Below are positions 1-64,000 of a stretch of 64,000 nucleotides of DNA, one piece after another. The notes beneath the pieces are model-generated. The model was given only the letters and a program-made list of their open reading frames with translations, was not told where the DNA came from and ran no database searches. Made by a program: the position numbers and the translations under genes. This stretch comes from Melampsora larici-populina 98AG31 (taxonomy: Eukaryota; Basidiomycota; Pucciniomycetes; Pucciniales; Melampsoraceae), in the NCBI RefSeq assembly GCF_000204055.1, contig NW_006768774.1:512612-576611 (forward strand), given 5' to 3'. Each line of letters opens with the position of its first letter. Position 1 is the stretch's first letter.

Positions 1-37
1 TGATCTACGGGGTACTTCAAAGCAGGTTTGCCATCGT

Positions 38-618
38 TTGAAATTTCTTGCCAATCATAACTATGCCTTGCACATACCGGAAATGATGGAGTACTGGGGA
101 CCATTAATGGGGGTTTCCAAATTTGCTGGTGAACGGACCAATGGGTTATTGCAGAAATTTAAAACAAACCACTTGCTGAGTAAGTGGTCCATCTATGTGT
201 TTCACACTTGTCCTGGGAAGTTGACTGTCCCTCCCTTTGCATTTCAGCTCAGATGGACAAAGCCATGATGAATAAGATGTTGGTGCTTCACAAGTTCCAG
301 ATGGACTTTTCTGTTCCAATCTTAGATAGAGAGCAACCCACAGTCAATGCAGCATAGATTTGCATTTTGGACAATCTGTGCGTAAAAATCCTAGCTCATT
401 TGAAACTCAAATATCCTAATTTGAGAGATTACCACAACTACCCACACCAATCAGAGTCAACAATCTTGCAGCCTTTTGAAACACCAATTGGTAGGTTATT
501 GATTGATAAAGAGTTGCACATGTTTGGTATCTTGCCAAAAAACCAAATAACTGTGTGTGCTGAAGAAGGAGGGGAGAACAAAGGGATACATGATGATGAA
601 GCAAATCTATTGGTTTGA
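38..618 (+). pseudogene. Plavaka-type transposase, C-terminal fragment
   Basis: Two open stretches (38-268 and 367-618, with a short piece around 250-358) encode the C-terminal part of a Plavaka (CACTA-like) transposase. The block with YWGPLMG, FAGER and LQK (about 75-165) matches the same block of the more complete transposase on the minus strand at 56353-57201. The next block (LCVKILAHLKLKYPN) matches that protein's LRLLNHLRASHP stretch. The N-terminal and catalytic regions would lie left of the window. Frames change between pieces; some changes may be introns, but with the left part unseen I treat it as a fragment. Its neighbour to the right is the flank into which the KDZ element inserted. 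Family call is confident; completeness is unknown. Confidence 0.7.
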
Positions 619-1331
619 AAACAGAATGGGTGGTATTCAGGAGGCCGCACTAGTAGGCTGATGTGTTTGCATGGAATTGAATGTTGAATCTCAAACTTTA
701 GATTTTAATTTTCCTTGATGGGATGTGTGATAGGAACCACAGAAACCGGATCTATGTTGTTGCTAGACCTAACTTAGTTGATTGCAATTGCAGCGTACCA
801 GGTGCTACCCTCTCACACTTTTGGCCTACCTCATGGTGGCATTATACTGCAGCCTGTTCATCATTAGTTAAACTTTTTAATTTTCTCTCAACACTGTCTC
901 CTCCTTGACTTTTGTGTCTCTATGTCTTTGTTTTATGATTATGAAATGAAGCTTTTATCTCTATGTCAGATACAATCCCAGCTTTGTCAGCCCTAATGTT
1001 TGAGTCCTAGATGAATGCATTGAAAAAGGTCTCAAAAGTCACTTTGAACTGAGGCGGAATCCCACTTCTTGTGAATTTCACAGGTGTTCTTTGGAGAAAC
1101 TACTAATGAGAAATGAAGAAAAACAGACAAGACAATTTTTTCATACTTATTTTTTTAGACAGACACAACTCAATGAATATGTAACAGATGAGAAATGATG
1201 GATCATATTACCTTAGTTTTGTCTAATGGGGCTGGATGCTTGTCAGAAAATATTGGATGGAGATGGCTTCTAGGTGGTTTAGCAGGGCTGGCTTTGACCC
1301 TGGCTCTTCCTTTCATTGAAACTACAGCAGG
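619..1331. other. non-coding flank left of the KDZ element
   Basis: I see no supported gene here. The only long ORFs are unremarkable and run into the adjacent terminal inverted repeat. This sequence was continuous with 21985 onward before the KDZ element inserted, since one copy of the 8-bp duplication joins them. Confidence 0.6.
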
Positions 1332-1339
1332 CCCAATAC
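1332..1339. repeat. left target-site duplication of the KDZ element
   Basis: CCCAATAC directly abuts the left terminal inverted repeat and recurs at 21977-21984 directly after the right one. KDZ/Zisupton-type elements are known for 8-bp target duplications. The match could be read as 9 bp (GCCCAATAC) if the last base of the element is counted, but 8 bp keeps the two ends symmetrical. Confidence 0.93.
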
Positions 1340-1744
1340 CACCTGTGGCCCCTAGATTACTCGGCCCCGAACCGAAGATAATGCGTGCATTATCATGGGA
1401 TAGTATCCCAAAATCGGGTCGCAGATGAGGCCAGAGCTGCCAGAGTAGTCTGAGAAAATTTTTCAAAAATAGCTTCCAAGTTTCCACAAATTTACCTCAT
1501 CAAGTTATGATATCATATGACTTTTTCTATGTTCTGAACACCCATTGGGATGTATTCAGAAATTTTTAGCCCATCTCACTGTCATCAGACACCTCTAAGA
1601 GGGATAAACGCGCTCAAGCTCACAATCTGGCTCATCTGACCGAATCTGGCTAAGCCTAGATTCATCTGACTGAGTCTGGCAGCCGACTGGACTCTGGCCT
1701 GTGTATTTTTTCAAACCAACTTCTCAGATTCATCTGGCCACACA
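1340..1744 (+). repeat. left terminal inverted repeat of the KDZ element
   Basis: This 405-bp segment is the reverse complement of 21572-21976 with roughly three mismatches by eye (near 1451, 1560 and 1640). It begins CACCTGTGGCCCCTAGATTA, includes a GC-rich palindromic stretch around 1362-1420, and ends in CATCTGGCCACACA. High identity suggests recent insertion or gene conversion between ends. Confidence 0.95.
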
Positions 1745-2725
1745 ACTTCCCACCCACTGTAGTTCCACATATATATACGCTGTAGCTGCAGCAGATGAGT
1801 CTGACCAGACCTGCAGATTCGTTTGTTCCAAGATATTTACACCGAACCTACATACAGTCATAAGTCAATCTGACTAGCCCCGATGGTCAACTACCACCAA
1901 TCCATCCCACCTGGTGAGTTCGGATAGTGGTTACCAAGACCATCAAGTCAGGGGAGATCTCATCTGGTATCATCTGAGCAGCTCCTCATCTACATACATA
2001 AAATGTACTCGCTCACACCACCCATCTGGCCAAGGTAACTCTTTGAGTTGAATTACCAAACCCCCTTTGCCTTCTTCCTGGATTGGTACACAGCCTACCT
2101 GTATCATAACACAAAATTTATTTCAGCTTCCAACTGTCACTACCTTCATGTGAACACACAACAATCAGATGATAAATGATTATTAGGGAAGCGTTCCTAA
2201 CCTCATTTAGAAAAGAATGATAAGATGAAGACCGAAAAATAGAGAGTATGATGAAATTTTTATGAACTGTCTTTCAACAATGAGAATGCCAAAGGTATTA
2301 TACATACTTCCAGGTGGAAAAATACCACTTGTACCGTTTGTCATCAAATGTTTAGGCACTTATGAGCATTAGACATTGCTCATGCTAAATGTACCATCTC
2401 CCCTCTGTTCAACAAGTAGAGTGAGGTGCAACTACCAAATCAGCAGGGTTATGAAGTGATGAACACTGACTACATACAAGTGGTGAGTTGGGTTCTTGTC
2501 TCATCTGGCAGAAAATTGAGTCAACTTGCAAAGGGGGCAGATGCATCTGCCCTCATCTGCCCAAAACAAAACTTCGGGCAAACAAGTCTGACTTCATCTG
2601 GCAGTCAGAAGATCAACTGAAAAAAGTTGAGTCACACCGGTAAAAGGGCAGATACATCTGCCCTCATCTGGCCGGCTCCTTCTTTCACTCGGGTTAGGGA
2701 GCATCTCATCTGTCTTCATCTTGTC
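1625..2725. repeat. left subterminal CATCTG repeat cluster
   Basis: Short motifs of the form (T)CATCTGNC or the reverse complement recur irregularly: around 1629, 1660, 1731, 1792, 1961, 1970, 1987, 2031, 2501, 2543, 2552, 2594, 2652, 2663 and 2705. A matching cluster lies inside the right end. Subterminal arrays of short motifs in large DNA transposons are typically transposase-binding sites, and that role is inferred here. No gene is supported in this interval. Confidence 0.75.
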
Positions 2726-2916
2726 ACAGACTAATCTCGCCCACATCATCATGAAGGTACTCATATTGAAGAAGATGAGTACCTTTTACAATAGTTCACA
2801 TGTTCTCTCATTTTTTGTTCTCTCGATGTTTGATTCAGTGAACAGCAAAACTGGATAAAATCATTACAAATTTGTGCGCAAAAACATGAAATCATTGACT
2901 ATACTTAACAAGAATC

Positions 2917-5003
2917 TTACTCTTCGTCTTCACTGTCCCCTTCAGAAGAACTCCCACTCCCCTTTTTGTTTTTTTCACCTTCATTTTCTGCTCCTTGACT
3001 TGCAGTAATCTCACCAACTGCCACTGCCTTGTCTATCTCACGTGCCGGTGTCGCTAAAGCCGTCTTAATCTCATTAGCGTTCAAAACTACCGGCTCCCCA
3101 ATCCTTTCTTCAGAACCAACCCTGAGTTCAACTAAACGAAAAAGACCATCCTTTATGTCGTTGATCCACTCGAGTCTTATAGCTGATCGCATTTTCTTGA
3201 ATCCAACCATCAGTTTTTCATCGGTTAATCTTGAGCCTTCTTCAAGGATAATCCCAATGGGAAGACTCCTTTTCTTCAATTCTGCAACCGGATCAGCGGT
3301 CTGCGGGAATGATTGAGTGGGTAAGTAGCCTAATGTTTTAACTGACAGTGTAATACCATTAGATCTTTGAGAGCTTTGAAATCAGAAAGAATCAATATTG
3401 TATGAAAAGTAATTACGTGTAATACCAGCAAGAAGACGTCCTAAATCAATCTTGATTTTGTCACTAGGCTGTAGCTTGTCGCTCCTTTGTCGTTTTGGTT
3501 TTGGATGAGTCGACGCAATTGCCTTGGCCATTGATTCACCTTGTGAGTACGTAGCAAATACTGCAGCAAGATTCAACTTGTCATTGGCCCAAGTTGCTAC
3601 CTGCGGATGGGTTGTGAACTCCTTGAGCCACCCTAGATCTTTTGATTTATTCGGGGTAACAGTGCTTGTTGCAACTAGGTAGTAGGCGAAATCCAACCTA
3701 TTTGCTTCACATGCAAGCTAATACCAAAGAGAGAGTGAGCTGTATTCAAAAAACACAATTACGAGTTTTAAATAACACCTACCTGATGTGAAATCTTCTC
3801 AATTGCAGTCTTAGATTTACGTTGGAGTTGTGAGTTTGAAGGACCTGATGGAGGCTTTTCTAATTCAGCGGTCACCTTCTTCAAATCCACCATACGTTTG
3901 TATATAGGGCGATAAAGCTCATCTTCCTCAATGCTCAGCTTGTGAACTGTTGGCACTGGGACAAAAGAGTCGCCACGATCATCTTCTTGTTCATCGTCAT
4001 CGTCCCGGTCAACTTCGTCCGATTCAAAATCCAAGGGGTTGGGCACGCCAGCCAGAGCATAGAAGTTTGTTGGGTGAAATACCGCCCTCTCATCGTCAGA
4101 AAGGCTATCCCATCGTTCTCCATTCTTTCGGTTACGATCACCCAAGACAGTATCACCATCATCTTGCGCTTTTAGCGGCACTGAGGTGAGGACGAGCAAA
4201 TGCCGAGGTCAGCATTGTAATTAACCTATGTACTGGAAGGTTCCACTCACTTGGTTCGGCTAGACAATCTACACAGTATTTGAGGAAAAGTGTATAAGCA
4301 CTTGCTTTTTGTATGGCAGCGACTTCGGGTCTGAAATGTATGTACAAACAATGTGAGCAAAATGGTTTGAAATTATCAAAGATTGATTTGTAAACAGATT
4401 GAGAGTATGAGAAATCAGTTGAGAAGAACAAGAAACTGTAAAATCCAATTCAGAGAAGGACACGAATAAAAAAAAATTGATTTAGAGAAAGATCAACCTA
4501 CATATAAGACTTGATGGTGCTTTCACTAACTTCACCAATCATAGCAAGCATGAGGAGCTCTTGCTTGAAGAGCTTGTAGACTAATTTAACACGACTTTGG
4601 ATGTCGGATGGTGGGCGGTTCTTGTTTGAATGCTTCTTTTCTCGGAGATGTTTCCGAATACGGCCAGGAGGCCATGATGACATCAACTCCCGATAATTTT
4701 GCAGTGTAGGAGTGACATCAGCTTCCACACGATTGGTACTTTTAGATTCGTTCGGAACGCTATTAGATTCTTCTTTGTTGTTGTCCTCAGCTCGGTAGGA
4801 AGATGTTCTGCTGCAGGTTCAGAGGTATCATTCTGTGAGTCGTTGCGAATTCTTTTGGCTATGGGTGCTCTGCGTGGTGGAGGTCTCTTGGTGTTGCGTC
4901 CGGCGTTTGGTACATCCCCGGGAGCTGTCTCTTTTGGTCCAGCAGGTGCTTGATTGGGAGAATTAGAGGTATTTCCTTGGCGGTTTCGAGTGCGAGGAGG
5001 CAT
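2917..5003 (-). CDS. conserved-looking KDZ cargo protein of unknown function
   Basis: A multi-exon gene reading right to left from an ATG at 5001-5003. Later exons join cleanly in frame with GT-AG borders: 4330-4251, 4180-3783, 3717-3417 and 3329-2917. The N-terminus is basic and proline-rich (MPPRTRNRQG, RPPPRRAP). The middle contains NYRELMSSWPPGRIRKHL, then an acidic linker (about 4030-3950), and the C-terminus is strongly acidic (SSSEGDSEDEE). I recognise no catalytic motif. The layout recalls a widely repeated hypothetical family in rust genomes, from memory only. The first exon (5003-4502) has a one-base frame conflict around 4750-4830 that no obvious intron resolves, so this copy may be frame-shifted or have an unrecognised first exon. 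It sits next to the left subterminal repeats, convergent with the transposase. Confidence 0.6.
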
Positions 5004-5754
5004 GGAAGATTCAATGGTTCCGTGTTGGAGGCAGAAAGATAATGAAAAAGATCAAAGACAGTGGAGGAAAAGGTTTGGGATCTACACAGAGGTATTTACC
5101 GCCTTATAAGTGATCTTACATATCACATCAAAGTATGTAACATACAGACTACATGGCACTCATACAGTTACTACTCGTTGATCTAGTACTGTTTGTATTC
5201 ATGTTTACATTTCAAAGTGAGTAGGACCAAGAACACAAATATGATCAGAAGAAGCTTTGTTGTTTGGTAAAGTTGTACATTGATTGTATATTTTTGGAGA
5301 TGATTGTATTATAATTCAAAAAGATATTAACAAGATTCTGGACATAATGATCACTACCTCCACGTGCTTTGATGTGATATTTATACAAACAGGCTTCAGT
5401 ATGAGGGGGGACCATTCAACCATCATATTAAATCAATCACATAGCTAAATGCTGGGATTTTGAAAGACTGTAGGGTCAACAATGCAACACACCATCATTG
5501 CTCACAAAATGAATAATACCCCCCATGTTATTTTGGTGGTATATATAAAGATAATGAGTGCTTGGTCAGTTCCAATATAAACACCCATTGTATTGATATA
5601 TTCTAATATATTAATACAATCACAACCACATGGTTATTGCCTACACTTTGCTTTCACAGTGTCATTTTGGAGGGTTATACACTATACAATTTTAATTGTG
5701 TAGTGTCAATTTCTCATTTTGTGAAGAGAGGTAATGTACATTTAATGTTGTGGT
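5004..5754. other. intergenic, no gene seen
   Basis: AT-rich sequence upstream of the minus-strand cargo gene and left of the tandem array. It should contain that gene's promoter, but I cannot pick a specific element. No ORF here resembles a protein I know. Confidence 0.5.
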
Positions 5755-7085
5755 GTGATTGATTTCCCCACACATTCACTCAGGGGCTGTGTCTGCAGGA
5801 GGGTTCACTCATAAACTCAAGATGTGGCATACTGTAACTTGGTACAGGTGTAGTGTAACTCACAATTACCCTGTTCTGACAAGTTCACTCGTGTTTTGGG
5901 GGCTTCACCCAGATGTGATTGGACAATTCACTCCAGATTTGTCCATTTCACACCTTAAATGATGTGAAAGATGTTTTAACAACAACTTCACAAGTGGTTT
6001 GGAGGCTTCACTCCAATTGCTGTGTACAATTCACTCTGGATGCAAAAGTACATTTTACACATCAAGCCTTGTGAAATGTACTTTTCTGACCTGTTCACTC
6101 TTGTTTTGGGGCCTTCACCAAGATGTGATGGGACAATTCACTCCAGAAACGTCCATTTCACACCTTGAATGTTGTGAAAGATGTTTTAAAGACATCTTCA
6201 CAAGTGTTTTGGAGTCTTCACTCCAATTGCTTTGTACAATTCACTCTGGAAAGGTACATTTTACACATCAAGTCGTGTGAAAGGTACTTTTCGCACGTCG
6301 TGTGCAAGGTACTTTTCACACGACTTGATGTGTAAAGGCTGATGTGATGGGACAATCCCTTTTATGGAGTGAGTGTTGTGAAAAATGTTTTGAAAACATC
6401 TTCACAAGTGTTTTAGGGGCTTCACTCCTGTTGCCGTGTACACTTCGCTCCGGAAAAGTACATTTCACACATTAAGTAGTGTGAAATGTAGTATTCTGAC
6501 CCGTTCACACGTGTTTCGGAGCCTTCACTCCGATGTGATGGGACAATTCACTCCATAAAAGTCATTTTCACACTGTGAATGTTGTGAAAGATGTTTTGAA
6601 AACAACTTCACAAGTGTTTTCGAATCTTCACTCCCATTGCCGTGTACAATTCACTCTGGAAAAGTACATTTCACACATTAAGTAGTGTGAAATGTAGTAT
6701 TCTGACCCGTTCACTCCTGTTTTGGAGGCTTCACTCCAATGTAATGGGACAACCCACTCCATAAAAGTCCCTTTCACACCTTAAATGTTGGGAAAGGGTT
6801 TTTCACATCATTTAAGGTCCATATTTAGTAGCCTTCACTTGGATTACCATGGACTATTCACTAGGGAATCAGTGTAAGATGAAGTTTGACTACCACTTCA
6901 CTTGTGTTTCCCAGGCTTCCCTCAGATGTCATCGAACAATTCACTCCACAACAGTCCTTTTCACATCTTAAATGTTGGGAAAGTTTTTTTCACGACCCTT
7001 TATCCATGTTTTGAAGGGTTCACACTTGAATGATTTACACATGTTTTGTAGTCTTCACTTGCATTACCATGGCTAGATATATTTC
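5755..7085. repeat. degenerate ~190-220-bp tandem array
   Basis: The phrase GGACAATTCACTCC and its neighbours recur at about 5921, 6131, 6350, 6541, 6747 and 6933, giving spacings of about 186-219 bp. Each unit also carries TTCACACCTTAAATG/TTGTGAAAGATG, CTTCACAAGTG and GTACATTTCACAC blocks in the same order. Units diverge toward the right end. Short ORFs across the array are by-products of the repeats. The array lies between two minus-strand cargo genes and contains no gene. Confidence 0.8.
6260..6336. repeat. perfect 23-bp inverted repeat within the tandem array
   Basis: TTTACACATCAAGTCGTGTG (plus AAA) at 6260-6282 is the exact reverse complement of 6314-6336, with a ~31-bp spacer containing a smaller GTACTTTTCGCAC motif. 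It could extrude a hairpin or mark a recombination joint between oppositely oriented repeat units. Confidence 0.75.
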
Positions 7086-7476
7086 AACATCTTCACTCAA
7101 TCATCGGAGGAATCACACTTAAAAAGGAAGTCTTTCCCTCCAGCAATGGAGGTGTCACACATATCAAAACTCAGGAGAGGCTTGTGTCTCATACGTACCA
7201 TACTTATCTGGTCTTTCACTTGGTTCCTCATATGAAACCAAGTGAACATGCCATGGTAGGTTTCCACATTTGAATGCGCAGTTGAAGCCATCTGCTGACT
7301 GCTGGTGGGTTTCAAGGTATTGGGAAAGGAAGCTCTCATCATTTTTGCGAGGTAGAAATATGGGTGGAAATATTGGCCTTTTAATCATGAAGAACTGGTT
7401 TCAACATAGAACTGCATAACTCCATTCCAGAGGATAGACAACTACCACACAAATACATACTCCGATACTATACCAT

Positions 7477-8963
7477 TCATGGCAGTTGCTTGATCAACTC
7501 CTTCACCATATCAGCCCTTTTCTTCCTAGCCAACTGTGCACGTAACAATTTCTTGGCCTTACAACGATCCATTTTATCATTGTTTTCATTTATGTAAGTC
7601 TTCACACGCTCCTTTTTGAAGATTTCCCACGCTGCCGGGCTCATTTTTTCTTTCTCCTTTTCCAGCAATTGAATCCTTTGAACCAGTTTCTCGGATATCT
7701 GACAGGACGAACCAAACTGAGTGACTTTACATTCTTCAGGTTTGACCGGCTTCCCTTCCGCATTGTAAGAGTTGGAAGTGGTGGTATAATGGGGTATCTG
7801 TTTCCAAAATCATAAGGGCTCAATCATTGCGAGATATATGAAATTGTAAGAGCAAGCAACTCACTTGGCTATCCCATAGTATCTCATACACTCCATTACA
7901 ACGCGCTAGAGCAACCTTGATTCCAAAACGTCGAACAACAAAATATAGATCCTCAACAGAACCTAGTTGCGCAGCTTGAGCCCTGTCACAAGGATGACCG
8001 GTGGATCGGATGATGAGACCAAACAGACCAAAAGCATATTGAGTGTGATCATTATCAGTATGCTCTCGATTCGCAAAACCATCACATGATACCACGAGAT
8101 TCGAAGCAAACACCATTCCATTAGGTGTATCCTGCCACTCGAGGTCATGAAAGCCAGGAACTTTGGTAAGGAGACCAATGGCAATATTGGTCTTGAATAC
8201 ATAAAGTGAAAGACTGGCAAATCGTCCGGCTAAGAAATCCCTAATGATATGGAATCGCTCCATACGCTGTTGGTCCGTCAGCATCCGGTCTTCCTTAGTA
8301 GCAGTGAATGCACTCATAGCATACGCTCCTGGGTTGTTACAATGTGTCAATGGATCAATTCAGAAATAGGAAAGGTTAAAAAGGTGAAAAATATTGATTC
8401 TCACCAAGGGATTTGTCTGCATCACTTCCACCTCGCCATCCACAGCACCCCATCCAACCACAGATGTGCTCATGATCATCTTCTGGCACCTTACTGGCAT
8501 CATCCTTCTTTCGCTTATGGGAGGCATTGATGGTACATTGATTTCGAGCCCTGGCGTGAAGATAGGCAGTCGAGATGGTGTGATCGAATTGCTCGCGAAG
8601 GTCATCGTCCATGGTTCTAAATCGGTTACATCGAACGGCTATCACTAGGGATAGATCTTCCTTGTTGATCACAACCACAGTGCCATGATGAATTTCAATC
8701 ACTTTTGACTCTTCTTGATTCATGCGAGCATTTTCAGGATGACGAAAGAGGAACTTGGTATTGAGTGGAAGTCCCAGTTCAGTGGCTAGTTGGCATTTGA
8801 GCGTGGTACGTTTGCGGTGATGACGGTAATAAGCATGTCCAATACTACATCTCTTGTCTCGTTTCTTCTGATACGTCAGATGGCACGGTGAAGATTTGGA
8901 TTTGTAATTTGATGGCTTCACACCGGCCGCGAGTTTAGCTGCTCGATTACGTTGTCTCCCCAT
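7477..8963 (-). CDS. TET/JBP-like 2OG-Fe(II) dioxygenase, KDZ cargo
   Basis: Three exons (8963-8405, 8328-7865, 7797-7477) join in frame through GT-AG introns of 76 and 67 bp, giving 447 aa from the ATG at 8961-8963. An upstream TTG at 8981 is less likely as start. The N-terminus is basic (MGRQRNRAAKL). The catalytic core lies in exons 2-3: the iron-binding H-x-D appears as REHTDND (H276, D278) and the distal histidine as IPHYTTTS (H344), followed by the GSSCQ segment. These match fungal Tet-like dioxygenases, which oxidise 5-methylcytosine in DNA or are inferred to. A lysine-rich C-terminus (KEKMSPAAW onward) follows. Fungal TET/JBP genes are known to travel with KDZ transposons, so context agrees. 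No inactivating change seen. Activity and exact substrate are inference. Confidence 0.87.
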
Positions 8964-9194
8964 CACCTCAATTGCTGTCAAAGTTTCGATTGATAGAAGC
9001 TGAATTGAAATGTGAATGGAGGTCTATTCTTGACAAGAATTGACCTGATTGGCCGCTCAATGTGTCTCCGATAGGTATCTAGAACTAACAAACAGTAACC
9101 ATTCAAAAGAATCAGAACAGTAGTTGATCATAAATTGGTTTAAATTGTTTGCTGATACTAACAACTATCGTCGAGAATTGTCAATCGATCTGTA
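8964..9194. promoter_or_regulatory. upstream region of the TET-like gene
   Basis: Non-coding sequence immediately 5' of the minus-strand TET-like gene. I see no clear TATA box or other named element. Confidence 0.35.
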
Positions 9195-9356
9195 TCTATC
9201 TAGATATCTTGATAGACAAGTCGCGTATGGTAAGAATCGTTTATCTTTTGATAGATGCTTTATTGGAATTCTGATGGATCTAGATATCTTGATAGACAAG
9301 TCGCGTATGGTAAGGATCGTTTAACTTTTGATAGATGCTTTATTGGAATCCAGACT
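9195..9356. repeat. 80-bp tandem duplication
   Basis: TAGATATCTTGATAGACAAG begins at 9201 and again at 9281, and the two 80-bp copies continue through CGCGTATGGTAAG and GATAGATGCTTTATTGGAAT with only a few differences. The duplication lies upstream of the TET-like gene. Confidence 0.85.
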
Positions 9357-9390
9357 GGGTCTCTAATGTATAAAGGATGCGAGATGAATC

Positions 9391-9498
9391 CAGTAGATGA
9401 GTCTTGAGTTGAAGGTGAGGAATTCACAGTAGATGAGTCTTGAGTCGAAGGTGAGGAATTCACAGTAGATGAGTCTTGAGTCGAAGGTGAGGAATTCA
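9391..9498. repeat. 36-bp repeat, three copies
   Basis: CAGTAGATGAGTCTTGAG starts at 9391, 9427 and 9463; the period is exactly 36 bp, a multiple of three, and the copies differ at one base (GTTGAAG versus GTCGAAG). On the minus strand this gives an open repeat of 12 residues, but I see no gene context supporting translation. Confidence 0.85.
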
Positions 9499-9559
9499 AA
9501 AGCCCTTCCAATACGGTTTCGCCCTTCAGGCCGATTGATGAATATCAAGAGGAAGGCAA

Positions 9560-10276
9560 GCGAAAGTGAAAGTGGTTTGTTTGGGAGGAAAAGGTAAATG
9601 TGAGTGAAATCGTTTTCAACATATTGATTTCAAATCGTACCTTTGGATTCTTAGTGTCCCAGTTGGTTCAAAAGGGTTTGCAGTATTGAGGTAGGTCTAT
9701 CAATCTAGAAACACCAACTGTTCTCACCTTCGAATGAAAGTGAATATTGATTGATTGTAAGAGAACAATAAATGTGAGTGAAAGATGTTTCAAGATAAAC
9801 TTTTTGAATCATACCTTGGGATGAGAAGGTTTGCACGTCGTTTGGAAAGGTTCGCAGTGGTGAAGTAGGTCGTTCGATGTAGAAACACCAAGGGATAAAA
9901 ATCTTGAATGCGGAAAACCCCACACCAAACAAACAGAATGCCGTATGACCCCCTGGTTCGTAGCACAGAGTCCAACAACACAACAGGCCAATCAGCAACT
10001 TCTGTTGTTTGATGATGGGGTTTCCTGCAGGTACGTGGAAGAGGCAGAGTGGAGTTTTGAGGTGAGGTGAGCAAGTGAATCAGATAGGGTTTCCTGCAGG
10101 TACGTGAGGTAGAGCAAGAGTGATGATTTATGTTGGTCGAGGAGGTCAGGTGAGTGAATCAACCCTAAGAATAAGATTTAGGATATTGCTTTTAGGGTTA
10201 GAGACTAACCTAACTATGTAACTTTCGTTAGGGTTAGAGATAATAGCAAACCCAATATGTCACTACTAGGTTAGGG
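9560..10276. other. non-coding, diverged internal duplication
   Basis: Two related blocks (about 9595-9720 and 9768-9895) share AAATGTGAGTGAAA, a GGTTTGCA/GGTTCGCA segment, GTAGGTC and AGAAACACCAA. The phrase GGGTTTCCTGCAGGTACGTG occurs twice (about 10018 and 10087). A few TTAGGG-type words follow but do not form an array. I see no gene. Confidence 0.55.
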
Positions 10277-10323
10277 TTCCCAAGGTCTGTAGCCGGGTTA
10301 CACCGGGCTACAGACCTTGGGAA
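10277..10323. repeat. perfect 18-bp hairpin
   Basis: TTCCCAAGGTCTGTAGCC at 10277-10294 is the exact reverse complement of 10306-10323, around an 11-base loop (GGGTTACACCG). It may be a collapsed miniature element or a structural site. No TA or other duplication at its borders is convincing. Confidence 0.8.
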
Positions 10324-10529
10324 TTTAGGGCAGGGTACCCTGAATAGCTCTACACACCGTTAACTTATGGTCTTGTGTGGGCCCTGGAATTGTAGTATGC
10401 CAAACATTGTGACCTCATCTTCATATATAGATGCCACTCATTGATTGTTCTATATATTTCAAATCATATGTAGAATATGAATATGAAATAAAAAACTAGT
10501 AGATGTAATGTTATGTTATTATTGGCATT

Positions 10530-12690
10530 AGAACTTTGGATGCTAATATAACAGTGTTGCAGGGGAGCCACATCAAAGTGGTATTATGAAACTCTATCTG
10601 AAATCTCATTTTGTCATCTGGGGAAACTCCAAACACCATTTACACCACATCCTCAGGGTGTTTGGAGGGTGTTTGGAGTGTCACAGCAAATTAGGGGGTG
10701 GGTATTTGAGGCTTTGGATGCTAATATAACACTTTTGCAGGAGGGCCACATCAAAGTGGTATTATAAGAGTCCATCTGAAATCCAATTTTGTCATCTGGG
10801 GGAACTCCAAACACCATTTATACCACATCTTCAGGGTGTTTGGAGGGTGTTTGGAGTGTCACAGCAAATTAGGGGGTGGGTCTTTGAGGCTTTGGATGCT
10901 AATATCACAGTGTTGCAGGGGGGCCACATCAAAGTGGTCTTATGAGACTCTATCTGAAATCCAATTTTGTCATCTGGGGGAACTCCAAACACCATTTATA
11001 CCACATCTTCAGGGTGTTTGGAGGGTGTTTGGAGTGTCATAACAAATTAGGGGGTGGGTGTTTGAGGCTTTGGATGCTAATATAACACTTTTGCAGGAGG
11101 GCCACATCAAAGTGGTATTATAAGACTCTATCTGAAATCCAATTTTGTCATCTGGGGGAACTCCAAACACCATTTATACCACATCTTCAGGGTGTTTGGA
11201 AGATGATTGGAGTGTCTTAGCAAATTAGGGGGTGGCAAATTACAGGTTTGGTTGCCATTATCACAAATTTGAGGTTCAGAGTAGTCAAAGTTGTATTATA
11301 AGACTCAATCTGAATTTCAATTTTGTCATCTGGGGGGGCTGAACAGGCCCAAATTGAGACATCTTCAATGTGATTGGGGTATATTTTCATTTGGGATGTG
11401 AGGGTCAGACCTGCTGAAATAAGGATTTGGCTGCCATTTTGATGGTGAAGAGTTGGAGATGAGCCAAAAGTGTATTATGAAACTCTATCTGAAATTCCAT
11501 TTTGTCATCTGGGGGGGCCCAAAACACAGTTTGGCTTACTTTTAAAGGTTGTCTGACCTGTTACCATTTCCAAAATCTGATGAAAAACCATTGTGGACAA
11601 GGAAATTCACCAAACACGCAAAATTGGTTTCATGAAGCAATTTTCACCACAAATTTTCATGCTCAGGCCAAGGATGTAAGCAAAACTGTGTTTTGGCCCC
11701 CCCAGATGACAAAATGGAATTTCAGATAGAGTTTCATAATACACTTTTGGCTCATCTCAAACCCTTCACCATCAAAATGGCAGCCAAACCCTTATTTCAG
11801 CAGGTCTGACCCTCACATCCCAAATGAAAATATACCCCAATCACATTGAAGATGTCTCAATTTGGGCCTGTTCAGCCTCCCCAGATGACAAAATTGAAAT
11901 TCAGATTGAGTCTTATTATACAACTTTGACTACTCTGAACCTCAAATTTGTGATAATGGAAACCAAACCCGTAATTTGCCACCCCCTAATTTGCTAAGAC
12001 ACTCCAATCATCCTCCAAACGCCCTGAAGATGTGGTATAAATGGTGTTTGGAGTTCCCCCAGATGACAAAATTGGATTTCAGATAGAGTTTCATAATACC
12101 ACTTTGATGTGGCTCCCCTGCAACACTGTTATATTAGCATCCAAAGCCTCAAAGATCCACCCCCTAAGTTGCTGTGACACTCCAAACACCCTCCAAACAC
12201 CCTGAAGATGTGGTATAAATGGTGTTTGGAGTTCCCCCAGATGACAAAATTGGATTTCAGATAGAGTTTCATAATACCACTTTGACTACTCTGAACCTCA
12301 AATTTGGGATAATGGCAACCAAACACATAATTTCCCACCCCCTAATTTGCTATGACACTCCAAACACCCTCCAAACACCCTGAGGATGTGGTATAAATAA
12401 TGTTTGGAGTTCCCCCAGATGACAAAATTGGATTTCAGATAGAGTCTCATAATACCACTTTGATGTGGCTCCCCTGCAACACTGTTATATTAGCATCCAA
12501 AGCCTCAAAGACCCACCCCCTAATTTGCTATGACACTCCAAACACCCTCCAAACACCCTGAAGATGTGGTATAAATGGTGTTTGGAGTTCCCCCAGATGA
12601 CAAAATTGGATTTCAGATAGACTTTTATAATACCACTTTGATGTGGCTCCAACACAAAGGCGTATTACTGGCATCCAATGGTCCAATTAC
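10530..12690. repeat. inverted array of 178-bp repeats (foldback structure)
   Basis: In the left arm GCCACATCAAAGTGGT occurs at 10567, 10745, 10923 and 11101, exactly 178 bp apart. In the right arm the reverse complement recurs with the same phase (ends near 12113, 12469 and 12647; 178-bp multiples). A variant unit (TTTGACTACTCTGAACCTCA) is found in both arms (about 11250-11310 and 11920-11945) and again at 12280, so units were shuffled. Arms meet at a unique ~150-bp centre near 11530-11690. Each unit carries TTTGTCATCTGGGGG and a doubled GGTGTTTGGAG motif. Short ORFs across it are repeat by-products. I cannot define a target duplication. Confidence 0.85.
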
Positions 12691-13634
12691 CATCCACCCC
12701 ATAACCTCACATCCGCAATGAAAACTCATATAATAAGATTTGAATTGACATGAAACCAATCAAATATGACTCAAATGTATGACATGGAGTCTACAACATG
12801 TAAGGAGTGCATTAAATCCACGTGTAGTTCAACCATTGAGCTAAAACTATAGTCAATGGTTGAGTTGAAATTATATATACAATGGACTACTGTCATGGCC
12901 TGTCATTAGTATGACAGACCTGTGTATCATTTGTTCCACTGACTGTCCCATTGTTGGACTACAGCTACACGTTGTCGACAACATCATCTTGACCGAAGGA
13001 ATGTGCACTTAAATCCTATTGAATTGGACAATAGGAGTTAAGACCCATCTTATGTGGGAATCTCGCAATATAACCAATCCCTAAACTGACAAGTAAGGAT
13101 TGGATGGACAAGATACTGTTGGGGCCCAGGTGAGAGTTTGGCAAACAACCATTTTGAAATCAAGATTCTCGAACAATCTACAGTTAAACTTCCATAGTTT
13201 CCTGTAGATTGTCACCACCTGCCCAGGAAGCTTATTGAGTGGCATGTCAGCCAACCTGATCGTGAGATAGACACAATATGTACCTTTGACATCCCAAAAG
13301 GTTATTTCAAATTTCGACAGATGACAGTCCAATAACAATAATACACACAATTGTGTATTATTTTGGTCAGCATGAACGCACAACGGCCCAACTGAAATAA
13401 ATCAAACAAGAAATCCAACACAATGTTTCAATTTAAACTGAGCTATCAAGAAACACAGATCTTAGTAGCTTTGATCTAGAATTTCATACAATGTAAACAA
13501 AGAAAAAATAGACTAATGTGCTATAAGTCTTTAAGGCAAACATCCTTAGTAGCATGTATCATGTCATGTTCTGATGTCTTGGAGTATACAATATGAAGCA
13601 AGAAAACTACTATATCAATAGACTAAAAACTTAA
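12691..13634. other. intergenic, no gene seen
   Basis: Region between the 178-bp array and the stop codon of the OTU gene. A 100-codon minus-strand ORF (13081-13383) has no recognisable motif. A short inverted repeat GTTCAACCATTGA lies near 12826-12866. Confidence 0.5.
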
Positions 13635-16394
13635 TCAGTCACTATCACCATCTTTGTTATCACCCTTATCAGATTCTCGGGAAGAGTCATCATCTTCCTC
13701 AATGTCAACTAGAATGCGTCGGGTTTCCGAATTATCTGAGGACTGTTGAGCAATCCATGCCCGTTGCCATTTCAGATTCATGAAGAGTATGATTTTGTTT
13801 TCGTAGAACGTGCCCCAACGCTCGGCCTCTCCCCATCGTACATCTTTCCAATCTGGATGAAGGAAGGGGATTGGTAGGTGGTCATTCCAAATGAGATCGA
13901 GAGATATAAAGTGATTCTTGTTGATGAAACCCAAGACAATCGTTTGACCGGAAGTATACCTGAGCTTAGGATCAGGAGATACGAAACAAGGTGGGATAAA
14001 TTTGGAGTTGGCATCGGATGGGCTGTAAAAGATGACCGGCAGGTTATAAGTGTTAGCTATGATGTAACCACCCATGGGCATGGGGAACCATTCGCTTGGT
14101 TTGGCAGTCGGTTCGGTAGAGTCCAGTATGGAGGCAATACTTGCAAAATCGAAGTCACTTGAAAACTTAGGTATGTTTTCAGTGTACCAGTTTGTCATCT
14201 CATGTAGATGACGGGCAAGCTCCGCTCGAACAGCTTGGGCTTCATCAGGCGACCGTCCAAGTGAGACTGCCACAGACGAGAAAGCGCAAAGGCCATCTTG
14301 ACGCACATTGGTAGCCATCTTGATGGAGGGTAAAATGTATCGCGGAAGCGTTTCCACAAATGGCCATTGCTGAAACGGAACGTTGTAATGGGTATCAGTA
14401 TGTGAGATCATACATATATGGTCAGCAATCTGTAATCACCTTTAGAACCTCCTTCTCAATCTCTTCGTCTTCCTCCATTTGTTCGGGGCTTGGCACATAT
14501 TGACACTTCGATGCAGAAGGAGATCAGAGTACTATTGTTAAATCATTGAAATGTCTAAGTACTCACTTTTAGTTTTGCCATGCTCCTGCTCGTCTTGGTC
14601 GTTGAAGTAGTAGACCTGATATCAGGTTCCCGATCCAGGACAATGGAAGTGGAAGTAGTCGCCAGTGAATCTTGGGGTTCTGATATTGGTGTGGCACCTG
14701 AGTTGGCTGCAATTGGAGTGGGAGATTGTGATGCACTGACCTACCCGAGAAAGAATGACTTTGGTTAGTGTACTACTTCACTTGAAAATATAGATTATGG
14801 ACATACTACTTCTTTCAAAACTGGATTGAGGCGCGTAGAGGATCTCAGTGCAATTTGTGGGGTTTCTTTACCTTTGCCTTTGCGACCTCTGCTGGCCTTT
14901 GATGCGAGAGCAGGAACAGGTGTTGGATCGGGGTTTGCTGGTGGTTCAACATCGCCGTTTGGTTCCAAATTGACGCTATCATCATCCTCGTCGATTGCGA
15001 CCCACCCCTTTGGCATCTTGCGTTTTTTTGGTTTGGGTACTGAGAGTGAGGTTGACGAGTGAGGAGAGATGAGCGTGGTATCAATGCTGGTTTTGTTGGT
15101 CTTGGTGTTGGTGTTTTTACGTTTGCGACCACAACCTCGCTTGATAGGTGCCGGAGCTTGTTGAAGTACAGGACCCAAATCTAGAGCAGGATCTGGATTA
15201 GGTATTGGATTGTCTGAAGTGGCTCTCGGATTGGTGTGAGTTTCCTTTGGGAGCTCTGGCTGATTGTTTTTGGCATTTGAATCATATGGGTCGAAGGCAG
15301 GCAGGTCTTCCGAGGTAGGTTCTACATTGACCAAAAGTGAGCAATCAAGAAATCACAATAATCTTAGAGGAAAGGAACATACCTTGTTCTTTCGAAGTAA
15401 CTCCGAGATTATGATATACACCTTGATCGTCATCAGCCATGATTTTCTCGATATTGGTTTGATTGATGGCTTCTAGTAAAGCTTGATCGGCGTCGGCATT
15501 TGCTTGCTCATTGTTCGATGGAGTTGGGTCTTTAGCAGTCGTAGTCGTAGGCGCTTCAGAGATATTAGTAGTCGCTTCATCGATGTGGGAAGGAGGATCA
15601 TGAGATTGAGCAGGTGTGGGACTAGCCACCTTCACCGGATGGAATGTTGACGGTGAAAGTGGGGTTACAAACTTGTCCAAAGGACTCAGATGAGTGATCG
15701 GGCTTTTAAGTGGTCTAGTGGTTGAATTTTTCATTTGAAGTTGTGTTGAAACTGGAATATCCAGAGTTTTCGAGGAGGTAGCGAGTGAGTGTGAAAGAGG
15801 GTTGATCAAAGCAGGTGTTTCGAGGTCCTTGGCAAACTCGCAGTCACGTAGAAAACGGGTGATGAGACATGTTTGGGTATGGGTTGAGAGCCTTTGCATG
15901 GCATCGAGTAACTCTTGATATCGATTTGAAAGGTACCCAGGTTGGTGAGGTGGAGCAGAGATGTGAACGATTGGTTCGGGTGCTTGAGGTTGAGTTGGAA
16001 TGATCACTGGAATCAATTCAATCGTATTTTGTGTTGCATGGTTATGCGTCGCATTCTCTATGTCGAGGTAGACCCGCCTTGAACGCCGTAGGTTGCGGAC
16101 TGTCACACGAAAAGGACAAGTCTTGAGGTTTGTTGATGGTGATTTGCCCTCTTTGGCTTCGTTCTTCGCTTTCGTGGGGTGTCGATGATCACCTAGGAAG
16201 CATTTGTAGTAGATTGATGTTGTTCGGGTGTCGCGTGTGGTAATGGTAAATCCATGAGCGGCTGCGTAGGAGTCGAGGTATGCTTTCATCGTTACTCGAT
16301 CAGGATAAATCAGGTCATCTCGAGGGGGAGGAGGAGAAGGGAATTGGGAAGTTGATTCAATTTGTCCAGTCTCTGGATTCGGAGGGTCGTCCAT
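13635..16394 (-). CDS. FAR1/GCM-like zinc domain fused to OTU-type cysteine protease, KDZ cargo
   Basis: Five exons (16394-15383, 15321-14807, 14740-14567, 14505-14440, 14369-13635) with GT-AG borders sum to an open frame of 833 aa from an ATG at 16392-16394. Residues about 35-120 resemble the FAR1/WRKY-GCM1 fold of transposase-derived DNA-binding proteins, with putative zinc ligands C65, C93, H117 and H119 (YYKCFLGD, KTCPFRV, THNH). Residues ~220-590 are low-complexity, P/S/T-rich and basic, with an AT-hook-like KRGCGRKRK. The C-terminal ~245 residues fit an OTU protease: QDGLCAFSS (putative D614 and C617), a VRAEL helix, and NHFISL (H742). OTU enzymes cleave ubiquitin or ubiquitin-like chains; substrate here is unknown. 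The tail is acidic. It lies back to back with the transposase gene. OTU call moderate, zinc-domain call tentative. Confidence 0.75.
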
Positions 16395-17557
16395 GGTTGG
16401 AATGATATGTGTGTGAAGAAAAGTATATGGTTGATTTGTGAAGGGTGAACAGTGAAAGCCGATTGATCGGGTTTGACTGTCAGTTATGGGTTTATGGGGT
16501 TATGTATTGGTGTTTGGATATTCTTAGGGGTATTATTACGTATTTAGTGCATAGAAATATGAAAGATGTGTGAAAGACATCTGTTTATGAGGGGGTAAAT
16601 CGGTGTATGGAGTGAAGATGGACTTCCCACCAAAAAACAAAGTAGGGGAGTGAAACTTGATGGAAAGTGTGTGAAAATGCATACTTGATGCTCCGGATGA
16701 TGTGTGTAGGTGCACGCTAAGTGCATCCTGACCAGCTCACATGATGCCCCAGATGTTGTGTGTAGGTGCACTGGTGTTGGAGCATGACCAATACTTGATG
16801 CTCCGGATAATGTGTGTAGATGCACGGGTGTGAGAGCATGACCACGGGTCGGACCAAGTGCATCCTGACAAGCGCACTTGATGCTCCACATGTTGTGTGT
16901 AGGTGCACCGGTGTTGGAGCATGTGCTCCGGATAATGTGTGTAGATGCACGGGTGTGAGAGCATGACCAGGAGCAGTACATGCTCTTTTATTGATCCATA
17001 AACAAATCATCTTCTTTTAACGTAGTCTTTCTTTTAATATTTAATTATACTCAGGAAACCTCACCTCCTTTTCATCAGAATTATTGTTCAGGCAAAAGTA
17101 CTGGATGTACCCAAGTAACTTACCTAAATGGGTTTCTCTAGCTGGAGTGGCTTGGTTTGATTCATCTCGATAAGTGTAATGAATCACTGTATGTAATTCA
17201 GACTGCTAGTCAGTGATCGCAAAGGGACTGGAGCTACTGCTTTTGAACATGGAAAGCATCAAGGGAGGTGGTGGGAGGTGAAAAAAGTCGCAAGGTATTT
17301 CAAGGACTTACCTAAAAGGTAAAAAGACGTGGCACGTCAAACTTGTAAGCTTGGTGACCATCATCAACTCAATTGATTGTAGGTACTTTCCAACAACTTT
17401 CCTACGGCTAATCAAAGCCCAACCGACCAAAAGAGGCAATTATAAAAAAATAATGTGCAAATGATACACATAACTAGCTGGGGATTGCTATTCATCTTGC
17501 GCTAGGTACCCCTCATCGTTGTCTGCTTCAATTTTTGACTTTTACTCACCAATCCAC
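16395..17557. promoter_or_regulatory. divergent intergenic region between OTU and transposase genes
   Basis: This ~1.16-kb region separates the two divergently transcribed genes and must contain both promoters. It includes the minisatellite at 16680-16980. The stretch AATTATAAAAAAATAATG near 17440-17455 could serve as a TATA-like element about 110 bp before the transposase ATG. That assignment is weak. Confidence 0.35.
16680..16980. repeat. minisatellite with TGATGCTCCGGATAATGTGTG-type units
   Basis: Units of about 60-70 bp carry a TGATGCTCC core, TGTGTGTAGRTGCAC and GAGCATGACC, in roughly five imperfect copies (starts near 16686, 16741, 16796, 16880 and 16924). ORFs running through it on the minus strand consist of the repeat translated and are not genes. 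Confidence 0.8.
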
Positions 17558-20500
17558 ATGGCCCCTCGTAATCGAACCAACCTTTCGCGTCCAACAAATC
17601 GACTGAAGAAACCTAGGAACGAAGCGAGTCAATCTGCTCAAGAGTTGTCTGAATGGGATGATAATGAAGAAAAGTGGTGTGCAAAAGAATGTGACCTGCT
17701 CAGCCGTGCACTCACCCAGCCGGAACCAGCTACAAACAACCCCTGGCCCAATGAGATTGAGGGTGATCAATTTATTGGCGGTAACGACGGGTATTATGAC
17801 TTTGATGACGATGCTCACACACCGCCTCATGAGTCATCAGATTCAGGAGCAGAATCTGATGATTCTGTGCACTCACTTGCTTCCGATACTGACGTTGGTG
17901 TCGTGGGTGCTCGGATAGCGGGGGAATACAACCGTCGGCGTCGAATACGAGAGGAAAGGCAATGGGAGGAGGTCCTTGAACCAATGTTCAAAGTCTTCAT
18001 GCTATGCAAACTCCTCACATTCAATTGGAGTCAATCTGAGACTTGGAATTTTGACAATAAAGATCAATGTCGATGCTCGGTGGCAAAGATACGAATCCGG
18101 AACCTGGATTTTGTTGATATATTGAGTGAGAGTCTACAGGATTTTAATCATCTGATTCTAAGGAATAAATTAACACTCTCTACTTACTTCGACAGCACAT
18201 ACAACACAAGCCGTAAAATTCTGCTCCTGTCAGCCAGACCAAGTCCGGCTGATTCAACTGGGCTACATCGGCGGTTCGCCAGCTCTGCCAGAAATTGCAT
18301 TCTCTTTACGGCTGTTACGGCTACATGATGCTCTCTGGAGGTTTTGTTGTCTCCGTACACATCCTTTTGCTCAAGCACTAGAGTATTTTCACCGGGCAGC
18401 TCTTCGATTTGTAGATGATGTGACTAAGAAGGTATGTAGAGAGTAGACTTGATGTTTGAATCTCTAGTAAAAACTGATAGTCAAAATTGTCAGCCCCAGA
18501 GATGGGGCAGACTTTTTTCCTGTGCGGTAGACGCATATAGACGATTACTCCAGATGAAAGAAGATCTTGAGTGCCGGGCAATGCAACTGTCGAAGAAGGA
18601 AAAGTTAGGAGGCAATTGCCCACGCTGTTTTGGCGAGAATGTATATCCTAAAAGAGAAGGGGAACCTCACTATGTAGTATGCATCGACGGTAATTTCCAA
18701 CAAAGACGACATAAATCGGCAAGTGTTGAGCACAGCGAAATTGAAATCCGCTACCCAAAATTATTTCTCCATCCCAACCAGGTCAAACAGTGGGAAAATA
18801 CACATCCTGGCGCTTCAGATGATGCACCGGTAAGTCAACCTTCTGTAGATATATATTCATTGAAGGTGATAGCCACTAAAATCACATATCATTTAGGATC
18901 CTTGCACGCAGATGCACACTGCTGCTAATGATTCGAGGAGTGCATCAACATGGCGTGCCTGTGATGACACAGGCCTTTTGGTCATGGTTTGTCGTCACGA
19001 CCATGCATTAGCCTTTGTAAACATTGTACAAAGTGGTGAGAAGTATGCTCGCACATCTCTCTTTTTCATGATTATATCAAGAAAGTCTAATTTTTATGTC
19101 TCTCTAGATCATATTTTGCGCATTCCCTGATTGGTTGGTTCCTCCAGCAGTTGGATGAGGAGGACTCTAAGGTTGCCTTACTCTACGATATTGGATGTAA
19201 CATCGAGAAAGGCCTTATTAGAGTTAAGTATATTGATTGCCATTAAATATCAATTCGGCCTTTTTTTACTGATGGTAAATTTTGAACACATTGTAGCACA
19301 ACCTTTTCAAAGTGGAAAGAAGTAAAGCACGCTTCAAATTTGGTACAAGCGTGTTCCACGCATATGTACACAGCTGGAGTTGCCAGCTGGATTACAACCC
19401 CAGATTAAATATTGGATGGGGGTTGTCCGATGGAGAGGGTTGTGAACGGTGTTGGTGTAAGCTCTGTAAATTGGTTGCAGGTCTACGTTATTCTACAAAG
19501 CAGCATCGAATAGATGCACTGGATCACAAAGCTGCACACAAAAACCAAGTCTTGCGTATAAACTCTGGTGGGAAATCAGTCCTTGTCTATCCTATCTTGA
19601 TTCACAATTCCAACATCCGCTGTTTTGTTTCCAGCTGCTTCCGCCTATAACAAATTAGGAATAGCGGAGAAAACCCGAGGGGAAAAGCTACAGATTCTTG
19701 TTGAGCTCGAGACAAAACGTGGATATTCCCACAACTATTTTGCTGATCAATGGGCTCGTCAAAAAAGAATACAGGCAGAAGTCATGAATGATACCAACAC
19801 AAATCAGCTGAAGCTACAACTTGAGGACTTGATTGAGCATGAAGAGGATCTGAGAGAGATCAAGTACGTACCTTTTTGCTATCTCGTTATTATGAGTGGC
19901 TGCTAATTGGTATAAGCTTCAGGGAGAAAATGGACAACCTACGCCGCAAGCAACGCAGAACAGCAGCTGAAAATCGTACACTGGCAAGCTTGCCAGGACA
20001 TATTGCATTTTTGGAAGAAGAAGTTGAGAGAATTTCATTAGAACTTGGTGGCGACAAGTTCAGACACATACCCAAGTCCAAAGGTAAGACAATGTTTTAG
20101 TATGTTATGTTGATCATTTATATGTTGACTTTCCTTAAATGTACGTAATAGATCCACGGGGGTGTTTATTGATACAGATAAGGGTGGCAAAGGCAAAAGT
20201 ATATGAGGCAAAGGTCGGAATTATTGAATTAGCAAAAAAATGGGAGGCAGGTAAGTTTGTCGGGGGTACAAAACTGATGAGAATGAAAGCTGAAGTCTTT
20301 TCTCACCGTTTTATGTAGGCACAACACAGCAGCAACGTATGAAGGCTGTGATGACTACAAAACAGACAATCTTTCGAACGAAGTGGAAGACCTTTCATGA
20401 TCTTGTTGTAAAGTACAACCTTTTGTATCCAGACGAAACCCCGCTGATCAACTTTACGCTGGAGGAAGCAAAATCGTTGACTCTGGATGACGCCTTCTGG

Positions 20501-21057
20501 AACTTTGGGCATCTCACGCATCCAGATGAAAATTGGGCGGTGGATGCAGACACCCAGAAGGGCATTCAAGCTTATTTGTTGTATTGCCGGTGCGAAGAGG
20601 AACTGAGGCGGATTGCACATGAGGTACGACAGATGTTTAGATGGTCTCTGGAAACGGACACCAAAATACAAAAGGTGTTCATGCTTGCACAGTCAGGTTA
20701 GCCTTTCTTTGGATGATACTTGATTGTTCTTTCTGTTACACTGAATTTGACTATACTTCTTTATTTTTTGTATACTCAGGATGGGACCCAACCGCCATGG
20801 TTCTTCCAATAGAATTAGTGCAGGGCAGCAAGGCATCTCGGATTGTTAACAAGACAAATTGGGAGGAGTGCAGCGATACCTTGGAGTCTTTATATCATGG
20901 GCTCTTTCTTGATCATGCCCGTCTGATCTTTAGATGGGACACCTACCTAGTGTCCCTTCTGCACAACACTCGGCAATATTCTGAAGCCAGTATTGCCGAA
21001 GACCAAGTTTTGGAGGCTCAGTGGAAGAACATGCTACATACCACTCTTAATGGATGA
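17558..21057 (+). CDS. KDZ transposase (CxC1 type), apparently intact
   Basis: Eleven exons (17558-18125, 18196-18431, 18494-18829, 18897-19042, 19108-19222, 19297-19567, 19635-19863, 19923-20083, 20152-20250, 20319-20696, 20780-21057) with GT-AG introns give an open frame of 938 aa. The start is the ATG of MAPRNRTN; the open frame extends upstream only to a TTG. The N-terminal cysteine cluster (CRC, then FCSCQPDQVRLIQLGYIGG, about residues 180-220) is CxC1-like. The RNase H-fold core shows CIDGNFQ (D333), FVNIVQSGEKSYF, LLYDIGCNIEKG (D456), GTSVFHAYVHSWSCQ and LSDGEGCER (E514), a plausible DDE triad. A basic, coiled-coil-like C-terminal half follows. The enzyme should excise and integrate the surrounding element. 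No premature stop found when exons are joined. Two intron borders (near 19567 and 20152) were chosen to keep the frame. Confidence 0.93.
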
Positions 21058-21571
21058 TTATTTAAGATTTCTGTTTCAACATTAACAATTACATTTGTTG
21101 GAAAACAATGAGAATGGTGGAATAGTATTGCCTGACTGACAACGGTGTGTGATATATAGGAAAAGTGAGAGAAGTCAGATTTCTGCTTTTTATGTTTAAT
21201 GGTTGAGGACGCAGAAAGAGTGTTGAAGGGAGGGGCAGATGAACCCAGATGAGACTGCCCCTCAAAGTCTTACCATATGTATTAGCCCTGAGCGAGTAAA
21301 AGCTGTGTGAGAGAAGAGGGGTCAGATGAGGCCAGATGAGAGTTCCCCCGAGTTGTTGCACGTGGATATCGCTATGTATCTGAAGTCTCCATGTAGAATG
21401 GTGTTCGGAATGTATGGGGTAAGTCAGATTATGAATCAGTTGGACTTGTATGTACGACTACGTACAGTGCTCGGTAAACAAAAACAGACTCATCTGGGAC
21501 TTGTATGTACGGTGCTCGGTAAACAAATGCAGACTCATCTGCTGAAGCTGCGGTGTCAACTGGTTGATGAA
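21058..21571. repeat. 3' region of the transposase and right subterminal CAGATG cluster
   Basis: CAGATGA/CATCTG words occur near 21233, 21245, 21322, 21333, 21490, 21534 and 21581, mirroring the left subterminal cluster. A second small repeat (GGACTTGTATGTACG ... GCTCGGTAAACAAA, about 21440-21530) is duplicated once. No gene is present. Confidence 0.7.
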
Positions 21572-21976
21572 TGTGTGGCCAGATGAATCTGAGAAGTTGG
21601 TTTGAAAAAATACACAGGCCAGAGTCCAGTCGGCTGCCAGACTCAGTCAGATGAATCTAGGCTTAGCCAGATTTGGTCAGATGAGCCAGATTGTGAGCTT
21701 GAGCGCGTTTATCCCTCTTAGAGGTGTCTGATGACAGTGAGATGGGCTAAAATTTTCTGAATACATCCCAATGGGTGTTCAGAACATAGAAAAAGTCATA
21801 TGATATCATAACTTGATGAGGTAAATTTGTGGAAACTTGGAAGCTATTTTCGAAAAATTTTCTCAGACTACTCTGGCAGCTCTGGCCTCATCTGCGACCC
21901 GATTTTGGGATACTATCCCATGATAATGCACGCATTATCTTCGGTTCGGGGCCGAGTAATCTAGGGGCCACAGGTG
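21572..21976 (-). repeat. right terminal inverted repeat of the KDZ element
   Basis: Reverse complement of 1340-1744 over 405 bp with about three mismatches by eye. It ends ...GGGGCCACAGGTG and is followed immediately by CCCAATAC, the second copy of the target duplication. Confidence 0.95.
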
Positions 21977-21984
21977 CCCAATAC
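21977..21984. repeat. right target-site duplication of the KDZ element
   Basis: CCCAATAC, identical to 1332-1339. Confidence 0.93.
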
Positions 21985-22300
21985 TGCCCTGGTGTAGTTT
22001 TTAACAGGTGTTGCCAAGCCAATGTTGACAGACTCGTGAGGCGCTTATTTTTTGGTGGTGTTGGTTGTGGTTTAAGCAGAGCTACCAGGGGATGCAGTTG
22101 CAGATTTCTCAAACTTGACCTCTTCTAACTGAGATAAGAGTTTTTCTAAGACCAAGTCTCAAGATTGAAGGTTTGCTTCAAACTGCTGACTTTGAGCTGC
22201 AAGCTCCTGAGATATGGCAGACTGGATATCAGATAGGGGAGCAGCGGTGATAGAAAATTGCTGGGATTGATTGGGATTATTGAGGGGAGCTAAAGACATA
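21985..22300 (-). pseudogene. degraded gag-like N-terminus, cut by the KDZ insertion
   Basis: On the minus strand an ATG near 22300 opens MSLAPLNNPNQSQQF, followed by glutamine- and glutamate-rich sequence (SQELAAQSQQFEANLQS, LSQLEEVKFEKS) with several stops. This resembles the N-terminus of a retrotransposon Gag, supported mainly by the LTR-like sequence just upstream. The KDZ target site lies within it. Frame does not remain open into the left flank. Tentative. Confidence 0.35.
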
Positions 22301-23020
22301 ATGTAAGATGATTTGGTTTGAAATAATCATTATCAGATAGCATTGTAAAGCTTTTAGAAGCAGAATGAAGCAGGTCAACAATGATTGGTTGATCTGTGTA
22401 AGGAAGGAGATCACACAGTTGTAGCATATCTGTATTATCTGTATAGGGAGGGTTTATATGTTGTCTTTTCCTCTCCCCTCCTTCCTTCCTTTCCCTTTGA
22501 GGTTTCTTCTCCCCTTCTTTCCATTATCCAGTTCTTTTCTGATCTGTCTTTGTGGTCTAGGTATGGTTCCCTTGGAGGTTTCTTCTCCCCTTCTTTCCAT
22601 TATCTAGTTCTTTTCTGATCTGTCTTTGTGGTCTAGACTACTATTCTAGTGAAATACACCTCGGTTATAGATCAGTCGAGGCTTCGGCTTGCAAGTCACT
22701 TCCCAGTGAAGGTCGAGTGATCCTTGACTTCACAATCTGTGGGTATTGAAGAAGGTTGGTGGATAAAATCATGTAACTCACCATCAAGTAGACCCTTTTT
22801 CTACCTTGATCAGTGGGTTTGAGATATTCTCAAATGGCTTTGAGGATAGATGTTGGTGTGATTTGATTCAGTGGGTAGACAGCCGTAACCATCAGTCTTC
22901 TACAAAAGTAGACTAGATTGGTTATTATTATTGAAATGATGGTGTCATTGTTTGAGGAAATAGGCCGGATTGGTGGTTCTTGCTGAGGTGTTGGTTAATA
23001 CATAAAATATGAGTGGCAGA
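22301..23020 (-). repeat. possible LTR/leader of a minus-strand retrotransposon
   Basis: Read on the minus strand, the region has a TATAAACC-type box (near 22458) and polypyrimidine/purine tracts upstream of the gag-like ATG. Within it a 76-bp unit (GGTTTCTTCTCCCCTTCTTT onward) is tandemly duplicated at 22501 and 22577. LTR borders could not be fixed, so this is a weak call apart from the duplication. Confidence 0.4.
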
Positions 23021-24470
23021 TGTCAACCAGCTGGATTACTTCACCAGCGTGTTGGCTTCTGTCAGGCCTGGGTCTGAATTTTGGCTGGCGTCAGACCTGG
23101 GCCAATGTCAGCCCTGAGCCCTGTGTACAGGACCACAGACTAACAAACACACATGTAAACACATGTAATACATATGTAAATAATATGTAAATATATGAAA
23201 CTTGTTTAAAACCATAAGAATTCCAACTCATGGCTCAGTTTCAAGAGTTACTCAAGTAACAAGACTTGCTATGACTTAACCTCATAGTAAACCTAACCCA
23301 AACCTAACTCAAAAGAAAAGCAAACCTAAGCGCCAACCACAAGTTGAGGCCTAGGTCTGGAATATATAAACTCCTCTTCTTCCCACTCTGGAAGAAGAAC
23401 AACTTATTATCATACCACCACTCCTCCTCACATCTTACTTGATTCTTTACCAAAAATATTGGGTATAGTGATTTAGTTGTATCTTGATTATCGTAGTTCT
23501 ACTCTTTATTCAGGTTATTGTAAAACCTCAAGTGGTGTTCTGAGCTGGTGAGTGAATAGCTAACAGGACAATCTTGGAATTTACAAAGGGTTCCTCTTTA
23601 AAAGAGTCTAAAGTACCCCGCGGCACTTCTGAATCCTCAGAGTCTAAAGTACTGCAGGCTCCAGAGTTGTAAGATCAACCAGAGCTCTGAGTAAGATCCT
23701 TAGAGGGATTACTCAGCCATCCCACTGGCATCAAATTCTCTTCTTAGAGGTCAACTAACTGCAGTCTTCACTTGGGTGTACCAGTGAAGACTTCCACCTA
23801 GTCCTTAAGCAATTATTTTTAGTGAAGAGTCAGCCAGAAAGTAGCTGACCCCTCACAGCCAACCCGTGGCTCACTCCACTGGCACAAGCCAGGCTCACAT
23901 CAGCCGTTTTTCTGCAGTGTAGGTTAGAGACTATCAAAGTGTTGGGGTTTTGTCAGCAACTATAGTTAAAAAGCACCCATGTAAAAGCTAGGTTCAAATA
24001 CCCTCATGTTGAACCACATTACCAAAATCACCTTTTCTATTCCCTTCTTGATATTGCATCTGATGTGATAAAGGACACCAAGCTTACCATCTGGCTTGCC
24101 TGGGCACCCTTCAGTTTCTCTGAGTATCCAGTTCATAAGTGTGTGCACTTTTAACCACTCTGCATTATGCTGATGAACATGAGGCATTGATCATGCCTGC
24201 AAGCCAGCATCACCTCAAGAGCTCTTTCATCATTGCCTCTCCAGTGGCTTTTTCCATGTAAACCATCAGCAGAGGTATGCCTGGCTGAGCAGGGGTCCTC
24301 ATTAGGTCGTTTATAATGATGAGTTTAATACAAAACATAATTGAAAGAACTTACTACTTCCGCATTTGCCAAGTGTTTCTTCTTGCCGGTTGTGAAAGTC
24401 CTGGAATACAATCTAAGCTGGGAAGAACAAATAACTTCAGAGTCTTCTAAGTGTTTTGAAGCCAATACCA
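23021..24470. other. LTR-like sequence, no gene
   Basis: Starts with repetitive GTCAGGCCTGGGTCTG / GCGTCAGACCTGGG / ATGTCAGCCCTGAG words, then contains GGAATATATAAACTCC (near 23360), a good TATA box for plus-strand transcription, and further paired motifs (AAAGTACCCCG/AAAGTACTGC). This composition suggests a solo LTR or LTR remnant, but ends and duplications are not identifiable. No ORF of note. Confidence 0.35.
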
Positions 24471-24720
24471 AGTATAAGAAGATAAGATAGATAAGACAGA
24501 GTCACAAAGATCAAGAATAAAGAATGAGGAAAATAGATTACTCATTTCCAATGATGAGGAAAAGAAGACTGATGAATGATAACTTGGTGTTGTATATATA
24601 TGTACAAAGAGTGGGGTAACTCTACTACAAGCATGTTCTGGGAGTAAACACATTTATGCCTGTGACAATTGAGTCTCAACACCACTGATCTGCTGTGGTG
24701 TGGGTGCCCCAGCACACATT
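24471..24720 (-). repeat. possible minus-strand LTR end and primer-binding-site relic
   Basis: On the minus strand a GTACATATATATACAAC TATA-like stretch (near 24595) is followed ~120 bp later by TTGGTATTGGCTTC, similar to the TTGGTATCAGAGC-type sequence common just inside Gypsy LTRs. Inference only. Confidence 0.3.
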
Positions 24721-24769
24721 GCCTCTAACTCCTCAGGAGGCAAGAAAATGTAAGCAGTAATGATCCCTC

Positions 24770-25010
24770 CCAACTCAATGTGATGAGTGCGATGAATGTG
24801 TATGCTTATACTTGTACTTGGTTGCATACTTGTGCATTGGGAGAAGCACTGTCAGGAGCTTTCCCCTCATATTTCAATTTCATCATAGTGATACTACTTG
24901 CTTGTACCGTGCTCACGTCCCAAAAAACATATTGCAATGTCTACCTCAAAGATACAATCAAAAAGGAGAAACTCAAAAGAACAAATTAAAGACCTCAAAA
25001 TTTGAAAGGA
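24770..25010 (+). pseudogene. short Ty3/Gypsy RNase H fragment
   Basis: The nucleotide stretch 24830-24915 resembles 31930-32020, where a Gypsy RNase H motif (VECDCYDFALGAVLSQA) is readable. Shared words include GGAGCTTTCCCCTCA/GAAGCTTTCCCTCA and ACTTGCTTGTA/ACTTGCTTTTA. It is a short decayed copy, out of frame. Confidence 0.4.
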
Positions 25011-25479
25011 ATTCAAGAGTCCTAAAGAAGAAACACGAAAATTAAAGTTTCAAAAAACAGGGTCACCACATCAAAGTTCAGAAGAGATTATTAAGCATTT
25101 GCTGCAGGAAGTTCAGATACTGACAACTAGTTAAAAGATCACACATATTAAAGTTAAATGGAATCACACCACATCTCAACTTTATCACTTGCTTTGAGAA
25201 TGAAGACACCCAAATTCTTAGTATCCATACAAGAGTGACTCCGGAGATTTGTCATGTCATGAAGTATCAAATCAAATGATGTCAAATACCCTTGTCGGCA
25301 TATGTCAGATGTATGAACTCACAGGCGCCTAGAGGAAGAAGTCTTACAAAGGCAAGATGTAGAGCATGAACTTCACAAAATGCAACAAGCCCGGCCAATT
25401 GAGCAAACTGCACCCCAAGTCAATGTGAATCTGTCTCACAAATCTCAAATCTAAGCCCAAGTAGTACTTAGAGCACCAA

Positions 25480-25981
25480 AAGTAGCTACCCCAGATCAAT
25501 GCAATGGATTCAAAGGCCCAAAAGCCAAAATATTCATGATTCACATGTCTCTATACATGCAATTGAAATCAGCTTCCTTTGCAAATGACCAGGCTAAAGC
25601 AGTGGGTGTTAAACTGCGCCACCGGAATGGCAAACATTTGAGGTCAAACAATGGCCAACCAACTTCTTGATGGTGGAAGAGCTCAAACAGTAACCTGGAC
25701 CATATTCATTGATTCCTTTGAATTGACCATCTTCAATGGTGAGAGGGTGGTCAAAGCAGAGAATAAACTTGGGGTGTTAAAGCATTCAATAGTGAGAGGG
25801 TGGTCAAAGCAGAGAAGAAACTTCAGGTGTTAAAGCAACCTCAATCTATATCTGATTATTGGATTTGGTTTGTGGAATTATCTCTCATGGTGAAATGGCC
25901 AGAGCATGTACTTAGATCTCAGTTTGAACAAGTACTGAAAAATGAAAAGGTGGTGCAGATGGTTAGAGACAGATTTGAGTA
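25480..25981 (+). pseudogene. Gypsy gag relic, 5' part
   Basis: Readable Gag words include QCNGFKGPKAKIFMIHMSLY, FANDQAKAVGVKL and DYWIWFVELSLMVKWPEHVL, matching the PDxFNGxxxKAxxFL... and later helical region of Ty3/Gypsy Gag. A ~60-bp stretch (TTCAATGGTGAGAGGGTGGTCAAAGCAGAGAA, 25730 and 25787) is duplicated. The frame ends at the TA target of the inserted element at 25980. Confidence 0.6.
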
Positions 25982-28170
25982 CAGCTGTTCACAAAATTCG
26001 TGTCATGGTGGCACATTTTTTTTGTTTTTTCCCCCCAAATACAGCTGTGATGTGCAGCGCAGCACAGCGGTAACGGAGCAGAAATGGGTCAGCCCCGGAC
26101 CCCGATCCAAGGGGCTCTTGGCCCCCAACCTACCTCCAATTCCTTGCTTGATACGTCAAAAATTTTCACACCCATACTGTCAGTCGCACCCCTGGATCTC
26201 ATCCCACATTGGTTTGTCATAACCCTCTTCATATCAACTGATCCACTCAAGTTTCTGACCTTTCTTGATGCTGTTTTAGTAATGCAACACTTTCAGCTTT
26301 GGTTGTTAAAGAAGGAAAGAGTTGTGTTTTGGATATGGATGCTCAGGTAACTTCTCATCAAGATCAATTTCTCCAAGAAAGTATTCTAATCTTATGCTTT
26401 CCTTTGTATTCTTCTAGAGAGTCAAATTGATCAGAGCCAACCATCCATATCTCAAACCATTTATCACTTTCAGAGGAACTGAAACTCCTGAAAGTTTTGC
26501 GGCTCAAGTAAAAATGGCTTGAAGTGAAATTGAGGATGCATCTGTCAGTACTTACATCCATCCGATCAAACTCACAATTGAAGCTGAGCAATTTCTGCTC
26601 TTTTGTCTTGATAGACTGGTGTTCCAGATGTTATTATTGTTAATAATCTTGATTGAGCTTATGAAAAGTTCTTTGAATATTGTGTAAATCATGATTGAAT
26701 TGTATTTATTGGACACTCTTCCTACTGATATCACTACTCCTACCTCATTTTTACTTTAATGCATAAAAGAAAGCTGAGTCCTTTCAAAATATTCTAGAAA
26801 AGACTCCGAAATATCAGAAGCATGTTTTCAAGTCTGTTGTGATCATTTTTTACAAGCTAGACATTCTACAAAACAATGGTATTGCTTGCTTCTTTTGTGC
26901 TCAAAAATATTCCAGCCCTCAAGCATTGAGTGAGGAAGGTCTATATTTTTTGTTGCATTATTTTTTGTCACATGTTTTCATTTATATATGGGAACCCTCA
27001 ATTTGGTTGATTGGATCATGGACTCCAGTTGTGTTGACTTTTGCGAGCTTCACACTTTGAAGAAGACCTCTGAGAAGTATCTCAGACACTGAGAGACACA
27101 TGAAAATTGGTCAATGATTACACAGTTTGATGTATGCCTTGAAGACAAAAACAGAGTCAACCAGAGAACCGTAGAGGTCACATAAGAAGACATACTGCTC
27201 TCCCTTTGTTTGCCTTTTCAGCTTGGTACCGTGTTTTTGGTTTCAAGGGCCTCGGAGTTGTACACTTTCCTTTAACAAACTTGAGCAAGGTCAGAGTTTG
27301 AGTTTCATTGATACTGGATAACGTACAAAAACATGAAAACTATATACAATGTGAATATCAAAGATACATGGAATATGGATTAATAAAGTACATTACTACA
27401 GCCGACTTGACAGATGATTCATGAAGAGAAGAGAAAATGATGCAATTGGTGTACATTTCAATGTGACTTCATGAGTATCTTCCCAATCTACTTTTGTTGG
27501 ACTGGCGAGCCATACTCAGACTCTGACTAAGTTGCAGTCATAGTCTTCAAGACCCATACCATAAATTACCTTCAGCAGAAGGAATAATTGATTCTAAGAA
27601 AACAAGACATGATTCTTGAGTGAGGATGAAATTTTTGGTTCATCATCATCAAGATTTCATCAACATACCTGGCAATAATGAGGCCACACACACCTCCTAC
27701 GCCTCTGCAAGTTGAATCCAATGCTCAAACTCAGGTATGAGCTTCCTAGAGCCCGCGCTGGGGACTTCAAGAGGGGACAGACCTGTTCAATGGTTCAACT
27801 TCTGCCTTTGCAGAAGTACTGCAGAGCCATCAACTCAATACTGACATTGTATTTACTTGGTTCGTGTTGCATTCCTAAAACAGCATCAAAAAAGGTCAGA
27901 AACTTGAGTGGATCAGTTGATATGAAGAGGGTTATGACAAACCAATCTAGGATGAGATCCAGGGGTGCAACTGACGGTATGGGTGTGAAAAGTTTTGACG
28001 TATCAAGCAAGGAATTGGAGGTAGTTTGGGGGCCAAGAGCTTCTCGGATCGGAGTTTGGGGTTGACCCGTTTCTGCTCCGTTACCGCTGTGCTGCGCTGC
28101 GCATCACAGCTGTATTTGGGGGGACAACAAAAAAAATGTGCCACCATGACACAAATTTTGTGAACAGCTG
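25982..28170. mobile_element. 2.19-kb DNA element with ~308-bp inverted repeats and TA duplication
   Basis: 25982-26290 and 27864-28170 are inverted copies with roughly 90% identity by eye. Outer ends read CAGCTGTTCACAAAAT, and TA flanks each end (25980-25981, 28171-28172). TA duplication points to the Tc1/mariner-pogo group, by inference. The interior (26291-27863) has only short ORFs and no recognisable transposase, so the element looks non-autonomous. The repeat ends contain a GC-rich block CAGCGCAGCACAGCGGTAACG. It sits inside a Gypsy gag reading frame that rejoins when it is removed with one TA. Confidence 0.8.
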
Positions 28171-28221
28171 TATGTTGAAGGCATGGAAAAGCTAGCAATG
28201 AAATGAGACAACAAGGTCAAT

Positions 28222-29034
28222 CACTACAAAAAATATAATGTTTTCTGGGCAGAAAACGCAAATATTGATATACAAAAATATTGGGCAGTCAGGAGGAGGG
28301 CAAAAAATACAAAAAAATATGGCTGTTGTTCCTGGTGTTGAGAGCTTCAATCTGAGTATTTTTTTGTATTTTTAGAGTGCATATTGTTGAACGTACTAAC
28401 AAAAAACCCCATATTCATCAGATGTACACCTGTAACAGATGCTGAAATTTGGCTCCTCATATTGGAGAGGACAATTTGAAATCTACAAATGCTCATAACT
28501 TTTGCAATTGGCAAGTAAAACACTTGATTATTAGTTCATTAGAAAGCTAAACTCTGTCTCCAGATCTTTCACCAAAGTCATGGGGCTGTGTCCAGCTTTG
28601 CAAAGAATCTATGTGGCTTTGAAGAAGATATTTCAAAGTGACTATATCTGCCTTGTGAGAGACAATGAAGCCTCCAATCATTTTTAAGACATTTAGAGAG
28701 AGACTGTGGCTTTCTCATGAGCCTGAAAGCAAGTCTTTTGAGCAGGAATTGCAAATTGGACGAGCATTTGTAGAATTCAGAATGTCCTCTCCAATCTGGG
28801 GAACTGAATTTCAGCATCTGTTACAGGTGTGTATCTGATGAATATGGGGTTTTTTGTTAGTACATTCAACAATATGCCCTCTAAAAATACACAAAAATGC
28901 TCATCTTGAAGCTCTCAACACCAGGAAAAATATCCATATTTTTTTGGATTTTTTGCCCTCCTCCTGACCGCCCAATATTTTCTTATATCAATATTTGTGT
29001 TTTCTGCCCAGAAAACATTATATTCTTTGTAGTG
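28222..29034. mobile_element. 813-bp foldback CACTA-type miniature element
   Basis: Ends CACTACAAAAAATATAATG / reverse complement, with a direct AAT on both sides (28219-28221, 29035-29037), as expected for CACTA elements (CACTA ends, 3-bp duplication). The two halves are inverted copies over at least 330 bp each, so the element is almost entirely a hairpin. It encodes nothing. It lies within the Gypsy gag relic. Confidence 0.85.
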
Positions 29035-29037
29035 AAT

Positions 29038-29660
29038 AAATGTAACAATGAAAACCCACAATTGGTAACCATGCACCCCACTCCAAATACAACCTTGTCA
29101 CTCAATCCTGACGCAATGGATTGTTTGGCTCACATTTTCAACATCTCACAAGATGCATAGAAACTGGAATGACTGGACTTTGTGATAACCGCGGAAAAGG
29201 AGGTCCACTCATAGCTGACTGTATGTTGAAGAAAAGAATAGGTACAGGAGGATTTTATTCAGGAGGTAATCATATAAGACCATGTGTAAGAGGAAGTTAC
29301 TCGAATGGATATCAAGTTGGTAGTTCTAAATCTCATGAATTGGAAAGCAAATCACAGGCACATGTAGATAAATTGGATGCTCAACTAGAAAGAGGTGGAA
29401 AGAAGGAAGAAGGCAGAGCAGAGGAGTCAGAAAATGATGACACTTGGAATTGAAGGTTGTGCCATCTTTGAGCGTAATCAATTTAGGGACAAATGAAAAT
29501 GATATAGATGCTCTTGAACTATATGATAGATGTATAATTGATGGAGTTCCACTACCACATGACCCCACAACTGCCACAACCACTCCAGCTTGTGCACGTG
29601 TAGACAGTGGTGCTACGCACAAAGCATTCAGTGGGAAATTTGTGCAAAGACACAGATAGA
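29038..29660 (+). pseudogene. Gypsy gag C-terminus and protease relic
   Basis: LCDNRGKGGPLIADC (near 29180-29225) resembles a CCHC zinc knuckle in which the second cysteine and the histidine are lost. Further on, ARVDSGATHKAFSGKF (near 29595-29645) has the D-S/T-G active-site triplet of retroviral-type aspartic proteases. Stops separate the pieces. The continuation 29714-29962 (GIPCIRRNHTLIDWGAWKL) fits the post-protease segment LGxPWLxxHNPxIDWxxxxL of Gypsy Pol. Confidence 0.65.
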
Positions 29661-31009
29661 AAATATCAACACTCCCACTGAAGAGAAGTGTCACTGGCTT
29701 TAGTGGACATCAATTGAAAATAACCCACACAGGGGATTCCTCTGTTGATGGCCAATCAACCTATAGAACATTCAATGAGACTGAATTGCGAAATCAACAT
29801 GACTTAATCTTAGGAATACCTTGTATCAGAAGGAATCACACACTGATTGACTGGGGAGCTTGGAAACTGAAAGCGCACAACACTAACATTGCAAGTGGTT
29901 CAACAGTTTTGTTGCAACCAAAATGCACCTCCATGGACCACAATTTGGAGCCTAGGAGGTAAGCCAGGAATTATAACAAGGGGGTGCAAGTTTTAAACAA
30001 CTCACTTACCCCGATGCAATGTGAGTTTTTTACTACCTTGTCTCACAAAGTTAAAGAAACAGCTGGCAAGTATGCACAGGGACAAAAATAGATACTCACA
30101 TTGAAATGTTCTTCTTTTTTCAAAGTTTGTTCAATTTTACGTCCAAATTCATCCCCTTTTTTTCCTGTTTTCTTCCTGCTTGTCAGCTGACTGCAGGAGA
30201 AACAGGAACTGAGTGGATTGACTAGGCCTGCCTAAGGCATCTTTCCTTAGTGAAGAAGCCTGAGGGAGGGCTCACCCATCTGCCCACTTCATCTCAGACG
30301 CTCAGCTGATCCTCAGTGGCATGCCTTGAAGCCTGCTGATCAGGGATTTTGGACAAGGTGGTGAGCTGTCCTGAGTATGCAGTGACTCATGAACCAATTC
30401 TGAGCATGCATCTGAGAGACTGAGCTCAGATAATGCTCATGCCAGATGGAAATGAGTATTCTCCAGCAATTTACAGCAAAGTTTGAGCACAACAGCATGA
30501 TCACCTGAACACTACCAGGATTGTCAATTGAAGGGATCTGAAAGAGAAACAATTCTTTTCAGAGAATCCTGGAAAGTGTACAATACTCACATGGATGTGA
30601 GCATCAATGTTAGTCCCTGTGATGATTCCTTCCTAGCACCTTGTAGTGATTACAACCAAAATTGCTTGGCATCAATCTCATGGTATCCAAAAACAGCCCT
30701 GAACAACCACAAATTGAGGCCTGATGAGGGTAGTGGGTAAACCAAGCATGTGTGCTTTTCCTCCTGCGTTTAATATGAAGAAGAACTTTAGAAAGCAGGG
30801 TTCTTTCCTACAGAATTTGAACCATGTAGCCTTGGTAAGTTCAGCATACACACAAATCTCAAGATCAAGAAGCCAGCAAGCTGTCAACACTGTTATTGAC
30901 GCAGCCAAAGCATCTTGGGGCATATCATAAAAACTGGCAGCAGAGGGAGTGGAAGATGAGTCAGAACAAACTGCTAAGGAAATGGTACTGGAGTGTTACC
31001 TAGAGCTAT

Positions 31010-32000
31010 GTTTGGAAAATTCAACTCAAATGCACTACCACATCACCATCCATACAATTTTTGTGTTTATCTAATCCCTAATGCGGCCCTGCAAGCAGAA
31101 ATAATCATACCATCATCACCCAAGAAAAGAAAGTTTTAGCTAATGTAAAGATATGCCAAACAACACTCCTTGTGCAGCCCCGGTATTTTTTACTGGAAAA
31201 ATAACGGTAACATAAGACTTTTTTCTGACTACAGATGCCTGAATGCACTCACTGTCAAAGGCAAATATCCTCTTCCACTCGTAATGGAATTGGTGGATTT
31301 CTTACTAGATGTGGATTGGTTTACAAGTCTAGATATGTCGAATGGGTATAACAACCTACGTGTCAGGGAAGGGGACATAGCAAAAATTGCTTTCATCTGC
31401 AGATCCGGCATATTTTGGACCTCTCAATATGCCATTTGGACCAACAGCAGCGCCGGGAGTCTTTCAGTTCTCCATTCAAGACGTATTCATTAGCTACATA
31501 GGTCAGGATGTTGCAGTGTGCCAAGATGATATCTCAATTTATACAAAGCCTGGTGTTGATGATCAAGCTGTTTTGAAGGAAGTTCTTGACGTGCTGAAAG
31601 CTCAGAACTTATGGTTGAAACCCAAGCACTTCAAGTTTTCAAAGAAAGGAATAGTGGACTTAGGATTGATCATTTCAAGAAATCAAATTGAAATGAATGA
31701 ACCAAATGACAAAGCTGTGAGAGCACACTCAAAACATCAGCTGAAGTCCTCACATTTTAATGATAGCTAGACCCCTGCACCAAGCATCTCAAGATGTAGT
31801 AAAATTAAAATGAGATGAAGACCACAGCCAAGCATTTGAAATGCTGAACCTTGCCTTCACGGCTGCACCCAACAATTGCAGATCCATAAGCCCCATTCAT
31901 TGTAGAATGTGACTGTTATGACTTTGCTTTAGGAGCAGTCCTATCCCAAGCAGCACTATCTGAAGCTTTCCCTCACATTGCAATCCCATCACACTGCAAC
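31010..32000 (+). pseudogene. Gypsy reverse transcriptase and RNase H relic
   Basis: Readable RT blocks include RLFSDYRCLNALTVKGKYPL, FTSLDMSNGYNNLRVREGD, then in a shifted frame LNMPFGPTAAPGVFQF and AVCQDDISIY. The family's Y/F-x-D-D catalytic box is preserved as CQDD, with its first residue changed to cysteine, so the enzyme is very likely dead. LKPKHFKFSKKGIVDLGLII follows. RNase H is marked by VECDCYDFALGAVLSQ around 31905-31950. At least two frame shifts occur. Confidence 0.7.
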
Positions 32001-32010
32001 CACTTGCTTT

Positions 32011-35000
32011 TATCCTCCTCACATACCAAGACTGTAACACTCAATACTTGCAGCCAAGGTTCAACAATGTTAAAAATGATCATCACAACATACACAGTGA
32101 CATTGTTCACTGTTTTGCATAGGGTCCATTTCAGGCCCACCTTTGGGGACATTTGAAGGTCAACTCATCATATGCCTTCTGGCACAGAGCCTTGGCTGCA
32201 GCTTCATTGGACATCATTAGCATTTTTCAATGCCCACCCATAGTCAATAATAATGTACAATGCCATTCTTTTGCCTTGGAGATGGATAAATGTGAAATTG
32301 CCACATATGTAATCAGTACACATTAAGGAATATGTCCTTACTATCTCACCACTTTTTGGAAGAAATATGGGGTCTCCTGGGTGGAGAAACTCCACAAGCG
32401 GCCGTGCAAAGGGCTGGAAAGAAATTCTGCAAAACTTCCAAACTATGTGCAAATACAGAGGAGTTGGATACCAATGGCCAATACTGGAATTTTGGGACTT
32501 TTTCCAATATAACCAGCATTGATGAGTCTTACTTGATCATTTGCATAGCATTTGCAAAACAGGAGCAAAAACTGTTTACAATCTGGAGCTCCAAGTTCAG
32601 AATATATGTATATTCTGACCTCCATTTGTTACTCACAGCATAGGTGCAACACATCCAAAGTGCATGGGATACCCTGACATACAAACACCTTCTTGAAGTC
32701 ATCATCAAACAAACGGTTTGACCAATCATGTGTCAATTGCTTTGTTGGGAAGGAAGCTTGGAACATGACAAGGTGTTGAGTTTGCCATTGCACTTCTTCA
32801 TGTGCCCTAAAACCAGAGGAGAAACCCCTGTTCAGAACCTTTGCAGCGTCATAAACCAAGACAACATCTGGAAGATCCGTACAGGGGCCACCATGGACCC
32901 AGTGGTACAAGGGGAGAGATATTTGCTGACACCTAGGATGGTGGGTAGAACTCACAGTGACCATATCTCCACATTCAGGTTCCAGCACAAGGGAAAACCA
33001 CAATCGTCATAGATGTCAAAAATTAATGGCCACTGGAAGCATTAAATAGGTTCCTTGGTGGGAACATGATTGACAGTAGAATGGGTCACCAAAGTGTCTT
33101 CTTGCACTGCACATCTGAGGCATTGAGCAAACACTACATATGTGCAAACCTCCAAGTAAATCCTTAGCTATCAGCTACATACAGCTTTGCTTGGGTACCC
33201 GCTCATCAGGATAAGCAAATCACATGTAATATATTGTGTAACTTTGTTCAGAGTAAGACACAAATTGCCAAAAATTGACTATATATATCACAATGGCTAC
33301 TTGGGAAATATTCATGAAGCTGTTTACCAGTGGCAGAAGACAAATCTGGGCCCTAGTAGCCAGGTTCCAATTGGGAACATCTTTAATCCTGGAAGTGGGT
33401 ATGGAGATGAGATTACCATGATAGTGTTTAGTGGGGGAACCTTGTCTAAACAATCAAACAGGAAAGGGAAATCAAAACTGATGACTTTGACTCATGAATC
33501 ACGATGGTGAATATTGGAATTAACAAATGTGTTGTGGTGGAGACATTCCAAATTGAGAAAATAAGTGCTTTGCAGGATGTTAGGAAGAAAATTATGTTGT
33601 TAAACGGATTGAGACGGGAGTGTCTTATGTTGTACATGGACATGATTTTTGCCATGACGCACTGAGTGGTGATATTATAGATGAATGTCACCATGCGGGG
33701 ACTTTCAAAAGAGACAAACCAACTCTGTCACCTGCCTTCTTGTCACCAAGTAGACATGTTGGAGAGCAGAAAGAACCACGTAAATTGATTGGCTTGGCTG
33801 ATACAGTCAGAGCATTTGGGACAAGAGCCCCTTGTCCAATGGAGAAGTTACAGGGGGATCAGGGGGTGTGGGAAGTCCATCCAAAGATGGGAATGATGAT
33901 ACAACCAATGTATTCTACGTAACATTCGCCTGCTGCAAACCTGAAGTATGTTGAGATTTCACAAGGGCTGATTGGATTGTTATGGTAAGCCAATAACAGT
34001 TTATGTATTTTCATCAACAAGGATTCCATGAGTACTGAAAAGGTTTGCTGGAGGGTTAGGGGCAAACTGGTTTGTGTTTGGGAAGATAAAGGGACAACAC
34101 TTGGTTTTTTACCACCACCTTTGAGAATGGGGGCGGTCCTGTGTAGTGCAGAAGCGTGAAACTCATCCAATCATGGCAGGCCTCTGCTAACCAGATGAAC
34201 TTGATGGTTGCAATGAGCCATAAACCAGACTCAAATCATTGGAGGTGGTGAACCCATCTCCACTGTTGAATTTTGTGCGATCAAAGTTTGATGAAATGAT
34301 TGAAAGAGCGGCCTAAGTGTGATGGAAGTTCTTTGAGGAAGGATAGATATCTGAAACAGCTTGCTAAGAAGTTGGTTAAAATTGGTTTCCACATTTGAAA
34401 GAGGCTTCTCAGACAATGCTGAATCTGGGTGGGAGAATGATGCATTTATCACTGAAGCAGTTGAAGTTAAATAGATCTGATCTGGTTGATGTGCTCCAGG
34501 TAGACTTCCCTGATAAAAATTGAGAGGTTTTTTGTCATTTTCATCATAGTTAGCTATCTCATTATGTATGCCCTGATCAATGAAGCATTTATTTTGAGGA
34601 CCATCTTGGATAGAGGATGGGTTGATTCAATGGATGAAAGAATTGCATGTATGGAATTAAGTAGATTGGGAATTAATCAAAAATTTTCATTTCCAACAGA
34701 CTTTGGAGTTACTGGGAAGTAGAGATGTTGCTACTTTCAATTGACATTGCTGAGACAAATGACTGATCTGTTAACTTCAAGGACTGAAAGCTTGTGAGTC
34801 CAAGAGTTGCATGATAAAACAACCTTGTGACTGGATGAAGATCTACATTGAAAGTGTGAAGGTGTGTTGTGTTCTTGGAATTTGAGCTCCGTTCCAGAGT
34901 TGATTGTGATGATGTAGGGCAATCACCTAACAACTATTCAGTAAGTCCAGTTTAAACATACACTAAGATCTTATGTGTTTGCCCTGACAATAATTATTCC

Positions 35001-38000
35001 TCAACTTTTGCGCCCAGGGTCTTTTTCAATCTGCGTGGGTTGTAAAAATATCATTTCACACTGTGTACTTGAAGAATCATCTTTCACTTTCACCAGTTTA
35101 TAAGTTATCTGGTTTTTTGCAAACAAAATTTGTATAGAACAATCAATACAGGGCACCACATGTTTTTGTGCACTGTCACAGCTTTCCTTGAGTTGATCAG
35201 TGAGTCAGGACAAATTCATATCAATACAGGATCACTCTTGGCAGAAATATTGGCTTATTTCTATAATGATATCAGTGGTCATTATGCAGATTGCCAGGTT
35301 AGATGTGTACACCTAGAAAAGGGACATGATAGAAATTAATGAGAACTCAGAGTGCAGACGTCCTCAGTCTTAATATCAACTGTGCTGACATTGTTCATAT
35401 CAATCCATATTGATAATTCCAGTCAAATTGTTCAAATGGGTTATAACAAAAACAGAGTGAGGGTCAAACTAAAATTGTCCCTTTCAGTATACCAATTCAT
35501 GATCAGTTGTGGCATCAGATACATATTCTCAAATATCCATGTTACATTGGGCTCCAGGATACCCATCCAGCTTTCTTACAAATACATAGTCAGATAGCAT
35601 CTCAGATGAGGTACCATATGAAATACATATATATGTATGTCTTTCAGAATGCATTTTGACATCTTCATATTATTCACTGATATCTGTTGAAGGATTGCTT
35701 ACTGGAGCATTTCACATAGCACCACTACTGATAAATCAGGCCCTGTTTGTTAGTGGTCATTTTTGTTCAGTTGTATAACTGTTTATTGCATTTAGAACCC
35801 AAAAATGCATTGAGGAGTGATTTGCCCCAAAGTGGTGTACCTGCGTTGGAAGTTGCCATTTATTGTGAAGACATTTCCAATGTGAGTCTGGTTACATGTG
35901 CAAAAGTTGTTTGTATAGGTAAGACAGCTCCCCTCGATGTATTGGATGTCCTGGATACAAAAAGTCTTGCAAGGTGAACCACTTGTGATGCTATTATCTG
36001 TCTTTGTCAATCATATTCTTGATTGAAGTTTGGTGCCATTTAACAAGATGAGCTTGGGCAAGGGGCCATAAGTTACAATACTTGGACTATACTACATTTT
36101 CCGGGTTTCTGATGTCCTCAAAAGCACATTTTAAGTCACTACCAGAATGCACTCTTTTCTCCAATTAAGCAATATCGCAGCAATTCCAATACCGGCTATA
36201 ATTTCAACTATATGTTGCATACCCTGCGCAGAGCATCCATAGTGAAGGGAACACTACACAACATGTCAAGGCTTTAGTCTCTCCACTTATAAATAGTGTA
36301 GTACAATGAACTAGTCAGCCTCAGTTCAATTACATAACTTCCAAGTCTGATTGAATATGGTGTTTGACCTTTAATTTTTTTCAAATAGCTGTCTTCCATT
36401 CTGCCAACATGCATTCATCAGACATTGGGCCGTATAAGCTAGAAGGGCTTGTCTGAGATCCTCAAAACCCTAGTGGCAGCATTGGGCTTGTTCATGACTG
36501 GGTCAAGAGAGAAATATTTTTCTCCTGTTTAGCCTTTGGGGCCTCTTCACAAAGTTTTGTAAGGTGAGAAAAGATGCTGTTCAAAATACCATTGTATTGC
36601 CCAGGGCAGGCAGTCTATTTGTGCCCTGCCCCAAAGTATGCTTCAAATTCAAAGTGATGGGGCTCGTACCACATTGGTTTATAAGTCTTCTCCAGGGGCC
36701 ACGTGTCCTTTGCACCTGAACTTTTTTGACAAATTGATGATATGCTCCAAAACCATGTAGCCTGGACATATCAAATAACCTGCGCAATTTACCACTTGAA
36801 AGCAGTAGGTCATTACTTGAGCCTCATCCATGCATTGATTCATCTCACATGTCTACCCATTTGTGAATGTACTTGATATAAGCAGATATGTCCAAAAAGT
36901 ATTTGCTACATCTATGCTTGAAGTAACATAACATAACAAAACAGCATCAGGCGAAAATAATTCTTCAAAAAGGTAGACAGACCAGTTAATCCTGACTCCT
37001 TTTCACATAACAATGAATAATTCACTGCAAAAGGTGACTACAAGTCATTGTGGTCCCCACAAGCAAAGTCATTGCACCCATACAAGTTTTTTGCCTGGTT
37101 GCACATGCCAGTCTGCCGCATGTCCCATGCAATTTAATGCTCCAGACTGGGGTTCCTGCAGTCTTAGTTTGGTACAGGATCACCTCAACTCTGTTGTGTG
37201 ATTGTGGTTAGTATATGGAACCAACATTGCACACACCTGAGATTTTTTCTGGTGTGGTGTGGATCCATGAAATGTGTGAAATAAAGGATATTCAGAAAGG
37301 ATGACATATTAGACAAAAAAACTTACTCCAACCAAAGATGATTCTCATTTTACAAATTAACAAGACATGATTATAACACAAGACACATCCTTGATTAAAC
37401 CCAATAACACCATCAAAAGACATATCAAGAAGCAGGTTCAGATGTATCTATCACAATGGAATGTTGGGATGAAGAGAATGAGCATAGTTGACTTCACCAG
37501 ATGTTGGTTTCTCCATGAGATTGTCCTTCAAATATTCAAGAGATCGGAAACTGAAGGACAATTTCTTGATCAATGAATGTAAGGACAAGTTTGAGAACTT
37601 AACAAGTCTAAACAAGCGTACCAACTCAACTCTTTCTGGAAGGGAATATCATCAGTAGTTTGCAAACTTGAATAAACTTTGGAAGGCTTGAAACAGATTT
37701 CATGGTCTCAATCAAATTTGAGGAGTTTGATGATAAAGGCAATGTTGGTTTAGTTAATTTACCAGAAATTTCTCAACCCCCGTTCAAAGCAAAAACTCAG
37801 AGGTGATTTTGGTCATTTTTGCATAGTCTATCTCTGTATTAAAATGAGATGAAATGTCAACCTGTGGTGATTGGACGAAATGAATACTCCACCTTGGATG
37901 TTTCAGTTGGAAAAGTGCTCTGCATCTAGCAAGACCTCAACCACAGTAAAATAAATTGAAGGATGGGATTCTCACAGTCCTTGTATAGGTCAGTGTCTGT

Positions 38001-38775
38001 TTGATCAATGGTCATAAACCAGATCATATTTTTCTGCAGGCTCTTTGAAGATATCATGTGCTTTTTTCTCTTGCTCCCGCTTCATTTGCCTTGCCAAGTG
38101 TATTAACTGTATGGACTATATTCTCAACAACTGCCCTGTGCCTATGGTGTGCCTGTATGGTCATATCTGCTTGACCCATAACATGGAATTTCTATTGACT
38201 TGCTATTGCAATAATTTGGGTATTGCTCCAGACTTGCTCTCCAGCTTTTATCCGCCCTTTAATTCATAGCTACACTTATTGCTGCTTCATTGATGTGCCC
38301 TATTCAGATGATATGTGATGCAATTTTTTTTCAACCAAATAGCTAAGTAATCAATCTTGCTTGCAAAGCACACAATTTAAGTGCACCCCACCATGTACTC
38401 ATGTACTGAGGTGAATAACTTCTGTTGTTTGCAGTCAAGGACCGGCAAGCAGGGCTGCGGCACACATTGAACCATCAAGGACAAAGTCCTGAAACATCAC
38501 ATCCTGATCTGAAGCTGTATTTGAGAGACAATATGTGCGTCAACAAATGCCAGATGTCTTGCAAGCCATGATGCAAAATAAGATTTTCCCAATGTTACTC
38601 ACAGTATCCAGCTAAAGCAGCATTTAGAGCAATGGAGCAAGATATCAAAAGAAGAATTTTGTATCTAAAAGGTAAAATTTCTCCCAAAAAGGCTGTGCAA
38701 GTACAAATAGTCAATGAAAAAACTTCTATCTGTAGATTTCAGATTCAATAAGTGTGTCAGCTGAGCTGTGGAGCC
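32011..38775. other. long stretch without a recognisable gene
   Basis: AT-rich sequence with many short ORFs (up to ~124 codons, for example minus strand 32629-33003) but no motif I can tie to a family, and no clean inverted repeats or duplications by eye. It is probably decayed transposon sequence, judging from its surroundings. Confidence 0.45.
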
Positions 38776-38778
38776 TTT

Positions 38779-39674
38779 CACTGCAAAGATAATATATTTT
38801 TCCATGGTGAAAAATGATTGAAACCAGCAATTGAAATGGCATGCTTCATATTGGTCCAAAAAATCTGAAAAAATCAGGTAAGTAAAATTGTGCGATTTTC
38901 TCTCTGGCGGGAGATTTTGGCGGATATAGAAAAATTCTAGCACTCTGTTTGGTGATTTCCCAGATTTTTCGGCAAGATAGACAGAAATGCAGAACTTGCG
39001 CACTCATTTAAGCCTCCAAAATTAACGCAAACAAGCCAGAAAAAAAATCATAAGTGAAGGACAGCATTCCCTTTGTTGAACGTTTTTTTTGAGATCATGC
39101 TGGCTCAGTATGTATACCATCACATTTGTATTGTTGAAACTATATATATTATGCTGACATATGTACAAGGCTCCAAAACCATCCAGAAAAAAATTTGCAA
39201 CACAACAAAGGATGTGCCATTATGTGGAAAAAAATTCAGGATAATCCGTCCACATTTGATACATTGGTGACTCAAAATACATTCACAATTTATTTGGAAA
39301 ACAGAGAACAACTTTTGGTGTTATACCTTGCATATATCCAAGACAAAGGCACCAAAAAATACAAAAAAATCACCAAACATTACAAAGGGCATTTTTGATC
39401 TGTCCGGATTTTTCTGGATTTTTTGAACTGCTGTGAGCTTTCAGAAACCAGAAAGAGTATCAGGAATTGCTTGCTGAGTTACTTCTGAGTAAAACACTCT
39501 AAGCAGCTTGAAAAAAACGTTCAAGGACAAACAGCATTGTATCTCTCTGCAATCCGTTTTCCAAGAACTTTGGGCTAAAACTGGGCCCTAAATTTCAGAA
39601 ATGGTTTTTTGTCAATCGTTTTAAAATAAATGCAATCATTTTTCACCACGGAAAAATATATTATCTTTGCAGTG
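38779..39674. mobile_element. 896-bp CACTA-type miniature element
   Basis: Terminal ~42 bp are inverted repeats starting CACTGCAAAGATAATATAT, one mismatch by eye (CATGG/CGTGG), and TTT flanks both ends (38776-38778, 39675-39677). CACTG ends plus a 3-bp duplication suggest a CACTA-superfamily miniature element. Inner arms share a GGACAGCATT...TTGAACGTTTTTTT block (about 39060-39095 and 39505-39540). No ORF of note. Confidence 0.75.
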
Positions 39675-40021
39675 TTTGTAAGTGAATGAGTGAATGATAT
39701 CAGGGCATTACACAGGTGCCACAAGGTTGTTGCAATTCCTGGGTGTCAAGACCTGGAGCTATTCCAAAAGCTGTGTGTTACCAGATTGACTTACACTGAG
39801 CAGTGATGCCAGAGCTGAGGATGATATGTCCTGTGGATTCTCATTCGCAAGGCAAGAATTACCTAAACTTGCTTTTACTGGCTTTTCCTTGGTGCTGTCA
39901 GTTGCTATCAGCTGTAAAATTTGGTGAACACAATCCCCAAAATGCACTGCTGTTGGAGGGTACAGCCCTGGGATTGCCACCAACATGTCAGATCACCTGG
40001 GATGTTGATACTGATCAATTA

Positions 40022-40166
40022 GGGTGTGTTCACTTGAGGAAGTTCTGACCAAAAATCACATTCTGTCAACTTTTTAAAGCAAAAATGAGACATGCAGCAC
40101 CAAATAGACATTTTGAATTTTGCAGAATGTGATTTCTCACCCAAAATTGCTTAGATGAACACACCC
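40022..40166. mobile_element. 145-bp miniature inverted-repeat element
   Basis: Ends GGGTGTGTTCA / TGAACACACCC with TA at each border (40020-40021, 40167-40168). Longer imperfect pairing includes AATCACATTCTG. Likely a TA-targeting miniature element; too short to encode protein. Confidence 0.65.
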
Positions 40167-40330
40167 TAAGACACCAAAATACCAGCAGTGTTCTGAAAAA
40201 CACAGTGTGGTTATTCAACGCTTCATGTTCACCATAAGGTCCCAACTCACTCAAAGAAAACCTTCTGGTGTTCTGGTAAAAAACCCTTCTGAAAATATCC
40301 AGAACAATATTTGATATGATGTGAAGCACT

Positions 40331-40560
40331 ACAAAAATAGTAATATTTTCCCCCGAGTTTAGAAAAGTGAAGTTACAGATAGCCCATTGATTATCTCAAC
40401 TATCTGAAGATAACATAAAACCCAAAGTAACATCAGTCGTGATCCAGAGGGAATTGTCTACACGCTCATCATGTTTGTTAAAATCCTGTATGATGTAGCG
40501 TGGTAGAATTTTGTGGATGTACAGGAAAAAATCTGAAAAAATCAAGTCTGTGAAGAATCA
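40331..40560. repeat. CACTA-like terminus with an inverted partner at ~47230-47330
   Basis: CACTACAAAAATAGTAATAT near 40329 looks like a CACTA terminus. Further in, TCCTGTATGATGTAG, GTGGATGTACAGG and AAAATCTGAAAAAATCAAG (40484-40552) recur in inverted orientation at 47250-47300. This may mark the two ends of an old ~7-kb element, but the outermost terminus is not found on the right. Confidence 0.35.
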
Positions 40561-40835
40561 CGCAAAAAATGTGTTGGGTTTTTGGGCAAATCTTCATCAT
40601 CTCTTCTCAATTTATCTCTCAACAATAACAAACATCAGGCAAATTTCTTTGTTTTCAAAGATAGAGCTGGGATGTTACATTTCTTTGAACTAGGAAAATC
40701 AAAATCCGGAATACATCACAAAAACTTCATCTTCAGTAGGTTGTGTTCTAGTTTACGTGATGGTCATCAAATAAGGTTGTTGAGAATACAATCAGGAGTC
40801 AAAGTTTGTGCCTTCTGCAAGATTCACTCTTCATC

Positions 40836-42172
40836 TTGATCTTGTCCAGGATCTTGATATTCTTCTGAGCCGTCCTCATTCTCCTCATTCCCCTTGTCGT
40901 CCTTGTCCATATCTATTAGTCTCTCAAGCATCCCCTCAGGAAGGAAGATATCCCAACAATCCATGTCTAACTGGGTTCAGATCTTGGTAGTCTGATCTTG
41001 AAGGTCAGTGTTTTGCTCCTCTATCATGCCACTGAGTTTGTTGCACTTTTGCTTCAAGATATCATTGGAGGCTTTGAGTGATTGAATCCTACAATATGCA
41101 TATGAGTATACATCAGCTGAAGAGAATCCATCTTGTATGACGCTGCAGAACATGCTTACCTTGTTCTTTGACTTTGCACCTTGATCAAAAAAGATCAATA
41201 TTCAAGCTTTCAAGCTTTCCAAGAACCTTCTGGGATTCTTCAAGCTGCAGAACTGGATAAACAATGCACAAACATGAGCAAGTGGAAGTGTGAAAGAGGA
41301 GAATGAATACTCACAACGGTCTTCACATCACCTTTCTTCTAAGAACACATCAGCTCCTGATTTGATCTTTCCAGACGCTGGAGTTGGAGATATTGCAAGA
41401 ATGTCTTTTCCTATCACTGATCAGACAATCAAAGACATCTCAGCTGATAAACATCAAAAAGAGACAAATATCTCCTCACCAATATTTTCTGAATGCATAC
41501 ATTTGTGATTCCAGAACTGAATAAGATCCGCCTTGAGTTCAGGAGTGTTTGTATCTTGTGGTTGATTGGAAGCTGTGCAGTGTTTGCCACTGTCCGAATT
41601 CAGTCTAGCTGCTTTCTCATTAACTTTTCCTTCGTGATTAGGCAGGACAAAGCTCCAGGTGAATGCAAGGGAGCTCTTAATTAGATCTTGAAGATCCTGA
41701 TCCTCATGCTTGATGAAACCGTGTGATACCCGTGTATGTTGTCCAAGGAAATTTGAGCCTGGTGGGTCAATATCCATGTGAATTGCAGCGCCAGCTGGAG
41801 ATGGAGGCGTGTTAATTGATGGCACTGGATGGGTAACCTAGAGCCCCATATACATGGTATTTCCATGGAATTGCGGGCAAAAAGAACAAGAAGACTAACT
41901 TTTTTTTTCTTAGAAGACTTCGAGCCTCTGCCACAGGCTTTGGATCCTTTCAAAATGTTGATTATAAGTATACATGTCTTCATGAGCTTTGCAAACAATC
42001 TTCAAAACTTATTTGTGAAATACATACCCTGTTCCTTATCTTTTGGAATTCTCTTTGCCTCACAAGGGGCACTTCACTTTCCCAGGAGTCTTGATGAGTG
42101 TAATTGGGGTTGACTGACTGGAGGGTTTGATGTCTTGAAAGAGCTCGGGGTTGCGGTCGGGTCAAAGACCAT
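40836..42172 (-). pseudogene. decayed rust-type hypothetical gene with coiled coil and acidic tail
   Basis: Read from an ATG at 42170-42172 (MVFDPTATPSSFKTSN), a frame continues with a stop, then SAPCEAKRIPKDKEQ, a GT-AG junction into GSKACGRGSKSSKKKK, a block at 41825-41480 (AAIHMDIDPPGSNFLGQHT ... IQFWNHKCMHSENIGE), a leucine-rich probable coiled coil near 41110-40985 (LKASNDILKQKCNKLSGMIE) and an acidic C-terminus (NEENEDGSEEYQDPGQDQDEE, read in two halves) ending near 40836. I recall similar proteins as repeated hypotheticals in rust genomes. Function unknown. It is divergent from the next gene. Confidence 0.45.
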
Positions 42173-42194
42173 TTGTGATCATTTCATCAAACTC

Positions 42195-44440
42195 CTGAGA
42201 CAACATGTGCATAGAAAAAGGGTCAAGGTGGATGGTGGTCTTTCCATTCCAGCACTGCGTTCGCAGACCATCTCAAAAGAAGTTGATCAAAACGTGCTGT
42301 CAAAAGAAATAGATGTTGTAGCCTCGATACCGGATGTAGCCATCCCTCAGGTCGGACGCAGCTGTCTGAAATTCTCAGAGATGTCGGGCTTGATTTTCAT
42401 GATGCTGATAAGGACGAGCTGGTCAAGCAATGTAAGATATAAAATGATCTGAGTGAGTTCATATTCTTTAGAATTGTGATTGAATGAAGTATGATATAAT
42501 TGACATGAGGAGCCTCACTTCGTTCAGTCATACCTCCGGCATTGAAGGACACACCTGATCTACCAGGGCCTGCGCCAACACTCAAAGCCTTCACGTTTCA
42601 AAGCAAAAGACATTGTCAGTGTTAGTGTATTCCTGAATATTTTATTCTGAACTTTGTTTCCATTGAATGGTGAGGGTTTCTGCTGACTGAGTGACTAATT
42701 GGAAAACAATTCAGCCTCCACCTCTACATGATCTCACTTCCCAGTGTCAATTACAATGTCGATCCACCACTGAGTACATCTGCTCACTCATCATCAAATC
42801 CATCTTGGCATATAATTCCGAACAAACAAGATATTCCTCCTCTGAATACTAGCTCCTCTAGTAATATGCACAATCCCATAATTGTACATTCATCTGCCGT
42901 TCAATCCAAGCCAACAGTGTGTGTTTTGGCTCTGGTGACTCCTTCAACATCAAGCAAGTTGAAGAAACGTGGCAAAAAGAAGGAAATTCTTGAAAGTGAC
43001 TTGATTCCTACTCAAAACAAACAAAGCAAGAATCACAGCAAGGGAGATGAATCTTTTGTCCCCAATATGAGTACAGGTGATTCTGAAATGGGTCACGACT
43101 ACTCCATTCCCTCTCCACTATCTTTTGATCTGAAAAACAAGATGCCCGAGGAAAGTCCAAAATCAGACGTCCCTTTATCTACCAAGTGGCTTTCAGAAAT
43201 GTTTGGTGAAGTTTTCAAAAATCAGTCATTAGCGAGTGCTCAGGCTTCCAAAACCGCGGCCGCCGTGGAAGCAATAAGCAAAATTGTCAAGAAGACTTAC
43301 TCAAATGTTGAAGACATATGTACCAAGCTGTTTATCCCAAGTTTTTCAAAAGCTTGTGAACAAATCAGGTATAGCTGTACCGCCAAAAATGCAGGAGGGG
43401 CGGAACACGGTAAGTATTACTGTCTCTTGAGGATCATGAGGCAGGACACAGTTACTGATCACTTTCTATGTATCAATTTTTAAGGCACACATACGGTTTC
43501 ACATTGAAACTCTTCGGGGTCAATCCGACGCAGAGACTACACTCCCTTCTCCTGCAACTACTGCGGATAAGCAATCCTGGATGAAATGTATAGACCTTGA
43601 CAAAATGAATGTTGATCTAGAGGACTCCAGCAATCTGTCCAGTCACAATAATCCCAAATTCCCGTACAAAGACGGTCCTGGTCATAAGGATTCATCCCCT
43701 CAACAACTGTCTATCATGTGGAAGATGGTGAATGCAGTCGGTTTAGAAAGCTTTTGTCCCAATTTCTCACTCTTGAAGTCGGATCCAGACAACACGTGGC
43801 TCTGAGATCTTTGGAGTCCGAAAATCGGCTTCTCATACAGAAATGTTTTGCTACCCATGTGAAATCTCTGTCCAAAAGGTACATTCATATCTTCTCTCTT
43901 GAAAGGCTTGCTTATCCTTAAATGTCTACTCAATTTAATGCAGATTTCGTCAGGAAGCATTGGATACAGAACAGAAGAATGGCATTGCAACAGATGCCAG
44001 AAGAGGCTCGAGACACTGTCATGTAAGTTCTACTTTTTTTACCAATTTAACAAAGGTGATTGAATTATGGATTGAGCCCATAGCTTCAAACATTGCATGA
44101 ACGTGTTGTTCTGTCAAGAGCAGAACTCTTTCCCCTGTCTGAATCAATCAAAGTGGCTTGCAGTGATGACAAGAGAGCGGATGACGCGGCAAACAGTCCT
44201 TCAAAATCTGGTGGTACACAATTGCTTGATCCGCAGGCTTCCTTTGTGTAGCTGAGAATTAGAAAATATATTTGTTGGCATTGACTCTTTCCGCAGGAAG
44301 ATCACTCAAAGCATTCCCAAAAATGCACATGGACATCCGCCCCGGCCTCAAGTGCGATCTGCCAATGGACCTTACAATTGTATCAAAGCACCTACCAGCT
44401 TGTCAGTTGATTGCTATTCAAGTGAATGGCTTCTGACACT
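42195..44440 (+). pseudogene. decayed rust-type hypothetical gene, divergent partner
   Basis: Pieces on the plus strand join by plausible introns with some frame changes: 42210-42432 (VDGGLSIPAL ... RDVGLDFHDADKDELVKQ), 42530-42610 (PPALKDTPDLPGPAPTLKAF), 42728-43430 (serine- and lysine-rich, then LSTKWLSEMFGEVFKNQS and an alanine-rich segment), 43560-43920 (MWKMVNAVGLESFCPNF, LIQKCFATHVKSLSKR), 43945-44020 (RFRQEALDTEQKN) and 44095-44210 (SRAELFPLSESIKVACSDDK). The order MWKM / HVKSL-KRY / CSDD recalls a repeated rust family, from memory. No known domain. Some frame conflicts, such as near 42370 and 43800, suggest decay. Confidence 0.45.
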
Positions 44441-44441
44441 T

Positions 44442-44696
44442 TCACCCTAGCACGATGAATGTGATTGAAGTGTGCTTTTCACTGATCTTATTACCAGAAG
44501 GATTGATAGCGTTGATAAACAGGCCAAATGTCAGATTGCCACTCTTTGCAGTGAACTGACTTCCACCTGGTCCACGGAATTGTTTCCAAATACAAGATTG
44601 GTGAATGTCAGTCACTTCGTCAGATTCATTGAAAGGTCTCAAAGACTCTTCCAGAGATTGGTCAAGCCAATGCTCCACTTGCGGTCGAGATAACAA
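44442..44696 (-). pseudogene. Plavaka-type transposase fragment
   Basis: An 84-codon ORF reads SRPQVEHWLDQSLEESLRPF and then LTFGLFINAINPSGNKISEK, matching the pre-catalytic part of Plavaka transposases and the VFSVFINWFNPWGNKIAGKK of the copy at 57229-58221. Upstream and downstream parts are not recognisable. Confidence 0.65.
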
Positions 44697-45652
44697 ACAT
44701 GCAATCCAGTTGGCTAAGTTTTGGAATGCGTATCAACTGATGGGCATCTCTTTCCCTTTCAAAAGGGGCTGACCACAGGTTCTCTTGGCAAACTGTTTGT
44801 CATATCCTGGCAATGAAGATCGTTCAAGCTTGTTATCTGAGTCCAAAGCTTTGACAGGACCACCCGAGATACAGGATACAAAGTTCTTCAAGCAAGCACT
44901 GGGGTTGTGTGAGAGGACACAGAAGGCAAGATCCTTTGACTATGAGAACGTGCCAGCGCTCGCCTGTCTAGAAGTGCATGAGCTTCTTGTGTTTCTGGTG
45001 CGACTTCCACACCGTGTTGAGAGGTTCCGTGAGCATCAATATATTGACCAAGATGGCACTCCCTTGCTTGGCAGCAACAAACTACACAATGTATTATACC
45101 ATCTTCTTTGGGGCATGGAGGCATGATTTGATGTGGTGTTGTACGGAGCTGGGTAAAACTTCAGACCGTATCCAAAGCCAACGATGATAAGCAAGATAAG
45201 GCGGATACAATATCAAGAAAAAACAGACAGAAAATTGATATGTTGGTGTGAAAAAGCTGAAAACACAGGCTCAAAGAGGAGCCTTACAAATAACTGTCTG
45301 CATCAACAGATAAGTGCCACAAAAATAACTAATGTTACAATCTACTGATTCCCTGAAACTCCTGGTTCCTTCTACAGTGAAACTCCTTGTACTACAATCT
45401 TCAAATCCTATCTATGAAAGCCTATGAAATACGAGGTGGAGTGAAACATAGAATTGTTAGTAAAAATACGTATGACGCAAAACAATACAGAGAAAGACAA
45501 AAAGACAAACCTGCACGTAAAAGCGGCAACTCCATTTTATTGACCTAATTGTTTTGATTATAAAGTCCAAGGATCAGGTTATACAATTCTACAATTAAAA
45601 CAGCAATGATCTGATAGACATGTAAGGATAAGCTCTACTGACCAACTTGATA
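44697..45652. other. no supported gene
   Basis: Contains overlapping ORFs on both strands around 44785-45187, one including CFWCDFHTV, which could be the remnant of a Plavaka N-terminal zinc cluster on the other strand. Not enough to call. Confidence 0.35.
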
Positions 45653-46940
45653 TCAGTCCAAGACTGAATAATGAAATCCACGAACAAGGTGAACCGGAGT
45701 ATCTTCCTCTTCAAGAACAAACAACATATATATGCTAACCAGAACCTTGTGTGTCATTGGGATAGAATGCACAAACACCTTAGGAGCATAAGCTTGCAAA
45801 GTGAGTCGGAGATCTTCCATATCCTCGTCTTTTAAATTTTCCAGTTTAACAACTCGCGGTGTTTGAATAAATTTGGTTTGTCCAGGGATAACAAGATCTG
45901 GATCAACATGCGCTTGATAAAGTAGTCTCAAACTGTCAAGCCTGGCGTTTGAAGGTATCTGGGTTTTTGGAGCTTTATCCAGAATGGCATTGTGTAGCAT
46001 CCTTTGAGTAGTCTTTTGAGGGATTGAAGTCTTTTATAGATTGATCCGGCTGCATCGGAACCGGAGGTGGGGGAAGCTGAAACGGTAAGATGAGTGGCAG
46101 TACATCATGCTTGAAAGCTTTGTACAAGACAACTTTTTGACTAGTGACACGGTGCTTAGTCGAAGGGTTGAAATGAAGGAGAATTTGATAAATCATTGGT
46201 TTGGTGACTCTGAAAATCTTGCCACCGGGGTCGGAGTGTAAACTTTGGGCAAGAGCTGTGATGTTGGGGATGTTTGGAGGAGGTGAAGTGGTTGAATGAC
46301 TGTATCAGCAAACAGTTGCTGGTGTTGGTTGACTTCGGGGAGGATCTCCAGACACGGTGTCTGGTTGTGGGGCAGGTTTGTGCTCAGGTGCTGCATCGGA
46401 TTTTGATGAGTCCTGAGCAGTAGCACTGCTTCTAGTTGTGATAATGTGGAGCGGGGTCTGCGTTGTTGGTGAGTTGGGGTTACTTTTCTTTTCTTTGGCC
46501 ATACCGGTGACTAGGAGGCTAGAAGGATTGGAATAATTATCAAACAAACAAAAATGTACTACTTGATCAATAACTTGTGATAACATAAGTAGTTACAAAA
46601 GCTTACTAGATAGTGATATCTTTGCTAGAGCTGGTACAAGTTGCACAAAGTCCTTGATCAGGATATAAAATGGAACTTGAGTGAGATCCAAATAGAATAG
46701 TCTCAACCGCTTAAGAAAATATATAGAGAAGTCTTTGATTGATATGTTGGGTTCAGATGAAGCTGAGTTCATCATCAAAAGCTGTGGCCGGCTAGGAACA
46801 AGGGACCAAGTTAAATCTTGACAACAGATCTGGAAAGTTGTCTTTGAGTGACCATCACAACACGTCTTGCTAGGAAATTGAAAGATAATGTGTTGTTTTG
46901 TATCCTTTATTTGCTGATATGTTGATAAGAACTCAAGCAA
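45653..46940 (-). pseudogene. unrecognised minus-strand gene remnant
   Basis: Several minus-strand ORFs in different frames follow each other: 46593-46940, a serine/threonine- and proline-rich block with MAKEKKSNPNSPTTQTPLH (46500-46305), 46196-45975 (HFNPSTKHRVTSQKVVLYKAF, PLILPFQLPPPPVPMQ) and 46000-45653 (ARLDSLRLLYQAHVDPDLVIPG). The proline-rich texture resembles a spliced gene more than random ORFs. I recognise no domain. Junctions are not resolved. Confidence 0.35.
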
Positions 46941-49064
46941 ACCATTGGCTCATATTTGCTCTCAATTAGGGCAATGAGGGGCAGATTGAAAGGAGTTATC
47001 ACCAGTGGGACATACATATGTAATTGGCTTTTCTTTGTGTTCTTCATGTTGATTGAGACAAATGCAAAATTTATGTAAAACACTTCGCAGTACTGAAATT
47101 ACACGCCACAGCTAAGAACATGACCCTATATTGGCAAGGTTATGCATGGTATTCATTGAAACGGAGCTCGTGCACAATCCTTTGTACAATGAGGAATTTG
47201 CTCACCATCCCTTGTTTGTGAGTAATCAAGGAGCCATCAACAGAATCAAGATCTTTTTCAGATTTTTCCCTGTACATCCACACTACATCATACAGGATGT
47301 GAACAAAGATGATGACAAAAAACAGATATTGATTAGCCGATGACATGGACAGATCATCTATCAAAAGCTGTAAAGCTTTCTATTAGGCGTATCCATCAGC
47401 TGGCAAAGGGTATCAACCCTCTTACAATCTCTGCGCATTCAGTTGTGGCTGCGCAACCAAAGTATGACACCTCAACTTCAGATGGCCCTCAAGACTATGC
47501 AACTCCCTTTCCTGACAGTTATCCTGCCGGCCTTGATCGGACCATCACTATCATTTCATGGAGTGACGCTCTATAACTCTGTCTCAAAATAGGTGAGCAG
47601 TACCTCTTTGGTGTAAAAGCTCATCAAAATGGTATTGATACTTGTCCTGATTATACAGGTCACCATTTATCTTTGATGGAGCCCTCTTGGATTCAAAGTT
47701 TTGGGGATGTCTTACCTGAGCTCGAAGATCATATCCCGGATGACACAGACTCAATGCCTTGGAGTAATGGACTTTTAATTGCACTTGTTGCTCAGTCAGA
47801 TGACTCAAGTCTTGATCCATCGCCCAAGAACCTCAAGTTTGGTCAATGGTGGGCAATGCAAGATATTGAAAAGATTTGATCGGTAAGCAAACAAGGCAAT
47901 CTAGCTACACGGGAACTATATTGATTGATGGAAAAACTTGTCCTGTTGTGGTCAAAGATTATGAATCTTGGTAAAGAAGAAACCTACCTAACAGATTTGG
48001 CAGTGTATCATCTGACTTTGTGCCTACTTGAACAATTCAAGATTGCAATGGTTTTCTCTATTCATGTGACAAATGATCAAAGGTGGTTGTTGAACACCAT
48101 ACAAGTAAGCTGTTGCTTCTCTCAATTCTTCTTCTACTTACATGTGTGTCTTTTTGGGTTGTGTTCAATATAATGCTTCTGACGCTTATTCAAGATAAGC
48201 CGATAACATATATCACATTGAAGAAGTCTCGGATCAACCACTGAAAGTTATATGTACAACAAGGAATTTTAGTCATCCTCAGCCAGAATCTTTATTATCA
48301 GATTGTGGTTTTGTGCACTTTACCTACGATTACTTCTGAGTTCAAGCACTGGTTTTGAACATCAAGGTAAAAGATGGACTACTGACTGGTATGCGGGTGG
48401 TTGACCTCAGGGAAGTTATCAATTTAAAGTTATATATCTATTCACATGATTATGACAATATAGCTCACTTGGAGTCGAAAAATCGATATAGGTACAAGTG
48501 GTCATGCAACAACCCACACCAAGATGGGGTTGATGCATTTATTTCAACTCATCACTGTGGGACAGCTTGCTTTGCGCTTGACTTGAAGCCAGCATCTCTC
48601 AAGTATGGGATGGTGGGTGAGCAGGATACACAACACAACCGAATAATTCCAAAGCCAAGCCTGAACATGAAAAATCAAACGTTCATGAAGAAGATGCTGG
48701 AAATAAAACCTCCAAATCAGAGGAAGATGCCTTAGAGACTTGGTGTAATTGATTGGAAGGGAGTGGTCATGAGGATGATTGTCAGAATCATGTTGTGGAT
48801 TGTCCAAATTAAATAAATTTTCCCTGAATTAGAAATCCCTACAAATATATATACCTCATATTCACTTTAGCTCTTATACACATCAGATATTGTTTTTGTA
48901 GACTCCATATATCATGAATTAAATTGTAGATGCAGAAAGGTTTGACCTTCAGAGCTCCAAATCTAACTGATTAAACTTGTTCCTTGAGCCAGAAAAATCC
49001 TGATTGATTAAAAATGTTGAGTTTGAATTGAAAAGAAATAAAATATGGATAACCATGAAAAATA
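46941..49064. other. no recognisable gene
   Basis: Holds ORFs of up to 126 codons (48355-48735, plus) without known motifs, and the inverted partner (47230-47330) of the 40.5-kb repeat. Likely remnant transposon DNA. Confidence 0.4.
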
Positions 49065-50110
49065 CTAGCTTAGCACAGGTGGATGAGCTATATTGACGGT
49101 AGGTGCCAATCTATCTCTATCCCCAATTTCAACCTCAGGAACAAAGTCAGTATGGTGTCTATACATCAATCTTGCTTCATTTACATCCACATTAAGACAC
49201 CTGAGAACAGCCAAGATAGCTGGAAAGACATGCCAGACAGTTTCAATTGAAATGTAATCAGTTGAGATCTCTAAGCATCTGATTGCACTGGCAACTTGGT
49301 CTTGGAAGGCTTTTGGAGTAACTTGAAAGAGTGTATCTGAATCAGGGATATGTTTCTGTCTGAGAGCTTGATTGATTGATTTTGGAATTGGAAAATGGCC
49401 ATCCATGCCATTCAACTCTTTGAGTGAAGAGTAGACTACATTGGGAATTACACCTGTTGGAAGCACTGATTATTTATTTTTTTGAGTATGTGAAGTGTTC
49501 TTTATTTGAGTATAATCATCCAAGAGTTTCTGAACAATGGGAATCCAAAGATAAAGGAAGAGCATTCTTAAATATAAATGCTTGCTTAGCAAAACATCAT
49601 CGAAGGGAAAAAGAATAACTTACTTCTGTAGAGGATAACATTGATCACAAATTGTCATACTGATAGCTGCCTCTATCTCATTGTGAATCACAAAGGCAAT
49701 TGCTTCCCGTAACAGTGACCAAAGACTTTCAATCTTCTGATTGCGTTGAGAAGTCGTATAGAGATGAGCAGATTCAGCTTCTTCAGGAGTAGAACTACCA
49801 TAAACTTGAGCTAATGACATTTGAAAGCCAGCCATCTTGATTGTCTCAGTTCCATGATCTGTGCACATCTTTTGCGGAATACTTCCAAGCTTTTCAGCAA
49901 TATCTAGATAGTGATAACCAATTCTCCGTGGATCATTATTATTTACACCCACATATAAACCCAAGGCCATTCTAGACCAAACATCAATGAAACCCTAAAT
50001 TGTAATTTCAAAAGGTTTGAGCTTATCATGCCCATCACTAGACCAGACATGATTTGGACCATGAACATGGAAGACCCGTCTCTTCAATCTCCCTTGACGT
50101 TGTGCAGCAA
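49065..50110 (-). pseudogene. integrase-core (DDE) transposase, C-terminal part, split by the Plavaka element
   Basis: Minus-strand reading begins at the insertion point with AAQRQGRLKRRVF, then HVWSSDGHDKLKPFEITI, one in-frame TAG, GFIDVWSRMALGLYVGVNNN, CTDHGTETIKMAGFQ and TSQRNQKIESLWSLLRE. The three catalytic acids of an integrase-core fold are all present: D in SSDGHD, D in CTDHG, E in KIESLW. The C-terminal exon (49466-49065) reads GVIPNVVYSSLKEL and beyond. The N-terminal half of the same gene lies at 58942-59500, across an 8.8-kb insertion. The TAG near 50000 would truncate the protein even without the insertion. Confidence 0.75.
50108..50110. repeat. left 3-bp target duplication of the Plavaka-like element
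   Basis: CAA precedes the left terminus and recurs at 58942-58944. A single copy restores the interrupted reading frame. Confidence 0.8.
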
Positions 50111-50638
50111 CACCACGTGCATACAGGTGACGTAACAAATGTTACGTCGCGCTGACGCATACACAGGCCCCGGGTGTGATCTGGTGTGATACAGCAGTAG
50201 ATACAGTGCATGCGACAGTGACTGCGACTGCCAATCCTGTGTGCTACACCTCGGATTTTCCCACATTGGATCTATATATACAAACATTGGAAATAAGAGG
50301 ATCGAGCAACTCCTCTGATCCCCGCGGATCAAAAGCAACCAATCCCAAGTTGGCCATATGAAATGTCCCAGTCAATACGGCTTGAGCTATGACGTTGTAT
50401 TTGTTTGCACACACACAAAAACACTGCTTAACCACTTGCTGTGTATATCTTATAAACCCGGTCAAACCATCAACCCATCCTGACCCTCATCCTCAGTTCC
50501 CTGGTTAGTTCCCTTCAGTATTTCGCTCATCTTTTAACTTTTGTCAAATATCTTTCGATCTCTGTTAACATCTTTTGGCGGTCAATCTTCCTCTAGCTTT
50601 TTTAATCTCTTCTGCAATTCTGTTTTCAATACTTTATC

Positions 50639-52617
50639 ATGTCCGAAAATTTGTCAGACAAACTCAAAGATTTTATTGCTACCCAGCTCGCCGATCTCAA
50701 AGGCCAAGTTTCATCAAAGGATGAAGATATTGCTCTACTTCGAAATCAGCTCAATGAGATGAAGATGGAAAAGAAGTCACAGCCTTCGTCATCTTCTTGC
50801 AAGACAACGGCTACTTTCTCAGAGGAAACTATTCATCGATCCAAGGCCTCCACTTCAAAGAGCTCAAGGCATTCAGCTGAAACACCTTCAAAGTCGTCGT
50901 CTAAACCGCACTCCACACCCACTCAATCTAGATCAACTCCGCTCAAAACCACATCAAGATCCAGCAAGAATATAAAACCTCCAACTCTGAAGCGACACCC
51001 ATGCCAGCTGCAGGAGCGTGAGTTGGAAGACAGTGTCAAGCCTGTCAAGGTAAGCCCACTATGTGTAGTCATTGTCAAAAGAAGATGAATACTGACTCCA
51101 TGTACAATACTCACAACGCACTCTTTTTGACAATTTGAGTTCTCTGGGGTCTGACTGAGAAGGGAGCAGTTCCGCAGGCGCCAGATCCGCAAACATTGAA
51201 GGAGTTCTATTCCTGTTTCACCACACAATCTGATATCGAAAGTGTCCTCGCAAATTCATCTTCACGTGCCATTATCGCACAAAACAAAATTCAAACTCTG
51301 AACGACAATCAACTTACACAAAAGGCTGGTCGTGAGACTCTCCATCTCAAAGAAATTCACATAATGTTCATTCATAGCAGTCTTGCTAAGCTAGGTCTTC
51401 GACGCTGGGGACCTAACTTGAGTGAAGCAACCAATTCACTTCTCAACTCGGCCTGTAGAATCAGTGCAATTTTGGCATTTTGCCAAGTGGCTGCCGGTGG
51501 AGCATTCGACACTGCGAACATGGAAGCTACTTATATCAACAATGTCAAACTTTTAGTTAAAATTTATGATCACTATGTACATCATCTCATGGCTGGCAAG
51601 TTTAAGAAAGAACTGAAGGAAGCTGGGAAGTGTGCTGAGGATGCGGCACGGAAGACTGCACAAACAGGAAGAAGACGTGTAAGTTAACTATCTTTGTTCA
51701 TCTTGGACAGCATGCTGACTTTGTGTTTGTTTAGCTTAGAAATCATCATCGCTTGGAGTTTGCCAAGGCCATGAAGTATCCAAAACGCTACCTGAATTTC
51801 TTGGACAACATCGCATCTCATAGTGACAATGAGCCCAGTAAAGATGGTCATTTCTGGATCATCAGGAAGTTAGAATACCGTTCCAAAAAGGCCACCGTAT
51901 TCCTGCGCCGCCTGGATCAAGATATTGCCACCGCCAACCCAGCTCTCATCAAACCTACTCAATTTTGCACTTGTAGAGTACCATTACTGCACAGGAAATC
52001 ACTATTCAACCGTCCGCCTCAACGTTGCTCCCTTAACACCTTATCACCAGCTTACTTCAATTCACTCCCACAACATCTCAAATTCACACTTGCTGACACC
52101 AAAAAGGTGATATTCCTCCCCAATGCTAAAAAGTCGTTACTCCCGAGACCCCACACCCATCCCGGCAAAAAAATTGAGTGATTCGAAGTTTATTAAAAAG
52201 TATTATGATAGGATATCGGCCCCATACACTCTTGAGTCTGTCAAAACGTCTTCCTCTTTGTCTTCATCAGAGGAAGATGAAGATCTACGTGGTAAAGGTA
52301 AAGCTAAAGCTAAAGTTGAAGGTAAGGCTAAGGCTAAGGCTAAGGCTAAAGGTAGCAACAATTATGATGATACAGATTATGGAACCGGCATCGGCTTGAG
52401 TAATACTTTGGGCGAAGATGAGGAGGAAGCCTATTATCAGGAAGGTGAATTTGAAGACGACTTTTTGGACTCTGATGAAGACAAAGACTCAGAAGAGGAT
52501 GAAGATTTTGACCCTACTAAACAAAAAACTCCTTCCTCTGGTGATGAATCATCCAACAAAGCAAACAATCAACAAGATGATGGTGATAAGTCTGCCATGA
52601 TCATCAATGATGACTGA
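50639..52617 (+). CDS. Plavaka-borne accessory protein, unknown function
   Basis: Starts at ATG 50639 and runs through at least four exons: 50639-51049, 51160-51678 and 51735 onward join in phase 0 with GT-AG borders, and the last exon ends at 52617. A further intron probably lies between ~51970 and ~52160, where the frame changes; I could not place it. The N-terminus has a short heptad-like stretch (DKLKDFIATQLADLKGQV ... LLRNQLNEM) followed by a serine/threonine/lysine-rich linker. The middle is helical (LHLKEIHIMFIHSSLAKLGL, IYDHYVHHLMAGKFKKELKE). The C-terminus has a KAKAKAKAK run and long acidic tracts. No catalytic motif recognised. A second ORF with such charged tails is common in large fungal DNA elements. 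Confidence 0.7.
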
Positions 52618-52739
52618 ATCTAAGGTATGTCAAGATTGGATCTTTCATAACTCACCTCTCTCGCTCATTGAAATCTGACTCCTAGCATTTTTGGGCCATT
52701 GGCTATGCAGTGTCCATTGAAGCTCTCTGCTACCTCGGT

Positions 52740-52960
52740 GTAAATAGTTGTTCATAGTGTGAATAACCTCAAGCAGTTTCATTTGTCATTTTTTTCACTA
52801 TCTTTCAATGTCAAGTCTTGCTTCCCTCAATCATCGATGAAGTTGTCCATAGTGTAAACAAGCTAGCAGTTTCATTTGTCATTTTCACTATCTTTCAATA
52901 TTGAGTCTTTTTCCCCTCAATCATCGACAAAGTTGTTCATAGTGTAAATAATCTCAAATT
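52740..52960. repeat. ~90-97-bp tandem repeat downstream of the accessory gene
   Basis: GTTGTYCATAGTGT at about 52747, 52843 and 52931 heads two and a half copies that share GCAGTTTCATTTGTCATTTT, CACTATCTTTCAAT and CCTCAATCATCGA. It lies in the presumed 3' region of the accessory gene. The rest of 52618-53207 shows no gene. Confidence 0.8.
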
Positions 52961-53207
52961 AATGTTTTTTTATCTACTGTATGTTGTGTCTACAAGGTCT
53001 GTCAATGAAGAAATTTACCTTGTCTTGGTACCTCCGCCAAAGAAATGTGTCATTTGTGTACTTTCTACTTTTGCCAAGGGTATTTACATAACTTCCTCAA
53101 CCCCTGAAGTGGGTCTCTTTTGATTTTGAGTGACTATAAAGGTGAAGCTATTTCGTTTTCTTCTTTACTACCATCAGCACTTCCCTCAATTTTTATATAA
53201 TAACACC

Positions 53208-53683
53208 ATGCCTTCTCCCATCTCATGGGCTACTCTCCCCGAACATATCCTGTCCAATATATTCACACAAATTCCAGCTCATGTTCCCAATCATGGCGAG
53301 GGATGTCAGCCAGTGCACCTTACAAGAGTTTGTAAGCATTGGTACAAAATTGGAATCCAGATGTGAGTGGTATTTAAGTTTCTAGACTGTTGCGATTTTA
53401 TCCTGATTGTCATCTTCTATTTCTTAGATTCTGGAGGGAAATTAGAGTCGGTGTTGTAGTAGCTTTAATCAAACTAAATATTATTGCCATGAAACGCCCA
53501 GAACTAGCCAAATTGATCGCACAGCTCTACATCTATGGCACCAGCCTTTCCAGCAATACCTGTGAAACTTGTTGGGATACTTTATCACCCAAGGACAAAG
53601 CTTTGGCAGTTGGATTTGTTTGGCCGGACTTATACCGCGTTGACATCTGGCTACCAAATGGATCAGCCTATTTAAGGCCCTAA
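53208..53683 (+). CDS. small F-box-like protein carried by the Plavaka element
   Basis: Two exons (53208-53362, 53428-53683) separated by a 65-bp GT-AG intron encode 136 aa from the ATG of MPSPISWATLPEHIL. Residues about 6-56 fit an F-box: SWATLPEHILSNIFTQI, then LTRVCKHWYKIGIQ and IFWREI across the junction, which matches the VCRxW ... LWRxI end of the domain. F-box proteins recruit substrates to SCF ubiquitin ligases through Skp1. The remaining ~80 residues (KRPELAKLIAQLYIY) contain no repeats typical of substrate binding. A paralogue lies convergently at 53869-54299. TATATAAT 13 bp before the ATG is AT-rich but too close for a TATA box. Function in the element is unknown. Confidence 0.65.
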
Positions 53684-53868
53684 CTTCATACTCGCAAAAA
53701 TGTTGCTTTTTTCTCATATTTAATGTAAGACTTGAGTAGCATGTACAAAGCTAAAACAACTACATAAGACAGGCACCACCACCATTGGGGAGCCACAAGA
53801 AGGAATAAAAATCTGGCCAAACAAAATTGGCAACAGAGCCTTTTTCCATGGGAGTTATTGACATCCAA
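53684..53868. terminator. convergent intergenic region of the F-box-like pair
   Basis: Only 185 bp separate the two convergent stop codons, so both 3' ends and polyadenylation signals must fall here or overlap. No motif is picked out with certainty. Confidence 0.35.
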
Positions 53869-54299
53869 TTAAGCTGCTGAGAAGTCAAACCATTGCACAT
53901 TGTATATTTCAAGCTCTGCGGTCATTGCAGCAAGTTCTGGGCGAGCAAGAGCAGTCATATTAAGCTTGATTGTGTTCACCACTCCATAGATTTGGATACT
54001 TTTCCAACACCTAATATTCAAATTGTAAGTCTTACAGAAATGTATTAAATTGTGGATGATGATATAACTCACACATAAATGCCTGCGTAATACCAGTGCT
54101 TACACACTCATGTGAGTAGCACTCGATGTATTCCGTTGAACCAATTGGGTAGAAAATGGAAGACTCTGCACAATATCTCTGGAGGAAGGTTTGCCCATGA
54201 GATGCCACGAGGGGCTTTGATAGGGTTGATCCATAGTCTAGGGTCTATCGCCGGAGGAGGGAAAGATTTAGGAAGTGATTTTGTGGTTGTTGATGACAT
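53869..54299 (-). pseudogene. F-box-like paralogue with a nonsense codon
   Basis: From the ATG at 54297-54299 (MSSTTTKSLPKSFPPPAI), the protein reads ISWANLPPEILCRVFHFLP, then LLT, a TGA at about 54109-54111, VCKHWYYAGIYV, and after a GT-AG intron CWKSIQIYGVVNTIKLNM and ARPELAAMTAELEIY, ending at 53869. It aligns throughout with the plus-strand copy at 53208-53683. The TGA stands where the paralogue has AGA in LTRVCKHWY. Without that stop the gene would be intact, so it looks recently lost, or the stop is read through or spliced around. The N-terminus is about 30 residues longer than in the paralogue. Confidence 0.6.
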
Positions 54300-55599
54300 G
54301 ATCAAGGGTTTGAAGATGGTATGAACAAGTTTGTGATGGTATGAACAAGTTTGTGATGATATGTATGGTACAAACAAGAAAGGAATAGGCACAAAACCTT
54401 GATCTTTATACAGAGCAAAGAACAGAGTTGACCTCCTATCTCTCAACAGGAGAAGAGGTACGTGAGCACATAGCCCATATGAAGAGAGTAATGGACCTAC
54501 CAAGCCGGATGAAATACCTACAGAGGTGACAGCAAGGAACTCGCTGTTCTATATTTTTTGTCTTTCATTAAGCTGGTTGTATAGGAGTCTCTCTCTCCAC
54601 GCAAAGCCGGGCTTACGTGAAGTTGAGATTTGACCCTTGCCTATATGATGATTGATGGATGAGTGACAGATCTATCGAGCCGGAGAAGATTGTAGACGTT
54701 CTCACTCGTATCAACAAAGAAATCCACAGATGAATTATGACGAAGACTGTAAATGAAAGGTCTACAAGTTGGCACCTTGACTCCGACTTCCTCTACACCA
54801 AGTTCAAAACCTTCCTCTACACCAAATTTACCATATATCAGAGAAGATGTCTCTCTTTGAAGCCCGTGCTGATGGTTCCTACTCAAGAGCAACCTCAATT
54901 TGGCGCTTTTCATCCAAACTCTTATGTCACCCGGTGAAATTCACTTTGGACGTCATCTTACAAGTTGCAACTGTATTATCGTATAGATGGACAGTCCACA
55001 CCGGCCTTTTCCATCTTGAAAGGGCCCTCAGCGTTACAAGGCCTACTTGGACTATCACTGTTGCGTTTGGAATGGCGTTTGCAGCACCCGTTTTCAACTT
55101 CGACATCAAGATCACGCTGGCTCTAGCGTATCTTTTCTCCAGATTTGTGGACATCTCGGGGCACTCATTTTTACCTATCTAACTTTCATATTCAGCTGTG
55201 AGTCTTAAATTCATATATATATAAATGACTTGGATGTGTAAGTTGATTCAGGCACAATATATTTCGAGATGCACAGATTTCAATGTCACACTTTATCAAG
55301 GCAAAGATTTTGTGATGATGGTGGATTATTCACATGAAATTAGTATTGATGAAGCTTTATTACGCAAACATATGATGATGGTGAATTATTTACATGGAAA
55401 TATTCTTTATGAAGCTCTCTTACACAATTATATTATTTAGTATTTTCGAGAGTTATTCAGAAAGGAGAAGATAGTATTTACATGAATGATAGGTATTTAG
55501 TGAAAGATGTACATGTCCCAAGAAGCCTAAACGTCCTCCATTTCCACATCCTTGTCCAGAAAGCCATGTGAACCCCCAACTAAATCTTCCTGCATTTTC
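54300..55599. other. Plavaka interior, no supported gene
   Basis: ORFs at 54847-55182 (plus) and 54641-54913 (minus) have no recognised motif. A small TATGAACAAGTTTGTGATG duplication lies near 54320-54360, and GTGATGATGGTGGATTATT/ATGATGATGGTGAATTATT is repeated near 55310 and 55370. Confidence 0.4.
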
Positions 55600-58584
55600 C
55601 ACATCCTCATCCCGAGAGCCATGCAAAGTTTCAGCTTTGCTGTCCTTCACCAGATGAGGATCGAGCAAGTTCAGCTCAATAGGGCGGAGAATGATTCCAC
55701 CTTTGGGGATTGTAAAGGTGTGAGGAAGAAGATTGTGATAGGCAGAAACGCCAGTAATCTTCTTTGGGTTGAGAAATATATACAATGATCCGTCCGCACA
55801 GCTGTGCCAACCACACATCGGAGATGTGATAGTTGTAGTCGAAATGCGGTAGAAGAACATTTGGTGCGAATCTTTGGGTATAGATTGGTGATTGGCGCAA
55901 TACACACTAGAGTTAGGGGTTTGCTGGAGCCCATGGTGATTACCCTGTAGATTTGTTTGACAAAACCATACTTTTGTATGCCTTCTTCCCAGTAAAATAT
56001 TAAGGGATTTGGGGCCATAAGTGATATTCGGAGGTATTTGGAGCAGTGATGGACGGTGACTGGTATTGCTCGGGTTTGTAGGACGGAAGATGATGGTGGA
56101 TGGGGAACCATATTTTAATGGCAAATATCCGGGTGACTGGCACGTAGATGGTTTAATAACCGGAGGTACATGGTATCTGTAAGCTCGATCTTTGTTGACC
56201 TTTGTGGTTTTTTTTCTGGTTCAGCTGTTTTTTCAACTGCATGAGTTGCCTGCAAACACTGCAGCTCGCATGTTTTACGCAACATAGTCCCATCCATCTG
56301 ATCTGGATGCAGAGGCATGTAAGTCAGTGATGAGAAACTGATTGATATCTGATCAAGTTGACTTACTTAAATGCTGATTTGTCTTGAGTTTTTGAAGTAT
56401 ACCATTCATCCTTTCCCCAGCAAACTCAGAGATGCCCATCAAAGGACCCCAATATCGAAGTTGATCAGGTATATCTAGGGCGTAGTGATGATTGGGTGTA
56501 ATTCTAAGTTCATTAAATAAGACCTTAGAAGTTGTTCCATAATGATTGTATAGCTTCTCAAATTTCTGACAGTCTTGTTCTATTACAGCTTTTGAAGCAA
56601 CAATGTTGGTGCATGAAATCAAAGCAGATACATTGTCAAGGATGAGAGCACGGTTTGAAAGCTCCTTGAAGTCATTAACATCAATGATTAAAAGGTCAAA
56701 TATTGTGAGAGGTAAACAGATGGAAAATAAAGAATGCCACTGTGATGCCTTCAGTTTTCCATGTGAGACTTGACCAAGGTTTTTGGGAATTTTTGCAATC
56801 CCTGATGGCAGTACAGTTTGCTTCAGTGCTTGTTGGATATGATCACGCTCCTTTGTGGTGAAGAGGGGTGATTTCGAATTTTTTTTGAGATCAAAGTCAT
56901 CGGACCAGGTGTCTTCATCAGTCACCATGTTGAAACCAATGTCTTCTGAATCGCTCTTGTCTGTAGGTGGGATTGGAGGTTTATTGGCTGATTTAGCAGA
57001 AGAGTTGTCTTTGTTTTCAAAACCCCACCGCTTCCAGAAGTGATGTTGGAGTACCCCTTCAAACCAGTGATGCATGACTCCGAGTGGTACATGCATAACT
57101 GGGTCTCGGGAAGGAAGTCGATTGAGCTCCAACCATCGGAGTCCAGTGGCCTTGGTGATCTTATCCTGGTCTTCAGACAGTGTTGCATCTTTCCATTTCA
57201 ACGCATGTGATAAAGTTTCACCCTTCTGTCAAAGCCGTCCAATTCTCAGTTGCTTTACTTCCTTTCTTGTACAATAGCACAATGCACAGAAGAATGTGTG
57301 TGAATGAGATGCGAAACCAGCGACTTTGTGAGCGGCCACTATATCTGCAATCAAAGGAAGTATCTTGACTTGAACGATTTGTCCTTTTGGATATTGATGT
57401 GTACATATTATTGTACCTTTGTCGAGTATCAGGAGCTGCTCAATGAATGTTTCGAGAATATGGCTTATAGTGAAGTTGCTGGGTTTGCGAGGCCCAGGAA
57501 TTATACCGGCAACGCACGTGTTTGTTGTTTTCCATCGGCTTTGTATTGGAAGGTTGAGGCAATTGAGAGCTTCTAGGCCAATTGAAGCTTTCTTTCCGGC
57601 AATCTTGTTGCCCCAAGGATTAAACCAATTGATAAAAACACTGAAGACCAATTGAATCGAAGGGGATGAGCATTTGAGATTGGGTTCGTTCCAGTCAAGA
57701 CTCTCCCAAGCGGGAGATTGCTGAACGTCATATATGCTGGGTCCTTCAGAAGCTGACAACACGCGAGTCCAGTTTTGGATTTCTGATTCTACTTCAGGCC
57801 TTCCAAGGAACCAGGTGATCCAGGATAAAAGATTTTGTGTTACATATACACATCGTGGTATTTCAGTCGAGGAGAAGAAATTGAAAGCACGAGTTGGAGA
57901 AGATCCTATGGGGCTCTTGCCTTTGGCTTTGATGGCTCCAAACGTTGTCTTTGATTCGAAAAGTGGTTCGCCACACTCCTCCGCATCTGATGTGCGCTGG
58001 TAAGTACAGAAAATTGGTGCAGATCGAGTAGTATATATCTTGAAGCAAGAAGGACAGCAGATCTGTTGAATCAGGGTTGGGGTAAGATTAAGCTGCTTGA
58101 TGATAGCTCGTGTGTCCTTTGATATCAGACGTCCAACATCAACCCCAGCTGGTATCCTCTGAGCACCTTTGATGATAGTCATGATTCGATCTTGGGCAAT
58201 CCGACAGTTCCGCAGACTCACATTGCAGAACCAATGAAGCCAAGCAATGAAGACTAATACAATAACTAAACAAGTATTGTGATTAGCAAATTTTGGTTTT
58301 TATAACCTTCAGAAGGTATGTATGTACTCACGGGTATAGTCTGCCACTGGCACCCTACTGCTACTGGAGCTGCTATTTGAATCGCTGGTGTTTTCTGATG
58401 AAGTCGATGGTGGTTTCTCCACAACTTTTTTCTTCACAAGTCTGTTCTCATCCTCTTTGAGGTGTTTATTCCTGGTTGAAGTCGACTGAAACTTTCCCAC
58501 TCGTACCTGACCATTGGTGTCTTCCCAGGAATATTGAGTGCACTTTGAACACAAACAAAGGAGCATCTCAAGTTGTTTGACCAA
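55600..58584 (-). pseudogene. Plavaka transposase with one in-frame stop and C-terminal frame shifts
   Basis: Minus-strand gene. The N-terminus carries a CLCSKC cysteine pair typical of Plavaka proteins (58566 leftward), an acidic/serine-rich linker and a GT-AG intron. Exon 58221-57229 contains VFSVFINWFNPWGNKIAGKK, LEALNCLNLP, CVAGIIPGP and DIVAAHKVAGFASHSHTFFC, the transposase core. A TGA at 57229-57231 follows RIGRL, and the same frame resumes with QKGETLSHALKWKDATL. The segment to 56353 has MHVPLGVMHHWFEGVLQHH, YWGPLMGISEFAGERMNG and more. Beyond, reading needs at least two frame changes (about 56000 and 55870) to reach GVSAYHNLLPHTFTIPKGG. Single stops and shifts in otherwise well-kept sequence suggest recent inactivation. 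Confidence 0.8.
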
Positions 58585-58941
58585 GAAGGGGATAGGAATA
58601 GGCTTTTGGATTCGACTTTCTCATTCATTGCCCGCTTATGAACCTCTTCAGATTGAGCATCATACCCAGTCTCTCAAGTTGCAAGGGATGATCAAGTGTT
58701 GAATTTCATCATACCTCATCTGGTTCCTCAATGAGGTCTGATGATGATTTGATGAACACGTTTTTCTCTATTTTTCTCCATCCGTACATACGATCTGACC
58801 GCTGTCGCTGAGGCTGTACCAACGCGCGGTATGATACAGCGGGGACTGTATCAGCATTTCTGACAGCTGTAGCACACGCGGGGCGTGTGAGTGCGGCAGC
58901 GCGACGCCGGATTTGCGTGCTACACCTGTATGCACGTGGTG

Positions 58942-58944
58942 CAA
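58942..58944. repeat. right 3-bp target duplication of the Plavaka-like element
   Basis: CAA follows the right terminus CACGTGGTG; see 50108-50110. Confidence 0.8.
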
Positions 58945-59500
58945 CACCCTCAGGGTCACTTTGTTGAAGCAAAGTTTGAACTGTGTTCTGGTTGACTCAA
59001 ATATTATGTAATACAGCCAAGGCATTCTTCATGCGTTGTATCCCAGTGTCACAATGAGAACCACAAAGTATGAATTCCATTTGTTCAATCGAGGAGCTCA
59101 GAGGCTACCAGTCCAGTTTGTAGATCCTCTTTCTTCCACCTAATAGACAGATCTTGAGATATCTTCCGATTATCATTCCTGTATCACCTTTGATCTGATC
59201 AATAGCGTCTTTCTTCTGATAGCCACTTTTATTGAATTCTAGGATGAGTCTTTTGATTATGGCTTGATCTTGAGGCAAAAATTTACTGTAAGCAATGCTA
59301 AGGCCATACTTTTGAAGGTGGCGAGTGAGAGTTGTACGTGAAATTGTAATACCCATGCCTTCAAGATGCAAGAGGATCTCATCTCTTTGCATTGCAGCTG
59401 CAACACACTGGCGTATAGCATGCTCTTCAAGCTCCTGATGATGGATAGGATTGATGTGATGCTCGGATTCACAGTCCGCATAATCTTGAGGTTGATTCAT
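58942..59500 (-). pseudogene. integrase-core transposase, N-terminal part
   Basis: The 59500-59105 ORF contains a helix-turn-helix-like segment, EILLHLEGMGITISRTTLTRHLQKYGL, and the 58975-58945 stretch reads LLQQSDPEGV up to the insertion point. These are the N-terminal parts of the gene whose catalytic half lies at 49065-50110. Between them (59105-58980) the frame is closed, so an intron or decay is involved. The ATG near 59498-59500 opens MNQPQDYADCESEH. Confidence 0.65.
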
Positions 59501-62500
59501 ATTGGATGAGATACAATCTTCAGGCGATATAAAAGGGTACAGGAATCGAGCAAAACAAGAGAATCAAAGACGAAAAATGTCAAGGAAAGCAAAGGAACAA
59601 GTTGGAACGAACATCCCTACGTAAAAATTTGGTCGGCTCTCTGATGCCCAACAGATACAAATACATGATATATTACACGTTTGATATGATAGAGAGAGTA
59701 ATGGTGGTGCTGAGAGTCAATTGATGATCAACTTCAAATGTGGTAGATTTTGGAATCGATTGGTCACGAGATTTTGGACAATTTTGTCAAGTACAAGGCA
59801 AAACCACCTTGGTACACACTGCGTAGTGCTTTAATGCATCGTGCATTCAAGGTGGTCCTTGCTTGCTCATCAGGGACACAATAGTGATAGGATACATAGT
59901 AAGCCAAATGAATAAAACTTGAAGCCTGTTTGTTTTGTTTTCTAGAGAAATGCATTTCTGTAAAAAAGACAAACTTGGGTTTCCTCAAGAGAAAGTGTGA
60001 AACAAGACAGTAACTAGTGTTTGCCTTGACGGTCCTTAGGCACATCAAGGATGGCTGGTTTTATAAACACCCACCAGCCATCATGTCGAATTCTTACATT
60101 TGTACAAGGTCCGCAGCCTTCTCTTAAAAAGGTTCCAACCTTCTCTGGTTTTTCATTCAAGTTCAATGATGTCCTTCCCTTGTTGAATATGAAGAAGATT
60201 GCCCATTGAACTTTATAACTCTGCGGAAACCAGTATACAATCTTGTTACATGTTTGTTTTTTTGGTGTTGATGGTTGCTTTTCTGCTTCACTTTTGCTGC
60301 TGTTTTCTTGTTGTTGCTGAACATTTTCACATTGGTGGAGAATCATCAACCAATTAGAAAGGCAGTGAAGAATGGAGTGGTGAAGTTGTCTTGTAGATCA
60401 AGTATACATATTTGAATGGTTTTGTCCAGGTGTGTATGGTGTGCGTGGACATGTGCATTTTTGTAAAAAGGACGGAACACAAATTAAACAAATTCCAAGA
60501 GTGAGAATTTGTCAAATACTCATTCTCGGAATTGGCGTAATTCTTCAAAGCGCCTTGTAAAATTCATAGGATGCTTGCGAAGAAGCACCCAAACATGTCC
60601 TGTCAAAATCCCCACAAAATGCAATTCTTGCATTTGTTTTCTGCTTTCAAACCTTGCTTCTGGTGTGGTTTTGCAAAGTGCGATCATCATAAAATGGGTT
60701 GTGATAACAAATCCTGCAGTAAATGTTCCCATATGTCCCCTTTTGGTTGTTGGCTCAACACTCTTTTGGGCTGAACGATCATTGTTTCTCCAATCACAAC
60801 CTTTGCTGCTCATATGCCATTCCCTGTCTGCTTTGCCAATCTCCACAATTTATCCTTGTACTTCAATGCATTTCTGACTGGATATTTCTTCAACCTTTGG
60901 ACCAAACACCATTTGCTTCAAGATGTGGAATTAGTTGTGAAAAGTAGCTTTTGCAAACTCATGTATTGCACAGCTGAAGCTTCTTACAATCAACACTATG
61001 GCACCCACATTTGTGCATACCTAATTTTTGAGGGTAGATTCACATGGAGGGCAAGAGTGGTGAGGAAAGACCATACCAGCACCCTTATGCACCACACTGT
61101 GCACAGTGTTCAAATTTAGTTGGAAACACACCTGTTCCGTATATGTTTAGACATGTATCAACACCAGTGGAAAATTAATCCGCCTTTCCATTTTGTATGT
61201 CCCCCTTGACTCTTCACAAATTCTGACATCATTGTATTCAAGTCACTCTCTTTAAGACAGCTTGTATTGTGCTATGAAGGGGATGTTTATTAGTCTGCCA
61301 TTACGTGAGGGCTTTGGATGATGTTATGTCTTTTATACAACACCCATGTTGTGTGATTGAAGGGAACAGTTCATTCTGTGTGTACCTTCAAATAAATTCC
61401 TTTGGTTGTCCACCACACTCACCGATTCTTCCCCTGGAAATGTTTTGTTTTTCAAGCCTGTTTGCTTCACTTATTCTTCAACAAACCATATTGAAAGCTA
61501 AATTTTATGAGCAAAGATCATCTGTAGAAACCTCATTTCTGCCACAATTTCTTCTCTGTGTGTTTTGACACTGACTCCAATGTGTGACACATGGGCCAAA
61601 GAATATCCTCACATGAGTTCAACAACTTACCCAACATGCAGAGCCTGGCCTATATGACAACACTCTCAAATCAGACAATAATTGTAGTCATATGCCTCCC
61701 AAAAGTACTGTAAGGATGGTTGTGGGCTCCAGTTGGGTCAATAAACTGGTATGGTGTGTGGGGGCTGTCAGCCAAAGATCAAGCAACATCATCATAATAC
61801 ACGATTGGATTCTCAGCAAATTACACAATCTCATTCTTGGCAAAGAACACAATGCATTGCTTGCGCAGCCAGTGTACCGTTTCTTATGGATGATATTGAT
61901 TCAGCAAGAGCTCCAGAGTCAACAATTCAAATTCCCCAACTCTTGTTGAGTACACTTGCTTCCATGAGTCCAAGCACCTACTGCAGCCTTCATCCAATTG
62001 CAACTGTTTGCACAGTTCAACAGAAGAAACAAGCAGCAAGACACCCACTACAATTGGGAGTGCATTTTGTGGATTTAAACAATACTAGGCTTAGCAACAT
62101 GGAACAGGAACGAGCTGCAAAAGGAACCCCGGATAACACACAGGGGAACAAGTTGTGCAAGGAACCACAATCACATTTTGAACCAGATTGTAGTCAAGCC
62201 AAAGCAAGATGTCCACCATGGTACCAAGTCACATGGTGTCTCGAATTGCATGTCATTGATTCCTTTGATCAGATCAAAATCTTGCAAACAGCTAAGCTGA
62301 GTATTGGCACCGAAGTGCTCTCTAGAGATCCTATTAAATCTCCAAATCAGCACCCAGGTCAGTGCATGGTGGGGGTACCAGTAAACAATCTTTTTGGGAA
62401 CTTTGATGGTCTTGACTCAGGAACATCTTAAGGTGCAGTTCCATAATCAAGTTTTGACACAAGTGGTATAAACCCATAACTTGTAGTCAGAGTTTTCATA

Positions 62501-62600
62501 CAGTGGGAATTGAAATTGGACTCAATCAAATTCTCAATCCACCACCACTCACATTCTTGTCACTTGATTCTCATCACACATTCTCAAGCATGGGACTTAA
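59501..62600. other. no recognisable gene; several ORFs of unknown origin
   Basis: Minus-strand ORFs at 59764-60048, 60014-60349 and 60520-60846 (RKQMQELHFVGILTGHVWVLL) follow one another and may belong to one decayed spliced gene. The plus-strand ORF 61751-62431 (226 codons) is glutamine- and histidine-rich with no motif. None can be assigned. Confidence 0.35.
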
Positions 62601-63680
62601 AGTTTGAAAATTTCAAACCTTTCAACACAGATAACTATTTCAACAATGACATCCTTTTCAGCAGAAATGAAGAAAACCCAAGACACACTTAGTGCGGCGG
62701 GAATAGTTGTGAAAAAAAGACAGCGGGAGAAGGTACAGGTAATACAACTACAAGAAGCCAGTCAAGAAACAGGGAAACAAGCGGACAGAGTGGAAGCTCA
62801 AACACAAATTCACAAAGTCAACCGTTACAGAATCAGTCTACAGGAACGGAGCAAACAGCCAATCAAGGAGGCGGTGGTAGACAAGGTGGCAATGAAGGAG
62901 GCAACGGGGGAGAGAAGTATAAGAAAACAGAAGAGTGGACAAGAGAAAGGACAAAGATGGTGCAGGCACTGGGGAAGAAGATGGTAAGTAAACCCAGAGA
63001 ACCATCCAATCCTAAATTTTGCTGAGGGGACAAAGAAGAGGTTCAGCTTCTTTATCTTCCTCTTTCTAAGAAAGGTCACAGGAGGAGTGACGGGGGAGAG
63101 AGGAAACATACCAGATGAACCTGTCTCAGAAGGGACCGTAAACTCACAAGACAGAGAGTGAAAGAGAGCAACAATGAAAATATAAAGGAGCATAGAAAGG
63201 AGAAGACTGATGAGAGGAATGATTGTCAATGTTCAAACCGCTGTAGAGCCAGAGGACGAAGAGTCAGCAAAGGCAAATTGGTGGGGGGCAATTCAGTTTG
63301 CCTTAAACACAAGACAAGACATCCTTGCGGACAACATGTTATGCGGCTTCAATTTGATGTACGGCAGAGAGGACCAGGGCGGTGAAAAGGGTGGTAGTTG
63401 CATGAGGCGAGGCAGGTCGCTGGTGAGGTATTGCACGGAACGGCCAAGGACAGAGTCGTTGATAATAGGAGAAGACAATGCAGACAATGAAGTAAAGGTG
63501 GTAGGACAAGATAGCCAGCAACCAGAAGATGGGTTTAGAGAGAGAAGAAGGGAGGCAAGGAAAGATAGTGGAAACAAAGTCCTGCAAGAAGCAGAAGGGG
63601 AAGAAAGTAAGTGTCAGACATGGAGAATAAGAAGAAAAGGAGGTAGTCCTGACAGAAGAGTGACATTGTGACAATAGATA
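62600..63680 (+). other. purine-rich coding-like region, unidentified
   Basis: From an ATG near 62649 the plus strand reads MTSFSAEMKKTQDTLSAAG and, after a frame change, an S/N/Q/G-rich low-complexity stretch (QSTGTEQTANQGGGGRQGGN), then KTEEWTRERTKMVQALGKKM before a GTAAGT at about 62990. A later block near 63210-63360 reads ANWWGAIQFALNTRQDILAD. This may be a Gag-like or other mobile-element protein, but I cannot name it. Confidence 0.3.
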
Positions 63681-63696
63681 CCAAGGCGGGAAACCG

Positions 63697-63987
63697 TTGG
63701 GGGATTCCTCCTTATTAATACCCCTGACTCCTTACTTCAAGAATAGGATGCAGACACTGAAAGCTTATGGACTGTTGGCAGTTTGTGAACCAAGTCGGAT
63801 CAAGAGAGATCGTAGAGTGGTAGGGAAGAAGAAGGTGAAAACGCTCAAGGAGCTACAAGAAGATGATTTGTTGGCGACTTACTCGGGACTAGTACCAAGC
63901 AAGGAACTCCTCATGACTCACAGCTTCTGGATTGACAATATGGACTTGTTCATACGTTACTTGAAAGATGAGTACAGCAGACCATAA
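63697..63987 (+). CDS. short ORF of unknown function near the window end
   Basis: A 96-codon frame (first codon TTG; internal ATG at about 63748) encodes a basic protein with YFKNRMQTLKAYGLLAVCEP, KRDRRVVGKKKVKTLKEL and HSFWIDNMDLFIRYLKDEY, ending in a stop at 63985. It follows the purine-rich block and could be its last exon. No family recognised. Confidence 0.3.
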   Translation: MGDSSLLIPLTPYFKNRMQTLKAYGLLAVCEPSRIKRDRRVVGKKKVKTLKELQEDDLLATYSGLVPSKELLMTHSFWIDNMDLFIRYLKDEYSRP

Positions 63988-64000
63988 GCAGCTCTGATGT

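What the first reader, a model, noticed from the sequence alone, without database searches (positions are those of the whole stretch)
1332..21984. A complete, young-looking 20.6-kb KDZ transposon with cargo genes
Both 405-bp inverted repeats, an exact 8-bp duplication and an 11-exon transposase that stays open through a putative D333/D456/E514 triad are all present. That is unusually complete for a KDZ element, a group normally seen as fragments in repeat-rich genomes. About three differences between the repeats suggest recent movement.
Basis: partly seen in the sequence, partly recalled or inferred. Interest (0 to 1): 0.9.

Follow-up and report, generated by a model that had tools for sequence, protein, structure and literature searches.

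The report
Rust jumping gene with TET-like cargo
This stretch of the poplar rust fungus genome holds a complete 20.6-kb jumping gene that carries its own predicted transposase and a TET-like gene (predicted to edit DNA methylation) in which one amino acid that likely grips the enzyme's usual helper molecule is replaced, a change shared by close relatives whose proteins are otherwise preserved.

Summary
Window 1340-21976 (20,637 bp) is a complete KDZ-superfamily DNA transposon of Melampsora larici-populina 98AG31: 405-bp inverted repeats (402/405 identical), an exact 8-bp duplication and an open 11-exon, 938-aa transposase with KDZ and CxC1 domains and D333/D456/E514. A second copy (99.5% identical over the 1,825 bp readable) starts at the same border in different flanking DNA. 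"Unusually complete" is overstated: complete, mobile fungal KDZ elements are published, TET-carrying KDZ elements of rusts too, and this genome holds another complete relative (C18, 5.1 kb). The cargo is less ordinary: (1) a TET/JBP-like gene that keeps the iron ligands but has Gln where relatives have the Arg predicted to hold 2-oxoglutarate; 10 of 15 readable subfamily copies lack that Arg, yet copies compared show strong protein constraint; (2) a protein with an AFT/FAR1-like zinc finger and an OTU-protease-like C-terminus (resemblance weak), with relatives only in Melampsora in the one search made; (3) an HMG-like companion gene, apparently frame-disrupted near its N-terminus. CATCTG motifs crowd both ends and those of related copies. 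No empty site was found, so mobility is inferred, not shown.

The parts
1332..1339 (.). target-site duplication, left copy (CCCAATAC)
1340..1744 (+). left terminal inverted repeat, 405 bp, begins CACCTGTGG
1340..2744 (.). left terminal zone with 17 CATCTG motifs (either strand), possible transposase-binding repeats
   Evidence: 17 here; at most 5 in any of 407 windows of 1.4 kb outside
2917..5003 (-). HMG-like KDZ companion gene; well supported exons 2917-3341, 3417-3717, 3783-4180, 4251-4330, 4502 to about 4818; N-terminal part about 4819-5003 lies in another frame (apparent frame disruption)
   Evidence: HMG_box_2 E 0.084, below cut-off
7477..8963 (-). TET/JBP-like gene, exons 8405-8963, 7865-8328, 7477-7797, 447 aa; H276/D278/H344 kept, Q368 at the conserved Arg position
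   Evidence: (PF20515 2.5e-33)
10527..12698 (.). palindromic array of 178-bp repeats (arms 595 bp, 96% complementary)
13635..16394 (-). AFT/FAR1-like zinc finger plus OTU-like protein, exons 15383-16394, 14807-15321, 14567-14740, 14440-14505, 13635-14369, 833 aa; candidate catalytic C617 and H742
   Evidence: (AFT 22.1 bits, cut-off 21.6)
17558..21057 (+). KDZ transposase, 11 exons (17558-18125, 18196-18431, 18494-18829, 18897-19042, 19108-19222, 19297-19567, 19635-19863, 19923-20083, 20152-20250, 20319-20696, 20780-21057), 938 aa, D333/D456/E514
   Evidence: (KDZ 2.4e-56, CxC1 3.3e-28)
20572..21976 (.). right terminal zone with 11 CATCTG motifs
21572..21976 (-). right terminal inverted repeat, 405 bp
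21977..21984 (.). target-site duplication, right copy (CCCAATAC)

Best explanation
Window 1340-21976 is a complete KDZ transposon of the poplar rust Melampsora larici-populina that likely moves by cut-and-paste, its own predicted DDE transposase acting on the 405-bp inverted repeats and the CATCTG-rich ends and leaving an 8-bp target duplication. Shown: ends, duplication, open transposase, a second copy with the same border elsewhere, and related ends with the same motif crowding. Inferred: that the transposase binds those motifs and is active. The cargo would help the element persist: the HMG-like protein as a DNA-bending partner, the TET/JBP-like protein to rewrite cytosine marks that silence or mutate the element, and the AFT/FAR1-OTU-like protein to bind DNA and remove ubiquitin or a similar tag. 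Within this element's TET subfamily the Arg expected to hold 2-oxoglutarate has been replaced (Gln here) while the protein stayed constrained; most likely the protein still acts on DNA with weakened or changed co-substrate use, or as a non-catalytic partner.
For: Ends and duplication. Transposase domains and triad. Second copy C13, 9 differences in 1,825 bp, different outside flank; at all three TIR differences it agrees with the left TIR. Family ends: 4 termini with at most 3 mismatches in the genome; C18 derivative with 8-bp duplication TATATTAT. CATCTG 7.1-13.5 per kb in the terminal 1.4 kb of 6 of 6 copies examined, against 0.3-1.0 per kb outside. Constraint, dN/dS: transposase 0.100/0.591 (C31, 422 codons) and 0.145/0.964 (C235, 361 codons); HMG-like 0.185/1.397, 0.164/1.088, 0.205/2.795 (C235, C30, C6); TET pN 0.16-0.32 with synonymous sites saturated in 5 of 5 comparisons, while simulated neutral change gives pS about equal to pN. 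Genome linkage: 18 of 55 HMG-like loci and 28 of 150 TET loci lie within 8 kb of a KDZ exon, random means 1.1 and 3.1.
Against: No empty site, no expression data, no observed movement. The HMG-like gene appears frame-disrupted at about 4.82 kb. Exon 6 has a weak donor. The OTU call rests on motifs and one borderline profile match (E 0.017); Pfam gave none and the structure model was useless (pLDDT 35). HMG is below Pfam's cut-off, and only 2 of 16 relatives gave a weak HMG match. The place of the Arg was inferred from motif order; no solved TET matched the rust profile. The C235 relatives each show one stop in the aligned blocks.
Confidence: 0.85

Rival explanations
1. The element is an immobile relic that merely looks fresh: its companion gene is broken and its transposase may be mis-spliced or silent.
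For: Apparent frame disruption in the HMG-like gene; weak exon-6 donor; only one other near-identical copy seen.
Against: TIRs 99.3% and copies 99.5% identical, open 938-aa transposase, low dN/dS against relatives.
Confidence: 0.25
2. The TET-like protein is an ordinary 2-oxoglutarate-dependent TET whose pocket uses another basic residue; the Q/H/L/C exchange is neutral to its chemistry.
For: Iron ligands kept; strong constraint on copies without the Arg; neighbouring Lys residues could stand in; the Arg equivalence is inferred.
Against: The Arg is present in 7 of 7 readable members of the more distant L030-L036 set and is called strictly conserved in the TET and NgTET1 structures (PMC7854593, passages).
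Confidence: 0.35
3. The TET-like protein is a non-catalytic partner (DNA binder) kept for a structural role in transposition.
For: Loss of the predicted 2-oxoglutarate Arg with retained constraint.
Against: H276, D278 and H344 are all kept, which a non-enzyme would not need.
Confidence: 0.25
4. The AFT/FAR1-OTU-like gene (with its repeats, about 9-17 kb) is a separate later insertion nested in a three-gene KDZ element, not true cargo.
For: None of the 4 M. americana relatives lies on a contig of the same length as a transposase hit; other linked groups show transposase, HMG-like and TET genes.
Against: No inner pair of terminal repeats around it was listed among the longest repeat pairs; it lies within the TIRs.
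Confidence: 0.35

Closest known systems
TET+ Dileera (KDZ) transposons of rusts, e.g. Zisupton-1_PGr (PMC12730594)
   Same: KDZ transposase, TET/JBP-like gene, 8-bp duplications, Pucciniales hosts; the paper reports such families in M. larici-populina
   Different: The paper's main text has no hit for OTU, FAR1 or HMG. Its Table S1 was not seen, so this very family may already be listed. Loss of the 2-oxoglutarate Arg is not mentioned in the sections read (19, 23, 26).
KDZ1, KDZ2, KDZ3 of Cryptococcus neoformans (PMC12810828)
   Same: KDZ plus CxC1 transposase, TIRs, 8-bp (KDZ1) or 4-8-bp (KDZ2/3) duplications, full length; observed to move
   Different: 9-11 kb and TIRs of 139-241 bp against 20.6 kb and 405 bp; no TET cargo seen in the passages read
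CMD1, the Chlamydomonas TET homologue that uses vitamin C (PMC7854593)
   Same: Keeps HxD...H but has no basic residue placed to hold the far carboxylate of 2-oxoglutarate
   Different: CMD1 has an Arg at the aligned site that points away; the rust copies have Q/H/L/C there. Co-substrate of the rust proteins untested.
OTUD5 OTU domain (PDB 3tmo)
   Same: Collinear DGxC...H segments, best PDB match of the 3-sequence profile
   Different: E 0.017 only, no Pfam OTU match, no reliable model

Membership tests
KDZ superfamily transposon | KDZ (RNase H-like) transposase domain, PF18758 | tested here: met
   2.4e-56, 191.3 bits, cut-off 26.6
KDZ superfamily transposon | CxC zinc-cluster domain next to the transposase | tested here: met
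   CxC1 3.3e-28
KDZ superfamily transposon | D-D-E catalytic triad | tested here: met
   D333, D456, E514 in columns at least 90% conserved in 10 aligned proteins (9 of 37 hits used)
KDZ superfamily transposon | 8-bp target duplication at inverted-repeat ends | tested here: met
   (also the C18 relative)
Dileera branch of KDZ | transposase falls in the Dileera clade | not tested
   No tree with named Dileera, Kyakuja and Zisupton transposases was built; relatives are Melampsora and Puccinia proteins
TET/JBP dioxygenase (PU type) | Tet-like 2OG-Fe(II) oxygenase domain | tested here: met
   PF20515 2.5e-33
TET/JBP dioxygenase (PU type) | HxD...H iron ligands | tested here: met
   H276, D278, H344
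TET/JBP dioxygenase (PU type) | Arg that holds the C5-carboxylate of 2-oxoglutarate | tested here: not met
   Q368 at the aligned site; equivalence inferred from motif order
OTU cysteine protease | DGxC and His motifs in an OTU domain | tested here: inconclusive
   Motifs present; PDB profile E 0.017; Pfam none
AFT/FAR1-type (WRKY-GCM1) zinc finger | Pfam AFT/FAR1 domain over cut-off | tested here: met
   AFT 22.1 bits, cut-off 21.6, a narrow pass; FAR1 below cut-off
HMG-box protein | Pfam HMG domain | tested here: inconclusive
   HMG_box_2 E 0.084, 14.0 bits, cut-off 22.4; 2 of 16 relatives weak

The most novel reading that the evidence does not exclude
Rust KDZ transposons have evolved TET enzymes that no longer use 2-oxoglutarate: with the Arg gone they use another co-substrate, perhaps an ascorbate drawn from the host leaf as CMD1 uses vitamin C, and write a new cytosine modification that shields the element from silencing and mutation.
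Probability: 0.08. Interest if true: 0.88.

Novelty: new variant of a known kind. Interest (0 to 1): 0.5.

Why it matters
TET genes carried by transposons are thought to undo silencing marks, but their chemistry in rusts is untested. A constrained TET subfamily without the expected 2-oxoglutarate Arg gives a sharp, cheap test of whether these proteins are 2-oxoglutarate enzymes at all. The element also offers a well-bounded KDZ substrate (ends, motif arrays, open transposase, short derivative) for studying how this little-known superfamily moves.

Tried and rejected
Looked at and put aside: (a) that C13's match ends at 20152, an exon start, because of a processed or recombined copy: the sequence there is a run of N, so the coincidence means nothing. 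(b) OTU fold by structure prediction: pLDDT 35, not searched further; HMG-like model pLDDT 50, not searched. (c) Solved TET relatives by profile: none at E 1 and only an unrelated hit at E 10. (d) Empty sites by flank search: none. (e) Insertion into a gene: no clear gene at the left flank. (f) My finder's first transposase model skipped conserved exons and was replaced by the homology-checked one; its model of the HMG-like gene differs from relatives in exons 1-3. (g) RNA families and tRNAs: none in the window. (h) C-terminal TET tree: of 14 inner branches 3 are well supported and 8 left open; it groups the five Leu copies but not the Q/H copies, so how many times the Arg was lost is open beyond that.

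Full report
What was checked. The inverted repeats at 1340-1744 and 21572-21976 are 405 bp and differ at 3 positions. They are flanked by CCCAATAC at 1332-1339 and 21977-21984, the only two occurrences in the window. The element is 20,637 bp. The genome is held as G000 (98.3 Mb, 243 contigs). Protein hits that are 100% identical over the part covered come from Melampsora larici-populina 98AG31.

Copies and borders. A search with the TIR gave 10 matches in the genome, of which three are 99-100% identical: the two ends here and C13:526669-527073. A pattern search with the first 34 bases (up to 3 mismatches) found four termini: these three and C31. The C13 copy matches 1,825 bp of the right end with 9 differences and then runs into N. 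Its outside flank is different (ACTAGACG), and similarity stops within one base of the border. At the three positions where the two TIRs here differ, C13 agrees with the left one, so the three changes probably arose in the right one. In C18 a related element has both ends 5,087 bp apart, a 96.7% repeat over 275 aligned columns and the duplication TATATTAT; within it only the last part of the transposase was matched, so it is probably a deletion derivative. No other end was found for the C31, C30, C235 and C6 copies in the stretches fetched, several of which hold N.

Transposase. Eleven exons with ten GT-AG introns of 59-83 bp give 938 aa. Pfam: KDZ 2.4e-56 and CxC1 3.3e-28. D333, D456 and E514 sit in nearly invariant columns of an alignment with 9 of the 37 proteins found. 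Against C31 (422 codons, no stops) dN 0.100 and dS 0.591; against C235 (361 codons, one stop in the aligned blocks) 0.145 and 0.964. These counts use blocks with at least 40% local identity, which lowers dN somewhat.

TET/JBP-like gene. Three exons, 447 aa, PF20515 2.5e-33. The genome holds at least 150 matches to this family (150 of 263 candidates scored) and at least 207 KDZ exon matches (150 of 555 candidates scored). The iron ligands are present (H276, D278, H344). At the position that reads ITRF/YTRL in relatives the window has VTQF. The Arg was seen in 7 of the 8 loci best matching the Pfam family (L030-L036; L037 gave no hit). In the window's own subfamily I fetched 14 C-terminal exons listed separately, not a random sample; 13 could be read at this position and L072 could not. 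With the window and L077 that makes 15: Arg 5, Gln 3, Leu 5, His 1, Cys 1. The five Leu copies group together with support; the rest of that tree is mostly unresolved. Compared with five relatives, amino acids are constrained (filtered pN 0.16-0.32; unfiltered 0.18-0.40) while synonymous sites are saturated (pS 0.75-0.88), with no stops; a neutral simulation gives pS and pN about equal. Four of these five relatives themselves lack the Arg: C4, C2, C32 and C230; C18 has it.

Why that Arg may matter. In HsTET2 and NgTET1 two Arg residues hold the two carboxylates of the 2-oxoglutarate analogue, Arg1896 and Arg289 the far one, and CMD1, which uses vitamin C, lacks a basic residue placed there (PMC7854593, passages only). 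That the rust position corresponds to Arg1896 is my inference from motif order (HxD...H...TR) and from the Ser four residues on, as between Arg410 and Ser414 of CMD1. No solved TET was found by the rust profile, so this was not tested structurally.

HMG-like gene. Relatives: 17 proteins, 10 from M. larici-populina, 6 from M. americana, one unnamed. Four of the 6 M. americana relatives sit on contigs whose length equals that of a transposase hit (1732320, 564737, 450799, 328601), so they are probably linked. Genome-wide, 18 of 55 such loci lie within 8 kb of a KDZ exon (random mean 1.08, maximum 4 of 300 draws), 28 of 150 TET loci do (3.05, maximum 9), and 7 of 55 have both a KDZ and a TET locus within 20 kb. 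That KDZ elements carry a divergent HMG protein is recalled from the abstract of Iyer et al. 2014, which is not held. HMG is below Pfam's cut-off here. Relatives read straight through the N-terminal region where the window's two halves lie in different frames at about 4.82 kb: a disruption, an assembly error or unusual splicing.

AFT/FAR1-OTU-like gene. Five exons, 833 aa. Its N-terminus just passes Pfam's AFT cut-off (22.1 against 21.6 bits). Five proteins were found among 5.8 billion: the annotated piece of this gene and four from M. americana, of which P0002 aligns over 96% at 34% identity. The DGxC motif is kept in 5 of 5 aligned sequences and the HFI motif in the 4 that reach it. A three-sequence profile has OTUD5 as its best match in the PDB (E 0.017, two collinear stretches around Cys and His), but Pfam found nothing and the model failed (pLDDT 35). 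I call it OTU-like, no more.

Ends. CATCTG occurs 17 times in the left and 11 times in the right terminal 1.4 kb; 407 windows of that size outside have at most 5. In 6 of 6 copies examined (C31, C18, C30, C235, C6, C13) the terminal 1.4 kb has 7.1-13.5 per kb, the outside 0.3-1.0. Such arrays suit a transposase-binding role; this is inference.

Known or new. TET-carrying Dileera elements with 8-bp duplications are reported from P. graminis, P. triticina and M. larici-populina (PMC12730594: outline, abstract, found passages and sections 19, 23, 26 and 34 seen). Its Table S1 was not seen, so this family may be catalogued there. That paper suggests TET cargo escapes silencing or C-to-T mutation and leaves other activities open. 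Full-length KDZ1-3 of Cryptococcus move in the laboratory (PMC12810828, passages). Searches for KDZ transposons with HMG, for OTU cargo of rust transposons and for fungal TETs with 2-oxoglutarate and arginine returned no paper; KDZ with TET and Melampsora returned two, both named here; TET with M. larici-populina and methylcytosine returned five, of which only PMC12730594 was opened.

Verdict. The maintained TET subfamily without the expected Arg and the OTU-like cargo make it a variant worth a bench test.

Noticed in passing
10527-12698: Inside the element, 178-bp tandem repeats form a large palindrome (595-bp arms, 96% complementary, 167 bp apart), also rich in CATCTGGGG; possibly a nested fold-back element.
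   Followed up: no
25980-28172: Inverted arms (55 and 273 bp, 93% complementary) about 1.6-2.1 kb apart, perhaps another DNA element; a further 289-bp pair lies at 28221-29035.
   Followed up: no
57232-58299 (-): ORF of 356 aa with a sub-threshold match to Transposase_21/tnp2 (E 3.4e-5, 23.6 bits, cut-off 28.6).
   Followed up: no
16689-16969: Degenerate minisatellite of about 46-bp units just upstream of the AFT/OTU-like gene.
   Followed up: no
L015, 4525-9611 (G000:C18): Complete 5,087-bp relative with 8-bp duplication TATATTAT and 96.7% identical ends, probably a deletion derivative.
   Followed up: partly
about 4.82 kb: The HMG-like gene's N-terminal part lies in another frame than the rest; relatives read through.
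   Followed up: partly
L065, L066, L069, L070, L071: Five TET copies share Leu at the Arg position and group together: the Arg was probably lost more than once.
   Followed up: partly
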